Origin: Akkermansia muciniphila
GTDB lineage: Bacteria; Verrucomicrobiota; Verrucomicrobiia; Limisphaerales; BJHT01
Direction: 5' to 3'
NCBI GenBank assembly: GCA_945861535.1
Contig: CAMAUZ010000001.1
Span: 1-64,000 of the forward strand
Length of the DNA: 64,000 nt
The position numbers and the translations under genes are program-made. Under the pieces are notes generated by a model. That model saw only the letters and a list, made by a program, of their open reading frames with translations. It was not told where the DNA came from and ran no database searches. This document shows, piece after piece, positions 1-64,000 of this stretch (the stretch's first letter is position 1; each line of letters starts with the position of its first letter).

Positions 1-574
1 CCTGCGCGCCGCCGATCTTGTGGATTTCCGTCGCGCCCGCCGTGCGCGCGGCGAAGAGCAGGGCGGGGTTCACCGCGCCGTCCTTGCCGCCCGGAGTGCA
101 GACCGCGATCTCGGGACAGCCCGCCACGCGGGCCAGCGTGACGGTCATCAGCGCCGTCGAGACCAGCGGCGCGGTGCCGCCGGGGATGTACACGCCGACG
201 CGTTGGAAGGGATCGAACTTTTCGCCGACGACCGCGCCGTGTGAATTGCGCGCCGACCAGTTGCGCCGCAGCGAGCGCTTCGCAAAATCCGCGATGTTCT
301 GCGCCGCTTCCGTCACCGCCGCGCGCAGGGCCGGGCCGGCTTTCAGCGACGCCCCGAGCAGTTCGGCGCGCGTCACCGTGAGCTGCTCGGCGGTGAGTTT
401 CGCGCCGTCGAACCGCTCCGTCAGTTCGAGCACCGCCGCCGTGCCGCGCTCGCGCACGGCCGTGAGTATCTCGCGCGTGCGCTGCTCGATGCCCGGATCA
501 AACAGCGACGACGACGCCGCGGCCTCGCGCAGACGCGCCTCGAAATCAGCATCGGTGTAACGGACTATTTTCAT
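1..574 (-). CDS. hisD: Histidinol dehydrogenase HisD, N-terminal part (cut by window edge)
   Basis: Translation from the ATG at 574 begins MKIVRYTDADF and gives about 191 residues before the window ends. It carries the HisD pattern around residues 80-130: a FDPFQRVGVYIPGGTAPL segment followed by an ALMTVTLARVAGCPEIAVCTPGG-type nucleotide-fold stretch. HisD performs the last two steps of histidine synthesis, oxidising L-histidinol to L-histidine with two NAD+, in the cytoplasm. The family is about 430 residues, so over half of the protein, including most zinc and catalytic residues, lies outside the window. No other his gene is visible, so the operon context cannot be judged. Confidence 0.9.
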   Translation of the reverse strand, partial: MKIVRYTDADFEARLREAAASSSLFDPGIEQRTREILTAVRERGTAAVLELTERFDGAKLTAEQLTVTRAELLGASLKAGPALRAAVTEAAQNIADFAKRSLRRNWSARNSHGAVVGEKFDPFQRVGVYIPGGTAPLVSTALMTVTLARVAGCPEIAVCTPGGKDGAVNPALLFAARTAGATEIHKIGGAQ

Positions 575-1136
575 GCCGGCGCAGGCTAGGAGCCGGGGTG
601 GGGAAAGTCAAAGACGCGGGCTGGCGCCGCAACCAGGCACGGTGTCGAGGGCGGCCGATGTGGCGCGGCGCGAAGCTCCAAGCTCAAAGTTCAAAGCTCA
701 AGGGAAGCACCAAGCATCAAGGACCAAGGACGATTCTGGGTGCGAGGGAGTTTTCTCCGTCGGGCGGCCGGCCTTGTTCTCTGGATCGGTTTGGTTTGGA
801 GGCAGCCGCGAGGTTCCCCGGTAGCGCAGGTTTCCAAACCTGCTGTATCGCCGATTTCTAAATCGGCGGGGCGCGCGGCGTTTCGGGCGCGTGCGAGAAA
901 CCGAGGCGTGCGGGTGGACGGACGGCCAGCGGGTTTGGAAACCCGCGATACAGCAGACTTGGAAGTCTGCGCTCCGCGCGGTCGGTGCGCGGATTGGTTC
1001 GCTTGCTCCTTGTTCCTTCCCTTGAGCTTTGAGCTTTAGCCTTGGAGCTTTGCCCCCCGCGCTTTTCTTTCGTTTGCATGTTTTCGCGCGCGTAGGAATC
1101 GTCGCCGCACCAGTTCCGCACGCACACATCGCACCC
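575..1136. repeat. Intergenic gap with nested inverted repeats
   Basis: No gene is seen in this 562-bp gap. An outer pair of arms built from 'agctcaaag/gctcaaggga' words lies at about 674-730 and 1007-1054. Inside it sits an inner phrase-repeat (821-977) with arms containing caggtttccaaacctgc and gcagacttggaagtctgc and internal palindromes such as cgatttctaaatcg. The same inner element recurs at 38456-38594 and 42950-43105, and the outer arm type recurs at 61739-61933. Confidence 0.8.
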
Positions 1137-3014
1137 ATGAAAACGCTTCGCCCCCGATTTCTCCTCGTCCTCCTGAGCCTCGTCGCCGCTTTCGACCGTG
1201 ACACCGTACGCGCCGCCGATGCCAAGCCGCGCCCCAACATTCTCTGGCTCACCACCGAGGACATCGGGCCGCAGCTTGGCTGCTACGGCGACAAATATGC
1301 GGACACCCCGAACCTCGACCGCTTCGCCCAGCGCAGCGTCCGCTATCGGCACGCGTGGTCCAACGCCCCGGTCTGCGCGCCGGCGCGCACCACGATCATC
1401 ACGGGCCTGTATCCGCCCTCGATCGGCGCCGAGCACATGCGCAGCCAGGTGCGGCTGCCCGCCGCGTTGCGCCTGTATCCGCAGCATCTGCGCGACGCCG
1501 GCTATTACTGCTCCAACAACAGCAAGGAGGACTTCAACCTCGAAAAGACCGGCAAGGTCTGGGATGACTCCTCGAACAAAGCGCACTGGAAAAACCGCGC
1601 GCCCGGTCAGCCATTTTTCGCCATCTTCAACTTCACCGGCACCCACGAGAGCCAGATTCGCCGCAAAGGCCACGCACTCGTCCACGACCCCGCCAAGGCG
1701 CGTATCCCCGCGTATCATCCCGACACGCCCGAGGTCCGCCATGACTGGGCGCAATACTACGACAACATCACCACGATGGACGGCCTGTTCGCCAAGTCGC
1801 TGGCGGAACTCGCGGCCGCCGGACTGGCCGACGACACGATTGTTTTTTTCTACGGCGATCACGGTTCCGGGATGCCGCGCAGCAAACGCTGGCCGTACAA
1901 TTCCGGCCTTCAGGTTCCGCTGCTGGTTCACATTCCGGAGAAATTCAAGCACCTCCGTCCCGCGGATTACGCTGCTGGCGGCACGACCGACCGGCTCGTC
2001 AGTTTCGTTGATCTCGCGCCCACGCTGCTGAGTTTGATCGGCGTGAAATCGCCGGAGACCTTTCAAGGGCACGCGTTCCTCGGCGAGTTCGCCGCCGCGC
2101 CGCAGCCGTTCATCTACGGCTTTCGCGGCCGCATGGATGAACGCTACGACCTCGTCCGTTCCGTCCGCGACGAGCGCTACGTGTATATCCGCAACTACAT
2201 GCCGCACCTGCCGTACGGCCAGCACATCAGCTACATGTTCGAGACGCCCACGACCGTCGTTTGGAAGAAGCTGTTCGACGCGGGCAAACTCAACGCCGCG
2301 CAAAGCACGTTCTGGAAAGCCAAGGCTCCGGAGGAACTCTACGACCTGCAGAGCGATCCCGATGAAGTCAGCAACCTCGCCGCCTCGCCCGCGCACACGG
2401 CGATCCTCGAGCGCCTGCGCGAGGCCCAGCGCGGGCTGGCGCGGAAAATCCGCGACGTCGGTTTTCTGCCCGAGGGCGAGATTCACAGCCGCGCGCAGGA
2501 TTCGTCGGCGTACGAGGTCGGGCACGACGATGCGAAATATCCGTTTCAGCGTGTGTTCGACACCGCCGAGATCGCGTCATCGCTCAAGCCCGACGCCACG
2601 CCTGCGCTCCTCAAGGCGCTCGCGGACACGGACAGCGCGGTCCGCTACTGGGGCGTGATGGGCTTGCTCATGCGCGGACCGGAGGGGGTGAACACCGCGC
2701 GTGTGGCCTTGCGACAAGCGCTCGCGGATGCCGCGCCGCCGGTGCGCATCACCGCCGCGCGCGCGCTCGCCACGCACGGCAACGCGGAGGATTTGGGCCA
2801 GGCGCTGCCGGTGCTCGAAACGCTGGCACCGTTGGGCAAAAACGATGTTTACACGTCCGTGCTCGCGCTCAACGCCATCGATGCCCTGGGGGGCAAGGCC
2901 GCGTCGCTGCGCGGGAAGCTTTCGAGCGCCGGCAAGGGGGAAGCCAAAGCGCCGCCCCGGATGCAAAGCTACGTCCCGCGTCTGCTCGAACACATCAACG
3001 GCGCGTCGAACTGA
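1137..3014 (+). CDS. Secreted sulfatase with C-terminal HEAT-like region
   Basis: 625 residues from ATG 1137, chosen because a signal peptide (MKTLRPRFLLVLLSLVAA) begins there; the frame is open 36 codons further upstream. The alkaline-phosphatase/sulfatase fold starts with PNILWLTTEDIG (metal ligands probably E41 D42). The formylglycine motif C-x-P-A-R is C80-A-P-A-R84, followed by TTIITGLYP. A second metal and substrate segment is GDHGSGMPRSKRWPYNSG. From about residue 480 the chain becomes alanine-rich helical repeats (LLKALADTDSAVRYWG and following), resembling HEAT repeats as in many Planctomycetes/Verrucomicrobia sulfatases. It should hydrolyse sulfate esters on polysaccharides outside the cytoplasm after Cys-to-formylglycine conversion. 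The substrate is unknown, and no sulfatase-maturing enzyme is in the window. Confidence 0.88.
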   Translation: MKTLRPRFLLVLLSLVAAFDRDTVRAADAKPRPNILWLTTEDIGPQLGCYGDKYADTPNLDRFAQRSVRYRHAWSNAPVCAPARTTIITGLYPPSIGAEHMRSQVRLPAALRLYPQHLRDAGYYCSNNSKEDFNLEKTGKVWDDSSNKAHWKNRAPGQPFFAIFNFTGTHESQIRRKGHALVHDPAKARIPAYHPDTPEVRHDWAQYYDNITTMDGLFAKSLAELAAAGLADDTIVFFYGDHGSGMPRSKRWPYNSGLQVPLLVHIPEKFKHLRPADYAAGGTTDRLVSFVDLAPTLLSLIGVKSPETFQGHAFLGEFAAAPQPFIYGFRGRMDERYDLVRSVRDERYVYIRNYMPHLPYGQHISYMFETPTTVVWKKLFDAGKLNAAQSTFWKAKAPEELYDLQSDPDEVSNLAASPAHTAILERLREAQRGLARKIRDVGFLPEGEIHSRAQDSSAYEVGHDDAKYPFQRVFDTAEIASSLKPDATPALLKALADTDSAVRYWGVMGLLMRGPEGVNTARVALRQALADAAPPVRITAARALATHGNAEDLGQALPVLETLAPLGKNDVYTSVLALNAIDALGGKAASLRGKLSSAGKGEAKAPPRMQSYVPRLLEHINGASN

Positions 3015-3065
3015 GCCGGGTGAAGCGCTCGTGGCCGCCGACGTGAAGAGGCGGACGGCTCGCCC

Positions 3066-3250
3066 TTGTAGGAGTCGAGGTGACGAGACTCTAACCTTTT
3101 CCACGCGAAACGCGGTCGGAGTCACGCGGGCCTGATTCGGCCAAAGCGCGCGTGGAACCTGAGCGCGGTTTCGCGACGCGGCGTGCGGCGGTTTGGGACG
3201 GTCCGCTTGCAAAAGGAGGTTAGAGTCTCGTGACCTCGGGTCCTACAAGG
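3066..3250. repeat. Inverted-repeat element, 'gtcgaggtgacgagactctaacc' family
   Basis: Left arm at 3066-3102 (ttgtaggagtcgaggtgacg and following) and right arm at 3211-3250 (aaaggaggttagagtctcgt and following, ending in tcctac) are near reverse complements separated by about 110 bases. Related elements lie at 52633-52715 and 56892-57075. Confidence 0.75.
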
Positions 3251-3305
3251 GTAGGCCATTGCGCTGGCGCTTGCGTCACTCCGTCCCCTGCGTCTCAATC
3301 GCAGC

Positions 3306-4037
3306 ATGTTGACTGGAAAAATTGCGATTGTGACGGGCGGATCGAAGGGCTACGGCGCGGGGATTGCCGAAATGTTAAGGGAGGCCGGTGCGGAGGTGTG
3401 GATCACGGGCCGGGACGCGACTGCGCTCAACGCCACGGCCGCACGGCTCGGGGTTCATCCGGTGGTCGCCGATGTCGGGCGGGCGGCGGATTGGGACCGT
3501 CTCTTCGCCGATGTGCTGGGCCGCGCGGGACGGCTCGACATCCTCGTCAACAACGCCGGGGGTGGCGTCAAGATTGCGCCGATGAGCGAACAGACGGATG
3601 AGGCGATCGCGGAGATTGTGGCCGCCAATCTCACGGGCCATCTGTTCGGTTGCCGCCGCGCGGCAAAAGTCATGGGGGCGCAGCGGTCGGGGATCATCAT
3701 CAATATTTCCAGCGTCTGCGCGCGATATGCGTGGCCGGGTTGGGGGCCATATTCGGCGGCGAAGGCGGGCCTCGCGCAGTTCGGCTACTGTCTCTACACG
3801 GAGTTGCGCGCGGCCGGCGTGCGGGTCACGACGCTCACGCCGTCGTGGGGCGCGACGGATTTTCTCAGCGCCGCCGACATTCATGGGCATCCGGCGGGCG
3901 ATGCGGAGATTCGGAAACAAACGCTGCAGCCGCGCGAAATGGGGCAGCTCGTGCTCGATCTGTGCAAGTTGCCCGCGCATCTCGTCGTCCCCGATCTCAC
4001 GATCCAGCCGCTGGTGCAGCAGATCGAGCCGATGTGA
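3306..4037 (+). CDS. Short-chain dehydrogenase/reductase (classical SDR)
   Basis: 243 residues. The Rossmann nucleotide-binding motif TGGSKGYGAGIA is near residue 10 and the NNAGGG structural motif near residue 83. The catalytic Ser lies in INISSVCAR and the Y-x-x-x-K pair in PYSAAKAG near residue 155. The protein is presumably a cytoplasmic NAD(P)-dependent oxidoreductase. The substrate cannot be told from the sequence. It stands alone between two repeat-bearing gaps, so no pathway can be inferred. Confidence 0.9.
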   Translation: MLTGKIAIVTGGSKGYGAGIAEMLREAGAEVWITGRDATALNATAARLGVHPVVADVGRAADWDRLFADVLGRAGRLDILVNNAGGGVKIAPMSEQTDEAIAEIVAANLTGHLFGCRRAAKVMGAQRSGIIINISSVCARYAWPGWGPYSAAKAGLAQFGYCLYTELRAAGVRVTTLTPSWGATDFLSAADIHGHPAGDAEIRKQTLQPREMGQLVLDLCKLPAHLVVPDLTIQPLVQQIEPM

Positions 4038-4304
4038 CGCGCCGGCTGGAGCGCGGACGCTCCGCCCGCTCCCGGGGTACTGCGGGGCGAAAGGGCGGGA
4101 TTTCGGGTGCCTCCGGTGCACCGGTCGGGGACCGTTTCGCGCCCCACGCCAAGCCCGCCGCACGCCCCCCGGTTGGGAGCGGGGCGGCACGGGAGTCTTC
4201 CCACTGATCGAACTCGGGATTGGAAAATGGGAGGCGCTTCCGAAAGCCTGAAGGGCACGGTCGGCGAACCGAGGTGGCCGGAACGTTCCCCGTTTTCCCC
4301 TCCC

Positions 4305-4829
4305 TCACCGCTTCATCGCCCGCTTCACATACTCCACGACCGCCCGGTCATCCTCCCCAGCCGCCCACACCACGCGCAGGAAATCCGCCAGCGGCACATT
4401 CACGCCGCGCAGGAACGGACGGTCCCCGCCGCACCCGTACATTAGCTCCGGCGGCATCTCTCCGCGCAGCTTCGCCCGCGCCTTCACGATCAAGCGCGGC
4501 AGCCACGCGATCCCGTCCACTGCCGCCGATTTCGCGGGCAGCGACTCCATCGCCACCACGCGCTGCGACCACTGCCCGTGCTGCTCGAACAGGAAAAAAT
4601 CCCGCCGCACCGCCGTCACCAACAGCGTCGCCTCAACCGACGGCTCGCCCCCGCGCGCATGATCCTCGACGAAATCAAAAATCTCCTGCGCGCTCGCCCC
4701 GAGCGTCGCGAGAAACGCAATCTGCTTCGGCGAAAACATGCTCGTCGCATCCCGCTTGCCGCCGCGATACGCCAGCACCGACCTCTCAAACAATTCCCGA
4801 AACTCTTCCGCCCAGTCGTATGAATTCAT
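4305..4829 (-). CDS. DUF5069-family protein
   Basis: 174 residues from ATG 4829. The central part carries the pattern LPRLIVKARAKLRGEMPPELMYGCGGDRPFLRG followed by ADFLRVVWAAGEDDRAVVEYV, characteristic of the DUF5069 family as I remember it. The N-terminal about 85 residues are less familiar and may be a separate helical segment. There is no signal peptide or membrane span, so it is probably cytoplasmic. The family has no established function and none is assigned here. Confidence 0.65.
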   Translation of the reverse strand: MNSYDWAEEFRELFERSVLAYRGGKRDATSMFSPKQIAFLATLGASAQEIFDFVEDHARGGEPSVEATLLVTAVRRDFFLFEQHGQWSQRVVAMESLPAKSAAVDGIAWLPRLIVKARAKLRGEMPPELMYGCGGDRPFLRGVNVPLADFLRVVWAAGEDDRAVVEYVKRAMKR

Positions 4830-4919
4830 GCACCGCAGGTTAGGGAAATAAGTCGCGCGAAGCCAGCCCGGTCACCGAGTTCGCACGCCACCGTGCCGGC
4901 CCGGTTCATCCGCCGCCCC

Positions 4920-5000
4920 TGGTAGGGCGCGTCTGTCCTCAGCGCGCCGGTTGCGCGTTCGCACGTTCCGCGGCGCGCTGAGGACAGACGCGCCCTACCA
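4920..5000. repeat. Perfect 30-bp inverted repeat
   Basis: Bases 4920-4949 and 4971-5000 are exact reverse complements (30 of 30) around a 21-base loop; each arm contains gcgtctgtcctcagcgcgc. It lies between the divergently oriented genes at 4829 and 5091. It is not followed by a T-run, so it is not an obvious intrinsic terminator. Confidence 0.95.
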
Positions 5001-5090
5001 ACCGCCCTCCGGCATTGGCCCAGCCTCTCTCGCTGATTCCCCCTTTCCCATCGCGCTCACCTCGCTTCCGCACTACCATCCCACCCGCGC

Positions 5091-6335
5091 ATGGAAATCC
5101 TGCCCATCCTCCAACGCCTCGGCGTCGCCCTTGGTCTGGGACTGCTGGTCGGTCTGCAACGTCAGCGCACCGAGGCGCGGCTGGCCGGCTTTCGCACATT
5201 CCCGCTCGTGACCGTCTTCGGCAGCTTCTGCGCGCTGCTCGCCGAAGACTTTGGCGGCTGGACCGTGGGTCTCGGCCTGGTGGCGCTCGCCGCCATCATC
5301 GTGATTGCCAACTTTGAGGAAATCCGCACCGGCCGCGTCGAGCCGGGCATGACCACCGAAGCCGCGCTGCTGTTGATGTTCGCCGTCGGCGCGTACCTTA
5401 TTAACGGCTCGACCGCCATCGCCATCGCGGTCGGCGGGGGCGTCGCGGTGCTGCTGCATCTCAAGCCGCAACTGCACGAGGTGGCCACGCGCATCGGCGA
5501 CGCGGATTTCAAGGCGGTGATGCAATTCGTCCTCATCTCGCTGGTCATTCAGCCGATCCTGCCGAACCAATTCTACGGCCCCTTTCAGGTGCTCAACCCG
5601 TATCGGATCTGGCTGATGGTCGTGTTGATCGTGGGCATCAGCCTCAGCGGCTACGTAATCTACCGGCTGTTCGGCCAGCGCGCGGGGTTGCTCGCGGCCG
5701 GGATTCTCGGCGGCCTCATTTCCAGCACGGCCACCACGGTGAGCTATGCGCGCCGCAGCCGCGAAGTGCCGGATCTCCAGGGCATGGCTGCGTTCGTCAT
5801 TCTGGTCGCCACCGCGGTGCTTTATCTCCGGCTCATCGTGATCATCGGCTCGACGACGCCGAGCTTCCTCCCCAAGGCCGGACCGCCGCTGGCCGTGATG
5901 TTCCTCGCGATGGCGCTCATCACCCTCAAGGCCTGGATGTCCGACCACGCAGACACGGGGAAGCTGCCCGAGCAAAGCAATCCGACCGAAATGAAAACGG
6001 CGCTCGCCTTCGCCGCCATTTACGCCGTCGTGCTGCTGGCGGTCGCCGCCGCGCGCGAATACCTCGGCCAGCGCGGCCTCTACGTCGTCGGCGCGCTCTC
6101 CGGCCTGACCGACATGGACGCCATCGCGCTCTCGATGAGCCAGATGGTGACGAGCGACAAGGTCGATGCGCGCACCGGCTGGCGGATCATCGTCGTGGCC
6201 TCGCTCAGCAATCTCGCGTTCAAGGCGCTGATCGTGGGGTTTCTCGGCTCGGGGAAATTGCTCCGGAAAATCAGCGGCCTCTTTGCCCTCGGCTTTCTCG
6301 CCGGCACGCTGCTGCTCTGGCTCTGGCCGGATTGA
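5091..6335 (+). CDS. MgtC/SapB family membrane protein with DUF4010 domain
   Basis: 414 residues with about 12 hydrophobic segments. The N-terminal about 140 residues match the MgtC/SapB type: LGVALGLGLLVGLQRQRTEARLAGFRTF, then MTTEAALLLMFAVGAYL and a glycine-rich helix. The rest matches DUF4010, with LISSTATTVSYARRSRE and GALSGLTDMDAIALSMSQM. MgtC-type proteins are inner-membrane proteins linked to low-Mg2+ adaptation; the DUF4010 half resembles a carrier but has no settled substrate. The start fits because the MEILPILQRLG amphipathic helix leads straight into the first membrane span. Confidence 0.85.
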   Translation: MEILPILQRLGVALGLGLLVGLQRQRTEARLAGFRTFPLVTVFGSFCALLAEDFGGWTVGLGLVALAAIIVIANFEEIRTGRVEPGMTTEAALLLMFAVGAYLINGSTAIAIAVGGGVAVLLHLKPQLHEVATRIGDADFKAVMQFVLISLVIQPILPNQFYGPFQVLNPYRIWLMVVLIVGISLSGYVIYRLFGQRAGLLAAGILGGLISSTATTVSYARRSREVPDLQGMAAFVILVATAVLYLRLIVIIGSTTPSFLPKAGPPLAVMFLAMALITLKAWMSDHADTGKLPEQSNPTEMKTALAFAAIYAVVLLAVAAAREYLGQRGLYVVGALSGLTDMDAIALSMSQMVTSDKVDARTGWRIIVVASLSNLAFKALIVGFLGSGKLLRKISGLFALGFLAGTLLLWLWPD

Positions 6336-6568
6336 ACCCGAAATTCCCGGTCGGCGTCTGGCGACGCCCGACGCCTTGGGGGGCGCACGCCGCTGGCGTG
6401 CAGTTTTCGGCGGCCCGTCGAAAACTTCGTTCCACTAACTTTTCCTCACCGCAGAGAAGGCAGACTGGGGAACGAGTGTTTGGGCGGGCCGCCCAAACCG
6501 GCACGCGGGCCGCGTGCGCTTCCCGTCCGATTTCGGAGTTCGGATGGAAGGCTCCCCGAGCACCGCGC

Positions 6569-7720
6569 TTACTCGCGCCCCGGCGCTCGCGCCAGCACCA
6601 ACTGTTTCGCCAGCCGCACCGCCGCAATCATGCTCCCCGCGCTCGCGATCCCGCGCCCCGCGATGTCATACGCCGTGCCGTGATCCGGCGAGGTGCGGAT
6701 GAACGGCAGCCCGAGCGTCCAGTTCACACCCGTCTCGAATCCGATCATCTTCAGCGGCACCAAACCCTGGTCGTGATACATCGCCACCACCGCGTCGTAA
6801 TCCCCGCGAAACGCCTGAAAAAACAGCGTGTCCGCCGCCAGAGGCCCGACCACATCCACGCCCCGCTCGCGGGCGGCGCGCACGGCCGGAGCGATCACGG
6901 TGATTTCCTCCGTGCCAACTTTCCCGCCCTCGCCCGCATGAGGATTCAAACCGCATACCGCCACCCGCGCCCGCGGCAGCCCGAGATCGCGACACGCCTG
7001 CGCCGCCAGCTCGATCGCGAGCACAATCTTCTCCGGCCGCAACGCCTCGGCGACCGCCCGCAGCGGCAGATGCGTTGTCGCCAGCGCCACGCGCAGCCAG
7101 CGCCCGCGGTCATCCGCTCCCAACAGCATCATCGTCGTGCGCTCACACGCCGCGAGCTGGGAGAGAAATTCCGTCTGCCCCACGAACGGCACGCCCGCCG
7201 CCATAATCGCCTCCTTGTTCACCGGCGCGGTGACGAGCGCCGCGAGCTCGCCGCTGAGACAACGCCGCGCCCCATCCTCCAGCCACGCCAGCGCCGCGCG
7301 TGCCGCCGGTGCTGCGCCGGGCGTGAGCTGCGGTGGCAATGGAACCGTGAAATCGGGTGACACCGCTCCGGCTCCCGCTCCTGGGGGTTGCGCCGGAGAG
7401 GGCAGGGGAGCGGAGTTGCTCGGCCGGGGCGCGGCGGTGGAGCCGGAGCCACGGACGTTTGGGAGGCGCGCGACGGAAAGCGGATCGTGGACCCGCACCC
7501 GCTCGGCGTCGCCGGAGTTGGAAGGGGAGAGTTCAGGAAGCCCATCCGCGACCCGCAGCCCCAGCCCGAACTGCTCATTCACGCGTCGCACCAATGCTGC
7601 GTCGCCCACCAACCAATACCGGAACTCATCGCGCCCCAATTCCGCCGCGACCGCCTTGAGCGCGACTTCCGGCCCAATGCCCGTGGGATCACCCAGCGAA
7701 ATGCCGATCGTGTGATTCAT
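6569..7720 (-). CDS. pdxA: 4-hydroxythreonine-4-phosphate dehydrogenase PdxA
   Basis: 383 residues starting MNHTIGISLGDPTGIGPEV, the PdxA N-terminal signature. The metal-binding histidines appear in TTHLPL, YHDQGLVPLKM and RTSPDHGTAYDIAG, and LVTAPVNKEA is also typical. PdxA oxidises 4-phosphohydroxy-L-threonine in deoxyxylulose-5-phosphate-dependent pyridoxal phosphate synthesis. The chain is about 50 residues longer than usual because of a Pro/Ser/Ala-rich insert at roughly residues 62-120, a segment with no counterpart in the family. The neighbouring minus-strand gene (7926-8894) is a SurA-like PPIase; the same order (surA-pdxA) is known in proteobacteria. Confidence 0.93.
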   Translation of the reverse strand: MNHTIGISLGDPTGIGPEVALKAVAAELGRDEFRYWLVGDAALVRRVNEQFGLGLRVADGLPELSPSNSGDAERVRVHDPLSVARLPNVRGSGSTAAPRPSNSAPLPSPAQPPGAGAGAVSPDFTVPLPPQLTPGAAPAARAALAWLEDGARRCLSGELAALVTAPVNKEAIMAAGVPFVGQTEFLSQLAACERTTMMLLGADDRGRWLRVALATTHLPLRAVAEALRPEKIVLAIELAAQACRDLGLPRARVAVCGLNPHAGEGGKVGTEEITVIAPAVRAARERGVDVVGPLAADTLFFQAFRGDYDAVVAMYHDQGLVPLKMIGFETGVNWTLGLPFIRTSPDHGTAYDIAGRGIASAGSMIAAVRLAKQLVLARAPGRE

Positions 7721-7740
7721 CTTGGATTCCGATCTGGAGC

Positions 7741-7871
7741 CTCACGCAAAGGCCGCAAAGGTTTTGTTTTGAAAACGGGTGAAAGCAGCGCCCAAAGGAT
7801 GACTGGATCGCGCGTTGGCGTGGAACAAAAAACTCCTTCCCCCTTTGCGTCCTTCGCGTCCTTTGCGTGAG
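7741..7871. repeat. Inverted repeat of 'cgcaaag' words
   Basis: The left arm begins cctcacgcaaaggccgcaaagg; the right arm, ending at 7871, has cctttgcgtccttcgcgtcc followed by tttgcgtgagg. About 85 bases separate them. It fills the gap between pdxA and the PPIase gene upstream of it. Confidence 0.75.
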
Positions 7872-7925
7872 GTATCAGAAGATTTTGGGTTCATGCCCGC
7901 CGGGCGGCGCGCCCACCCCCGCCGC

Positions 7926-8894
7926 TCACAAATCGAAGTAGCGGACGAACGACTTCTTCTTCAGCCGGTCCACATACTTCTGCTGCAACCGCGTGCGTTC
8001 CTTGCCCAGCAGAATCTTCTCCGCCTCGGCGCGAACCTCGCTGAGCGCCTTGGTCCGCGCCAGTCGCACTTCCTCCACCTGCATGAGGTAAAAGGCCTCG
8101 GGCGTCTCGATCACATTGCTCACCTGCCCCGGCTTGAGACTGAACGCCACGTCCGCCAGTTCCTTGCGGAAAAACGACCGCTCGCGCCAGCCGTAATCCC
8201 CGCCCTGCTGCCGCTGCGAGCCTTCGGAATACTGCTTGGCGAGCTCGGCGAACGCCTTGCCTTGCCGCGACAATTGCAGAATCTGCTCGGCCCGCGCCCG
8301 GCTCTCCGCGCGGTCGCTGCCCGGCGGCGAATTGAGCACGATCATGCGCACCTTCGCCTCGTCGTTCACCTTGAACTGCTCGCGATTGGCCGCGTAGTAG
8401 TTCTCGATTTTCTGCGGCGAGATGAGGATTTCCGACGTCACGTATTTGTTGCGCAGCGCCTCGACGATGATTTGTTCGCGCACCTGGCGGCGAAACCCCT
8501 CGTAGGTCAATCCCTCGGCATGCAGCGTGCGTGTGAGCTTGTTCCGGTCGCCGAACCGCTCGCGAATCCGGTCCTGGATCGTGTCCTCGATCACCGTCTC
8601 GGGGATGTTGTAACCGGACACCTTGAAGTCATTCAGGATCAGCTTGCGCTCGACCAGTTGCTCGGTTCCCTCCTTCAACGTCTCCTGCATCTTCTGCACC
8701 ATCATCTGCGGCTTCGTGGCAAACTGCTCGCGCAACAACTCCATCGCCGGCCCCACATGATTGCGCACGTCGCTGAACGTGATCACCTGGTCATTGACGA
8801 TGACCGCGATCCCGTTGGCGAGATCCGACTGGGCACGCGTCCCGCCCACGAAGCCAGTGAGGGAGACAGCGAGAATGCAAAGGGCCTTTTTCAT
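7926..8894 (-). CDS. SurA-like periplasmic peptidyl-prolyl isomerase (PpiC/parvulin type)
   Basis: 322 residues from ATG 8894 (MKKALCILAVSLTGFVGGTRA signal peptide); an open stretch upstream is ignored. Residues about 25-165 are the SurA-like chaperone part (NGIAVIVNDQVITFSDVRNH, then helices with RLIRE-type charged faces). Residues about 175-275 form the parvulin domain: VRMIVLNSPPGS, FAELAKQYSEGSQRQQGGDYGW and LKPGQVSNVIETPEAFYLMQVEE. A lysine/arginine-rich helix closes the protein. It probably chaperones outer-membrane proteins in the periplasm and is likely co-transcribed with pdxA. Confidence 0.88.
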   Translation of the reverse strand: MKKALCILAVSLTGFVGGTRAQSDLANGIAVIVNDQVITFSDVRNHVGPAMELLREQFATKPQMMVQKMQETLKEGTEQLVERKLILNDFKVSGYNIPETVIEDTIQDRIRERFGDRNKLTRTLHAEGLTYEGFRRQVREQIIVEALRNKYVTSEILISPQKIENYYAANREQFKVNDEAKVRMIVLNSPPGSDRAESRARAEQILQLSRQGKAFAELAKQYSEGSQRQQGGDYGWRERSFFRKELADVAFSLKPGQVSNVIETPEAFYLMQVEEVRLARTKALSEVRAEAEKILLGKERTRLQQKYVDRLKKKSFVRYFDL

Positions 8895-8963
8895 TTCAAG
8901 AGCGCGGATAGTAGGTACCGCACCCGGAGGGGTCAAGGACCGCGGCAGCGGAGGGCGGCCGTC

Positions 8964-9230
8964 GGGCGCATCTCAGTTTTTTGAACGCGGCTTAGCGTCC
9001 GCGCCAGCCAGGTGGGGCAGGCATCCTTGCCTGCCAGTTGGCGGGGCATCCCTGCTCCGTGTTCCCTGGTCGGCGGGGGTGCTCGGTCATGGAAACGGGC
9101 GGCGGGGATGCCGCCCGAACTGGCAGGCAAGGATGCCTGCCCCACCCCGCCTGCGCGCGTGCCGCCGCAGGTTGCCTCGACCACACCCCCCGTGCCTGCG
9201 GAAGGTTGCAGAAAACTGAGATGCGCCCGC
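8964..9230. repeat. ~267-bp interspersed element, copy 1
   Basis: Outer ends are 'gggcgcatctcagttttttg' and 'cagaaaactgagatgcgccc'. An inner inverted pair at 9011-9146 holds ggtggggcaggcatccttgc and its complement. The element recurs in opposite orientation at 23459-23723, and its inner part recurs at 18690-18825. It occupies most of the gap between the PPIase and PSCyt genes (8895-9457), which otherwise holds only a cggcgtgaacgccgcgctcc repeat near 9390 and no gene. Confidence 0.85.
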
Positions 9231-9457
9231 GGACGTCCCCGGCCGCAGCGACCTCCGCACGCACGAAGGCCGCGGGGGTTCTCTCACGGCTTATCGTGCT
9301 CCACCGTGCTGCGCCCGGGGATGGGCGCACTCCGACGAAGATTTCGCACGTCCTGCAAGTTCGCACGGGCCCGGCGCTCTGCGCGTTGCAGCGGCGTGAA
9401 CGCCGCGCTCCGGGGCGCGGCGGATTCCAAGCCTCGCTCGAGGTCGCTTTCCCAGAA

Positions 9458-12400
9458 TCAATCCACGTACCGGAAATCCAGCGAGGCGAAGAGGGCTTGG
9501 TAGAATTGCGCCCAGCCGTTGAGGCGCGCGGCCTCGGTGGTGCCGGCGGATTCGGCGGGGAGGAAGCGGGCGGCGATCTGGAGTTCGCCGGCGCTCGGGG
9601 GGCGGCCGAGCGCGAGGCGGCTGGCGCGGGCGACGCGGGCGGCATCGTCGGGGAGCGGCTCGGCGAGGAGGCGTTTGGCGGCGAACTGGGCTTGTTCCAT
9701 CACGAACGGGTGGTTCATGAGGAACAACGCCTGCGGGGCGACGGTGCTCACGTTGCGGCGGCCGGTGACCATGCTCGGGTCGGCGAAGTCGAAGACATCG
9801 AAAAGGTCGGGCAGCGAGTTGCGCAGGACCGGCGCGTAAACGCTGCGGCGCGTGTCGGTGTGCTTGTAGCCGTAGTCGGCGGCGGTGCCCGCCTTGATCG
9901 TGCTGCCGCCGGCCTCGAACTGAAGCTGACCGCTCAGGAGCAGCACCGTGTCGCGGATGCTCTCGGCGTCGAGCCGGCGGCGGTTGGCGTGCCAGAAGAG
10001 GCGGTTCTCGGGATCGACGGGCGAGGGATCAAGTTGCGCGGTCGCACCGGCGGTCGCGCCGGTGGCGGCGCGGGTTTCCGAAGACGCGAGCTGGTAAGTC
10101 CGCGAGAGGACAATTTCGCGCACGAGTTTTTTCACGGACCAGCCGTGGGCGATGAAGCGCGCGGTGAGATGATCGAGCAGTTCGGGATGCGACGGCGCCT
10201 CGCCGGTGGTGCCGAAGTTGTCGGTCGTGCGCACGAGGCCGCTGCCGAGCAACCAGTGCCAGACGCGGTTGGCCATGACGCGCGCGGTGAGGGGGTTCGC
10301 GGGGCTGGCGAGCCACTCGGCCAGTTCGCGGCGGCCGCTCTCGGTGGCCGAGACGACCGGGGGCTGGCCGTAGGTGGCCACCTGCAAGAAGCCGCGCGGC
10401 ACTTTTTCGCCGGGATTGGCCACGAGACCGCGGATGTGGATGAATGTGTCCTCGATCTTTTCTTCTTCCTTCACGGACAGGTAGAGCGGGCGCTTGGGGC
10501 CGGATTCGGTGAGCTTTTTCAACTCCGCTTCGAGTTGCTTCACGTCCGCGGGTTTGGCCTGGTTTTTTTTCGCGCTTCTCTTCGCGGCTGCGGCCTGGGC
10601 GGCGGTGAGCGGCACGACCGGGGCGTCGGGTGTGGTGGGCGCGGGGGCAATTGCGGGGGCGGGCGCGGCGGTGGTGGCGGCGGTTTCGATCGCGTCGGCG
10701 GGCAGGAACTGGACCGCGTCGGCGATCACGTTCCCCTTGGTGCCGTCGTTGGAAATCATCACGAAGCCCTGCGTGCCCGCCTCGAAACGGTGCTGGCCGA
10801 GCGAGATGAAGTGGCCGTCGATGGGCGGCGTTTCGCGCTGGTCGAGGTGCAGCGTTTTCTCGCCGTCGGCGCTGAACACCGTTACCGGCACCTCCGCGGC
10901 ACGGTTGGTCCCGGGCACGTAGGCGAGCCGCACTTCGTAGCGACCGGCGCGCGGCAGTTCCGGAATGAAGGTCACGGTCTTGCGGCCCTTGCCCGTGTTG
11001 TCGTCGTGGATATAGCCCGCGCCGACGAAGTTCCGCACGGTCTTGGATTCGGTCCAGTCGCCGACGCGTCTGGCGCGGGAGTCATCCACCACGATGCCGG
11101 GGAGCTGCTCGGGCGCGACTACGCTCGCGAGCGCGAGCGCGTTTTTGGCGGGGACGAGGGCGGCGGTGGTTTTGGTGGCGGCGTCCTTGGCTTCCTTGAT
11201 GCGCGCCTGGAGTTCGGCGATGGCCGCGTCGTGTTTTTGCAGCGGCTTTTCCGCCGCGGGATCGACGGGCAGGGGAAGTTCGAGCCACTTCGACACGTTG
11301 GAGTGTTCGAGGGTCTTGGCGTTTTTGAGAATGCCCGCCAGCGCGTAATAATCGCGCGTCGGGATCGGATCGAACTTGTGATCGTGACAGCGCGCGCAGC
11401 CGATGGTCTGCCCGAGGAAGGCCTTGCCAATCGTGTCGAGCTGCTCGTCCACGACATCCATGACGAGCTGCTTTTTGTCCTGCTCCTCGAGGTTGTGATT
11501 GCCGACGGCGAGAAAGGTCGTGCCGACCACCTGGCGGCGACGCTCGGCGAGCGAGGCGGCCGGCAGCAGATCGCCCGCGACCTGTTCGCGCACGAAGCGG
11601 TCGAACGGCCGGTCCTGGTTGAAACTCTCGATCACATAATCGCGGTAGCGCCAGGCCTCCTTGAGCACAAATCCGCGCAGGGTTAGCGACTCGGCGAAGC
11701 GCGCGACATCCAGCCAGTGGCGGCCCCAGCGTTCGCCGTAGTGCGGCGAGGCGAGGAGCCGATCGACCAGGCGCTCGTCGGCGCCCGCCGCACGGTCGTT
11801 CACAAAGGTGTCGATCTCCGCGGGCGTCGGCGGCAGGCCGATGAGGTCGTAGGACAGACGGCGGATGAGCGTGACGCGGTCGGCATCGGGGCCGGGGCGG
11901 ATGCCCTTGGCCTCCTGCCGCACGCGGATGAAGCGGTCGATCTCGTGGCGCGGCCACGCGGTGTCGGCGACGACGGGCAGGGGCGGCGCGGTGACGGGCT
12001 GATACGCCCAATGTTTGCGGCCCTCGGCGATGTTGATCGTGCGTTTGGCCGGGACGCCGGCGACGCCGGCGCGCGGATCGGGCGCGCCGAGCTGCACCCA
12101 TTTCTCGAAGTCCGCGATCTGCTCGTCGGAGAGTTTGCGCTTGGGCGGCATGCGGAAATCCTTGTCGCGATAACGCACGGCCTTGATGAGCGGGCTGTCG
12201 TCGAGACTGCCCGGCATCACCGCCGGACCGCTGTCGCCGCCGCGAGACCAGCCGTCGCGCGAATCGAGGCGCAGGCCGCCCTTGGTTTTCTTGTCCGCGC
12301 TGTGGCACTCGTAGCAATGCTCGGCGAGGAGCGGCCGGATGCGCTTTTCAAAAAACTCGAGGCCCGCGGGATCGGGCACGGCGGCGGGGGCGGGCGCGGA

Positions 12401-12496
12401 CGAGGGCGTGCTCGCAGGGGCGGCGGCAAACAGCGGGCGCGCGAGGCTGCCGAAGAGCACGCTCACCGCCAGGACAGATTGGATTTTCAAACGCAT
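9458..12496 (-). CDS. PSCyt1-DUF1549-DUF1553 protein with inserted golvesin-like domain
   Basis: 1012 residues from ATG 12496; ATG 12517 (seven codons earlier) is an alternative, and neither has a clear Shine-Dalgarno. A signal peptide (MRLKIQSVLAVSVLFGSLARPLFA) is followed by a cytochrome-c-like PSCyt1 segment with haem motif CYECH at 61-65 and a distal Met in DFRMPPKRKLSDEQI. DUF1549 follows (LIRRLSYDLIGLPPTPAEI, HWLDVARFAES, and a second CxxCH in IGCARCHDHKFDPI). The C-terminal DUF1553 has NPLTARVMANRVWHWLLGSGLV and APQALFLMNHPFV. Between them lies a beta-rich module (RVGDWTESKTVRNFVGAGYI to VIADAVQFLPAD) resembling the golvesin C-terminal-like domain. Function is unproven; a periplasmic haem protein in carbohydrate breakdown is the usual guess. 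Confidence 0.87.
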   Translation of the reverse strand: MRLKIQSVLAVSVLFGSLARPLFAAAPASTPSSAPAPAAVPDPAGLEFFEKRIRPLLAEHCYECHSADKKTKGGLRLDSRDGWSRGGDSGPAVMPGSLDDSPLIKAVRYRDKDFRMPPKRKLSDEQIADFEKWVQLGAPDPRAGVAGVPAKRTINIAEGRKHWAYQPVTAPPLPVVADTAWPRHEIDRFIRVRQEAKGIRPGPDADRVTLIRRLSYDLIGLPPTPAEIDTFVNDRAAGADERLVDRLLASPHYGERWGRHWLDVARFAESLTLRGFVLKEAWRYRDYVIESFNQDRPFDRFVREQVAGDLLPAASLAERRRQVVGTTFLAVGNHNLEEQDKKQLVMDVVDEQLDTIGKAFLGQTIGCARCHDHKFDPIPTRDYYALAGILKNAKTLEHSNVSKWLELPLPVDPAAEKPLQKHDAAIAELQARIKEAKDAATKTTAALVPAKNALALASVVAPEQLPGIVVDDSRARRVGDWTESKTVRNFVGAGYIHDDNTGKGRKTVTFIPELPRAGRYEVRLAYVPGTNRAAEVPVTVFSADGEKTLHLDQRETPPIDGHFISLGQHRFEAGTQGFVMISNDGTKGNVIADAVQFLPADAIETAATTAAPAPAIAPAPTTPDAPVVPLTAAQAAAAKRSAKKNQAKPADVKQLEAELKKLTESGPKRPLYLSVKEEEKIEDTFIHIRGLVANPGEKVPRGFLQVATYGQPPVVSATESGRRELAEWLASPANPLTARVMANRVWHWLLGSGLVRTTDNFGTTGEAPSHPELLDHLTARFIAHGWSVKKLVREIVLSRTYQLASSETRAATGATAGATAQLDPSPVDPENRLFWHANRRRLDAESIRDTVLLLSGQLQFEAGGSTIKAGTAADYGYKHTDTRRSVYAPVLRNSLPDLFDVFDFADPSMVTGRRNVSTVAPQALFLMNHPFVMEQAQFAAKRLLAEPLPDDAARVARASRLALGRPPSAGELQIAARFLPAESAGTTEAARLNGWAQFYQALFASLDFRYVD

Positions 12497-12623
12497 GGGC
12501 TTACGACGTGTTGGCATAAACTGCGGTTCACTGTGGGGGTGTTGCCGCGGGCGCGCCAGCAAACTCAGCGGCCCTTCAATCTCGCGAGGTGATCGCGGCA
12601 CACGCGGCGCCGCCTGCGGAGGA

Positions 12624-12884
12624 CTAGAACAACTTCCCAAAATCTTGACGCGTGCCCACCCAGAGCCACACCACGCTATCCCCGGCACGCTCGCACACAG
12701 CCCGGTAGTCGCCTCCGAAGCGCACGGACCAGATGTTTCCGGGGCCATGCAGTTTTTTGAAGCGGAGGCTGGGGTGGTCGGGATTGCTGATGAAGAGGCG
12801 GTAGGCCTGGCGCGCCTAGGTGCGTGCCGCCCCGGGCAGCAGATAGTACAACCGCCAGAAATCAGCGTTGCCCGAAGACTTCAC
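12624..12884 (-). pseudogene. RelE/ParE-type toxin with in-frame TAG
   Basis: An 87-codon frame opens with GTG at 12884, overlapping the antitoxin stop as GTGA. It reads SGNADFWRLYYLLPGAART, then TAG (12816-12818), then ARQAYRLFISNPDHPSLRFKKL, NIWSVRFGGDYRAV and VVWLWVGTRQDFGKLF. The pattern A-x-x-A-Y-x-L-F-x-x-N-P-x-H-P-S-L-x-F-K-K, W-S-V-R-x-x-x-x-Y-R-A is that of RelE/ParE-superfamily toxins as I know them. The frame resumes exactly after the stop, so this looks like one point mutation in an otherwise preserved gene. A sequencing error is the alternative. Confidence 0.75.
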
Positions 12885-13150
12885 AGACGCGCGGGATCAA
12901 TGGGCTGGGGCTGCGAGCGGGCGAGGCTCTCGTCTGCCCAGCGCACGAAGTTCGCCGTTTTGACCGGATCGTTGAGCAACCGATCCCATTCCGCTTCATC
13001 CTCCTCGTTCACGTCGTCCAGCGCCGCTTGCGCCTCCTTCGACTGTAGGAACTGCGCGAACTCGAGCAACGAGGACTGGTGGGCAGGTTCAAGACCGCGG
13101 CACAACGCGGCCACCGCTTCGGGCGTCGGAAGAGTCATGGTGAGCGACAT
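12881..13150 (-). CDS. Putative antitoxin of a type II toxin-antitoxin pair
   Basis: 89 residues, acidic in the second half (DDVNEEDEAEWDRLLNDPVKTANF), starting MSLTMTLPTPEAV; a second ATG four codons in is possible. I recognise no DNA-binding fold with certainty. The assignment as antitoxin comes from size, acidity, and a 4-base overlap with the downstream RelE/ParE-like reading frame (12624-12884). The acidic C-terminal half would be the toxin-neutralising part by analogy with such pairs. With the partner interrupted by a stop codon, it may now be an orphan. Confidence 0.6.
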   Translation of the reverse strand: MSLTMTLPTPEAVAALCRGLEPAHQSSLLEFAQFLQSKEAQAALDDVNEEDEAEWDRLLNDPVKTANFVRWADESLARSQPQPIDPARL

Positions 13151-13293
13151 GTGGCAAGGATACTTACATCCGTTTGTCTGTCGAACGGCGATTTCATCCC
13201 GCGAGACGCGCCGTCATCGCGTCGCCCGGCCTTTCGGGTTGACCGCACCGGACACGCGGGGAAAGGTGGCGCCGCTCAACTTATTCCCTGCTT

Positions 13294-14124
13294 ATGAAAA
13301 CACTGAAATCTCTCGCCCTGCTGGCCGCCGTTGCGGTCGCGGGTTGTCTCTCCACCTCGACGGCCCGCGCGGCGGACTACGAGCCGGTCGTCGGCCTCCA
13401 GACCTGGACGTGCCGGAACATGAAGTTCGATGACGTCGTGGCGTTTGCCGTGAAGCACAAGCTCAAGCAAATCCAGATGATCGGCTCTCACATGGACCCG
13501 AATGCGGCGCCCGAGGAGACCAAGCGCAAGATGGCAATCCTCGCCGAGAAGGGGCTGGCTTGTTACACCTTCGGCGTTGCGGGCACCTCGCCGGACAAGG
13601 AAAAAAACCGGAAGCTCTTCGAGTTCGCCAAGCTGGTCGGCTGTAAGCTGATCGTGGTCGAACCCAAGAATGACAAGGCCCTGTGGGACGGTCTCGAGGA
13701 ACTCGTGAAGGAATACGACATCAAGCTGGCCATCCACAACCACGGCAAGGACTCGGTCTATGGCACGCCCGAGAAGGTCTGGTCGGTGCTCAAGAACCGC
13801 GACAAACGCATCGGCGTGTGCATGGACGTAGGACACATCACCGGCGCGGGATTCGATGCCGCGAAGGCGTTCCGCGACTACGAGGGCCGCGTGTACGACA
13901 TCCATCTCAAGGACAAGAAAATCGAGAAGGTTGCCGGCAAGGACGTGATGCTCGACGTGAAGATCGGCACCGGCTCGGCGAACTACAAAGACCTCCTTGC
14001 CGAACTGAAGAAGGCCAACTGGAACGGCGTGATGGCAATCGAGACCGACAACGGCACCTTCGCGAAAGAGCCGACGGAGTTTGTCGCCGCAGCGATCGAG
14101 TACGTCCGCACGAACAAGCCCTGA
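13294..14124 (+). CDS. Secreted sugar phosphate isomerase/epimerase-like protein (AP endonuclease-2 TIM barrel)
   Basis: 276 residues starting MKTLKSLALLAAVAVAGCLS, a signal peptide with a plausible lipobox (V-A-G-C), so it may be a lipoprotein. The barrel shows the xylose-isomerase-like metal-binding pattern: KLIVVEPKND, IKLAIHNHGKD, GVCMDVGHITGAG, YDIHLKDK and VMAIETDN, with E, H, D, H and E as likely metal ligands. Homologous families include sugar epimerases and related lyases; the substrate cannot be told. It is followed at once by an intrinsic terminator, so it is probably a single-gene transcript. Confidence 0.83.
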   Translation: MKTLKSLALLAAVAVAGCLSTSTARAADYEPVVGLQTWTCRNMKFDDVVAFAVKHKLKQIQMIGSHMDPNAAPEETKRKMAILAEKGLACYTFGVAGTSPDKEKNRKLFEFAKLVGCKLIVVEPKNDKALWDGLEELVKEYDIKLAIHNHGKDSVYGTPEKVWSVLKNRDKRIGVCMDVGHITGAGFDAAKAFRDYEGRVYDIHLKDKKIEKVAGKDVMLDVKIGTGSANYKDLLAELKKANWNGVMAIETDNGTFAKEPTEFVAAAIEYVRTNKP

Positions 14125-14167
14125 GTTCGTGAGCCGCTGAGTTTCTCCAGCCCACCAACACAGCACC

Positions 14168-14204
14168 ACGCCAGGCACCGCGAGAGCGGGCCTGGCGTTT
14201 TTTT
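14168..14204 (+). terminator. Intrinsic terminator after the isomerase-like gene
   Basis: Stem acgccaggc (14168-14176) pairs with gcctggcgt (14190-14198) around a 13-base loop, followed by a run of T to 14204. It sits 44 bases after the stop codon at 14124, where a factor-independent terminator is expected. Confidence 0.85.
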
Positions 14205-14281
14205 GTTTCACCGACGCCTTTGTAGGAGCCGACACTCGGGTTCTCCTCAAGTCGGCAGCGACAGCTGTCCGGCGAACGCAC

Positions 14282-14399
14282 CGTGGCCAACCTGAATCGG
14301 AACTCCAAACTCCGAAACGGAATTGGCAAAGGAATGGAGGCAAAGGAATGAAGATAAAAAATTCCCGGCCCCCATTCCTTTGCCTCCATTCCTTTGCCC
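14282..14399. repeat. 'ggcaaaggaatggagg' inverted repeat, copy 1
   Basis: It begins cgtggccaacctgaatcgg and has the left arm ggcaaaggaatggaggcaaa with the facing right arm tttgcctccattcctttgcc. A second copy, same order and same flanking words, is at 56732-56850. It is part of the 857-bp gap 14125-14981. That gap also holds the terminator above, the palindrome at 14609-14642 and a phrase-repeat fragment near 14849-14925, but no gene. Confidence 0.8.
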
Positions 14400-14608
14400 A
14401 AAACTCCGCTGCCCCACTCCGATTCGTCCATCGGCCCTGCGCCGCTCGTCGCCAACATCTACCTCTCCGCCTGCCGAGTACTTTGGCATCATGCTGCGGC
14501 GTTTCGGCGTTCGAGTTCTGCCAACGTACCCCCGTCCGCCTCCGCCTCCTGTTCCTCGTATCTGCGCAAATTTATCAAATCTATAAAGACCTGCCAACAG
14601 GACGTTTA

Positions 14609-14642
14609 ACAAAACTTTGTTGCATATGCGACAAAGTTTTGT
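14609..14642. repeat. 34-bp near-perfect palindrome
   Basis: acaaaactttgt (14609-14620) and acaaagttttgt (14631-14642) are exact reverse complements around tgcatatgcg, which is itself palindromic at its core (gcatatgc). It is much more AT-rich than its surroundings and has no T-run after it, so an operator-like protein-binding site or a repeat core is as likely as a terminator. Confidence 0.6.
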
Positions 14643-14981
14643 CGTGGTCGCGGCGCGGGTTTTCCCGGCGGCTCGGGGAACTTTCCGGGGGGATCGGAAA
14701 ACCGCCGCGACGGCCAACCGCTGCCGGTTTGCCTGCTGAGTTCGTTGGCCCCATGCCGCGCCATTTTTGCGATCGGAAGCTCCTCACGTCGTCTTCTTGA
14801 CCAGCTCGCGGACCGGTTGCCCGCGTTCCGGGGACGCGCGCGTCCGGCGGAGCGCCGATTTCCAAATCGGCGCGTTGTGGCGGCTTTGTGGAGCGCGCCG
14901 AACGGGAGTTCGGCACTCCGGACGCCGGTTGAATTTATCCCGAAGGCCATAGTCGGCACACGGTCGCTGAGATTTCCTGAA

Positions 14982-17687
14982 ATGCTTTTCTACCAACGCC
15001 AGTCGAGTCGTCCCGCCTTCCGCTCCGCAGAGCGATCTCGCCGAGTTTGTCCCGCTGCGACCGCGCTCATGCTGCTCGTCGTTTCCTTGAACTGGCCGGC
15101 AGCCCTGTGCGCCGAAACGAAGCCCAACCCAGCCCCCAAACTCGGCGGGATGAAAACCGCCGAGGCCAAAGCCTGGTGGGCCTTTCAGCCCCTGCCGCCA
15201 GCCGATCCCGCCCCCACGCCCGCGAAGATCGACGCCTTCCTCAACCGCCAGCTCGCCTCGCAATCCCTCGCCCCGAACCCGCCCGCCGACCCGCGCACCT
15301 TGCTCCGCCGCGCCACCTACGACCTCACCGGCCTGCCCCCGACCGCGGCCGAGGTGGCCGCCTTCCTTGCAGATCATTCGCCGGCCGCGTTCGCCAAAAC
15401 CATCGACCGCCTCCTGGCCTCGCCCCAATACGGCGTGCAATGGGGACGCCACTGGCTCGACGTCGTGCGCTACGCGGATACCGCGGGCGAGAACACCGAC
15501 CGACCGCTCCCACACGCGTGGCGCTATCGGAACTGGGTCTTCGACGCCTTCAACCGCGACCTGCCCTACGACCGGTTTGTCCGACTGCAACTCGCCGGCG
15601 ACATCCTCAACGCCGCGCTCCCCGAGCGTGAGCACAGCGAAGGCATCGTCGCCACCGGCTACCTCGCCATCGCGCGCCGCTTCGGCCACGACATCGACAA
15701 GGACATCCACCTCACGCACGAAGATGTGATCGACAACGTGGGGAAAAATTTCCTCGGTCTCACCGCCGGCTGCGCGCGCTGTCACGATCACAAGTACGAT
15801 CCCATCACCGCCGAGGATTACTACGCGCTCTACGGCATCTTCAACAGCACGCGCTTCGCCTTTCCCGGCTGCGAGCCGAAGGGCCAGCCGCGCGACCTCG
15901 TGCCGCTCGTGCCGCAGTCCCAAGTCGATGCCCTGATGAAGCCCTGGCGCGAACGCACCGCCGAGGCCACGGCCGCGAACAAACGCCGGGCCGATTCCCT
16001 CGCCGCCGCCGGCAAAGCCATGCGCGACGCCACCGCCAAAACCACGCGCCTCCTGTCCGCCACCAACGTGAACGAAGGCACCTCGATCACACTCGCCGCC
16101 GGCGCGCGCGTCCCGCTCGAACGGATCACCGTGCGGGTCGGCGAGGTTCTGCGGCTCTCGATTTCGCCCAACGCCAACCATGGTGCCGACACCACGCTGA
16201 TTGAATGGAACATTCGCGAAACCACCGGCGCGCGCCGTGAATGGAGCGTCGCCGAGCTGGTCCCGAATCTCACCGAGTCGAATCCGCACGCGGGCGCGCA
16301 CGGCGCGACGTGGTGTTTTCTCGAAGCGACTGCGGGCGCCGCCTTCCTCACCGAAAAGAAGGACGCCCTCACCGGCAACAACGCGCTGAAATCATGGAGC
16401 CTCGGCAGCGAGCCGTCGGTGTTCGTCAATGCCTCTGCCGAGCCGGTGAACGTGTGGACCACGCTGCCGGCCCGCTCGTTCTTCGTGCATCCCGGACCCA
16501 AGCGCCCCGTGGCCGTCGCGTGGGTGAGTCCGCTCGACGGCGAGGTCGCGATCACCGGCCGCGTGGCCGACGCCCACCCGTCACCCGGCAGCGATGGCGT
16601 GGCCTTTCAACTCGAACACCTCGCCGCTCCGGTCGCCGGCCCCGCGCTCGTCAGCCTCGGCAAAACCCCGCCCGGCCCGGCGGTCGAAGTCGAACCTGCG
16701 CCCGCCATTCCCGTGGCCTACGCCGTGGTGGAAAGCGCCGCGAAAAATGTCCCGCTGCAACTCCGCGGCGAACCTGACAAACCCGGCGACGAAGTGCCGC
16801 GCCGCTGGCTCACGGTCTTCGGCGGCGACCTTGTTCCGGCCAACGCGGGCAGCGGCCGCCGACAGCTCGGCGACTGGATCGCGCCGCATCCGCTGGCCGC
16901 GCGCGTGATGGTGAACCGCATCTGGCAAGGGCATTTCGGCAACGGCCTGGTGCGCTCGCCGAACGACTTCGGCACGCGCGGCGACGCGCCCACGCACCCG
17001 GAATTGCTCGATTGGCTCGCGTCACAGTTCGTCGCCGGCGGCTACCGCGTGAAGTCGATGCACCGGCTCATCATGAACACCGCCGCCTACCAGCGCGGCA
17101 GCGCGCGTCCCGCGGACGCCGTCCGCGCGGACCCCGACAACCGCCTCCTCGCCCGCTTCCCGCGCCGTCGCCTCAGCGCCGAGGAAATCCGCGACAGCCT
17201 GCTCGTTGCCGCCGGGCAGCTCGACGCCACGCCCGCCGAGGCGCATCCCTTCCCACCGGAGACGACGTGGAATTTCACGCAGCACGCGCCTTTCAATGCC
17301 GTGTATCCGACCACCAAGCGCAGCGCGTTCCTGATGGTCCAACGCCAGCGACGTCACCCCTTCCTCGCGCTCTTCGACGGTGCCGATCCCAACGCCAGCA
17401 CGCCCATCCGCCAGACCACGACGGCCCCGACGCAGGCGCTGTATTTCATGAACGACCCCTTCTTCCACGCCCAAGCCACCAAGCTCGCCGCGTCCCTGTC
17501 GCCCCTGCCCGACGACACCGCGCGCCTCGGACAACTCTTCCGCGCCGTGCTCCAACGCGAGCCGTCCGCCGCCGAGCGCGAGCACGCCTCCCGCTTCCTC
17601 GCCACCTATCCCGCCACGCCGGAAGAGAAATGGTCCGCCTACGCCCGCGTGCTGCTCGCGGGCAATGAGTTCATCCATCTGGACTGA
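14982..17687 (+). CDS. DUF1549/DUF1553 protein lacking the PSCyt1 haem domain
   Basis: 901 residues from ATG 14982, chosen because an arginine-rich n-region and hydrophobic core (MLLVVSLNWPAALCA at about residues 30-44) form a signal peptide; the ATG at 15069 at that core is an alternative. DUF1549 (LLRRATYDLTGLPPTAAEV, HWLDVVRYADTAG, GCARCHDHKYDPI) and DUF1553 (HPLAARVMVNRIWQGHFGNGLV, APTQALYFMNDPFF) are complete. The N-terminal cytochrome-like segment of its relatives at 9458-12496 and 43190-45757 is absent, so the only CxxCH is the one inside DUF1549. A beta-rich middle segment separates the two domains. Function is unknown; probably periplasmic. Confidence 0.87.
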   Translation: MLFYQRQSSRPAFRSAERSRRVCPAATALMLLVVSLNWPAALCAETKPNPAPKLGGMKTAEAKAWWAFQPLPPADPAPTPAKIDAFLNRQLASQSLAPNPPADPRTLLRRATYDLTGLPPTAAEVAAFLADHSPAAFAKTIDRLLASPQYGVQWGRHWLDVVRYADTAGENTDRPLPHAWRYRNWVFDAFNRDLPYDRFVRLQLAGDILNAALPEREHSEGIVATGYLAIARRFGHDIDKDIHLTHEDVIDNVGKNFLGLTAGCARCHDHKYDPITAEDYYALYGIFNSTRFAFPGCEPKGQPRDLVPLVPQSQVDALMKPWRERTAEATAANKRRADSLAAAGKAMRDATAKTTRLLSATNVNEGTSITLAAGARVPLERITVRVGEVLRLSISPNANHGADTTLIEWNIRETTGARREWSVAELVPNLTESNPHAGAHGATWCFLEATAGAAFLTEKKDALTGNNALKSWSLGSEPSVFVNASAEPVNVWTTLPARSFFVHPGPKRPVAVAWVSPLDGEVAITGRVADAHPSPGSDGVAFQLEHLAAPVAGPALVSLGKTPPGPAVEVEPAPAIPVAYAVVESAAKNVPLQLRGEPDKPGDEVPRRWLTVFGGDLVPANAGSGRRQLGDWIAPHPLAARVMVNRIWQGHFGNGLVRSPNDFGTRGDAPTHPELLDWLASQFVAGGYRVKSMHRLIMNTAAYQRGSARPADAVRADPDNRLLARFPRRRLSAEEIRDSLLVAAGQLDATPAEAHPFPPETTWNFTQHAPFNAVYPTTKRSAFLMVQRQRRHPFLALFDGADPNASTPIRQTTTAPTQALYFMNDPFFHAQATKLAASLSPLPDDTARLGQLFRAVLQREPSAAEREHASRFLATYPATPEEKWSAYARVLLAGNEFIHLD

Positions 17688-17795
17688 ACCTGCGCTTTGA
17701 ATCGGGGAGCACACCCGCCCTCGGGTATGACTGGATGCGCTCTTTCAGTCAGCGCGAGGCGCTCGTTCGCCCGCCGCGGCGCAGGCGCAACCCAC

Positions 17796-17924
17796 GGAGC
17801 GCGGCTGTGTCCGCCGAGGACCAGCCGCAGCGGCCCCGAGATCTCGCAGGCATTTGTAGGAATCAGCGGCCTCTCGTGCGACCAACGTGCTGCGGCTGGT
17901 GCTCCGCGCACACAGCCGCGCTCC
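17796..17924. repeat. ~129-bp 'gcggctgtgtccgccgagga' inverted repeat, copy 1
   Basis: The left arm begins ggagcgcggctgtgtccgcc and the right arm ends cacagccgcgctcc. The two ends differ slightly: gtccgccgaggacc on one side, gtgctccgcgcac on the other. Other copies are at 37783-37911 and 40235-40363, all of the same length. It lies between the convergent genes ending at 17687 and 17933. Confidence 0.85.
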
Positions 17925-17932
17925 AGCGGCGC

Positions 17933-18604
17933 CTACGGTTGCAGCACCTTGATCTGCACGTTGCGGAACTCGACGCCGGAGCCGTGATTTTGCAGGCCGA
18001 TCACGCCTTTGCGCGCGCGGTCGCGCAGCGCGGGCGTGGCGTCCATGTCGGCGGCGGCCACTTCCCCGCCGTTGAACACGACGCTCAGCTTTCCGCCGCG
18101 GCAGGTGATTTCAAAATGGTTCCACTGGTCGGTGCCGCGGTATTTCGGTTTCGTCGGTGCGACGACGCCGTAGATGGAGCCGCTGAACTGGTAGGGCTTG
18201 ATCTTGCTGACATAGGTCGGACCGGTGTCGTCGAGCATCTGGATTTCCACGCCGGCGGTCCACGGCTGTTCCTTTTCCTTGAGCGGCGGCACGCGCAGGA
18301 ACACGCCGCTGTTGCCGTTGGTGGGAATGCGCCACTCCAGGCGCAGCACGAAGTTTTCGTATTCCAGTTTGGTCGCCAGCCAGCCCTGCCCGTTCTTGGC
18401 GACGAGCACGCCCTCCTTGAACGACCACTGGTCGGGCGCCGGTTGTCTATATTCGCGGAGTTCCCAACCGGTGAGATCGCGGCCGTTGAACATCGGCGTG
18501 AAGCCCTCGTCGGCGGCGCGGAGCGCGGGTGCGGCGACGGTGGCGAACAACAGCGCGGCGGCGGCGAGGGGGAAGAAGCGGCGGACGGAGACGACGAGAT
18601 TCAT
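17933..18604 (-). CDS. DUF1080 (3-keto-disaccharide hydrolase-like) secreted protein
   Basis: 223 residues with a signal peptide (FFPLAAAALLFATVAAPALRA). The DUF1080 concanavalin-like fold shows FTPMFNGRDLTGWELREYRQ, WSFKEGVLVAKNGQGWLAT, RLEWRIPTNGNSGVFLRVP, VEIQMLDDTG, WNHFEITCRGGKLSVVFNGG and KGVIGLQNHGSGVEFRNVQI. These are hallmark segments of the family, some members of which hydrolyse 3-keto-glycosides or bind glycans. Length is normal for a single-domain member. It is extracytoplasmic and probably takes part in polysaccharide use with the neighbouring PSCyt proteins. Confidence 0.9.
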   Translation of the reverse strand: MNLVVSVRRFFPLAAAALLFATVAAPALRAADEGFTPMFNGRDLTGWELREYRQPAPDQWSFKEGVLVAKNGQGWLATKLEYENFVLRLEWRIPTNGNSGVFLRVPPLKEKEQPWTAGVEIQMLDDTGPTYVSKIKPYQFSGSIYGVVAPTKPKYRGTDQWNHFEITCRGGKLSVVFNGGEVAAADMDATPALRDRARKGVIGLQNHGSGVEFRNVQIKVLQP

Positions 18605-18689
18605 GAAGTGGTGGGTTTGATTATTTCAGCGCGGCATTGGTCGGCGGCAGGTTTGACGCGGTGCGATGAGTTGTCAAATCACCGCGCCT

Positions 18690-18825
18690 GTGGGGCAGGC
18701 ATCCTTGCCTGCCAGTTCGGGCGGCATCCCTGCCGCCCGTTCCTGCCGCTGGCGCGGGCCGGCACACTCGCAGAGATACGGGGCAGGGATGCCCCGTAAC
18801 CGTCAGGCTGGAAGCCTGACCCACA
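18690..18825. repeat. 'ggggcaggcatccttgcctg' repeat, diverged copy
   Basis: The left arm matches the inner arm of the elements at 8964-9230 and 23459-23723. The right arm has diverged to cgtcaggctggaagcctgac, still a small palindrome. It lies between the DUF1080 and J-domain genes. Confidence 0.75.
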
Positions 18826-18835
18826 CAAGGCGCGG

Positions 18836-20005
18836 CTACTTCTCAAACCGCCGCATCATCGAGCGATACGCCTGGTTGAGTTTCTTGGTGTATTCCTCGG
18901 CCTTGGCCAGCTCGGCCGGCGCGGCGTTGGTGAAAAAGTCGGGATGATTTTCCTTCAGCAGCTTCCGGTAGGCGGCCTTGATTTCCTCGGCGGAGGCGTC
19001 GCGCGACACTTCGAGCAGCTCGTGATCGAACGGCTCGCGGGGTGGGCGCGGCGGGGGCGGGGGCGGCGGGGGCTTCGGCGCGGCGGGCTTGCGCGGACGG
19101 AAGCCCGAGGAGACGCGCTGCATCTGGATGCGACCGTTCTCGACGCCCACCACGCGATAGGTCGCCCGGCAGCGCGGGCATTGGATCGAGATATTTTCCG
19201 AAGCGATCAGCACGCGCAATTTGAGGGAACAACCGCCGCACAAAAACACCACGCGCCGGCCGCGGATGCGATTGGCGGGGTCGGGACCGGGATTGCGCGG
19301 CGGCGCTGGTTCGCGGGGGTCGTGCGGCCACCGCCGCCCGGTCATCTCCTCGCGCAAGGTGCTGGTGAGGCTCAGTCCCGTCGGGGGCGAGGTGAGGAAC
19401 AAAATCCCGTCGAACAACTGCAACTGCGGCACGGTGCGGCTGTGCGTGAAGCCGCGGATGCGCCGGGCGATTTCGTCGTAGGCCACGCGGCGGCCCTCGG
19501 CGGCGAGCAGATGGAGCACCTCGGCGACGACCTCGCGGTCCAGGCGTTTCCATTGCAGCCATTGTCGGAAAAAGCCCGCCGCCAGGTTCAGGAGATGCGG
19601 CCCGAGATAGAGCAAGCGCGTACACAGGCCGCCGAGCAGACCCAGCGTTGCGAACGAGCCGGCGCGGGAACGCCAGTTGATCTTCCCGAACTGGCTGAGA
19701 TTGATCGCCGTGCTGCGGGCATTGCCGACGAAGAGCGCCACCAAAAACAACGCGCCCAGCAGCACCGCGCTCGAGGTGGAATGCTGGTACCGCAAGGCCA
19801 CGCCGAAGTTGTGGCGCGCCACCGCGACGAACTGCTCGAAGCCGAGCAGGATCAGCCACGCCAGAAACCACGCCGTGCCCGTGACCAGCAGCAGGCCGAG
19901 GATGACGTGCGTGACGGCGATCGTGAGGTTCGCCGCCGCGCGCGCCCGGACCTTGCGCTCCAGCCAGTGGCGCACGCGCGTGAATTCGATCTGGCTGGTG
20001 GACAT
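18836..20005 (-). CDS. Membrane-anchored J-domain protein
   Basis: 389 residues. Two hydrophobic segments (about 25-60 and 80-100) anchor the N-terminus. A central cysteine pair module (FLCGGCSLKLRVLIASENISIQCPRCRATYRVV) looks like a zinc-ribbon with two CxxC. A proline run (KPPPPPPPPRPPRE) leads to a C-terminal J-domain of about 65 residues with KAAYRKLLKENHPDFF, containing the obligatory HPD. It would stimulate a DnaK-type Hsp70 at the membrane. No dnaK is nearby, and the client is unknown. Confidence 0.82.
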   Translation of the reverse strand: MSTSQIEFTRVRHWLERKVRARAAANLTIAVTHVILGLLLVTGTAWFLAWLILLGFEQFVAVARHNFGVALRYQHSTSSAVLLGALFLVALFVGNARSTAINLSQFGKINWRSRAGSFATLGLLGGLCTRLLYLGPHLLNLAAGFFRQWLQWKRLDREVVAEVLHLLAAEGRRVAYDEIARRIRGFTHSRTVPQLQLFDGILFLTSPPTGLSLTSTLREEMTGRRWPHDPREPAPPRNPGPDPANRIRGRRVVFLCGGCSLKLRVLIASENISIQCPRCRATYRVVGVENGRIQMQRVSSGFRPRKPAAPKPPPPPPPPRPPREPFDHELLEVSRDASAEEIKAAYRKLLKENHPDFFTNAAPAELAKAEEYTKKLNQAYRSMMRRFEK

Positions 20006-20057
20006 GACGGCGGGTCGGAAACGGTTCTCCGCGCGTAACGCGCGCGACGGGAAGAGT

Positions 20058-21149
20058 TCAGTTCAACAGCCGGTACCAGTTGTCGCGCTGATGGGGTTCG
20101 TAGCCCAGTTCGCGGATGAGCCGCTGCATGTCGGCCACGCCCATTTTGAAAGTGGTGCCTGCCTGGCTGACGACGTTCTCTTCGATCATGATGCTGCCGA
20201 GATCGTTCGCGCCAAAACGCAGCGCCACCTGCCCGATGTCGAGTCCCTGCGTGACCCACGAACTCTGGATGTTCGGAATGTTATCGAGATAAATGCGGCT
20301 GAGCGCCTGCGTCCGCAGATACTCGTGCGCGCCGACGGTCGGGGCCTTGAGTCGCGTGTTCTCCGCCTGAAACGTCCACGCGATGAACGCCGTGAAACCG
20401 CCGCTCGCGTCCTGCTGCGCGCGGACTCGGTCCAGATGCTCGATGCGTTCCTCCACGGTCTCGACATGGCCGAACATCATGGTCGCCGAAGATTTCAGGC
20501 CGAGCCGGTGCGCGACATCCATCACGGCGAGCCAGTCGTCGCTCATGGCCTTGAGCGGCGCGATGCGCTGGCGCACGCGGTCCACGAGAATTTCGCCACC
20601 ACCGCCGGGGATCGAGCCGAGGCCGGCGGCATGGAAATCGGCGATGATTTTTTCCAGCGGCTCGCGGAAGACATCGCGAAAATGGATGAACTCGCTGGGG
20701 CTGAAGCCGTGGATGTTCACCGCGGGAAACTTCGCATTGATGTGCGCGAGCAGGTCGAGATACCACTGCTTGGTGAGCTTCGGATGATGCCCGCCCTGCA
20801 TGAGAATCTGCGTGCCGCCCAGCGCCACGGTCTCCTCGATCTTGCGGTCCATTTCCTCGTGCGTGATCACGTAGGCATCGTCGTCGCCAGCGACCCGGTA
20901 GAACGCGCAGAACTTGCAATAGACATTGCAAACATTGGTGTAATTGACGTTGCGATCGACGATGTAGGTGACGACCTCGTTGCCGCGGCCGTCGTAGGCG
21001 GCGGCTTTCGCCAGCTCGCGGCGGCGATGGGCAAGCGCGCCGAGTTCTTCGAGCGGCAGATGATACAGGCGCAGCGCCTCGGCGGGTGTGACGCGGCGGC
21101 CATCCCAGACGGCTTGGAGCAGGTCATCGAGCGAGGCGTCGTAGATCAT
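20058..21149 (-). CDS. mqnC: Cyclic dehypoxanthinyl futalosine synthase MqnC
   Basis: 363 residues. A radical-SAM cluster CNVYCKFCAFYR lies near residue 75, then GGTQILMQGGHHP, GFSPSEFIHF, GLGSIPGGGGEILVDRVRQRI and SSATMMFGHVET. These are diagnostic of MqnC, which cyclises dehypoxanthine futalosine in the futalosine route to menaquinone. It lies on the same strand and just downstream of mqnE and mqnA, so three pathway genes are clustered; mqnB and mqnD are not in this window. Confidence 0.94.
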   Translation of the reverse strand: MIYDASLDDLLQAVWDGRRVTPAEALRLYHLPLEELGALAHRRRELAKAAAYDGRGNEVVTYIVDRNVNYTNVCNVYCKFCAFYRVAGDDDAYVITHEEMDRKIEETVALGGTQILMQGGHHPKLTKQWYLDLLAHINAKFPAVNIHGFSPSEFIHFRDVFREPLEKIIADFHAAGLGSIPGGGGEILVDRVRQRIAPLKAMSDDWLAVMDVAHRLGLKSSATMMFGHVETVEERIEHLDRVRAQQDASGGFTAFIAWTFQAENTRLKAPTVGAHEYLRTQALSRIYLDNIPNIQSSWVTQGLDIGQVALRFGANDLGSIMIEENVVSQAGTTFKMGVADMQRLIRELGYEPHQRDNWYRLLN

Positions 21150-21201
21150 GGCGGGGAATCAAGCAGGGATTGGGGGAGAAACAAGCGCGGCGGTTGGCTG
21201 A

Positions 21202-21298
21202 GGAGCGCGGCATTCATGCCGCTTCAATGTGAGGCTCGCGGACGCGTGTGAAGCCGGCAGGGCATTCGGACGCTGAAGCGGCGTAAACGCCGCGCTCC
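21202..21298. repeat. Inverted repeat with 'cggcgtaaacgccgcgctcc'
   Basis: ggagcgcggcattcatgccg at the left pairs with gcggcgtaaacgccgcgctc at the right; each arm is itself partly palindromic. The same word family occurs near 9388-9412, 31314-31345 and 49311-49414. It lies between mqnC and mqnA, so the cluster may not be one unbroken transcript. Confidence 0.75.
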
Positions 21299-21332
21299 GC
21301 CCGCCACGCCATCGCCCGGCCCTTGGGCCATT

Positions 21333-22220
21333 TCATTCCACATACTGCGGATCAAAAACATGGTTCGTGACGTGTTTGCGCAGCAGTTCGACGAACTTCG
21401 CCAGTCCGCGTTTTTCATCCGGGCCGAGGTGGTAGTGGATGATCCAGCCGAGGTAATCCTTGCGGAAGTTGTAATCGTATTCCTTCCGCTCGCCGACGAT
21501 GGCATCCAGCTCGCGCAGGCCCGCGGCCTTGGCCTCGCGCAACTGCCCGCGCAGCTCGGCGCTGACGCGCCCGCGGCGCAACGCCCACACGGCATAGACA
21601 AACGGCAGTTGCGTCAGCTCGAACCATGCGGCACCAAGATCCCAAATCTGGTGCGGGTGCGACTCGCGGACGAAGTCGAGCGCCGGGTCGCCGATCAGCA
21701 GCACGGCGGGGAAAAAGGGCGCGTCGTGATAATTCGGCAGCGGCACGAAATCCGGCCGCAACCCGCGCTCGGCCAGCAGCACGCGCAACAGGTTCACGCT
21801 CGTGAGCGAGGCGGTGTCGCAGAAGATCTGCGTGATCTTTTCCAGCGGCTCGCGGTGCGCGAGGAAGACGCTCTTTACCTCGCCGAGCGACGCGACCGCG
21901 ATGCCGTCGAGGATGTCGTAGCCCTCGTGCAGCAACGCCTCGGTGACCGAGACGAGCGCCGCGTCGAGTGTGCCGTCGCGGAGCAGCTTCGCCAGTTCCG
22001 AGGGCGGCGCGAAGACGATCTGATCCTCGAGTCCACGCGTGAGCGGGACGGCGTTGAGATAAGGAACAGAACCGACGCGCAACGGCGCGAGCGGCACGGG
22101 GGGCAGTTCCTCGAGTTGTTCGATCTCACGCAGGCGCTTTTCCCACTCGGCCGGCGGCCGCGATTCGAGCGGACCGATGGGCAGCAGGCGGAGTTTGGGG
22201 AGTGGCTCGGGATCTTTCAC
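21333..22220 (-). CDS. mqnA: Chorismate dehydratase MqnA
   Basis: 295 residues from a GTG at 22220 that overlaps the mqnE stop codon (GTGA); an upstream frame extension lies inside mqnE and is not used. The family pattern is clear: RVGSVPYLNAVPLTRGL, LAKLLRDGTLDAALVSVTEALL, VKSVFLAHREPLEKI, LTSVNLLRVLLAERG and ALLIGDPALDF. MqnA dehydrates chorismate to 3-enolpyruvyl-benzoate, the first step of the futalosine menaquinone pathway. The N-terminal about 45 residues (Pro/Glu-rich) are extra compared with typical members. Translational coupling with mqnE fits their consecutive steps. Confidence 0.9.
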   Translation of the reverse strand: MKDPEPLPKLRLLPIGPLESRPPAEWEKRLREIEQLEELPPVPLAPLRVGSVPYLNAVPLTRGLEDQIVFAPPSELAKLLRDGTLDAALVSVTEALLHEGYDILDGIAVASLGEVKSVFLAHREPLEKITQIFCDTASLTSVNLLRVLLAERGLRPDFVPLPNYHDAPFFPAVLLIGDPALDFVRESHPHQIWDLGAAWFELTQLPFVYAVWALRRGRVSAELRGQLREAKAAGLRELDAIVGERKEYDYNFRKDYLGWIIHYHLGPDEKRGLAKFVELLRKHVTNHVFDPQYVE

Positions 22221-23392
22221 GCCGTGGCGAGATTGGCTTCGAGGGTGCGCGTCGCCGGACCGGCGGGCGCGGCGTCGGCGTTGGTGGCGGCGGATTGGTC
22301 CCACACCTTCACCGGTTCGTAAAACGTGTTGCGCTGGACCGGCACCTTGCCGGCCTCGCGGATGGCCTTGATCATCGCCGCCTCGGTCTGGGCCTGCGGC
22401 GCGGTCGCGCCGGCCATGTGGAAGATGTGCTCCTCGATGATCGTGCCGTGCAGATCGTCCGCGCCGTAGCTGAGCGCGACCTGCGCGAGCTTCAGACCGA
22501 GGCCGACCCAGTAGGCGGTGATGTGATCGAAGTTATCGAGGTAGATGCGGCTGACGGCGATGGTGCGCAGCGAATCAAAACCTGTCGGCGGATGCGGCAC
22601 CGCGATGCGATTATTTTCCGGCTGATACGGCAGCGGAATGAAGCCCGTGAAGCCGTGTGTCTCGTCCTGCAACGCGCGCAACTGCCGCAGATGATCCACG
22701 CGGTCGGCCACCGATTCGACATGGCCGAAGAGCATCGTGCAGGTGCTGCGACCGCCGAGGCGATGCCAGGTGCGATGCACGTCGAGATATTCCGCCGCCG
22801 ATTCCTTGCCCCGCGCGATGGCCTGTCGCACCTCGGGTTGGAAGATTTCCGCACCGCCACCCGTGAGCGAATCCAGCCCGGCGGCCTGCAATTCGGTGAG
22901 CGTCTCCACCACGGATTTCTTCGCCAGCCACGCGAGATGCAAAATCTCGATGGCCGTGAAGCACTTCAATTGCAGTTGCGCGTCGAGCGCCTTGAGCGCG
23001 CGCAGCATGTCCGTGTAATGCCGGAACGGCAGCGACGGATGCAGGCCGCCGACGATGTGCAGTTCCGTGATCCCCAGCCGCCGGGCCTCGCGCGCCTTCT
23101 CGACGATCTGCTCGATGGTCAGTTCGAAGCCATCCGCGTCGCGCTTCTTGCGCGCGAAGGCGCAGAACTGGCACGAGAGAATGCAGTAGTTCGAGTAGTT
23201 GATGTAGCGGTTGACGATGTAGCTGGCGCGGTTCCCGTTCTTGCGCTGCGCCACGAGGCTGGCGAGCACGCCGAGCGCATTCACATCGCGCGTCGCGAAG
23301 AGCCGCAGCGCATCGGCCTCATCGAGGCGCACCCCCGCCGCGACCTTGTCGAAGAGATCGGCCAGTTCACTGCGGTGGATCAAAAAATTCAT
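22217..23392 (-). CDS. mqnE: Aminofutalosine synthase MqnE
   Basis: 391 residues from ATG 23392 (MNFLIHRSELADLFDKVAAG); the frame is open 13 codons further upstream. A radical-SAM motif CILSCQFCAFARKK, then ITELHIVGGLHPSLPFRHY, GLDSLTGGGAEIFQPEVR and STCTMLFGHVES identify MqnE. It uses S-adenosylmethionine to join 3-enolpyruvyl-benzoate to the nucleoside part, giving 6-amino-6-deoxyfutalosine. It is the first gene of the mqnE-mqnA-mqnC cluster. Confidence 0.93.
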   Translation of the reverse strand: MNFLIHRSELADLFDKVAAGVRLDEADALRLFATRDVNALGVLASLVAQRKNGNRASYIVNRYINYSNYCILSCQFCAFARKKRDADGFELTIEQIVEKAREARRLGITELHIVGGLHPSLPFRHYTDMLRALKALDAQLQLKCFTAIEILHLAWLAKKSVVETLTELQAAGLDSLTGGGAEIFQPEVRQAIARGKESAAEYLDVHRTWHRLGGRSTCTMLFGHVESVADRVDHLRQLRALQDETHGFTGFIPLPYQPENNRIAVPHPPTGFDSLRTIAVSRIYLDNFDHITAYWVGLGLKLAQVALSYGADDLHGTIIEEHIFHMAGATAPQAQTEAAMIKAIREAGKVPVQRNTFYEPVKVWDQSAATNADAAPAGPATRTLEANLATA

Positions 23393-23458
23393 CAGCGGCG
23401 CAGACGCTAACAGGGACGGCGGGGGGAACAAGGAGCCAAATCCAGCAGCCGGTGAAGC

Positions 23459-23723
23459 GGGCGCAGCTTAGTTTCTTGCAACCTTCGGCAGGCACGGGTG
23501 GTGTGCTCGAGGCAACCTGCGGCGGCAGGCGCGCAGGCGGGGTGGGGCAGGCATCCTTGCCTGCCAGTTCGGGCGGCATCCCTGCCGCCCGTTGCCATGG
23601 CCGAGCGGCCCCGCGGAACCGGGAACACGGGGCAGGGATGCCCCGCCAACTGGCAGGCAAGGATGCCTGCCCCACCCGGTTGGTGCGGACGCCCAGCCGC
23701 GTGCAAGAAACTGCGATGCGCCC
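23459..23723. repeat. ~265-bp interspersed element, copy 2 (opposite orientation)
   Basis: The left end (gggcgcagcttagtttcttg, then tgcaaccttcggcaggcacg) is the reverse complement of the right end of the copy at 8964-9230; the inner inverted arms lie at 23541-23676. The 688-bp gap 23393-24080 also contains, at 23741-23875, facing gcgcatcttgacactgccc / gggcagtgtcaagatgcgcc arms. I see no gene there. Confidence 0.85.
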
Positions 23724-23740
23724 AGTCGGCCGAAACCGGG

Positions 23741-23875
23741 CGCATCTTGACACTGCCCCCGACTCGGCTGGCCACCCGGAGCGCCGATCTCCGATCCGGC
23801 GCGTGCTTGAGGGCTTTTCAATACCTGCCGGGTCGGAGACCGGCGCCCCGAGGGCAGTGTCAAGATGCGCCCGTC
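23741..23875. repeat. Inverted repeat 'gcatcttgacactgccc'
   Basis: The left arm near 23741 and the right arm ending near 23875 (gggcagtgtcaagatgcgcc) enclose a pair of phrase-repeat halves (gcgccgatctccgatccggcgc and gccgggtcggagaccggcgc). It is therefore another two-layer nested structure. Confidence 0.75.
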
Positions 23876-24080
23876 GGAATCCACCACGCAGCGAAGCTGG
23901 TCTTCGCTCTTGGGAAGTGTCACGCGACTCGTGTCGAGGCCGCGAATGGAACGTCGGGTCGCCAGCATGTCTTGCGTCAGCTCCCGCTGCTACCGGCGTT
24001 CCTGAGTCCGTAACGCGAGAGCACTGGAAGCGCCGCGAGCGCGGCCGGGACGCCCGGGCCGGCCAGGGCGTGGTTACGGT

Positions 24081-25592
24081 TTACCGGGCGAGGCGGAGGT
24101 GGGTGAGGCGGAAGCGGGCGCCGCGGGGTTCGTTGGGGAGGCAGGCGATTTCCCAGCCGTGGGCGGAGACGATTTGCTGGACGACGGCGAGGCCGAGGCC
24201 GGTGCCTTTTTGATTGGTGGTGACGTAGGGCTTGAAGATTTCCTGGCGCTTCGATTCGGGGACGCCGGGGCCGTCGTCGCGGATTTCGAGGGTGGCGGTT
24301 TCAGGGCCGGAGCGGGTGGCGGTGATGGTGATGTGGCCTTGCGGCCCGACGGCTTGGGTAGCGTTGAGGAGGAGGTTGAAGAGGGTCTGGCGGAGGAGTT
24401 GTTCGTCGGCCTCGATGGTGAGGCCGGAGGCGGGGGCGTCGAGGTGGAGGGATTTTTCCTCGAGGTCGTAGCTGAGGGCGCGGGTGACTTCGGCGATGGC
24501 GGCGTCGAGGGCGAGGGGGGTGCGGCGGACTTCTCGGGGGCGGGAGTAGTTGATGAATTCGTTGAGCTGCGCGGTGACGCGGTCGGTTTCGTCGAGGATG
24601 TCGCGGGAGCGGCGCTGGAGTTCGGGGGCGAGGCCGGGTTCCTTGGAGATCATCTGGGCGAGGCCGCGGATGATGTTGAGGGGATTGCGGGTTTCGTGGG
24701 CGAGGCCGGCGGCGGCGAGGTTCATTTCCTTGAGGTGCAGGTTGAGTTCGCTGGCGCGCACGAGGCGGAGCTGGAGTTCGGAGGATTTGACGAGGTTGCG
24801 CCAGGCGAGGCCCGCGGCGATGACGGAGATGGCGGCAAGGAAACAAATGATGCCGCGCTGCCAGAGGTCGCGGTCGAGGCTGGCGCGGAGGGAGCCGGTG
24901 GACATGGCGATGACGATGCTGTGGAGGCCCTGGCGTTGGATGAGGGATTGGTAATCGGCCTCGGTCATCCACGGCGGGCGCGGGGGCGGGCGCGGCGGGG
25001 AATTGGTGGAACTGCCGAAGCCAAACCACGAGCGGAAGGAGTTGGTGCCGGTGCCGCGTGGGGGTCGGTCATTCAATGTCTCACCCGGGGGGCGGGGCGG
25101 GCGGTTGGTCTCGAAGCCGGCGAAGAAGTCGCGCGTGACGATGATGGTGGGGTTGGTGGACGAAAGCGAATTCGTGGCGAGGCTGGCGCCGAGGTCGATG
25201 AGGTTGGCCATGAGGAGGCCGGCGTCGTCCCAGATGACGTGGTTGGGATCGACGGAGCGGGTGCTGAGATTGATGGGCGCGCCGGCGGAGGCGACGGTGT
25301 CGCCGGCGGCGTTGAGGAGGGCGACGGAGTTCAGTTCGCCGGGCGTGACGAGTTCAGCGAGGGCGGACTCGAGGCGCTCTTTGGAGACGATGCCGCCAAA
25401 GCGGCGCTGCGAGCGGACGACGAGGCCGAGCGTGGTGGTGATGTCCCGCCCGCGGTTGACAAGCGCGGCGCGGGCGGACTTGCGGACGGTGGCGTGTTCC
25501 GAGGACTGCCAGCCGGCGATCAGGAGCCAGACGGCGAGGAGCGCGCCGATGGTGAGGGCGGTGCGGCGGCGGGTGTGGGGGGCGTCGGTCAT
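24081..25592 (-). CDS. Membrane sensor histidine kinase
   Basis: 503 residues. TM1 is at about 14-28 (ALTIGALLAVWLLIAGW), followed by a periplasmic sensor region with a Pro-rich segment (about 170-210), and TM2 is near 247-265 (IICFLAAISVIAAGLAW). The HisKA domain holds the phospho-acceptor in GLAHETRNPLNIIRG. The HATPase domain has the N box NLLLNATQAV, G1 DDGPGVP and G2 GTGLGLAVV. It is an inner-membrane two-component sensor. No response regulator is adjacent in the window, so the partner is unknown. Two truncated copies of its first codons lie upstream (25639-25686 and 26075-26223), pointing to past duplication here. Confidence 0.9.
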   Translation of the reverse strand: MTDAPHTRRRTALTIGALLAVWLLIAGWQSSEHATVRKSARAALVNRGRDITTTLGLVVRSQRRFGGIVSKERLESALAELVTPGELNSVALLNAAGDTVASAGAPINLSTRSVDPNHVIWDDAGLLMANLIDLGASLATNSLSSTNPTIIVTRDFFAGFETNRPPRPPGETLNDRPPRGTGTNSFRSWFGFGSSTNSPPRPPPRPPWMTEADYQSLIQRQGLHSIVIAMSTGSLRASLDRDLWQRGIICFLAAISVIAAGLAWRNLVKSSELQLRLVRASELNLHLKEMNLAAAGLAHETRNPLNIIRGLAQMISKEPGLAPELQRRSRDILDETDRVTAQLNEFINYSRPREVRRTPLALDAAIAEVTRALSYDLEEKSLHLDAPASGLTIEADEQLLRQTLFNLLLNATQAVGPQGHITITATRSGPETATLEIRDDGPGVPESKRQEIFKPYVTTNQKGTGLGLAVVQQIVSAHGWEIACLPNEPRGARFRLTHLRLAR

Positions 25593-25638
25593 GCGGGAGG
25601 GAGGCGGGGGGGAGTAATTAGTGATTAGTAGTTAGTAA

Positions 25639-25686
25639 TTAGTCGGTGAGGAGCGTGCGGCGGCGGGTGGTGGGGTGGTCGCTCAT
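25639..25686 (-). pseudogene. Truncated copy of the kinase-gene start
   Basis: ATG at 25686 reads MSDHPTTRRRTLLTD then stop, matching the first 14 codons of the kinase at 25592 (MTDAPHTRRRTALT). It breaks off at a 'taattagtgattagtagtta' repeat (25615-25645). At 16 codons including the stop it is a fragment, not a gene. Confidence 0.7.
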
Positions 25687-25717
25687 ATTTGGTTAGGTGT
25701 GCGGAACTTCACCCACT

Positions 25718-25996
25718 CTAAATACTTAAGAAGACACGGATGACTATCGCCGTGCCTCCCGCGATCCCCGAAAGCGCGCCAATCAAAAAGCTCCATCGAA
25801 TGCGCGGAGTGCTGAGGAAAGCGCCGAGCACTAGAGCAATGAACGAAATCAGCAGAAACAACGGCATCAAATCCCGAACAATCCCTGCAACCCCCTCTGC
25901 TCCGCCGTTCCACAACGACATGGACAGTAGCGCAACCATCGCCGCAGCGGCTGAACTCGCCGCGTTTTTTCCTCGGAGTGTAATTTTAAGGTTCAT
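25718..25996 (-). CDS. Small hydrophobic membrane protein, unknown
   Basis: 92 residues from ATG 25996 (MNLKITLRGKNAASS); GTG 26005 is three codons earlier. Three hydrophobic stretches are visible: AAAAMVALLSMSL, LMPLFLLISFIALVLGAFL and WSFLIGALSGIAGGTAIVI. I do not recognise the family. Base composition is visibly less GC-rich than the surrounding operon, and the gene sits between two truncated kinase-gene copies. Confidence 0.5.
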   Translation of the reverse strand: MNLKITLRGKNAASSAAAAMVALLSMSLWNGGAEGVAGIVRDLMPLFLLISFIALVLGAFLSTPRIRWSFLIGALSGIAGGTAIVIRVFLSI

Positions 25997-26319
25997 GGCG
26001 AGCACGCCTAACTCGGACTGCGGTTTATCCGGCGTTGTTTTCCATGCGTGAGGTGCCGCAGGAGAATCTTATTTCGGCACCGGTTCGGTTTTGTAATCCG
26101 CCGGTTTCCTTTTGCGGATGAGGAGGGTTTCGAGGTTTGCCAGCCGGCGATGAGGAGCCAGACGGCGAGGAGCGCGCTGGTGGTGAGGAGGGTGCGGCGG
26201 CGGGTGTGTGTGGCGTCACTCATGGCTACGACTTGGGTTCAGCGAGATGGCCCACGCGAGGCCACGAGTGCTGCTCGGACACGATGGCCAGATCAGGTGC
26301 AGTGCATGGTTAGGCCGCA
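25997..26319. other. Gap holding a kinase/secretin fusion scar
   Basis: On the minus strand, 26223 to about 26135 matches the first about 30 codons of the kinase at 25592 (MSDATHTRRRTLLTTSALLAVWLL versus MTDAPHTRRRTALTIGALLAVWLL). It then switches at about 26120-26135 to the last about 20 codons of the secretin gene ending at 27370 (LIRKRKPADYKTEPVPK versus PIRKKKPADDKTEPTPK), in another frame. Bases 26224-26319 show no feature I can name. Confidence 0.8.
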
Positions 26320-26805
26320 TCATGACTGCCTCCTCGCTCGGTTCAGATCGTGAAAAATCGTGTCCGTGTCAACGAGCACATCGGCGAAATAAACTCGAAG
26401 CTGCTCAGCCCAAGCCTCAAGCCACAGACGTAAGGTGGCCTGTGGCGAGGCATCCGCAGGAACAGTCACTCGCGGATTCGGAAGTCCGCGAAACCTCGCT
26501 GCTTCGTAGATCCGAACCATGAACTGCCGCCCCTGTGCATCAATCGCCCAGCCGGCAGGCCGTTGGCCCTCCGGGAGCCAGACCAATGCCACCTCAACCT
26601 CTCGGTCACGAAAATCAACCGCAACCTCCACCGCGACGCGACGTGCGCGGTAAGAAAGGCGAAGCGTCAAATTCGTCTGCTCGATCACTGGCGATCGAAA
26701 TCCGTAATTGCGGCACAGAAAATCGAATACCTCTCGAATCGCGTTCGGAAAGTCTCCCGCTGGCATCTTGTCCATCCATGCATTCGGGTCTGCGGCGCGT
26801 TTCAT
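26320..26805 (-). CDS. Hypothetical protein
   Basis: 161 residues from ATG 26805 (MKRAADPNAWMDKMPAGDF); ATG 26775 is possible and the frame continues upstream to 26895. No signal peptide or membrane span. It is an alternating beta/helix chain (NLTLRLSYRARRVAVEVAVDFRDREVEVALVWLPEG). I do not recognise the family. Lower GC content than the flanking secretion operon suggests later acquisition. It shares strand and neighbourhood with the unknown gene at 26954-27262. Confidence 0.5.
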   Translation of the reverse strand: MKRAADPNAWMDKMPAGDFPNAIREVFDFLCRNYGFRSPVIEQTNLTLRLSYRARRVAVEVAVDFRDREVEVALVWLPEGQRPAGWAIDAQGRQFMVRIYEAARFRGLPNPRVTVPADASPQATLRLWLEAWAEQLRVYFADVLVDTDTIFHDLNRARRQS

Positions 26806-26953
26806 GACAAATGGGTGAAGTGGACTAACCCTCAATGTGCCTGGAGGAGAGTGTGAGGATGGAACGGGCAATTTACCGCGACGGTGGAACGGCAAGCGCC
26901 AACGGCGGATGGCTCCTGCGAATTGTTACGCGTTTGGCTCGTTGGGAACGATG

Positions 26954-27262
26954 TCATACGGCTGCCTTCCTGAGTAACGCCGCCACTTCCGGCGTCGCGG
27001 CGCGCTGTGCAAGCATACGCTCTGTATCTGCGTTGAACTCCGCGGCTGCCATTCCAGCCTTTTGGAAGTAGAGCCGCTGAAGCAGTTCGTCGATAACTCC
27101 CCAAGCGGTCTCAGACAAGGTGGCATACTCGTCAGGGGTGGCAAAACCGCGTTCCCAGCCGAAGTAATTGTCCCCTTGGTAACGCTGGTGAATGCGAAGC
27201 ATCGGCACGGTGATAATGATAGAAGCGTCTGGCTGTTGGTTGATGTTGTGGCCTTCGTTCAT
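26954..27262 (-). CDS. Hypothetical protein
   Basis: 102 residues from ATG 27262, soluble and largely helical in the second half (AWGVIDELLQRLYFQKAGMAAAEFNADTERMLAQRAAT). I do not recognise the family. It lies between the secretin gene and the unknown gene at 26320, in the same lower-GC pocket and on the same strand, so the two may be a functional pair. That is inference from position only. Confidence 0.5.
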   Translation of the reverse strand: MNEGHNINQQPDASIIITVPMLRIHQRYQGDNYFGWERGFATPDEYATLSETAWGVIDELLQRLYFQKAGMAAAEFNADTERMLAQRAATPEVAALLRKAAV

Positions 27263-27369
27263 TGGGTGCGCCCACTTACGTTCGGAAAATGTGCCTCACG
27301 CCATAGATCGACATTTTATCCGCGTTGTGTCCTTCGCGACCTTCGCGTGTGGCAACTGCGTGTCCTGGC

Positions 27370-28584
27370 TCATTTCGGCGTCGGTTCGGTTTTGTCATCC
27401 GCCGGTTTCTTTTTGCGGATGGGGAGGTTTTCGAGGAATTGGTTCAGCTCGTCTTCGGTGAACTGCTTGGGCGTGAGCGGCATTTTCTCGGCCTCGGTGG
27501 CGGAGAGGGCGGCGAGTTGGTTGGGGGCTTGGATGATGTGCGGGGTGAGGAAGATGATGAGTTCGGTCTTGGTGTCGCTCTTGGTTTTGCGTTTGAAGAG
27601 ATTTCCCAGCAGGGGGATGTCACCGAGGATGGGAATCTTGGTGTCGTTCTGCGCGCGGGTGCGGCCCATGAGGCCACCGACGATGACGGTCTGGCCGTCG
27701 GGCGTGACGACGACGGTGTCGGCGGAGCGTTTGTCGATGGCGGGGGCGGTGACGCCGTTGGCGATGGTCTGGCGGTCGGTGTCGGAGACGGAGGAAAGCT
27801 CGGGGGCGATGATCATTTCGACGAGGCCGTCCTTGGTGATGAAGGGCGTCACTTTGAGAATCACGCCGACATCGGTGTAGGCGATGGAGCTGATTTGATT
27901 GCCGAGGGAATCGAAGCGGACGTTGCTGATGAGGGGGACGGATTTGCCGACGGTGATGGTCGCGGGCTGGTTGTTGCGCGCGAGAATCGAGGGGCGAGAG
28001 ACGACCTCGGCGTTGCCGGCCTGGGCGATGGCGCGGAGGGTGACCTGGTAATCTTGGCCGAGCACTTGGTAGAGACCCGCGCCGGTGGCGGTGATGGGCG
28101 CGGCGGCGGCGAAGCTGTTGACGGGTTGGCCGAAGGCATTGAGGCCGCTGCCGGTCGCGCCGTTGGCGAGGCCGCCGAGGCCGAAGGCGTTGACGACATT
28201 GCCGGTGGTGCCGGTGGTGAAACGACGACCGAAGCCGCCTTCGAGGCCGATGTCGGAGCCTTTGTTGTGCTGGATTTCCACGAAGACGACTTTGATCAGG
28301 ACCTGCGGCTTGGGGCGGTCCAGGTTGGCGATGATGTCCTTGATCTGGAGGTTGGTCTCGTCGTCGGTGACGATGATGATTTTGCGGGCCTCGGGGTCGC
28401 TGGAGATGGTGGCGTGGCCGAGTTCGGTGTTGTTTTGGTAGTCGCGAGCGTTGCCTGCACCGCCGCCGCCGGAGCTGCGACCGCTGCGACCGGAGGTGGT
28501 GCCGCCGCCGGTTTGGGGGGAGAATTGGGCGGAGGCGTGGGTGGCGGCGAGGAGGAGTGCGAGGGCGAAGGGGGAGAAGCGCAT
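27370..28584 (-). CDS. gspD: Secretin C-terminal part (GspD beta-barrel domain)
   Basis: 404 residues with its own signal peptide (MRFSPFALALLLAATHASAQ). A Gly/Ser-rich stretch is followed by the second half of an N-domain (ATISSDPEARKIIIVTDDETNLQIKDIIANLDRP). The secretin domain follows: VLIKVVFVEIQ, NAEVVSRPSILARNNQPATI, VGVILKVTPFI, VVTPDGQTVIVGGLM, IPILGDIPLLGNLFKRKT and TELIIFLTPHII. It forms the outer-membrane pore of the secretion system. The N0-N3 domains normally on the same chain are encoded by the separate gene at 29390-31051. The last about 20 codons are duplicated at about 26075-26130. Confidence 0.88.
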   Translation of the reverse strand: MRFSPFALALLLAATHASAQFSPQTGGGTTSGRSGRSSGGGGAGNARDYQNNTELGHATISSDPEARKIIIVTDDETNLQIKDIIANLDRPKPQVLIKVVFVEIQHNKGSDIGLEGGFGRRFTTGTTGNVVNAFGLGGLANGATGSGLNAFGQPVNSFAAAAPITATGAGLYQVLGQDYQVTLRAIAQAGNAEVVSRPSILARNNQPATITVGKSVPLISNVRFDSLGNQISSIAYTDVGVILKVTPFITKDGLVEMIIAPELSSVSDTDRQTIANGVTAPAIDKRSADTVVVTPDGQTVIVGGLMGRTRAQNDTKIPILGDIPLLGNLFKRKTKSDTKTELIIFLTPHIIQAPNQLAALSATEAEKMPLTPKQFTEDELNQFLENLPIRKKKPADDKTEPTPK

Positions 28585-29389
28585 GGGAGTTATGAGGGAT
28601 GAATTATGAAGTATGAAGGGCGGCGGTTAAGGGAGGTGCGGGTGACCGAACGGGGCGGTCGTAACTAGGAGGTGGAGCGGGCTTGGTGAACCACAGAGAT
28701 ACGATGAGCACGGGGTGCCGGAGCCGCAACCGGAGCGGAGCGTGACCGGTCCCCGTCGCAGCACGTGGGGCGGCAAGGAAGCAATGGAATACTCTGACGA
28801 CCTCCGCGCTGCGTACGCGGCGCGGGCGGGGACGCCCAGTCCCCGTCCCGGAGGGACGCCGGAGGAAATTAGCCGGGGGCAAGTCCGCCTCAGCGGACGC
28901 CGCCCCCGGAAATCGTGCCGCGTGGTACCATGCCCCAACGGGGCATCAAAGAAAATGGCACGAGGCGACGAGGGGTGGCGGAAATGCTGCGGGGCCGCCG
29001 CCAAGAACTTCTTCGATGCCCCGCTGGGGCATGGTCGGTTCGGCGGCATAACCGGGGGCCGCGCCCGCTGCGCGGGCTTGCCCCCGGCTAATTTCCTGCG
29101 GGGTCCCTCCGGGACGCGGAGCCAGCCGTCGCTGGCAGTTTCTTGATGGCCTGGTTGCTGCGGACGCAACGGCAATATCCTCGAGCACCGCGAGGAACTT
29201 GGCGCGCGGGTGGTCCCCGCCCGCAGCGGCTCGGCACCCGCGAAGGCGCAAAAAACTCCCAGCGCCCCGGCTCCGATATTGCCGCTGCGACCGGGGACCG
29301 GTCGCGCTCCGCTTTGGTTACGGCTTCGCCGCTCTGGGTTCATCGTGTCTCTGTGGTTTCAATTCCGGTTTCGACGGCAGCGACGCGAA
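28585..29389. repeat. 805-bp gap of several nested inverted repeats
   Basis: From outside in, facing arms are: accacagagatacgatgagc (28689) with catcgtgtctctgtggtt (ending 29359); a gaccggtccccgtcgcag pair (28742, 29283); tcccgtcccggagggacgcc with gggtccctccgggacgcgg; ggaaattagccgggggcaag with ttgcccccggctaatttcc; and tgccccaacggggcatcaaa with tcgatgccccgctggggca at the centre. No gene is seen. It separates the two halves of the secretin. Confidence 0.8.
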
Positions 29390-31051
29390 TTAGCGGATGC
29401 CGGCACCGCCACCGCCGAGGCCGGAGTTGCCACCGCCGCCACCGCCGAGGCGATTGCCGGTGCCTGGGGATTGGTTCTGACCGGAGCGAGTGGTGAGGGC
29501 GTTGTTTTGGGAGGTGCCGGTGGAGCGGGCGTTGCGGCCGGACTGGCTCTCGAAGAGGGCTTTGAGGACGGTCTCGACTTCGGAGACGTCGGCGTTTTCG
29601 AGGGAATAGACGAAGACCTTCTGTTTCTTGGCGGGGTTCTCGTCGAGGTTGGTGATCATCTGCTCGATTTGTTTCATGAGGTTGCGGGAGGCGCTGACGA
29701 TGATGGAGGCGGTGCGGGCGTCGGCTACGGCGAGGACGCGGCTTTGTTTTTTGGTGCGGTCGCTTTCGGCGGTCGCGCCGGAGCCGCCGCCGCTGCTGCT
29801 GGAGCGTCGTCCGCCGTCGAGGCCGCCGAAGAAGCTGAAGCGGCTGCCGCCACCGCTGCTGTTGCGGTCGTTGGACCGGGTTTCGTCGGGGAAGAGGCCG
29901 GCGAGGAGATCGGCCATTTCATTGGGGTCGGCGTGTTTGAGGCGGAAGACGCGGAGTTCCATGATGTCCTCGACATTGGTGTCCACGGATTTCACGAGGT
30001 CTTCGATGGTGGCCATGAGTTCGTCGGGCGAGCTGACGACGAGGGAGTTGCTGCGTTCGTCGGCGACGGCGACGACGCGCGAGGCGGCCGTGGTGCGGCC
30101 GTTGCTGGCTGCGGCACCGCCGCCGCCTTCACCACCGCCGCCACCACCGCCGCCACCGCCGCGGAAACGGGCGAAGAAGGCGGCGCGGGGATCGGCGTTG
30201 CTGTTGCCGCCGCGACCGCCGCCGGTGTCGGGTTGGAAGACTTCCTTAATGACGGTGGCGACGGTTTTGGCGTCGGCGTAGCGCATCTGGAAGACGCGGA
30301 TGGCGGCGATGCCGGCGACAGAGGTGTCGAGGGCGCGGACGATTTCAGCCATGCGATGGATGCTGGCCTGGGAATCGGTGAGGACGAGGGCGTTGCCGGC
30401 TTCGTTGGCGGTGAGGCTGGCGCGTTCGGAGAGAAGGGGCTGGAGATCCTTGGTGAGTTGCGCGGCGTTGATGTAACGGATGGGGATGATCTGGGTGACG
30501 ATTTCGTCGGACTTGGGAATGCCCGCGGGGTCGCTGCCGCTCTTGACGGGGATGTTGCGTTTCTTGGCTTCGTCGCGGCCGACGATGGTGAGGATGCGGT
30601 CGTTCTGGAGGGCGGCGTAGCCGTTTTTGTTGAGGACGATGTTGAGGAGGTTGAGGGCTTCCTCCTTGGTGACGGGCTGGTTGTTCCAGACATCGACTTT
30701 GCCGCGGACTTCGGTCTCGAGGACGATGGTGTAGCCGGCGGCTTCGCTGAGGTAATCGAGGACAAGTTCGAGCGGGGCGTTGCGGAAGTTCATGCGCAAC
30801 ATGCCGGGGGGGAGGGGCGTGGGAGGGGGAGAGGGAGGGACGGAGGGAGGGGGGGATTGGGTGAGGGGAACGGCGTTGGTGGTGGCGGGCGGGGCGGGGG
30901 ATGGGATGACCGGTGCGGGCACGGTGGGCGTGGCTTGGGCGTTGGTGGCGAGTAGGGGCGGGACGGCGGGGATGGGTGGGGCGTTGGTGGCGGCACGCGC
31001 GAGCGCGGTGAAGGCGAGGAGGAGGGCGAGGGTGAGGAGGGTGGATTTCAT
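29390..31051 (-). CDS. Secretin N-domain protein (GspD N-terminal part, no beta-barrel)
   Basis: 553 residues. A signal peptide (MKSTLLTLALLLAFTALARA) is followed by a Pro-rich linker to about 82. N0 comes next (LRMNFRNAPLELVLDYLSEAAG). Then come N1/N2/N3-type domains, each with an I-P-I-R-Y or V-F-x-L-x-x-A-x opening and a V-V-A-V-A-D-E-R-S-N-S-L type closing segment, with long Gly-rich loops inside. The chain ends in the first half of another N-domain (VFVYSLENADVSEVETVLKALF) and a Gly-rich tail, without the pore domain, which is the next gene downstream (27370-28584). It should form the periplasmic rings of the secretion channel. Confidence 0.85.
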   Translation of the reverse strand: MKSTLLTLALLLAFTALARAATNAPPIPAVPPLLATNAQATPTVPAPVIPSPAPPATTNAVPLTQSPPPSVPPSPPPTPLPPGMLRMNFRNAPLELVLDYLSEAAGYTIVLETEVRGKVDVWNNQPVTKEEALNLLNIVLNKNGYAALQNDRILTIVGRDEAKKRNIPVKSGSDPAGIPKSDEIVTQIIPIRYINAAQLTKDLQPLLSERASLTANEAGNALVLTDSQASIHRMAEIVRALDTSVAGIAAIRVFQMRYADAKTVATVIKEVFQPDTGGGRGGNSNADPRAAFFARFRGGGGGGGGGGEGGGGAAASNGRTTAASRVVAVADERSNSLVVSSPDELMATIEDLVKSVDTNVEDIMELRVFRLKHADPNEMADLLAGLFPDETRSNDRNSSGGGSRFSFFGGLDGGRRSSSSGGGSGATAESDRTKKQSRVLAVADARTASIIVSASRNLMKQIEQMITNLDENPAKKQKVFVYSLENADVSEVETVLKALFESQSGRNARSTGTSQNNALTTRSGQNQSPGTGNRLGGGGGGNSGLGGGGAGIR

Positions 31052-31445
31052 AACGGGGTGGCGGAGTTGAAAAGGGTGGCGGTGGTGGCGCGGGGTTGCG
31101 TGGTCGGTGTTTGGATAGTTTTACAGAACACCGCAGAGATGGGAAAGGCGCAGAGCGGGAATGGCGAGAATCGGCGCGGACTGGGGTGTTCCCACCCCTC
31201 ACCCTCATTCCCTCTCCCCGTTGAGGGGAGAGGGAGGTCCGAGGTGGGCATTGTGGAGACAGGCTTACGCTTCGAGGCGATGTTGATGCCGTGGCGGGTG
31301 GGACGCCGAAACTTCGGAGCGCGGCCCTCCGGGCCGCAGCGGCAACTGGCGGGCGAGGGCGTTGGATAATTTAGAGCGGCCTCGCGGGAGTGGTGCCGCT
31401 GCGGGCGGGACGCCCGCGCTCCGGTCGAATTGATGCGAAAGGCGG
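31052..31445. repeat. Gap with short inverted repeats
   Basis: It holds ccctctcccc/ggggagaggg (31210-31219 and 31225-31234) inside a longer phrase also seen inside gspK, and ggagcgcggccctccgggcc near 31316 facing gcgggacgcccgcgctccgg near 31405. No gene is seen. Confidence 0.7.
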
Positions 31446-32600
31446 TCATTTCTCTTCCTCCTTGCGGCGTTTTTCGAGGAGGCGGCGGAGGGCTTCGGCT
31501 TCGGCGGCGGTGGGGGCGGGTTCGGGTTTGGCGACAACGGGAGCAGCGCCGGGGGCGAGTGGGGACGCGGTGTCCCCGGAGGCGGAGTTGGTGGTTGAGG
31601 CGGACGAGGTGTTGGTGGTGCCGCTGGGTGCGAGGGGCGCGGAGGCGTAGGTGGTGGGCTGGGCGTTGACCTGCCATTCGCGGCGGTCTTCGCGGCGGAG
31701 TTGGTGGCCGATGCGGAGGGAGATTTCTTTGCCGTCGTTGTCGAACGCGGCCTGGTTGGCGGCGACGGATTTCAGCTTGAGGCCGGCGATGGTGTCGTTG
31801 AGGCGGAGGGCTCTTTTGTATTGGGACGAGGGGCCGTCGATGAAGGCCATTTGGTTTTCACCGTAGGCGAGAGTCCCGACGAGGGTGAAGGTCTCGACGA
31901 CGGCGGGCGGCGGCGGGCGCGCGGGCGGCGGGGTGTCGCTCGACGGGGCGCTGTAGCGGTTGCCGCGGCTGGAGCGGTTGGGGTCGAAGATGTTTCGTTC
32001 GGTGAGGATTTTGAAGGTGGAGAAATCGATGCGGGGAGTGGGGGGCTTGGTTTCGCGCGACGCCGTGGCGGTGGAACGTCCGGGGGCGGGCGCGGGTGCG
32101 GAGGGGAGAATGACGGGGGGCGGGAGGGGGTTGGTCACGCTCTGGGCAACCCCGGTGGGTGGGGCGTTGGTTGGGAGGATCGCGGCGGGCGCGTTGGTGG
32201 GCGGCTGTGGATTTCCGTCCCCATTAATCGGAGCGCCGAGCATTGCTCGGCCAGAGGGCGCGCCAACTGCATCGGGCCGAGCAATGCTCGGCGCTCCGCC
32301 GGGAGGATTGTTCTGGGGATCTAGGCGCGAATTTGGGTTGGGCGAAATCTCGCTGCGACCTTCGCCCCGCTCGTCCCTCGCGGGGAGCGGGAGGGAGTTC
32401 GTGGTCGGCACCGTTTTCAGATCAGGGGCGACGGCGTTGGTGGCGGGAGCAGAATTGGTGGAAGCGGCGGAGATGGCCGGGGCGGTGGGCGCGAGCAGCG
32501 CATCGGCGGCGTGGGTGCGCGGAATGACGAGCAACGTGGCGACGGCGAGGGCGGTCGCGAGTCTGGCGGACAGGGAGCGGCAAAAGCGCATGGGCGTCAT
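31446..32600 (-). CDS. GspC/PilP-like periplasmic protein with repeat-derived linker
   Basis: 384 residues from ATG 32600, which overlaps the upstream stop (ATGA); ATG 32591 is possible. A signal or membrane segment (LATALAVATLLVIPRTHAA) precedes a Pro/Thr/Asn-rich linker. A GspC/PilP-type HR domain is at about 195-300 (ILTERNIFDPNRSSRGNRY, ETFTLVGTLAYGENQMAFID, LRLNDTIAGLKLKSV, ISLRIGHQLRRE). The C-terminus is Ser/Pro/Ala-rich with a charged end. It would connect the inner-membrane assembly to the secretin. The linker contains a perfect 23-bp inverted repeat at the DNA level (32230-32297), so part of it is translated repeat. Confidence 0.75.
   Translation of the reverse strand: MTPMRFCRSLSARLATALAVATLLVIPRTHAADALLAPTAPAISAASTNSAPATNAVAPDLKTVPTTNSLPLPARDERGEGRSEISPNPNSRLDPQNNPPGGAPSIARPDAVGAPSGRAMLGAPINGDGNPQPPTNAPAAILPTNAPPTGVAQSVTNPLPPPVILPSAPAPAPGRSTATASRETKPPTPRIDFSTFKILTERNIFDPNRSSRGNRYSAPSSDTPPPARPPPPAVVETFTLVGTLAYGENQMAFIDGPSSQYKRALRLNDTIAGLKLKSVAANQAAFDNDGKEISLRIGHQLRREDRREWQVNAQPTTYASAPLAPSGTTNTSSASTTNSASGDTASPLAPGAAPVVAKPEPAPTAAEAEALRRLLEKRRKEEEK
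32230..32297. repeat. Perfect 23-bp inverted repeat inside a gene
   Basis: 32230-32252 and 32275-32297 are exact reverse complements with the core gccgagcattgctcggc. It lies inside the coding sequence 31446-32600 and is translated as part of the linker (APSIARPDAVGAPSGRAMLGAP). Confidence 0.95.
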
Positions 32601-33130
32601 TTATCTTTTGGCGTGAGGACCAGACCGCTGACGAGGAGACCGAGGGCGAGCTGGCTGCCGCTGTTGTCGCGCGAGGTGATTTCGACGGCATCGACTTTGA
32701 GGGCGAGGGCGTCGCGCTCGATGTTGTAGAGGAAGCGGGTGAGGGCGGCGAGGTTGCCGAGGGCATCGACGCGGCATTCGAGGGTCAGGTAGTCCTCGGA
32801 GTTGTGTTTCCATTGCGGTTTGATGGAGCTGATGCTGATGCGGCTTTCCTGCGCCCACCGGTCAAAGGCTTTGAAAACCTGATCCTCGGCTTCCGAGTTG
32901 TCGCTGGCGAGCGTGTTCGTGCTCATTTCCTTCCAGCGGGTGCGGACGGTCTTTTCGCGGTCGAGGATTTGCGCGCCTTTGAGGATATTCATGCGGAGCT
33001 CGGCGATGCGGGTGGTGCGGTCCTTCAAACTCTTGACGACGGGATTGAGGATGAAGCGGTCAAAGACGAAGAGGCCGACGGCGGCGAGCGCGACGATGGT
33101 GAGGAGTTGCTGGCGGGGGTTAGTTTGCAT
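32597..33130 (-). CDS. GspM/PilO-like inner-membrane protein
   Basis: 177 residues. One N-terminal membrane span (QLLTIVALAAVGLFVFDRFIL), then a coiled-coil stretch (LKDRTTRIAELRMNILKGAQIL) and a ferredoxin-like C-terminal part (YLTLECRVDALGNLAALTRFL, IERDALALKVDAVEI), the architecture of PilO/GspM. It would pair with the PilN part of the upstream fusion protein on the periplasmic side. Start and stop overlap both neighbours (11 bases with 33120-34562, ATGA with the GspC-like gene), indicating one operon. Confidence 0.8.
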   Translation of the reverse strand: MQTNPRQQLLTIVALAAVGLFVFDRFILNPVVKSLKDRTTRIAELRMNILKGAQILDREKTVRTRWKEMSTNTLASDNSEAEDQVFKAFDRWAQESRISISSIKPQWKHNSEDYLTLECRVDALGNLAALTRFLYNIERDALALKVDAVEITSRDNSGSQLALGLLVSGLVLTPKDK

Positions 33131-34562
33131 GGCTGCCTCCTTTGCCCCACCGGAAATTGATCGTGAATTGCAACGGCGATTTGCCGCGGATCTGGTCCAC
33201 TTTCACCTCGCCGATTTCGCGGGTGGCGCGGAGGCGGTCGAGGGTTTTGAGGAGGGCGGTGTTGTCGCGCGCGGTGCCGGAGCAGGTGACGACGGAGAGG
33301 TCGCGGATTTCGATGTTCTTGGCGGAGACGGAGCCGTCCTCGGGGAAGGCCTCGGTGACGCGGCGGAGGATGCTGAGGGTGCCGTAGGATTCATCGAACC
33401 ACGGGCGGAAGCGCTTGATCTGGGTCTGGAGATTTTCGATCTCGGTAACCTTGGCGGACATGCCGGCCCAGCGGTCGCGCAACTGGCTGAGGTGCCATTG
33501 TTGCCATGTGAACAATCCGGCGACGACGAGCAGGATGAAGCCTGCGGCGAGGCCGGCGTACAGAAGTTTTTTCGAGGAATAGCGGGCGGTGAACTGCTGC
33601 CACGCGCTGATCTTCGGCGGGAGAAACTCGAAGCCCGTGGTCTGGCCGGCGAGGTGTCGTGCGGCGAGGGCGACGGCGGGAGAGATGGGCGGATTGGCGG
33701 CGAGCGGGAGCGGCGCGTGCTCGGCGGTGAAGTGGGTGACGGACTCGAGTTGCAGGCCGAGGGAATCGACGCGGGGCGCGAGTTCGGCGGCGAGCTGGCG
33801 GGCGGGGTCGCTCTGGCCGAAGACGCGGAGGCGGTGCAGGCCGGCGCGAATGCCGGGGGACAACTGGCCGAGGGTGATGCGCAGCTCGCGGGCGATCATC
33901 GCGGTCTGGAGGCGGCGCTCGCCGCTCTCGGTGTCGAACGCGCCTTCGAGCGCGCGCAGGACGGCGACGCCGCCGCCGGTGGTGAGCTGGATCGCGACGC
34001 CGTTTTCGCCGACGGTGAAGGCGAGGATGCCCCCGGATTTTTCGCCGTCCGAGGGCTGAATCGCGGGGAGGCCGAGCGAAAAGGAAATCGCGGTGAGGCG
34101 CGCAGCGGCGAGGACTTTTTCGAGGCGGATGAGGTGGTCACGCGGGATCGCGACGAGCGTCGCGTGGCGTTCGCCGTCGGCGGCGGTGAAGCGCGAGGTG
34201 GCGATGATTAGCTGGTCGGGCGGATAGGCGAAGCCGCGCTCGGCCTCGAGCTGGAGGAGGTCGGCGAGATCGGTTTCAGGCAATGCTGGCAGGGGTGTCG
34301 TGAGGGTCAGCGCCCAGTTCAGCGGGAGGCAGAGGACGCAGCGGCGCTCCCGGATTTCAGCGGCGTCCAGGTGGTTGCGGATTTCCTGGCCGACGAGTTC
34401 CGGCTCGTTGTTGAGCGGGTCGAGGGTGAGGACGGCGGAAAAGTTTTGCTGCACTTCCGCGCCACCGTTGACGCGGCGGACGATCGCGCCGGTGAGGCGG
34501 CTGCCGTCGAGCGCGAGGCCGAGGAGGACGTTGGGCGGTTGGTTTTTGCGGAGGGGGATCAT
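33120..34562 (-). CDS. PilM-PilN (GspL-like) fusion protein
   Basis: 480 residues. Residues about 1-320 form an actin-like PilM/GspL cytoplasmic domain (VLLGLALDGSRLTGAIVRR, CVLCLPLNWALTL, LLQLEAERGFAYPPDQLII). At about 345-365 is a membrane span (LLYAGLAAGFILLVVAGLF), followed by a coiled coil and a PilN-type periplasmic domain (ILRRVTEAFPEDGSVSAKNIEI). In one chain it does the job of PilM plus PilN, or of GspL, linking the ATPase GspE to the periplasmic parts. It overlaps gspK (ATGA) and the GspM/PilO-like gene. Confidence 0.82.
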   Translation of the reverse strand: MIPLRKNQPPNVLLGLALDGSRLTGAIVRRVNGGAEVQQNFSAVLTLDPLNNEPELVGQEIRNHLDAAEIRERRCVLCLPLNWALTLTTPLPALPETDLADLLQLEAERGFAYPPDQLIIATSRFTAADGERHATLVAIPRDHLIRLEKVLAAARLTAISFSLGLPAIQPSDGEKSGGILAFTVGENGVAIQLTTGGGVAVLRALEGAFDTESGERRLQTAMIARELRITLGQLSPGIRAGLHRLRVFGQSDPARQLAAELAPRVDSLGLQLESVTHFTAEHAPLPLAANPPISPAVALAARHLAGQTTGFEFLPPKISAWQQFTARYSSKKLLYAGLAAGFILLVVAGLFTWQQWHLSQLRDRWAGMSAKVTEIENLQTQIKRFRPWFDESYGTLSILRRVTEAFPEDGSVSAKNIEIRDLSVVTCSGTARDNTALLKTLDRLRATREIGEVKVDQIRGKSPLQFTINFRWGKGGSHAN

Positions 34563-36058
34563 CGTGAATCCAGTGCGGCCAGGAGGTTTTGGCGGACGTC
34601 TTTGCCGAGCGCCCAGCCGAGGTAGGTGAGGTCCTGGCGGTAAAGAATTTTGGGCGCGCCCTGATCGGTCAGTTCGGTGGTGTCGAGGACGAAGCGGACG
34701 CGCTGGTAACCGCGGCCGTAGTGGCCGACGGCGGCGATGTCGGCGGTGAATTGGTAGGACTCGGTCGTGAGGAAGGGGCCGGCTTGGTCGAGGGCGTTGC
34801 TGTTGTTGCGGTCGAAAACTTCGGTGACCCAGGCGACGGAGGTGAGCTTGGAGGGATTGGACTGGCGGAAGGAAACGAGGGCGGCGGCGCTGTCTTTGCC
34901 GATGCCGGGGATGCAGGTGAGGACGGCTTCGGAGGCGGTGTTCACATTCACGCGGCCGGTGAGGAAGGGCGTGTTGGTGGTGGTGATGTCTTTGGCGATT
35001 TGCGTGAACTCGTCGGCGGTGAGGCCGCTGCGGGCGTAGAACTGGAGGGTGCTGTTGAAATTCCAGTTGTTGCCGATGCGGCGGAGGATGGCGTTGCTGC
35101 GTTCGGCTCCGAATTTTTCGAGGAGGAGCGGCGGGAGCAGGCGCTGGCCGGTGGTGGCGAGGTCGATGCGGGGTTCGCCGTTGGTGCGGGTGTTGGGTTC
35201 GCGGCTCCAGACGGTGACGTATTCGGTGATGCCGGGGTCGAGGCGGCCGTCGCGGTTGTCGTCGGGGAGCGAGGCGAGGCCGTCGTTTTCGTTGTCGTCG
35301 AGGACGCCGTTTCGATTGGTGTCTTCGCCGTAGAGGATGTCGAGGTCCGCGCCGTTGACGAGGCGGAGTTCATCGACGGATTCGAAGGGGGCGTTTTTGC
35401 AGCGGTAGGCGGGGTTTTTGCGGAGGTAGGTTTCGTCTTCGGCGCCGCCGGGGGTGACTTCGCTGTTGGTGTCGCGCCAGTCGATGATGGCGGCGGCGAG
35501 TTCGGGGGTCATGCGCGGGAGGGCTTCGAGCATGGCTTGCGTGGCGGTGTTGAGGTTGAGTTTCGAGGCTTCGTCGATGAGGCCGAAGGTGGGAGCGGTG
35601 GCGGAGGTTGACGAGGTGGCACCGCCGGCGCTGCGGTTGGTGCGGCCGAGGAGCCAGTATTGGGCGGGGCCGATGTCGATGGCTTCGGCTTGGAGCGTGG
35701 TGGAATCGGGCGGCTGGCCGGGCTGGGGGAGGTTGGTGAGTTCGTAGGTGACGTAACGGAGGGCGCCGAGGATGGCCTGCTCGGCTTCGGCGGCGGCGAC
35801 GCGGTTGTCGCCGGCGCGGTGTTCGAGCTGCATCGAGTGGGCGAAGTAGAGGGCGATGCTGACGAGGCCGAAGGCGATCCAGAGGACGATGATGAGGACG
35901 GAGGCGGATTCGTGGGAGGGTGCTGTATTGATTGGGGCGGGATTGTGTTGATGGGGCTGTTCTCCCTCACCCCGGCCCTCTCCCGCTGGGAGAGGGGGGA
36001 ACATTTGCGGCGCGGCGGCGCTGTGGAGCGATGCGGATTTTTGCTGGGCGAAAATCAC
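34559..36058 (-). CDS. gspK: General secretion pathway protein K (minor pseudopilin)
   Basis: 499 residues from a GTG at 36058 overlapping the gspJ stop (GTGA); ATG 36004 is an alternative. A hydrophobic helix at about 52-72 (SVLIIVLWIAFGLVSIALYF) is the pilin-type segment. The GspK signature follows: LIDEASKLNLNTATQAMLEALP, IIDWRDTNSEV, AEDETYLRKNPAYRCKNAPFESVDEL, and VNVNTASEAVLTCIPGIG. An acidic Asp/Asn-rich loop (YGEDTNRNGVLDDNENDG) may bind calcium. The leader before the helix is unusually long and includes PLPAGEGRGEGE, encoded by a ccctctccc/gggagaggg inverted repeat. Confidence 0.87.
   Translation of the reverse strand: MIFAQQKSASLHSAAAPQMFPPLPAGEGRGEGEQPHQHNPAPINTAPSHESASVLIIVLWIAFGLVSIALYFAHSMQLEHRAGDNRVAAAEAEQAILGALRYVTYELTNLPQPGQPPDSTTLQAEAIDIGPAQYWLLGRTNRSAGGATSSTSATAPTFGLIDEASKLNLNTATQAMLEALPRMTPELAAAIIDWRDTNSEVTPGGAEDETYLRKNPAYRCKNAPFESVDELRLVNGADLDILYGEDTNRNGVLDDNENDGLASLPDDNRDGRLDPGITEYVTVWSREPNTRTNGEPRIDLATTGQRLLPPLLLEKFGAERSNAILRRIGNNWNFNSTLQFYARSGLTADEFTQIAKDITTTNTPFLTGRVNVNTASEAVLTCIPGIGKDSAAALVSFRQSNPSKLTSVAWVTEVFDRNNSNALDQAGPFLTTESYQFTADIAAVGHYGRGYQRVRFVLDTTELTDQGAPKILYRQDLTYLGWALGKDVRQNLLAALDSR
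35963..36001. repeat. 'ccctctccc' inverted repeat inside gspK
   Basis: Arms ccctctccc (35976-35984) and gggagaggg (35988-35996) lie in a longer ccctcacccc phrase also present at about 31190-31236. It is translated in the GspK leader as PLPAGEGRGEGE. Confidence 0.8.
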
Positions 36059-36732
36059 GGTTGGCCTCCGGCGGTGGCGGTTTGATTGGTGCGGGCGGTT
36101 ACGAGGAGGGGGACGACGAGTTCGAGGGTGGGCGGGGCGGGGCGGGTGGCGTCGGGGGGGGCGAGGTTGAGTTGGAGTTTGATGGCGAGGGGCAGGTTGG
36201 TCTGGGTGGTGGTATCCCAGGTATCGGCCCAGGTGGAGCCGTTGTAGTAGGTGAAGGCGAGGGTGCGGACGTTGCCGAGGAGGAGTTGTTTCTCGGAGGT
36301 GGCGGTCGTGGGGGGCAGGAGGTTGCGGGTGACGGCGCGGAGGAGGTCGCGGCCGCCGGTGGGGCCGGCGTTGCCGTCGAGGTAGTAGGAGATTTTCTGG
36401 AGTTCGGAGAAGGGCGAGGTGTCGTCCACGGGGGCGGTGGCGGTGCAGAAGACGGTGGCGTTTTGTTCGCCCTGACCGCCGGAGAGGGCGGCGGTTTTGA
36501 AACTGCTGGAGAAGGTGCCGCCGGGGGCGACGAGGCCGGTGAGGTCGCGCTGGATGAGGGTGACGGCGTGGTGGATGGGAAGGAGTTCGTCGAAGCGGGC
36601 GGCGGTTTTGTTGCGGAGCCGCATGGCGCTGTAGAAGACGGTGGTGATGGCTCCCAACACGACGGCGAAGATGGAGACGGCGATGAGCAGTTCCAGCAGG
36701 GTGAACGCGGTGGTGGGGGGGGAGGGGCGCAT
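36055..36732 (-). CDS. gspJ: General secretion pathway protein J (minor pseudopilin)
   Basis: 225 residues beginning MRPSPPTTAFTLLELLIAVSIFAV, a short type III leader. The prepilin cleavage site is A-FTLLE, with Ala at the usual Gly -1 position. The body has the GspJ pattern (YSAMRLRNKTAARFDELLPIHHAVTLIQRDLTGLV, ISYYLDGN, LLLGNVRTLAFTYYNGSTW). It would form the pseudopilus tip with GspI and GspK. Located between gspI and gspK, the standard order. Confidence 0.85.
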   Translation of the reverse strand: MRPSPPTTAFTLLELLIAVSIFAVVLGAITTVFYSAMRLRNKTAARFDELLPIHHAVTLIQRDLTGLVAPGGTFSSSFKTAALSGGQGEQNATVFCTATAPVDDTSPFSELQKISYYLDGNAGPTGGRDLLRAVTRNLLPPTTATSEKQLLLGNVRTLAFTYYNGSTWADTWDTTTQTNLPLAIKLQLNLAPPDATRPAPPTLELVVPLLVTARTNQTATAGGQP

Positions 36733-36803
36733 GGGGAGGCGAGAGAAAGTGATTAGTAATTAGTGATTAGTAATTAGTGGGGAAGAGCGGGTGTGAGGGG
36801 CGG
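36733..36803. repeat. 'attagtgattagtaattagt' tandem words
   Basis: AT-rich words gtgattagtaattagtgatt occupy 36748-36780, between gspI and gspJ. The same words occur at 25615-25645 beside the truncated kinase start. Confidence 0.7.
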
Positions 36804-37211
36804 TTAGGGTTGGGAGGTGTCGGCGAGGGTGGAGAGGGTGATGTCGTAGGGGTGGCCCTGGATGTCGAATTGGACTTGGACGGAGATGAGGCGGAGGGCG
36901 TTTTCGGTCCAGGTTTCGGAGGTGGCGCGCCAGCGGTATTCGTAGGGGCCGTCGAGGAGGGTGCCGCCGGGCCCGGATTCTTTCCATTGGCCGGTGACGA
37001 GGATTTCGTTGATGACGCGGGTGGCGAGGCGGGCGGCGGCGGTTTTGCGTTCGCCGACTTGTCCGGCAAGGCTGGCGATGCGGAGGGCTTGCACGGCGAC
37101 CGGGATGACGATGGCCATGAAGACGAGGGCGGCGAGGACTTCGGCGAGGGTGAAGGCGGAGTTGCGCCGCGTTGCCGCGGGGTTAGCGCAGGGTGTCGCT
37201 TTGAATTTCAT
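36804..37211 (-). CDS. gspI: General secretion pathway protein I (minor pseudopilin)
   Basis: 135 residues. Leader to about residue 18, then prepilin helix AFTLAEVLAALVFMAIVIPVA (Ala at -1, Glu at +5). The remainder fits GspI: LRIASLAGQVGERKTAAARLATRVINEIL and GPYEYRWRATSETW. It overlaps the 3' end of the gspH frame by 29 bases. Confidence 0.82.
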   Translation of the reverse strand: MKFKATPCANPAATRRNSAFTLAEVLAALVFMAIVIPVAVQALRIASLAGQVGERKTAAARLATRVINEILVTGQWKESGPGGTLLDGPYEYRWRATSETWTENALRLISVQVQFDIQGHPYDITLSTLADTSQP

Positions 37212-38013
37212 AATTCAGGCGGTTGCGGCTGGGGGCGAGGGTGAGGGTGGTGTCGTCGGCTCCGCGGAAACGGATGCTGGGGGCGTTGCCGGGCGGGAGG
37301 GCGCCATCGGGTTGGAAGCGGAGGGTGGTGGCGGTGCTGTTGTTATTATTGTTGGCAGCGGGCGCGGGTGTCGGTGTCGAACCGGGGCCGGAGGTGCGAG
37401 TGGTGCTGACCGTGATTTCGAGTTGGAGGTCGGGGGCGATTTCGAACTGGATGGCTTTGGGGTCTTCGGGGGTGTAGCCAGGGTCGGCTTGGAGGCCGTA
37501 GGCGCGGGCGCGGTCGTCGATCCAGAGTTGCATGGGGATGCCTTCGCTGACGGCGCGGCTCTGGGCGTGGTGGGTGAGGGAGAGGAAGCGGCGGGCTTCG
37601 GAGTCGAGGGTGCGCCCGCGGAAAAAGTTGGCGAGGGACGGGGAGGAGACGGCGAGGACGATGATAAGGATCGCCATCACGAGGATCAGTTCGAGGAGGG
37701 TGAAGGCGTGGCGGCGGAGTGGGGAAAAGGCATTTGAACCACAGAGACGCGATGGACACAGAGCGGCGGATCCGCAGCCCAAGGAGCGCGGCTGTGTCCG
37801 CCGAGGACCAGCCGCAGCGGCCCCGAAACCTCGCAGGCACCCGTTGGAATCAGGGGCGTCCCATGCGGCCAACCTGCTGCGGCTGGTGCTCCGCGCACAC
37901 AGCCGCGCTCCGGGGGCGGCCGCGCGAATCGGTCCGGGCGGCGGGACGCCGTCGGAACTCGCAGGCGGGGACGCCTGCGGGATGAGGGCGGCGATGGAGG
38001 GGCCGAGGCGCAT
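37183..38013 (-). CDS. gspH: GspH-like pseudopilin with repeat-derived leader
   Basis: The mature part is clear: HAFTLLELILVMAILIIVLAV prepilin helix near residue 103, then FFRGRTLDSEARRFLSLTHHAQSRAVSEGIPMQLWIDD and a beta-rich body with an Asn run. The only in-frame ATG is at 38013, six bases after the gspG stop. Reading from there crosses a 129-bp repeat (37783-37911) and a 'ccacagagacgcg' repeat, giving a leader of about 100 residues instead of about 10. Either the repeats inserted into the leader and it is still translated, or an unseen non-ATG start is used. An ATG near 37733 is in the wrong frame. Confidence 0.65.
   Translation of the reverse strand: MRLGPSIAALIPQASPPASSDGVPPPGPIRAAAPGARLCARSTSRSRLAAWDAPDSNGCLRGFGAAAAGPRRTQPRSLGCGSAALCPSRLCGSNAFSPLRRHAFTLLELILVMAILIIVLAVSSPSLANFFRGRTLDSEARRFLSLTHHAQSRAVSEGIPMQLWIDDRARAYGLQADPGYTPEDPKAIQFEIAPDLQLEITVSTTRTSGPGSTPTPAPAANNNNNSTATTLRFQPDGALPPGNAPSIRFRGADDTTLTLAPSRNRLNYEIQSDTLR
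37783..37911. repeat. ~129-bp 'gcggctgtgtccgccgagga' repeat, copy 2
   Basis: Same length and arms as 17796-17924 and 40235-40363. It lies inside the open frame leading into gspH and is preceded at 37738-37760 by 'accacagagacgcgatgg' words, the same neighbour as copy 3. Confidence 0.85.
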
Positions 38014-38019
38014 TGCGGT

Positions 38020-38664
38020 TCAGCGTTTGCCGCCCCAGTTGGTGATGTCGTCGTCGCCGCCGGCGCGGCCGTCGGGGCCCATGGACATGAGGTCGTAGCC
38101 GCTGGGGTTGTGTTTGCCGGGGCATTCGTAGATGTAGGCGTTGCCCCACGGATCGAGGGGGACTTCGCCTTTGTCTTTGAGATAGGGGCCGCGCCAGCTC
38201 TGGGCGTCGCGGGGTTGTTGGATGAGGTCGATAAGGCCGCCTTTGCCTTTGGGATAGGAGCCGGTGTCCACCTCGAAGGCGTCGAGCGCGGTGCCAAAGC
38301 CGGCGAGTTGGGTTTGCGCGGCCGTGACTTTGGCCTGCTCGGTGCGGCCGGAGAATTTCGGCACGACGATGGCGGCGAGGATGCCGAGGATGACGAGCAC
38401 GAGGAGGAGTTCGATGAGGGTGAAGCCGGAGCGGGATCGCTGGCGCGCGGCGGCGGTAGCGCAGGTTTCCAAACCTGCTGTGTCGCCGATTTCCAAATCG
38501 GCGGGGCTGCGGAAAGTCCAGCGCGTGCGGCGTGTTCCGTGGTTCGCAGGTTTGGAAACCCGCGACACAGCAGACTTGGAAGTCTGCGCTACAGGGGAGG
38601 TGCGCGGGTGCGAGCACGCGGAATGAGGCCGCTGGCGTTGGTTGTTTTGGTGGTTGGTTTTCAT
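38020..38664 (-). CDS. gspG: Major pseudopilin GspG with repeat inside its leader
   Basis: 214 residues. The mature part starts at the canonical G-FTLIE site near residue 80 ([22 protein letters not shown]). It ends with the GspG signature: DAFEVDTGSYPKGKGGLIDLIQ, WRGPYLKDKGEVPLDPWGNAYIYECPGKHNPSGYDLMSMGPDG, with Asp ligands for calcium. The leader of about 79 residues, instead of 6-15, contains VAQTSKSAVSRVSKPA and DLEIGDTAGLETCAT, which are the translation of the phrase-repeat at 38456-38594. The prepilin peptidase would remove all of it. It is the pseudopilus shaft subunit. Confidence 0.88.
   Translation of the reverse strand: MKTNHQNNQRQRPHSACSHPRTSPVAQTSKSAVSRVSKPANHGTRRTRWTFRSPADLEIGDTAGLETCATAAARQRSRSGFTLIELLLVLVILGILAAIVVPKFSGRTEQAKVTAAQTQLAGFGTALDAFEVDTGSYPKGKGGLIDLIQQPRDAQSWRGPYLKDKGEVPLDPWGNAYIYECPGKHNPSGYDLMSMGPDGRAGGDDDITNWGGKR
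38456..38594. repeat. Phrase-repeat inside gspG leader
   Basis: gtagcgcaggtttccaaacc at one end and gacttggaagtctgcgctac at the other, with cgatttccaaatcg between; the same family as 821-977 and 42950-43105. The whole element is within the gspG reading frame and keeps it open. Confidence 0.88.
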
Positions 38665-38683
38665 GCTGAAATTTTTCGGGGCG

Positions 38684-40042
38684 TTACTTGATGTGATCTT
38701 GGAGGGTGAAAATCGGGATGACCATGCCGATGAAAATCGTGCCGATGAAGCCGGCGATAAGGAAGAGCATGAGCGGCTCGGCGAGGGCGACGGCGGTCTT
38801 GAGCTGCCGGTCGAGGTCGCCTTCGGTGACGTTGGCGATGCGGACGAGTTCGGCGTCGAGTTTGCCGCTCTCTTCGGCGACGGAGATCATCTCGAGGGTC
38901 GAGCCGGCGAAGAGCGTGCGGCATTCGCCGAGGCTGGAGCCTAGCGATTTGCCTTCCTTGACGCGGTCGATGGAGTTGGAGACGGCATCGACGAGGATTT
39001 GGTTGCCGATGGAACGGCGGGCGACGTTGAGGCCGTTGATAAGCGGCACGCCCGCGCCGAGGAGCGTGCCGAGCATCCGGCAGAAGCGCGACATGGCGAA
39101 TTGCGCGACGAGCGGTCCGACGACGGGGGCGCGGAGGATGCCGCCTTCCCACGCGCGGCGGCCTTTTTCCGATACGAACCAACTGCGGAGGAGGTAGAAG
39201 GCGATCAGGATGCCGAGGACGAGGAAGAGGCCGTAGGCACGGAGGATTTCGCTCGTGGAGACAATCATCTGTGTGAGCAGCGGCAGGGACGCGCCGAAGC
39301 CGGTGAAGATCATCTGGAAGCGCGGGATGAAGAACACGAGCAGGAACACGAGCACGCCGATGGCGAGGACGAGGAGGATGGTCGGGTAAAGGAGCGCGGT
39401 CATGACTTTCGAGCGCATCTCTTTTTCGCGCGCTTGAAAGTCGGCGATCTGGTTGAGCACGACATCGAGGAAGCCGCCGGTTTCGCCGGCTTCAACCATC
39501 GCGACATAGACGCGGGGAAATGTTTCAGGCGAGGCGGCCATGGCGTTGGCGAGGGTCATGCCGTCCACGACGCGGTCGTGAATTTCGCGCCATTTGGCGC
39601 TGGCGACGGGCGTGGAGGCTTCCTTGCAGAGAATGACGAGCGCGCGGCTGAGGGGCACGCCGGCGGCGAGGAGGCTGGCGAGGAGGCGGGTGAAATTTTC
39701 GAGGGCGCGCGCGGTGACTTTTTCGGTGCGGGCGAAGGAGAGGTTGAAGGGCGCGGCGGTTTTGGCGGGCGCGGGCGTGGGGGGGGTTGCGGAAGCAGGG
39801 GCGGGAGCAGAGGTGGACTTCGCGCTGGCGGGCGTGGTGTTTTTTTGCGGGGCGGCTTTGGGGGCGGGCGGCGTGGAGGCGCGCGGGGCGGGCGCGCCGC
39901 CGTTGGTGCGTTCGGCGAGATTGAGGGGGCGCAGGCCGCGGGCGGCGACTTGTCGCAGGGCTTCCTGACGTCCGCCGGCGTCGATCACGCCTTCGGCGAT
40001 GGTGCCGTCGGTCTGGAGCGCGCGATATTGAAAGGTGGCCAT
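38684..40042 (-). CDS. gspF: General secretion pathway protein F
   Basis: 452 residues from ATG 40042 (MATFQYRALQTDGTIAEGVIDAGG), the usual GspF opening; an upstream extension is ignored. A Pro/Ala-rich linker (about 55-95) is followed by two GspF repeats: ENFTRLLASLLAAGVPLSRAL and FCRMLGTLLGAGVPLINGLNVA. Each is followed by a V-x-x-G-x-S/T-L segment and membrane spans, ending LFLIAGFIGTIFIGMVIPIF. It is the inner-membrane platform protein that works with ATPase GspE. It lies between gspE and gspG as usual, but a 383-bp repeat-filled gap separates it from gspE. Confidence 0.9.
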   Translation of the reverse strand: MATFQYRALQTDGTIAEGVIDAGGRQEALRQVAARGLRPLNLAERTNGGAPAPRASTPPAPKAAPQKNTTPASAKSTSAPAPASATPPTPAPAKTAAPFNLSFARTEKVTARALENFTRLLASLLAAGVPLSRALVILCKEASTPVASAKWREIHDRVVDGMTLANAMAASPETFPRVYVAMVEAGETGGFLDVVLNQIADFQAREKEMRSKVMTALLYPTILLVLAIGVLVFLLVFFIPRFQMIFTGFGASLPLLTQMIVSTSEILRAYGLFLVLGILIAFYLLRSWFVSEKGRRAWEGGILRAPVVGPLVAQFAMSRFCRMLGTLLGAGVPLINGLNVARRSIGNQILVDAVSNSIDRVKEGKSLGSSLGECRTLFAGSTLEMISVAEESGKLDAELVRIANVTEGDLDRQLKTAVALAEPLMLFLIAGFIGTIFIGMVIPIFTLQDHIK

Positions 40043-40425
40043 GCGGGTCAGCGCGTTCCGGGCAATGAGGACGGGGAGTTTTGACCACAGAGACGCGATG
40101 AACACAGAGAAGACAAAGAATGGGCCCGGCCATTCTGGGTCACGAGATCGTGACTTTCTCGCGAGGCCGCAGCCTTGCTGCTTTCTCTGTACTTCAACTC
40201 TTCAAATTCCTCGCGCGCAGCGAGGGTTTTCCCCGGAGCGCGGCTGTGTGCGCGGAGCACCAGCCGCAGCAGGTTGGCCGCATGGGACGCCTCGGATTCT
40301 AACGGGTGCCTGCGCGGATTCCGGCCTGCTGCGGCTGGTCCTCGGCGGACACAGCCGCGCTCCTTGGGCTGCGGCTTCGCCGCTCTGTGTTCATCGTGTC
40401 TCTGTGGTTTCATTCCCGTTTCCAT
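40043..40425. repeat. Gap of nested repeats between gspE and gspF
   Basis: Outer arms ccacagagacgcgatgaaca (40084) and tgttcatcgtgtctctgtgg (ending about 40409) enclose the 129-bp element copy 3 at 40235-40363. No gene is present. It breaks what is otherwise an overlapping operon. Confidence 0.85.
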
Positions 40426-42171
40426 TCAGGCGCGCTCCTGCGTGGCGACGATTTCGGCGGCGGTGTCGGGGGCGCTTTCGCCGAGGGATTGGTCTTTGGT
40501 GACGCGCAGCACTTCTTCGGGGGTGGTGATGCCTTCGCGCACGAGGCGCCAGCCGTCTTCGGAAAGGGTTCTCATGCCGGCGCGACGGGCGGCGTCGCGG
40601 ATTTTGTCGCTTGAGGAATTTTTCAGGATGAGCTGGCGGATTTCGTTGTTGGAATCCATCCACTCGAAGATGCCGCGGCGGCCGTGGTAGCCGGTGTTGC
40701 GGCATTCGCGGCAGCCGACGGCGCGGAAGATTTGCGTGTCGGCGGGGAAGTTGAGCTGGGCCTTGAGCGCGGCGGTCGTGGGTGAAGGATCGACCTGACG
40801 GCAGTGGGTGCAGAGGACGCGGACGAGGCGCTGGGCGAGGACGGCTTCGAGGGAGGAGGCTACGAGATACGGCTCAACGCCCATATCGACGAGGCGGGTG
40901 AGCGCGCCGGGAGCGTCGTTCGTGTGGAGCGTGGAAAAAACGAGGTGGCCGGTGAGCGAGGCCTGCACGGCGATGCGTGCGGTTTCCTGATCGCGGATTT
41001 CGCCGATGAGCAGCACGTCGGGGTCGTGGCGGAGAATGGCGCGGAGGCCGCGGGCGAAGGTGAGGCCGGATTTTTCGGAGACCTGAATTTGATTGATGCC
41101 GCGGAGCTGGTACTCGATGGGGTCTTCGATGGTGATGATTTTGCGGACGTCGTCGTTGATCTCGTTGAGCGCGGTGTAGAGCGTCGAGGTTTTGCCGCTG
41201 CCGGTGGGGCCGGTGACGAGGATGATGCCGTGGGGCAGCGCGAGGACGCGGCGGAAGGACTTGAGTTCGCGGCCATCGAAGCCGAGCTGGGCCATGCCGC
41301 GCAGAGTCGAATTCTGGCGCAGAAGCCGCATGACGACGGCCTCGCCGTGCAGCATGGGAATGACGGAGACGCGGATGTCCACCTCGGCGTCGTCGAGGCG
41401 GATTTTGATGCGGCCGTCCTGCGGGAGGCGTTTCTCGGCGATGTTGAGGTGGCTGAGAATTTTTACGCGCGAGACGATGGCGGGCTGGAAGCGTTTGATT
41501 TGCGCGGGCACGGGAACGTCCTGTAGCACGCCGTCGATGCGGTAGCGGATGCGGAGTTCGTGCTCGAAAGGTTCGAGATGAATGTCGGAGGCGCGGAGTT
41601 CGATGGCGTCGCGGAGGACCTGATTGACGAAGCGGATGATCGAGGCGTCTTCGGCGGCGCTGTCGAGGTCGGTGTTTTCCTCGTTGTCATCGGAGACGAC
41701 CTGGAGCGGGGCTTCTTCGCCGAGGGTGTCGATGGTGTCCGCGCCGACGCCGAGGCGTTTTTTCATCTCGCGCTGGATGGCCTCGGTGGGCGCGAGGACG
41801 GGGCGGAGACGCAGGCCGGTGATGGTCTTGAGCGAGTCGAGCGCCTGCGTGGCGAAGAGGCGCGAGGTGGCGACTTCGACGGTGTCGCCGACGCGGCGGA
41901 GCGGGAGGAGTTCGTCCTTCAGCAACAGGCGCGCGGGGAAAAGCGAGAGGACTTGTTTGTCCGGCTCGACATCATCGAGCGCGGTGAAGGGCACGTCGTA
42001 TTCCTTGGCGAGCCAGCGGAGGATTTCCTCCTCGGTGGGCAGCGCGGCGTTGGGCGCGAGGGCGCGCGTGGCCGCGAAGGCTTCGGCATCCACGGCGGCG
42101 AGTTGCCGGGCGGAGGTCATCCGCGCCAGCAGCTCCCGCAACGGTGAAGTATCGGTGGAGACCGAAGTCAT
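40426..42171 (-). CDS. gspE: Type II secretion ATPase GspE
   Basis: 581 residues. The N-terminal N1E-type domain is at about 20-140. The ATPase core has an ASDIHLEPFEHELRIRYRIDG segment (about 194-214), Walker A GPTGSGKTST (321-330), Asp box IITIEDPIEYQL, Walker B DPDVLLIGEIRD and His box TGHLVFSTLHTND. A zinc-binding four-cysteine motif (CTHC and CREC) is present, typical of GspE/PilB. It is the hexameric ATPase powering pseudopilus assembly. It is the first gene of the secretion run on the minus strand. Confidence 0.94.
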   Translation of the reverse strand: MTSVSTDTSPLRELLARMTSARQLAAVDAEAFAATRALAPNAALPTEEEILRWLAKEYDVPFTALDDVEPDKQVLSLFPARLLLKDELLPLRRVGDTVEVATSRLFATQALDSLKTITGLRLRPVLAPTEAIQREMKKRLGVGADTIDTLGEEAPLQVVSDDNEENTDLDSAAEDASIIRFVNQVLRDAIELRASDIHLEPFEHELRIRYRIDGVLQDVPVPAQIKRFQPAIVSRVKILSHLNIAEKRLPQDGRIKIRLDDAEVDIRVSVIPMLHGEAVVMRLLRQNSTLRGMAQLGFDGRELKSFRRVLALPHGIILVTGPTGSGKTSTLYTALNEINDDVRKIITIEDPIEYQLRGINQIQVSEKSGLTFARGLRAILRHDPDVLLIGEIRDQETARIAVQASLTGHLVFSTLHTNDAPGALTRLVDMGVEPYLVASSLEAVLAQRLVRVLCTHCRQVDPSPTTAALKAQLNFPADTQIFRAVGCRECRNTGYHGRRGIFEWMDSNNEIRQLILKNSSSDKIRDAARRAGMRTLSEDGWRLVREGITTPEEVLRVTKDQSLGESAPDTAAEIVATQERA

Positions 42172-42190
42172 GCGGCGAAGTGGGGCGTGA

Positions 42191-42724
42191 CTATTTGAGG
42201 AGACCCATCAGGACGGCCTGGGCTTCCTGGCGGGCGGAGAGAAGCTGGCGTAGGTCTTCCTGGGCCTTCTCGGCTTTGGCTTCGCGTTCTTTGCGGGAGT
42301 CGCGGAATTTCGCGAGCTTGGTTTTGAGTTCGGCGGCGGGGGCCTTGGCTTCGATGGCCTTTTGGAGGGCTTCGGCGTCGGGGTTGGGTTCGCCGCGGAA
42401 GGGGCTGGGGGTGTTGTTGTCACCGGTGCGCGGAGGACGGCCACCGAAGCCGAAGCCGCCGGAGCGGGCGTCGCGCTGGGTGGCGTAAACCTTCTCGAGG
42501 CGCTCGGAGATCAATTTCCATTCGGCGTCGTCCTTGACTTCGAATTGCTCGCGCGCGCGTTCCAACATGCGGGTGCGGAATTCGGCGGGATCGAAGTTAC
42601 CGCGGGTGCGGCCACCAGGTGCGGCAGCGCCGGGCGCGGCGGGGGTGTTCTGGGCGGGGAGCTGGGACGCGGTGGCGACGAGGGCCAGGGCGACGCCGGC
42701 GATGAGGGACGATAGGTGTTGCAT
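42191..42724 (-). CDS. Small secreted helical protein, unknown
   Basis: 177 residues from ATG 42724 (MQHLSSLIAGVALALVATASQL signal peptide). The mature part is charged and helical (FRTRMLERAREQFEVKDDAEWKLISERLEKVYATQRDA, then KLAKFRDSRKEREAKAEKAQEDLRQLLSARQEA) with a Gly/Pro-rich break. The layout recalls periplasmic Spy/CpxP-like proteins but I see no firm motif. Being 20 bases upstream of gspE on the same strand, it may be the first gene of the secretion operon. Confidence 0.6.
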   Translation of the reverse strand: MQHLSSLIAGVALALVATASQLPAQNTPAAPGAAAPGGRTRGNFDPAEFRTRMLERAREQFEVKDDAEWKLISERLEKVYATQRDARSGGFGFGGRPPRTGDNNTPSPFRGEPNPDAEALQKAIEAKAPAAELKTKLAKFRDSRKEREAKAEKAQEDLRQLLSARQEAQAVLMGLLK

Positions 42725-42949
42725 AACGTTTGTTGGATGGAGGCTGCGATTGGTGCTGCTGTTTGGTTTCACACACGAACCCCCGATGGGCACGGCCTAC
42801 CGGGTTTTGGCGGAATGGATGCACGCGTCGTGCCAGCGGGGATTTGGGCGGGTTTATGCAGATGTGAGGGTGAAGTGCGCAACGGTTGCGCGGCGCGGGG
42901 AGGGGCGGGTGTGCAAGGATTGCGCAGGCGCCGGGGGGCGTGGCGGAGC

Positions 42950-51254: not shown

Positions 51255-51683
51255 TCAGTTCGCTCCGGGGGCCAGCAGCACCTGGTTGCCCGCAGGGTCG
51301 AGCACGAAACGCTGGCCGGGGGGAGGAGCGGGCACGCGCGGGATCAGCTTGGCGGCGGCGAGTTCATACAAATCTTTGGGGAACGGCCGGCCGGCCGCGA
51401 GCCAGAAGGTCAGCGCGGCGTTCAAGGCGCGCAGATGGGCGTCGGGTGAATTGCCGTCCAGATCCCGCTTGAAGGGGCCCATTGCGTCGTTGACGACGTT
51501 GGGCGCGAAGGTGCCGTCGGCGGGTGCGTCGCCCGGCCCGGCTGACGCGGCGGCGCTCGCTGTGGCGGCGGGCGTCCCGACCGCCGTGGCGGGCTGTTCC
51601 TTGTCGCCACAGGAGACGGCGATCAAGAGGCTGGCGGTGCCAAGCAGGAGGAGGATGCGCCGCGAGGTCAGGGGGTGAGTCAT
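51255..51683 (-). CDS. Small lipoprotein, unknown
   Basis: 142 residues from ATG 51683, overlapping the stop of the upstream prepilin gene (ATGA). The signal peptide [21 protein letters not shown] ends in a lipobox-like A-V-S-C. A low-complexity Ala/Thr stretch follows, then [48 protein letters not shown], and [18 protein letters not shown] near the end. I do not recognise a named family; the 'F-P-K-D-L-x-E-L' and 'Y/F-V-L-D-P-x-x-x-Q-V-x-L' segments recall proteins paired with Verrucomicrobial prepilins. The overlap with the pseudopilin gene suggests a joint role. Confidence 0.6.
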
Positions 51684-52468
51684 TGCGTGTCCCAGATGTT
51701 GTTCGGGTCGCCCTCGGGGAATTGGTAGAGCGGGGCGGTGTCGAGAAACTCGACCCGGCCATCGAGAAACAATGCGCCGGTGCCGCTCTTGGGTCCGTGC
51801 CGGTTGGCGAAGAACCGGACATGCCCGGCGGAGCCGAAATTGCTCATCCGGTGAATGTGGCTGGTGCCGAAATTGGCGGCGGTTTCTCGCGTGATCTCGC
51901 CGCTGAGCATCCGGGTGAAACGGTCCGCCGCCATGTCCGAGTAGGAGTCCGCGACAAAGATGCTCTCGTTGGGTTTGCGCCAGGCGGTCTCGACCGGCCA
52001 GCCGTCGCCGTCCCCGTTGTTGACGCGGTTCCCGGAAGCCGTCGCGAAGGTGGGGGTGGACTGGTAGATGTTGCCGATGGAGCCGAAGTTCATGAGGCCG
52101 ACATTGCTCGTGTCCTTTGCCTGCGCTAGGGTCACTTGGAACAGTGAACTGGGGCAGTTGTAGAGTTTGGAGGCGTCCGCGATGTAGGGCATCAGCATCG
52201 GGCGCCACCAGAAGATGTGGTTGGCGACATAGCCATTGTACTCTGAGGCATAGACCGCGGCGGCCACGCCGATCTGCTTGAAGTTGTTGAGGCACGCGAC
52301 CTTCTTGCCCTTGGCCTTGGCGGTGCTCAGCGCCGGCAGCAGCATGCTCGCCAGGATGCCGATGATGGCGATGACCACCAGCAGTTCGATCAGGGTGAAA
52401 CCGTGGGTCTGGCCAGCCGTGCGCCGAGGCGCGCGTGGCTCATCCGTGGTGAAATGGGCGCGAGACAT
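51680..52468 (-). CDS. Prepilin-type N-terminal cleavage/methylation protein
   Basis: 262 residues from ATG 52468; the frame runs far upstream through repeats that are not part of the gene. The leader ends TAGQTHG and the helix [21 protein letters not shown] follows, a canonical type IV prepilin site (G at -1, E at +5). The body ([35 protein letters not shown], and [13 protein letters not shown] near the C-terminus) is the large family of Verrucomicrobia/Planctomycetes prepilin-like proteins. It is not part of the gsp operon; its role is unknown. Confidence 0.85.
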
Positions 52469-52632
52469 GGCGGTGAGCCTAGGACGGCGCGGGCGCTTGT
52501 CACCGCCGAATTTCTGCGAGGCGACCGCGGGCGGGGTAGCGCAGGCGTCCTCGCCTGCGAGTTCGGGCGGCGTCTCGCCGCCCGTACCGACTCGGGGCGG
52601 GACGCCTGCGGCACCCTGGCACAACCGTGCGT

Positions 52633-52715
52633 CGGCAAACTCTAACCTCCTTTTGCGCAGCCACGCTGCTCGCGCGGAAAAGGTCAGAGTCTCCTCACGT
52701 CGTCTCCTACAACGA
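52633..52715. repeat. Inverted repeat, 'gactctaacc' family
   Basis: aaactctaacctccttttgc faces aaaaggtcagagtctcctca, with tcgtctcctacaa at the end. It follows a variant of the 'gcaggcgtcctcgcctgcga' phrase at about 52538-52618. No gene lies in 52469-52728. Confidence 0.7.
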
Positions 52716-52728
52716 CTCGCGCCGGCGG

Positions 52729-54129
52729 TCATGGTGCGAAGGCGAACGAATAGACCTTGGCCCGCTGCATTTCCAACCGTACCTGCACGGGCTGGCCGTG
52801 GGGGTGGGTCACTTCGAGGCCCACCCCAGCCGTCGTGGTGGCGGTGAGGCGGCGGCCGGTGGCCAGCACGGTTCCGGTGGCGTCGAGCAGCGTGGCTTGG
52901 ACCCAGCCGCCGGGGGCCAGGTCGGCGGTGAGGCGCAGGGTTTTGCCGGTGGCGGTGAGCGGGCGGGTGAGGATGACGGCGGGCTTGGTTTCGTCCTGTG
53001 GCGTCCAGCCGGCGAAGCCGTCGGGGCGCAGCGTGGCGAGGGCGAGGAAGCCGTCGCGCCAGTTGGTGTGCGGGCCGCTGGAGGCACCGTAGTAGAGCCG
53101 GATTTCGTGGTCGCGGACAACTGGCACGGCGGCGGGATAGACGCAGCCCCAGTCGTAGGCGTCGCGCTGAGTGGCGGTGGGTATCAGCGGCGTCCCCGGC
53201 TGGATGCGGTGCCAGGCGACGGTGTCCGCGCTCCACGCCAGTTCGCAATGCGTGCGGTCGGTCTGCGTGTTGAAAATGGCGAGCAGCCCGAGATACACGC
53301 CGGCGTGGCGGAATACGGGCATCGCGTAGGTCTGGTTGGTCCGGTCGCCGCGCAGCACTTCGACGGCCTTGGTCCAGTGAAGGAAGTCCGCGCTCTCGGT
53401 GCGTGCGACGAGGCGTTGATCGGATTTCATGCGCGTGATGCCGACGTATTTGCCCAGCTCGGGCGACCAGAACGCGTTGTTGTGGGTGTCCCCGGGGACG
53501 TTGATTTCGGGGCAGAGCGTGGGCGCGCTCCAGTGGAATCCGTCGGGCGAGAAGGCCACGGCCATCTGGCGCACGGATTCTGAGGCGCGGGCGAAAAGCT
53601 TGAAGCGCCGCGCCGGGTCGGGGTCGCGCGCATCGTGGAACACGCCCGAGCCGTGCGGGCGGCGCACGACCAGATTGTTCGCGGTGTTGCCATTGAACTC
53701 GACGAGACCGAGCGCGGGTTTCTCCCACTTCAAGCCGTCGCGCGAGGTCGCGTAGCAGACGCCCATCTCGCGGTCGTGCGGTTGGTAACGCGTTGTGGCG
53801 CGCTGGGCGGCGGGTGTCGTGGTGACGGCCGGATCGACGATGAACGGGCTGTACCAGCAGCGATAGAGCTGCGCGCGGTCATCGAAGTGGATGTTCGCAT
53901 AGAGATTGTCGAAGCGGACTTCGCACGGCTGATCCTCTTTGAACAAGGGATTCTGCGGGTGCTTGGTGACGGTGCCGACGCGCAGTTCGGCGTTCTCCGT
54001 GCGCTCGATGAGGCGCTGGTCGAGCAGGAGGTATTTTTCACGCGGCGCAAGCGCGGCGGGATCGGCGGCGGAGAGCAGCGTGGCGGAGACGAGCACGACG
54101 AGGGAAATCAGAAAACCACGGATGGACAC
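52729..54129 (-). CDS. Secreted GH32/GH43-like five-bladed propeller protein
   Basis: 466 residues from a GTG at 54129 that starts a signal peptide ([20 protein letters not shown]); the frame is open to an ATG at 54408, but that stretch is repeat-like and unlikely coding. The body has the repeated sugar-hydrolase propeller pattern: [90 protein letters not shown] and [13 protein letters not shown]-terminal beta domain ([20 protein letters not shown]) follows. It is likely a secreted glycosidase or glycan-binding protein; the substrate is not deducible. The GTG and next codons come from a 'ccacggatggacacggatga' repeat. Confidence 0.72.
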
Positions 54130-54417
54130 GGATGAAGACGGATGAAGACGGGCGGACAGACGGGCGCCGGAGCGGAGCGCGGCGGGTGCATGGTCGCTGA
54201 CGGTGCAGGGGGAAGTGAGCGACGGAAAGCGCCCGAGTGCTGCACCTGACGCCTGCTCGTAAGGAAGTGAGGGACACGCGTGATTTCCTTGGCGGCGGGG
54301 AGCGCGAGGGATCGGGAGTTCGGCCGGAGTTGGCAGGGGAATTGGGGGCATGGGAATGGGGAGTGATGAGGTGGCTGCGGGTTGGGCGGTTCGCTCGGGC
54401 TGCGGCAAGCGACTGTT

Positions 54418-56376
54418 TTACGGCAGCACTTCTACGACGAAATCAAACAGTTCGCCCTGCCGCTTCCCGTCGCGGGTGATGTCGAGGGCGACGATGTGGA
54501 CGCCGGTCTTGGCGTCAGCGGTGGCGCGGAGGCGGATGGGGAAGGGGCGGCGGGCTTCGCTGTCCAACGTGCCTTCGAGCACGGCGGGTTCGGCGATGAG
54601 GCCGGTGGGCGTGTGAATTACAACGCGATGAGTCTGCGCGCGCGCGCGGAAGTTGCGGAGGTGCAGCGCGATTTCAAAACTCTCGCCGCGTTTCACGGTG
54701 TTGCGATACGGCTGCGCGCGGACCCAGAAGGGATCGAACCAGTAGCGGTAGTCGTCCTCGGAACTGAGCGTGCGGAAGGCGTCGCGCATGGCGAGCGCCC
54801 AGGCGTGGTAGCGCTCGATGAACGCGGCGGGCTGGGGCATCACGTAGGAATGGCCGCCGAGGAGCATGTCGGGCTTCAGGCGTCGGAGGAGTTCCGCGCC
54901 GAGGATGTAGCCTTCGTCGAGGATCGCGCTGTTGTGCGCGACCATGGCTTCGTGGCCGGTTTGCTGGGGATCGGCGGGGTCGCCGAAGATATTGTCGCCG
55001 GTGAAGGCGACTTTGCGGCCGTCGATCACGCCGCTGACGCACAGGGCGAACTCGGTCTGGCCGGGCATCCAGTCGATGGTGAATTTGAACCCTTCCCAGT
55101 CGAGCACTTCGCCCGATTTGAAAAGGCGGTCGAAGCGCACGCCGTCCACACCGATGCCGTAGGCCTGGATGGGCGCGGCGTAGTCGAACCACTCGGGGTG
55201 TTCGCAAACATCGGCCATGCCGTCGAGCGCCCAGAGTTTCGTGCCGTGCTGGGCGCGCAGATGCGAGCCTTGGAGGAAGTGGTCGCCGTGCATGTGCGTG
55301 GGGATCATCGCGTCGATCTGCTTGAGGCCGAGGTGCTGTTTCATGCCGGCGATGGCGGTGTCGAGGACGTTGGTTTGCAGCAGGCCGCAATCGACGGCGA
55401 GCGCGTGGCCGCTGTCGGCGATGATGAGATAGAAGTTCGGGAAAAAGCCGGGGCCGCGGAACTTGAACAGATGCGGTGACACCTGCCAGACGTGTGGGAC
55501 AGCGGTGGGCCGCGAGACGCGGTCTTGCACGGAGCCGGCGAAGGTGGTGACGGGATAGCCGCGTACGTAGAGGCGCTCGAACTTGTAAATCTTCTGCTGA
55601 AACTCCTCGAGCTGCTTGGCGGGTTCGCGGATGGCGGGACCGTGCGCGGGGAGGAGCCACGCGGCGTCGTAGCCGGCGACTTGCGCGGCGGAATTGGCGA
55701 GCGCCCACACGCCGGCGGCGAAACCGTAGTCCCACTCGGAATCAAACCAGGTGTGGAGCTTCGCGCCGTCGAGCATGAGATCGCCGGTGAAGCCGAGCCA
55801 GCGGCCGCTCTGCTTCAGAAAATAGGACATGCCGCCGGGGCTGCTGCCGCGCGTATCGACGCACCAGAGTTCGCGTCCGCGCCAGGTGAAGGTGTCCATT
55901 TTCTTGAAGGTGCGGTCGAGCGGGATGGGCTGAATGGGCGGGCGCACGAAGCTCGCGCCGTGGATGGTGAAGGCGTCGCCGAGGCGCACTTTCATTTTGC
56001 GGAAGTCGCTGGGTTTCTCGAACAGGGCGCGCTCGAAATCGGGCGCGGCGAGTTGCGTTGGTTCCGCCTTTCCCGCGCGCCACGCGGCGAGTTTCGGGAA
56101 GCCCTGGCACAGTTCGCGATGGTGGCTGGTGAAGAGCACCCACTCGACGCGCTTGACACCGATCTCGCCGAGATGATCGAGCACGCTGCCGTCGCCGAGG
56201 TCGATGAGCAGCGCGGCGTCCCCATCGCGGAGGACGTGGACATTGCACGTGTCGGTCCAAACGAAGAGGTCGGGGTGCGCGGCGGCGTCGGGTTGGGTGA
56301 AGCGGCCGGCGGCGGTGGCGGGCAGGGGTGCGAGAGCGAGGGCGAGGAGCGCGAGCAGGAGCGGGAGGGGTTTCAT
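54418..56376 (-). CDS. Secreted protein with two metallo-beta-lactamase-fold domains
   Basis: 652 residues with a signal peptide (MKPLPLLLALLALALAPLPATA). The first MBL-like domain (about 35-260) has VLFTSHHRELCQG where HxHxDH is expected, plus LGFTGDLMLDGA and LLPAHGP. The second (about 300-520) has an intact MIPTHMHGDHFLQG motif, VAFTGDNIFGDP and LLGGHSYVMP. A beta-rich C-terminal domain of about 110 residues follows. The second domain is probably the zinc hydrolase. Substrate unknown; exported. Confidence 0.78.
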   Translation of the reverse strand: MKPLPLLLALLALALAPLPATAAGRFTQPDAAAHPDLFVWTDTCNVHVLRDGDAALLIDLGDGSVLDHLGEIGVKRVEWVLFTSHHRELCQGFPKLAAWRAGKAEPTQLAAPDFERALFEKPSDFRKMKVRLGDAFTIHGASFVRPPIQPIPLDRTFKKMDTFTWRGRELWCVDTRGSSPGGMSYFLKQSGRWLGFTGDLMLDGAKLHTWFDSEWDYGFAAGVWALANSAAQVAGYDAAWLLPAHGPAIREPAKQLEEFQQKIYKFERLYVRGYPVTTFAGSVQDRVSRPTAVPHVWQVSPHLFKFRGPGFFPNFYLIIADSGHALAVDCGLLQTNVLDTAIAGMKQHLGLKQIDAMIPTHMHGDHFLQGSHLRAQHGTKLWALDGMADVCEHPEWFDYAAPIQAYGIGVDGVRFDRLFKSGEVLDWEGFKFTIDWMPGQTEFALCVSGVIDGRKVAFTGDNIFGDPADPQQTGHEAMVAHNSAILDEGYILGAELLRRLKPDMLLGGHSYVMPQPAAFIERYHAWALAMRDAFRTLSSEDDYRYWFDPFWVRAQPYRNTVKRGESFEIALHLRNFRARAQTHRVVIHTPTGLIAEPAVLEGTLDSEARRPFPIRLRATADAKTGVHIVALDITRDGKRQGELFDFVVEVLP

Positions 56377-57082
56377 GAGGCGGCGAGTTTACGGGGCACG
56401 GCGGGCGATGGAGCAACTGAAAATTCGGGTGGGGGCGCATGGATGGGGGCCTTGGTGGGAGCGCGTCCGGTCTCCGGTCGCAGCGCGGGGTCAAGGAAGG
56501 GAGCGGCGAAAACTGTCCGCGACCTGCGTCCGGTCGGCGCACGGCGGGCGCGCAGGGACACGAGTGACTGGGTTGGTGGCGTGGGACGGAGCCGCTCGAG
56601 AGCCTGGCCGAGTTGGGCAGGGGAATTTGGGGCAGGGGAATGGGAGGGGATGAATGTGCGGACGGAAGGCCGGGCTGGGGTTTGGAGATTTTCGTTTGGT
56701 GCCTGCCGCGCTTCCGAGTTCGCATTCGCGTCGTGGCCAATCTGAATCTGAACGCCAATTCCAAAACCAGATTTGGCAAAGGAATGGAGGCAAAAGAATG
56801 AAAACAAAGAAAATTCCCGTCCCCATTCCTTTGCCTCAACTCCTTTGCCAAATCGTTCCTGCCACCTTTCCGTGGGACATCCTCCCGCGCATTGTAGGAG
56901 TCGAGGTGACGAGACTCTAACCTGCTTCCGCGAGAGGCCTGTCCATCACCACCGCACGCCGCGTCTGGTGACCAAGTCTTGGTTCCGCACGCCTTCCCCC
57001 AAAGTTAGTCCTGAGACTTCGCCCGCAGCTCGCGTGGAAAAGGTCAGAGTCTCCTTACGTCGTCTCCGACAAAAGGTGTCGG
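56377..57082. repeat. 706-bp gap with two repeat elements
   Basis: It contains the second 'ggcaaaggaatggagg' element (56732-56850) and a 'gactctaacc' element (56892-57075: gtaggagtcgaggtgacgag facing aaaaggtcagagtctcctta). Bases about 56600-56660 resemble 54325-54370 (gttggcaggggaatt words). No gene is seen. Confidence 0.75.
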
Positions 57083-60000
57083 TCAACGTGCGCGGGCGGC
57101 GGCGGGCACCCGGAGGAGTTCGTAGCGGCGGGGCGGGGGCTGGTTGGCCTGGTAGATTTGGTCTTCGTAGGTGGTGACGAGGGATTGCAGCGCAGCGACG
57201 CCGGCCTGGAAGGTGGTCAGCCACGCGGCGAAGGCGGCGCGTTTGGCGGGCAGATTGGGATCTTGGTCGGCGATGGCTTTGTCGAGTTCGAGGCGTTTGT
57301 CACGCAGTTGTTCCCACCATTTGCGAAGCGGGCGGACAGCGGTGGCGTTCTTGTCTTTGTTGAACTGGGCGACGCGGAGGGCCTGCTGAAACTGCGGGGT
57401 CAGTTCGTTTTCCTGAAGTTCGAGGCCGGCGGCGAGCTGGCCGTCGGAATAGGTGCCGACGGGTGTGGCGTCGATGCGGAGTTCGTAGGTGCCGGCGGGG
57501 AGATTTTGGGCGGTGAATTTTTCCGGGCTGAAATTCGAGCCGGCCCGGGTGAGTTGAAAGCCGAGGCGGGCCTCGGCGGGGAGCACCCAGGGCAGGGCGT
57601 TGGCGGTGAAGGTGAAACTGATTCGGTCGCCCGTGGTGAAGTTGGTGATCTGACCGTTGTCGGCGGCGGCGGTGAACTGGCCGGCATTTTCCTGGATCAA
57701 GATAGAACTGACCGGGCTGCGCAGGCCGAGGTCCTCGATCAGGGCGACGGCCATGATGACGTGGCCCGGGGCGTCGGGATGGACGGCGTCGGGTATCAGG
57801 GTGAAGAGCGCGTCCATTTTGCGGCCGGCCGTGGTGGCGTGGTTCAGCGGCGAATACACGTCCGCAAAGCCGAGGCCGCGGGTGTAGGCGCTTTCGCGGA
57901 GCCAGGCGCCGTAGAGGCCGAGCACGCCGTTGTAGTGGGTGTCGCGCGGTTCGCTGGGCGAGTGGCGCAGCCGGGCGGCGCGGCCGTCGTACATGGTCGG
58001 GGTGATGGGGACGGCGATGGCACCGAGCTGGGCGATGCGGTCGAACAGCGTGCTTATGTTCCGCTGGTAGGTGTCGAAGATGGGCTTGTCGAAATCGCGA
58101 TAGCCGCCGTCGTTCATGCCGAGGAGGAGGGTGACGTATTTGGGCCGGAACGCGGCGACATCGTCGTCGAAGCGGACGAGGGCGTTGGTCGCGCGGTCAT
58201 TGGCGACGCCGGCATTGCGGAAGTGGATGCGCCGGTTGGGAAACCGCGTGTAAAAAAAGTCCTCGAAATACTGCGTGTACAGGGCCTGGTAGGTGATGCT
58301 GTCGCCGAGGAAAACCACGGTGTCGCCGGTCTGGAGTTCCATTTTGGGATGGATCCGATTGAAGCCGCGCGGGGTGTTGCTGACGGTGAGGGTCGCGATG
58401 GCGCTAGTCGCGGTGCCGGCCGCATTGCTCGCGCGGCAGCGGAACTGGGAGTTGTGATCGGCGAGAGCCAGGATCGGCGTGACGTAGGTGGTGGCGGTGG
58501 CACCCGAAATATCGGTGAACTGACCGGCGGCCGGGGCTTTGATCTGCCACTGCAACGTCGGGGGCGGCGCGCCGGAGGCCGTGGCGGTGAAGCTGGCCGT
58601 CTGGCCCTCGAACACGCTCACATTGGTGGGTGGTTGGGTGAAGCCCGGCGCAATGCCGAACACGGTCACCGTGGCGACCGCGCTGGTGGCGGAGCCGGAG
58701 GAATTGGTGGCGACGCAGCGGAACTGCGTGCCGTTGTCGGCGGGGAGCAGGACGGGGGTGACGTAGGTTCCGGCAATGGCGCCGGCAATGTTCGTGAAGT
58801 CGGTGGCGCCGGGGACTTTGCTTTGCCAGCGAAAGGTCGGGGCCGGTGTGCCGGACGCGACGGCACTTAATTCAGCGGTGTTTCCGGCCACGACGGTTTT
58901 GCTGATCGGTTGCTGGGTGAAGCTGGGAGCGCTGCCAATCACAGTCACGGTCACCGTGGCGACCGCGCTGGTGGCGGAGCCGGAGGAATTGGTGGCGACG
59001 CAGCGGAACTGCGTGCCGTTGTCGGCCGGGAGCAGGACGGGGGTGACGAACGTTCCGGCAATGGCGCCGGAAATGTTTGTGAAGTCGAGGGCGCCGGGGA
59101 CTTTGCTTTGCCACAGCAAGCTCGGCGGCGGCGTGCCGGACGCGACTGTAGTTAATTCTACGGTCGTTCCGGCCACGACGGTTTTGTTGGTGGGTTGTTG
59201 CGTGAAGCTGGGGGCGATGCCGGGGACGGTCACGGTCACCGTGGCGACCGCGCTGGTGGCGGTGCCGGAGGCGTTGGTGGCGACGCACTGGAACTGCGTG
59301 CCATTGTCGGCGGCGAGCAGGACGGGCGTGACGTACGTTCCGGCAATGGCACCGACAATGTTCGTGAAATCGAGGGCGCCGGGGACCTTGCTTTGCCAGC
59401 GCAAGGTCGGCGACGGAGTGCCGGACGCGGCGGCGGTGAATTCCGCGGTCGTTCCGGCCACGACGGTTTTGTTGGTGGGTTGTTGCGTGAAGCTGGGGGC
59501 GATGCCGGGGACGGTCACGGTCACTGTGGCGACCGCGCTGGTGGCGGAGCCGGAGGCGTTGGTGGCGACGCAACGGAACTGCGTGCCGGTGTCGGCAGGG
59601 AGCAGCACGGGCGTGACGTACGTTCCGGCAATGGCACCGACAATGTTTGTGAAGTCGAGGGCGCCGGGGACTTTGCTTTGCCAACGCAAGGTCGGAGGCG
59701 GCGTGCCGGACGCGGCGGCGGTAAATTCGGCGGTGGCTCCGGCCACGACGGTTTTGTTGGTCGGTTGTTGTGTGAAGAGCGGTGGCCTGGCAGCGGTGGC
59801 GCTCACCTGGATCACCACGTTGGGCGTTCGTTGTTCGAATCGCCCGACGGCCTCCTGCACCATCATCCACTGGAAGCTGTAGCTGCCCGGAGTGCTGGGA
59901 GCGCGGATGGAGAAGGTGAAGGTGTAGCTCGCTCCCGGCGGCACGGAATTGCGCAGGAAAACCCGGCGGATGTTCCAGTTCGCGTTGTCCACCGGATTGA

Positions 60001-60580
60001 AGGAGCCGAGCCGATGGCGGGTGGCTTCAGTCCACGTCGTCGTGCCGGTGTTGCGCAGGGTGATCGACGCGAGCGCGGTGCCGCCGGTGGTCATGAACGT
60101 GGGAACGATCTGGGAATCAAAGGCGGCGGCGTTGCCCGGGTTGACCGGCAGGAGCACGGCGATGGACGCGTTGCTGCTCGGCTGGCCAAAGAATCCGCGG
60201 CCCTCGCGGGTCATCTGCCATTGGAGGTCGTAGCCGCCGGGCACCAGTGGCGCGACGATTTCAAAGTGGAAGGCCGCGGTTTGTCCGGGCGCGACCGCGG
60301 CGGACAACGAAACGCGATTGAAGCCCCAGATGAGGTTGTCGGCCGGGTTGATGGAGCCGAGGAAATATTGGTCGGCGGCACGCCAGGTCGTGGTCCCCCG
60401 ATTAACCATGCGCACGGTGACGAGGTTGGTGTGACCGGCGAGCAGCGCGGCCGGTGTGGTCTGGGAAGTGAAGGCGGCATGGTCGCCGGCGGGCGGGGCG
60501 GCCGACAGCGGGAGGGTTTGCGCCAAGGCGATGACCGCCAGGGTTACGACAGCGAGCAGGGAGCGGTGGAACGGATTCAC
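57083..60580 (-). CDS. Large secreted Ig-repeat SGNH hydrolase
   Basis: 1165 residues from a GTG at 60580, which begins a good signal peptide (NPFHRSLLAVVTLAVIALAQTL); TTG 60619 is the only longer option. Two NBR1-type Ig-like domains come first (about 35-255: VNRGTTTWRAADQYFLGSINPADN, and NTGTTTWTEATRHRLGSFNPVDN). Five tandem Ig-like domains of about 93 residues follow (FTQQPTNKTVVAG to ATVTVTV), four of them nearly identical. An SGNH/GDSL hydrolase domain is at about 735-960 (VVFLGDSITYQ, LLLGMNDGG, DAVHPDAPGH). A charged helical C-terminus ends the chain. Probably an extracellular esterase on a long stalk. Confidence 0.85.
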   Translation of the reverse strand: MNPFHRSLLAVVTLAVIALAQTLPLSAAPPAGDHAAFTSQTTPAALLAGHTNLVTVRMVNRGTTTWRAADQYFLGSINPADNLIWGFNRVSLSAAVAPGQTAAFHFEIVAPLVPGGYDLQWQMTREGRGFFGQPSSNASIAVLLPVNPGNAAAFDSQIVPTFMTTGGTALASITLRNTGTTTWTEATRHRLGSFNPVDNANWNIRRVFLRNSVPPGASYTFTFSIRAPSTPGSYSFQWMMVQEAVGRFEQRTPNVVIQVSATAARPPLFTQQPTNKTVVAGATAEFTAAASGTPPPTLRWQSKVPGALDFTNIVGAIAGTYVTPVLLPADTGTQFRCVATNASGSATSAVATVTVTVPGIAPSFTQQPTNKTVVAGTTAEFTAAASGTPSPTLRWQSKVPGALDFTNIVGAIAGTYVTPVLLAADNGTQFQCVATNASGTATSAVATVTVTVPGIAPSFTQQPTNKTVVAGTTVELTTVASGTPPPSLLWQSKVPGALDFTNISGAIAGTFVTPVLLPADNGTQFRCVATNSSGSATSAVATVTVTVIGSAPSFTQQPISKTVVAGNTAELSAVASGTPAPTFRWQSKVPGATDFTNIAGAIAGTYVTPVLLPADNGTQFRCVATNSSGSATSAVATVTVFGIAPGFTQPPTNVSVFEGQTASFTATASGAPPPTLQWQIKAPAAGQFTDISGATATTYVTPILALADHNSQFRCRASNAAGTATSAIATLTVSNTPRGFNRIHPKMELQTGDTVVFLGDSITYQALYTQYFEDFFYTRFPNRRIHFRNAGVANDRATNALVRFDDDVAAFRPKYVTLLLGMNDGGYRDFDKPIFDTYQRNISTLFDRIAQLGAIAVPITPTMYDGRAARLRHSPSEPRDTHYNGVLGLYGAWLRESAYTRGLGFADVYSPLNHATTAGRKMDALFTLIPDAVHPDAPGHVIMAVALIEDLGLRSPVSSILIQENAGQFTAAADNGQITNFTTGDRISFTFTANALPWVLPAEARLGFQLTRAGSNFSPEKFTAQNLPAGTYELRIDATPVGTYSDGQLAAGLELQENELTPQFQQALRVAQFNKDKNATAVRPLRKWWEQLRDKRLELDKAIADQDPNLPAKRAAFAAWLTTFQAGVAALQSLVTTYEDQIYQANQPPPRRYELLRVPAAARAR
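58640..59790 (-). repeat. Tandem ~280-bp coding repeats (Ig-like domains)
   Basis: Four consecutive units inside the SGNH gene share long identical stretches (for example gttggtgggttgttgcgtga and ttccggccacgacggttttg recur at the same spacing). Each encodes one Ig-like domain; a fifth, more diverged unit lies next to the hydrolase domain. Confidence 0.85.
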
Positions 60581-60712
60581 GACAGGCAAAGTGTTGCGCG
60601 CAGATTGGGCGAATGGCAATCGATTACACCCGGAAGGGCGGGTCGGAGAGAAAACCCTCGTCCCGGCGGTCTGCCCGGAATTGTGTTACGGTTGAAAATC
60701 GGAAAACGTGGT

Positions 60713-60718
60713 GGAGGT
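60713..60718 (+). promoter_or_regulatory. Shine-Dalgarno ggaggt deciding the acyltransferase start
   Basis: ggaggt sits 4 bases before ATG 60723. It supports that start over the in-frame GTG at 60708. Such clear sites are uncommon in this window. Confidence 0.65.
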
Positions 60719-60722
60719 GCGC

Positions 60723-61721
60723 ATGGACAACAGACAATCAGCGGTGGATGTGCTCAAAGGCCTGGCGATCATTGGCGTGGTGTTGCATCACGTCAAAAAC
60801 CGGCGCTTTGACGCGGCGGTGCAGGAGCAGTTGCTCGGGGTGATTCATGTGATGGCGTGGGCGGTGTATGCGTTCCTGTTCGCGTCCGGCCATTTGCACG
60901 CGTTGTCGCGGCGGCAGGAGGGCGCGGGAGAATTCATCTGGCGGCGGGCGGTGCGGTTGCTGGTGCCATACCTGTGGCTGGGCGCGCTGTATGCCGTGGT
61001 GTTTCAGGTGATTCAAAATCTCGGGCTGGTGGATTACGACCCGACCCGCATCGAGCCGACGCTGCTGGGCAAGCTGAAGAGTTTGGTGTTGTGCGATCAG
61101 GACCATGTCATCGGCGAGCAGCTTTATTTCTTCGTGCTGCTGTTTGGGGTTTCGTCGGCGTTCGTGCTGCTGCTGCAAATCTCCGGGTCGGTGTGGTTCG
61201 TCGCGTGGCTGGTGGGGGCGTTGTTCGTGGGGTTGGTCGCGATGATGGCGATGCGTCCGCTGCCGCTGGCGACGACGGGATTGTCCAGGGAAATGCTGCT
61301 GGGCGCGCTGCTGCAATATGCGCTGGGCTACCTGCTCGGAAAGACGCGCGAGGCGCGGGCGCGGTGGCAGTGGGCGCCGGTGGCGGGCATCGGCGTGGGT
61401 GCGGTGCTGGCGGTGATCAGCCGGGGCGCGGGCTATTCGTGGGTGATGCTCTTTGTGCCGCTGGCGCTGTATCTGGTGCTGGACCAGGTGGGGACGGGGG
61501 CGCGCGGGTTCGCGCCGTTGAGCGCGCTGGGGCAGATGTCGGGGGCGGTGTTCGCGTTTCACACGCCGTTCATTTTGCAGCCGCTGTTGATCTTTTTGTT
61601 TAAGTTGCAGGTGCCGCAGTTGGTGAACGTGGGGGTGTCGGTGTGCGTGACGCTCGCGTCGTGTGTGGTGATCCACAAGGTGCTGCACCGGTATGCGTGG
61701 CTGAAGTGGTTGCGGATCTGA
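60723..61721 (+). CDS. Acyltransferase-3/OafA-like membrane protein
   Basis: 332 residues with about 10 hydrophobic segments. The N-terminal MDNRQSAVDVLKGLAIIGVVLHHV holds the family histidine, followed by AVYAFLFASGHLHALSRR and FIWRRAVRLLVPYLWLGALY, the acyltransferase-3 layout. The last part (GQMSGAVFAFHTPFILQP) is also typical. It would transfer acyl groups to sugars or lipids at the inner membrane; the acceptor is unknown. Confidence 0.8.
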   Translation: MDNRQSAVDVLKGLAIIGVVLHHVKNRRFDAAVQEQLLGVIHVMAWAVYAFLFASGHLHALSRRQEGAGEFIWRRAVRLLVPYLWLGALYAVVFQVIQNLGLVDYDPTRIEPTLLGKLKSLVLCDQDHVIGEQLYFFVLLFGVSSAFVLLLQISGSVWFVAWLVGALFVGLVAMMAMRPLPLATTGLSREMLLGALLQYALGYLLGKTREARARWQWAPVAGIGVGAVLAVISRGAGYSWVMLFVPLALYLVLDQVGTGARGFAPLSALGQMSGAVFAFHTPFILQPLLIFLFKLQVPQLVNVGVSVCVTLASCVVIHKVLHRYAWLKWLRI

Positions 61722-61738
61722 AGGGCGGACGACGGGGC

Positions 61739-61933
61739 GAAGCTCAAAGCTCAAAGCCCAAAGCTCAAGGGAAGATACAAGCAGCCAAGCTCAATGTTTC
61801 GCCAATGGATTTCTGACCTCGGCCCGCTGTGGGTTGCCAGGCAGGCCAGCCTGAATTCCGCGGCTGGCCCGTCCGGTTGGCGCTTGGGCCTTGGCACTTC
61901 CCTTGAGCTTTGAGCTTTATTCTTTGAGCTTTT
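61739..61933. repeat. 'agctcaaagctcaaag' inverted repeat
   Basis: gaagctcaaagctcaaagcc at the left faces cccttgagctttgagctttattctttgagc at the right (two facing arms separated by about 110 bases), between the convergent acyltransferase and MR/MLE genes. The same words form the outer arms at 674-730 and 1007-1054. Confidence 0.8.
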
Positions 61934-61981
61934 GCGCCGCCTCTGCCGGGGCCTTCCACAGTCACCCGCCCGCTCCCGATT

Positions 61982-63169
61982 TCAGTAGTCCGCAATCGAG
62001 CCGTCGGGCAGTCGGCCGCGCGTGGGCCATTCGGGAACGATCGGGAGCTTGGCGAGTTCGGCGAGGCGGGCTTCGTTGATTTCGCAGCCGAGGCCGGGGC
62101 CTTGGGGGAGCGAGGCGTAGCCGTCTTTGTCCACGGACCAGGTTTTTCGCATCAGGTCTTTGGGGGTGATGCTCGGGTAGTATTCGTGAATGAGGAAAAG
62201 CGCCACGGAGGCGCTGACGTGGAGGCTGGCGCTCATGGCGAGGTCGGTGGTGACGCTGTGCGGCGCGAGCGGGGCAAAATAAGTCTCTGCGAGCGTGGCC
62301 ATTTTGCGCAGCGCACTGATGCCGCCGGTGTGGGCGCAATCTACCTGCACGATGTCGCCGACGCCCGCGAGGAGATAGGGCAGGATTTCCCAGATGGTGC
62401 GGGCTTGTTCGCCGATGGCGAAGGGGATCGCGATGTGTTGTTTGAGGCGTTTGAACACTTCGATGTTGCCGGGCACGGCGGGTTCCTCGAGGTAGAGGAC
62501 GTCGTAGGGCTGCACGGCGGCGGCGAGCTGAATGAGGAACGGCGGCGGCAGCGCGCAGTGGGCGTCGAACATCACGATGCCGTCGGGGCCGACGGTCTTG
62601 CGCGCGTGCTCGATGGATTTCACATGGCGGTCAATCTCGGCGGGGGTGCCGGCGAAGGGCTGCGGACCCGCGCCAACCTTGGTCGCCGTGGCGGAGGGAT
62701 AGACGCGGACCTTGTTGCGCGCGGGGCCGCCGAGGAGGCGGTAAATGGGCACGCCCCAGAGTTTGCCCGTGATGTCCCAGAGCGCCATGTCGATGCCTGC
62801 GAGGGTGTGGACCATGAACGGCCCGCCGCGGATGTCGCGATGCGAGCGGTAGATTTTCTGCCAGAGGTATTCGATGCGCGTGGGGTTCTCGCCATCGAGC
62901 AACTCGAAGAGTGAGCGGGCGAGCATTGCGGCGACGGTGGGTTCGAGCTGGGAGATTTCGCCCCAGCCGGTGACGCCCTGGTTGGTTTCGAGTTTGAGGA
63001 AAACCTTGCGCCCGACCGGCGTAGCCGTGAGGCGCGTGATGCGGATGCGGCTGGCGGTGTCGGCGACGTTGGCGGCGGGATTGTCCGCGGCGGAGACGGC
63101 CTCGGTGAGGGCGAGGTTGGCGGCGCTCATCGCGGAGACGGTGGTGAGCCATTGACGGCGGTTGAACAT
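61982..63169 (-). CDS. Tat-exported mandelate racemase/muconate lactonizing (enolase superfamily) enzyme
   Basis: 395 residues from ATG 63169 (MFNRRQWLTTVSAMSAANLALTEA), a twin-arginine signal with R-R-x-W-L. The enolase-superfamily barrel has metal ligands in GIVMFDAHCAL, VLYLEEPAVPGN and IPFAIGEQ, with H in FAPLAPHSV as a likely catalytic residue. The segment PVGRKVFLKLETNQGVTGWGEIS and IRGGPFMVHTLAGIDMALWDITGKLWGVPIYRLLGG match the galactonate-dehydratase-like subgroup. It probably dehydrates a sugar acid; exact substrate unknown. Export by Tat is unusual for this superfamily but common in these phyla. Confidence 0.85.
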   Translation of the reverse strand: MFNRRQWLTTVSAMSAANLALTEAVSAADNPAANVADTASRIRITRLTATPVGRKVFLKLETNQGVTGWGEISQLEPTVAAMLARSLFELLDGENPTRIEYLWQKIYRSHRDIRGGPFMVHTLAGIDMALWDITGKLWGVPIYRLLGGPARNKVRVYPSATATKVGAGPQPFAGTPAEIDRHVKSIEHARKTVGPDGIVMFDAHCALPPPFLIQLAAAVQPYDVLYLEEPAVPGNIEVFKRLKQHIAIPFAIGEQARTIWEILPYLLAGVGDIVQVDCAHTGGISALRKMATLAETYFAPLAPHSVTTDLAMSASLHVSASVALFLIHEYYPSITPKDLMRKTWSVDKDGYASLPQGPGLGCEINEARLAELAKLPIVPEWPTRGRLPDGSIADY

Positions 63170-63672
63170 GGTGTGGCGGGTTGGGTTGTGGCGCGGACGT
63201 TGGGCGTTTGCCGGGGCGGCGTCAACGGGCCGATGTGCCCGCGCCTCGATGGGCGGCTGCGGTTTCATGTTTGTGGCGGTTGAAAAATCAGACTGCTTGC
63301 GCCCGGCGGCAATCCGGTTTGGCCGCCTGCCAGGCGAGTTCATCGCAAATGTCCGCGTCTCGGACGGCGGTGCGCCGGGCAACCGCCGCAGCGCCCGTTT
63401 GTGTTCGTACCTGCGCCACACCGCTGCGTTTTGCTGAAGCGGCGTGCGAGTTCCCGGGTTGCTATCGCTGGGATCATGACCCGCGGTTGGCGTTGGAAAT
63501 GGGTGGGTGAATGAGGCCGTCCGCACAGATTTTTGCTAGGCAGACAACCGCGCCCGAGCGCTTTTCACCCCGCCTATCCACCCGGTAGAAAAACCATCTT
63601 TCGCTGCTTTCGTTTTTCCCCCACGCTTACGCGGTCAATTCCACCGCCGCTCGAACTCAAAAAATCGCCGTC
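63170..63672. other. Intergenic gap between divergent genes
   Basis: 503 bases between the MR/MLE gene and the sulfatase gene. I see no gene, no RNA and no repeat of the families listed; it presumably carries the two divergent promoters. Confidence 0.5.
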
Positions 63673-64000
63673 ATGAAAAAACTGCTCCCGCTTCTCGCCC
63701 TGTGCGCCTTGTCCCTCTTCGCCAGCGCCGCGTCTGCGCGCGCCGCCGACCGGCCGAACATCCTCTTCATCTTCGCCGATGACTGGGGCCGTTACGCGAG
63801 CTGCTACAAAGGTCTCGATGGCCGCCCGACGATCAATGACGTGATCCAGACGCCCAACGTGGATCGTGTCGCGCGCGAGGGCGTGCTGTTCCGCAATGCG
63901 TTCGTCAACGCGCCGAGCTGCACGCCGTGCCGCAGTTCGCTGCTGTCGGGGCGCTACTTTTTCAACACCGGGCGCGGCGCGATTTTGCAGGGCGCGGTGT
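63673..64000 (+). CDS. Sulfatase, N-terminal part (cut by window edge)
   Basis: 109 complete codons are seen from ATG 63673. Signal peptide ([24 protein letters not shown]), then [19 protein letters not shown] with metal ligands D36 D37, and the formylglycine motif C83-T-P-C-R87, followed by [13 protein letters not shown]. The fourth motif position is Cys rather than the usual Ser/Ala. It is an extracytoplasmic sulfatase; the rest lies beyond the window. Confidence 0.88.

Follow-up and report, generated by a model that had tools for sequence, protein, structure and literature searches.

We suggest that two neighbouring genes at the end of a type II secretion system (T2SS) operon very probably encode one outer-membrane channel, built of two exported chains that are joined by a composite N-domain. 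Both open reading frames lie on the minus strand of the window, i.e. of the whole 64,000-nucleotide stretch of DNA that was analysed, as do all the features given below: gspD-N, the periplasmic half of the split secretin (29390-31051, 553 aa, P0001), and gspD-C, its pore half (27370-28584, 404 aa, P0002).

gspD-N begins with a signal-peptide-like N-terminus (MKSTLLTLALLLAFTALARA, 30992-31051), followed by the N0 domain (residues 87-153, 30593-30793; PF21305 type_II_gspD_N0, 52.9 bits, cut-off 27). The Secretin_N profile (PF03958) matches three stretches of P0001 with 154.7 bits in all. N1 (about residues 186-243, 30323-30496) is a Secretin_N stretch with boundaries set by us and pLDDT of about 88-94 in AlphaFold2; N2 (residues 252-358, 29978-30298) is the best stretch, and N3 (about residues 364-473, 29633-29962) was delimited by us from Secretin_N and AlphaFold2. 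An earlier note on this DNA had ascribed a Gly-rich loop to all N-domains; it is present in N2 and N3, and N1 has none. Next, at about residues 475-503 (VFVYSLENADVSEVETVLKALFE, 29543-29629), the pore-proximal N-domain begins with its first half (beta1-alpha1). The tail contains a conserved NALxxR motif (L519 and R522, 29486-29503) and ends in a Gly-rich free C-terminus (29393-29467). R522 is invariant in 32 rows of one alignment and in 35 of another, and of the 105 distinct pairs, 100 have an LxxR within the final 90 aa, a count made with no chance control.

gspD-C starts with a signal-peptide-like sequence of its own (MRFSPFALALLLAATHASA, 28528-28584) and a Gly-rich free N-terminal head (28444-28527), which is the least conserved part of the gene (64% aa identity to the sister species). 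At about residues 57-92 (28309-28416) the pore-proximal N-domain resumes with its second half (beta2-beta3-alpha2), followed by the secretin pore domain at residues 185-352 (27529-28032; PF00263, 164 bits). The contents read earlier for both genes are borne out: N0 to N3, the first half of a further N-domain and a Gly-rich tail in gspD-N, by coordinates, strand and Pfam, and a separate export signal, here a signal-peptide-like start, a Gly-rich stretch, the second N-domain half and the pore in gspD-C. By a hydropathy script with no chance control, signal-peptide-like starts are found in 103 of the 105 C genes of distinct pairs, with the other two recognized by eye, and in 97 of the 99 N genes that lie fully within their contig, the remaining 2 having none. 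The free Gly-rich ends are net positive; in many relatives they contain FG, which the ends in this window lack.

In NCBIfam, both chains match TIGR02517 (600 positions) best, with P0001 covering model positions 1-335 (240.3 bits) and P0002 positions 274-599 (246.7 bits). Each stays below the single-protein cut-off of 351.35 bits, so neither chain by itself classifies as a GspD equivalog. In the PDB, GspD entries match both chains best by sequence. N0 (PF21305), KH-type N-domains (PF03958), the pore (PF00263) and a T2SS gene cluster are all present, and a single protein above the equivalog cut-off is missing; on this sequence basis we call the pair a split GspD homologue, which would function as a GspD does. 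The cluster consists of the gspE ATPase (40426-42171; T2SSE 458.1 bits, MshEN), gspF (38684-40105; T2SSF 184.3 bits), gspG (38020-38664 as the longest frame, the true start being probably later; T2SSG 107 bits, N_methyl), a gspH-like gene (37183-38013; GspH 24.0 bits, cut-off 21), a gspI-like gene (36804-37211; T2SSI 17.6 bits, under the cut-off of 25, and position), gspJ (36055-36732; T2SSJ 46.3 bits), gspK (34559-36058; T2SSK_1st and T2SSK over cut-off), a gene at the gspL/PilM position (33120-34562), a gspM-like gene (32597-33130; T2SSM_b 18.0 bits, under the cut-off of 21.7) and, directly upstream of gspD-N, a gene at the gspC/PilP position (31446-32600). E, F, G, H, J and K thus exceed their Pfam cut-offs and I and M do not, while the L and C places have no Pfam match and are named from position only. 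Among 40 relative loci, many of which are short, context matches are found for the C position in 36, for L and M in 32, K in 28, H-J in 26, G in 25, F in 24 and E in only 7.

The two half-domains look like parts of one fold. Half 1 alone gives 19.9 bits to Secretin_N and half 2 alone none, and joined they reach 37.3 bits (cut-off 28.2); for comparison, a whole domain from this protein reaches 60.5 bits once its loop is shortened. For AlphaFold2, the composite was modelled from the read-through of L155 as one artificial chain, which favours the meeting of the two halves. In this model half 1 forms E115-120 and H126-142 and half 2 forms E285-289, E294-299 and H301-314, the element order being that of the preceding intact domain. 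The composite aligns with residues 106-170 of 2y9k_A over 65 residues across model positions 113-318 (2.4 angstrom, Z 8.2, VIA-align), and its best PDB matches in Foldseek are GspD proteins. The model reaches a mean pLDDT of only 61.2, with pTM 0.42. The KH-like fold is common, and the unrelated ribosomal protein 8a98_E also matches positions 115-318 (59 residues, 2.4 angstrom, Z 5.3). We infer a two-chain ring, as the earlier note did, and the predicted fold of the composite N-domain supports it. In the alignment, the relatives L072, L081 and L089 lack one complete Secretin_N domain and have the split domain in the canonical N3 place beside the pore; from this, gspD-N of the window most likely carries one extra N-domain, with the break in the pore-proximal one.

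We propose the following arrangement. GspD-N and GspD-C would be exported separately, as their signal-peptide-like starts suggest. GspD-N would bring N0 and three N-domains and end with the first strand and the first helix of one more N-domain. It is with this N0/N-domain part that known T2SS contact GspC at the inner-membrane platform. GspD-C would supply strands 2-3 and helix 2 of the same domain, followed by the pore. In the periplasm the halves would complement each other to one composite N-domain next to the pore, which would then join the pore to the module that faces the inner membrane, and two free Gly-rich ends per pair would remain at the loop position. The chains would associate physically with 1:1 stoichiometry, in a ring of about 15 pairs that would function in secretion.

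The two products might instead form separate rings or complexes, with GspD-C as a short secretin that suffices by itself and GspD-N as an adaptor in the periplasm that touches it with no shared domain. Each chain does have its own export-signal-like start, and RhcC1/RhcC2, as described in the excerpts of PMC3459982, are an earlier example of pieces that differ in origin and yet work together. The covariation test also lent the pairing no support, as the true partner did not stand out from wrong ones by mutual information over 104 pairs (top z 5.22 vs 4.42 and 5.02). We nevertheless consider separate complexes unlikely. The halves complete each other both in the Secretin_N profile and in the predicted secondary structure, and when P0001 is folded alone in AlphaFold2 the complete domains reach about 90 while half 1 stays at about 65-76 and forms no strand. 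Neither half-domain has an amino-acid change between sister species (dN 0 and dS 0.43 over 29 codons for half 1, dN 0 and dS 0.31 over 36 codons for half 2), and an adaptor would have no need of a half-domain retained over most families of the order.

Another possibility is that the operon is served by a single-chain secretin encoded elsewhere, on contig 10, 53 or 6, which would leave the split pair as a by-product or with a different role; the earlier note had already named a full-length GspD serving the operon from elsewhere as what would refute it. The genome does hold three other PF00263 secretin loci on these contigs, all outside this operon, and a secretin match of some kind is found in 58 of the 58 genomes searched. 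The most GspD-like of the three, on contig 10, scores 333.6 bits to TIGR02517, just below the cut-off and above either split chain. However, this gene adjoins its own GspE and GspM-like genes, and the contig-6 gene, whose best match is the Amuc_1098-type pilus secretin, sits after PilM. In relatives, too, the split pair follows gspF-M-type genes, and comparison with the sister species shows both split genes to be under purifying selection. A channel supplied from elsewhere is thus not favoured and appears quite improbable to us.

The two-chain reading is also consistent with the spread of the split. Bacteria with a split secretin are mostly uncultured. Adjacent same-strand split pairs occur in 38 of the 58 genomes of the order Limisphaerales (own genome included), and a fused version of the pair in none of the 58; the other 20 comprise 2 with pieces only at contig ends and 18 without a split pair, which count against the reading. 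Among the best 80 of 576 confirmed stretches from named genomes, ranked by likeness to the split query, 79 are split, none is fused and 1 is cut by a contig end. This set overlaps with the 58 genomes, and together they give 105 distinct pairs. The named relatives are records of Verrucomicrobiota, Kiritimatiellota and Omnitrophota. The fission is therefore shared by relatives, which the earlier note had left to be checked, and its alternative of unrelated paralogues with complete N-domains is contradicted there. In a quick-search tree of the C gene, all 110 rows labelled split by profile score fall on one side of a branch with SH-aLRT 97, and the output warns of long branches below the split clade. 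As judged from these sequences, the fission is old, the split rows forming one clade of Verrucomicrobiota and some records of neighbouring phyla.

We also weighed whether programmed frameshifting or stop read-through yields one full-length chain, which is very hard to reconcile with the data. In 32 of 106 rows the genes are in phase with a single stop between the frames. However, the second gene lies in frames 0, 1 and 2 relative to the first in 37, 34 and 35 of the 106 rows, so there is no conserved recoding, and recoding as a general rule is ruled out. The first gene ends in TGA (52), TAA (43) or TAG (11), the stop-to-start distance has a median of 35 nt and ranges from -101 (overlap) to 809 nt, and the second gene begins with a signal-peptide-like sequence. 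In the window itself the frames differ and the genes are separated by an 805-bp spacer (28585-29389), mostly a dispersed palindromic repeat of this genome, where 125 pieces match it in about 40 places (of 463 candidates, 40 were scored). The spacer stands at the same place in the sister species, with 718 identical columns among the 810 aligned, and has an RNA fold z of -17.7 against 20 shuffles. A sequencing or assembly error or a recent pseudogene, for which low-complexity DNA of the Gly-rich loops and contig ends there in some relative loci could speak, has practically no chance and is ruled out by relatives, as many independent assemblies have the same architecture, the half-domains are conserved and new signal-peptide-like starts stand at every break, the second one included. 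Gene fission rather than a frameshift, as the earlier note had it, is thus well supported by both signal-peptide-like starts, the random relative frame, dN 0 in the half-domains and the same architecture in relatives.

Six genomes of three families have three-gene loci, with a second split in an earlier N-domain loop and a middle piece that starts signal-peptide-like. In the three families the second break point is the loop homologous to the N2 Gly-rich loop. Most simply, a second fission in the N2 loop gave rise to a three-chain secretin in three lineages, or in at least two. The loop corresponding to the break forms the N3 constriction in single-chain GspD. We tentatively suggest, as a possibility that we rate as rather less than even, that the N-domain is a snap joint, with the pore and the periplasmic rings assembled apart and then coupled, perhaps reversibly, through complementation of the half-domains. 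The vestibule would then be lined not by the constriction but by two flexible ends per subunit pair, three-chain secretins would arise from the same principle at another N-domain loop, and the mitochondrial half-domain proteins GspDN2 and GspDN3 would be partners in one composite domain.

Compared with GspD/PulD/XcpQ (TIGR02517; PDB 5wq7, 5wq8, 6hcg and others), the pair has N0, Secretin_N and the pore in the same order and the same kind of place, at the end of a T2SS operon. Unlike there, two (or three) genes are used, the break lies inside the pore-proximal N-domain, one extra N-domain is most likely present in this genome and each chain stays under the single-protein cut-off. According to the excerpts of PMC3459982 and PMC3574062, the rhizobial-type T3SS also makes its secretin from two genes, RhcC1 and RhcC2 (NolW), as N-domain and pore pieces, and HrcIIC1/HrcIIC2 of the P. 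syringae T3SS-2 are split as well, the pore piece being split further in one pathovar. The Rhc pieces are described there as being of distinct origin, a T3SS-like N piece and a Tad-like pore piece with a BON domain, and their genes are not adjacent. Here, in contrast, both chains best match TIGR02517, the genes are adjacent in a T2SS operon and not in a T3SS cluster, and the break is within one domain. The mitochondrial T2SS of some heteroloboseans, jakobids, malawimonads and hemimastigotes likewise has its secretin spread over several genes (GspD, GspDL, GspDN1-3; excerpts of PMC8134430). Those proteins are eukaryotic and highly divergent, with the N1-N3 correspondence left unresolved in these excerpts, whereas the pair here is bacterial and operonic with the partner halves identified. 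It shares separate genes for half N-domains, but the GspDN family is otherwise defined by mitochondrial location, so the pair is no member. TadB/TadC, in the excerpts of PMC6668835, are another case of an ancient gene fission that has become fixed in type IV filament machinery; there it concerns the inner-membrane platform and falls between two whole T2SSF domains, and here it falls inside one domain of another component.

Last, as each gene is well under the GspD cut-off (240 and 247 vs 351), automated annotation may miss the GspD name; the contig-10 single-chain homologue does not reach it either (334), so any missed naming cannot be put down to the split alone. Secretins are viewed as rings of one long chain that covalently couples the outer-membrane gate to the inner-membrane platform. 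Here this coupling seems to run via a domain common to two chains, a joint that appears to be selected across many families of the order and beyond, and re-cut in some. The split pair may thus be a testable natural handle on pore-platform assembly and signalling and, in bacteria, a model of the half-domain pieces of the mitochondrial T2SS secretin.

The gspD-N gene (29390-31051, minus strand) encodes 553 residues. As read from Pfam matches and the sequence, these comprise a signal-peptide-like start, a Pro-rich linker, a GspD-type N0, three Secretin_N domains, VFVYSLENADVSEVETVLKALFE and a Gly-rich tail, in this order. VFVYSLENADVSEVETVLKALFE corresponds to strand 1 and helix 1 of an N-domain. 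The gspD-C gene (27370-28584, minus strand, 404 residues) lies downstream on the same strand; its product opens with a signal-peptide-like sequence of its own and continues with a Gly-rich head, ATISSDPEARKIIIVTDDETNLQIKDIIANLD and the secretin pore domain. ATISSDPEARKIIIVTDDETNLQIKDIIANLD corresponds to strands 2 and 3 and helix 2 of an N-domain. Of the NCBIfam GspD model, gspD-N covers positions 1-335 and gspD-C positions 274-599. The split secretin described in the earlier note is thus confirmed, with both genes read at their places and with complementary coverage of the model. The single-protein GspD cut-off of NCBIfam is undershot by gspD-N, gspD-C and the single-chain homologue on contig 10 of the same genome alike. 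The Gly-rich loop that the earlier note ascribed to all N-domains needs a small correction, as N1 is without it. The NALxxR motif is kept in the gspD-N tail, and its Arg does not vary in two sets of aligned rows (32 and 35).

The pair is followed among the relatives in several samples. The order sample (n = 58) consists of the own genome, the sister species and 56 others, each from a different family of Limisphaerales. Both genes are adjacent on the same contig and strand in 38 of these genomes, and fused in none; two (G032 and G039) have pieces only, at contig ends, and 18 are without such a pair. In the scan of named genomes the best 80 of 576 confirmed stretches, ranked by likeness to the split query and therefore silent on distant relatives, include 79 in which the C gene is preceded, on its own strand, by a separate N gene, none with a fusion, and one (L206) cut by the contig end. 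Titles of these records name Limisphaerales, Pedosphaera, Opitutaceae, one Kiritimatiellota and two Candidatus Omnitrophota, and several of them are metagenome bins. The order sample and the named-locus list overlap and jointly hold 105 distinct pairs. Fused relatives, sought as a control for fission, are absent from the 38 pair-bearing genomes and from the best 80 of 576 named loci.

In the phylum sample (n = 288) the C gene is matched at E <= 1e-60 in eight genomes, the own one included. Five further split pairs (L282-L286) come from G217, G179, G226, G150 and G208, and two loci with more distant proteins (L280 and L281, from G307 and G324) are without an N gene match over the stretch that was read. 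The N gene is matched at E <= 1e-55 in 161 of the 245 genomes of a wider order sample. Alignments were made from 35 of the 38 C references (A1; L072, L082 and L088 omitted), from all 32 N references (A2), and from the window with 34 of 51 N references (A4). Division of the type II secretion system (T2SS) secretin into two genes is general in this group.

A programmed frameshift or read-through, which would yield one chain from the two genes, is rejected on the frame statistics: in 37 of 106 rows the second gene shares the frame of the first, and the remaining two frames account for 34 and 35 rows. The 106 rows remain from 118 after 12 were dropped whose last 350 C residues are identical to an earlier row; the N row of a three-gene locus is its middle piece. 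A false C match, L102 (an 88-residue frame), is still within the frame, stop-codon and in-phase counts (106) and is left out of the later ones (105). Stop and start are a median of 35 nt apart, and the stop codons are TGA in 52, TAA in 43 and TAG in 11 of the 106 rows. A hydropathy script, run without a chance control, finds a signal-peptide-like start in 103 of the 105 gspD-C genes, the other two being recognised by eye, and in 97 of the 99 gspD-N genes that lie fully within their contig. When the window is compared with the sister species, dN is 0 in both parts of the split domain, with dS of 0.43 in half 1 (29 codons) and 0.31 in half 2 (36 codons); the Gly-rich head of gspD-C is 64% identical. 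Mixed frames, signal-peptide-like starts on both genes and half-domains with dN of 0 bear out the gene fission proposed earlier in place of a frameshift; the fission is well supported and is shown to be old and general in the group.

We suggest that the halves form one domain across two chains. Half 1 alone scores 19.9 bits against Pfam Secretin_N (cut-off 28.2) and half 2 alone gives no match; joined, they score 37.3 bits over model positions 1-67 of 69, with 60.5 bits for an intact N-domain of the same protein. Artificial read-through chains were made from loci with both genes in one frame, the stop being read as Gly; 27 of 28 such loci were aligned (A3; L228 omitted) and one chain, L155, was folded. 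In the AlphaFold2 model of L155 half 1 is strand-helix and half 2 strand-strand-helix, and the order of elements is that of the intact domain just before. The composite block has pLDDT of ~74-88 in half 1 and ~75-87 in half 2 with disorder between, and the mean over this one artificial chain is 61.2. The best Foldseek matches of the composite in the PDB are GspD proteins. VIA-align places the model span 113-318 onto residues 106-170 of 2y9k chain A, which we take to be one N-domain of InvG (65 residues, 2.4 angstrom, Z 8.2), and model residues 114..573 onto 7ofh, phage pIV (rmsd 4.7, Z 12.9). As the KH-like fold is common, the composite is matched by an unrelated ribosomal chain as well (8a98_E; 59 residues at 2.4 angstrom, Z 5.3). 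When gspD-N is folded alone, from an alignment that differs from that of the L155 run, the complete domains reach pLDDT of ~90 and the half-domain has no strand. In a mutual-information test between the halves, on ~63 effective sequences, the top couplings of wrong partners are about equally strong. A two-chain secretin with a composite N-domain is the best explanation, and we hold it to be quite probable.

The genes upstream of the pair, on its strand, include gspE, F, G, H, J and K above the Pfam cut-off, I and M below it, and two without a Pfam match in the GspL and GspC places. Hence, the gspD-N/gspD-C pair is the end of a T2SS operon. At 40 relative loci, many of them short contigs, the number of loci with a match is 36 for the gene in the C position, 32 for the L and M positions, 28 for K, 26 for H-J, 25 for G, 24 for F and just 7 for E. 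The longest gspG frame (38020-38664) opens with a stretch that by eye resembles QTSKSAVSRVSKPA and recurs in other frames of the window; its opening is therefore probably repeat-derived and the true start later. Elsewhere in the window, at 20058-23431, two radical-SAM-like genes and the one between them resemble by eye a futalosine-pathway menaquinone cluster.

The own genome (7.9 Mb, 169 contigs) has three secretins besides the split pair. The one on contig 10 is single-chain and GspD-like and shares a cluster (L106:3191-9694) with a GspM-like gene and a second GspE of this genome; the secretin of contig 6 is Amuc_1098-like and follows PilM; for that of contig 53 (L105:8124-9875, minus strand; 584 residues), neither of the two neighbouring frames scanned is a recognised secretion gene. 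There are four T2SSF proteins in this genome, with eight domain matches.

The spacer between the two genes (28585-29389, 805 bp) is largely a dispersed palindromic repeat, of which 125 matching pieces lie at ~40 places of the own genome, as counted from 40 of 463 candidates scored. The sister species has it in the corresponding position (718 identical columns among 810 aligned), and it is predicted to form a very stable hairpin (RNA fold z -17.7). Since the repeat persists, the pair tolerates a long structured gap. Rfam gives no match at the gathering score in 27000-31500. A promoter scan of 28400-29600 finds one sigma-70-like site before gspD-C (28630-28603, 9/12 matches, 0.0 expected from shuffles; consensus only), and transcription of gspD-C from its own promoter is conceivable.

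In six genomes a further break, in the Gly-rich loop of N2, divides the N gene as well: G004 and G349 (one genus), G028, and G048, G372 and G397 (one family), with the loci L067, L096, L099, L225/L265, L262 and L306, where L225 is the same contig as the G397 locus. The downstream (middle) piece starts with its own signal-peptide-like sequence and a Gly-rich head. Family searches find the three-gene form in 3/3 genomes of the G048 family, in both of the G004 family and in one of two of the G028 family, where the other genome, 56% complete, gives no match. On the C-gene tree, with five such rows, the three-gene state needs three changes, at least two of them forced by well-supported branches. 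Thus, the Gly-rich loops of N-domains are repeated break points. G349 holds, besides its three-gene secretin (L262), a second N copy in one piece (L307).

A quick tree of 145 pore regions places the 110 rows labelled split, by an A1 domain score >380, on one side of a branch with SH-aLRT of 97. Next to them stand six single-chain secretins from this order; four are giant open frames, and the other two are truncated by contig ends or by the limits of the stretch read. Outside the split clade are 25 GspD-like single-chain proteins, the contig-10 paralogue included, and ordinary single-chain secretins are placed at a greater distance. The tree output itself flags long branches at the join, and therefore the sister relation of the six to the split clade is tentative. 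Giant stop-to-stop frames with secretin matches (3112-5155 residues) are present in 11 of the 58 genomes of the order sample. The four that were read, L108 (2008-17472, minus, 5155 aa), L109 (3285-15383, plus, 35 Pfam Secretin_N stretches), L110 (2195-15022, minus) and L113 (2987-15412, plus), begin with a region that is N0/N1-like by profile, which is followed by dozens of N-domain-like repeats in tandem and then by a secretin pore.

Split secretins are known elsewhere. RhcC1/RhcC2 of the rhizobial-type T3SS are described as pieces of distinct origin, and one P. syringae pathovar is reported to split the second piece further (PMC3459982, PMC3574062); unlike RhcC1/RhcC2, gspD-N and gspD-C result from fission inside a domain, are adjacent and belong to a T2SS. 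In the mitochondrial T2SS of some protists GspDN2 and GspDN3 relate to halves of an N-domain, according to PMC8134430, whereas the present pair is bacterial and its partner halves are identified. Among the open-access literature matches listed, titles and abstract starts contain no description that we recognised of a bacterial T2SS secretin encoded by two genes. For V. cholerae GspD, PMC9251779 describes an N3 constriction.

The tails and heads of the two genes are Gly-rich and net positive. FG dipeptides number 81 in 105 tails (shuffled mean 39.8, maximum of 500 shuffles 54) and 134 in 95 heads (mean 67.2, maximum 90), about twofold in both. The window's own tail and head have no FG, and low-complexity runs alone can give such an excess; the idea of FG repeats at the free ends is therefore retained as speculation only.

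In T2SS the N0 of GspD faces GspC and the inner-membrane platform. We suggest that the N0 of GspD-N would likewise be directed towards GspC and the platform, that GspD-C would form the pore, and that the shared N-domain would serve as the joint between the chains, leaving two free ends per pair at the former loop position. If the N3 constriction of GspD is made by a loop of that domain, the free ends would lie in the vestibule.
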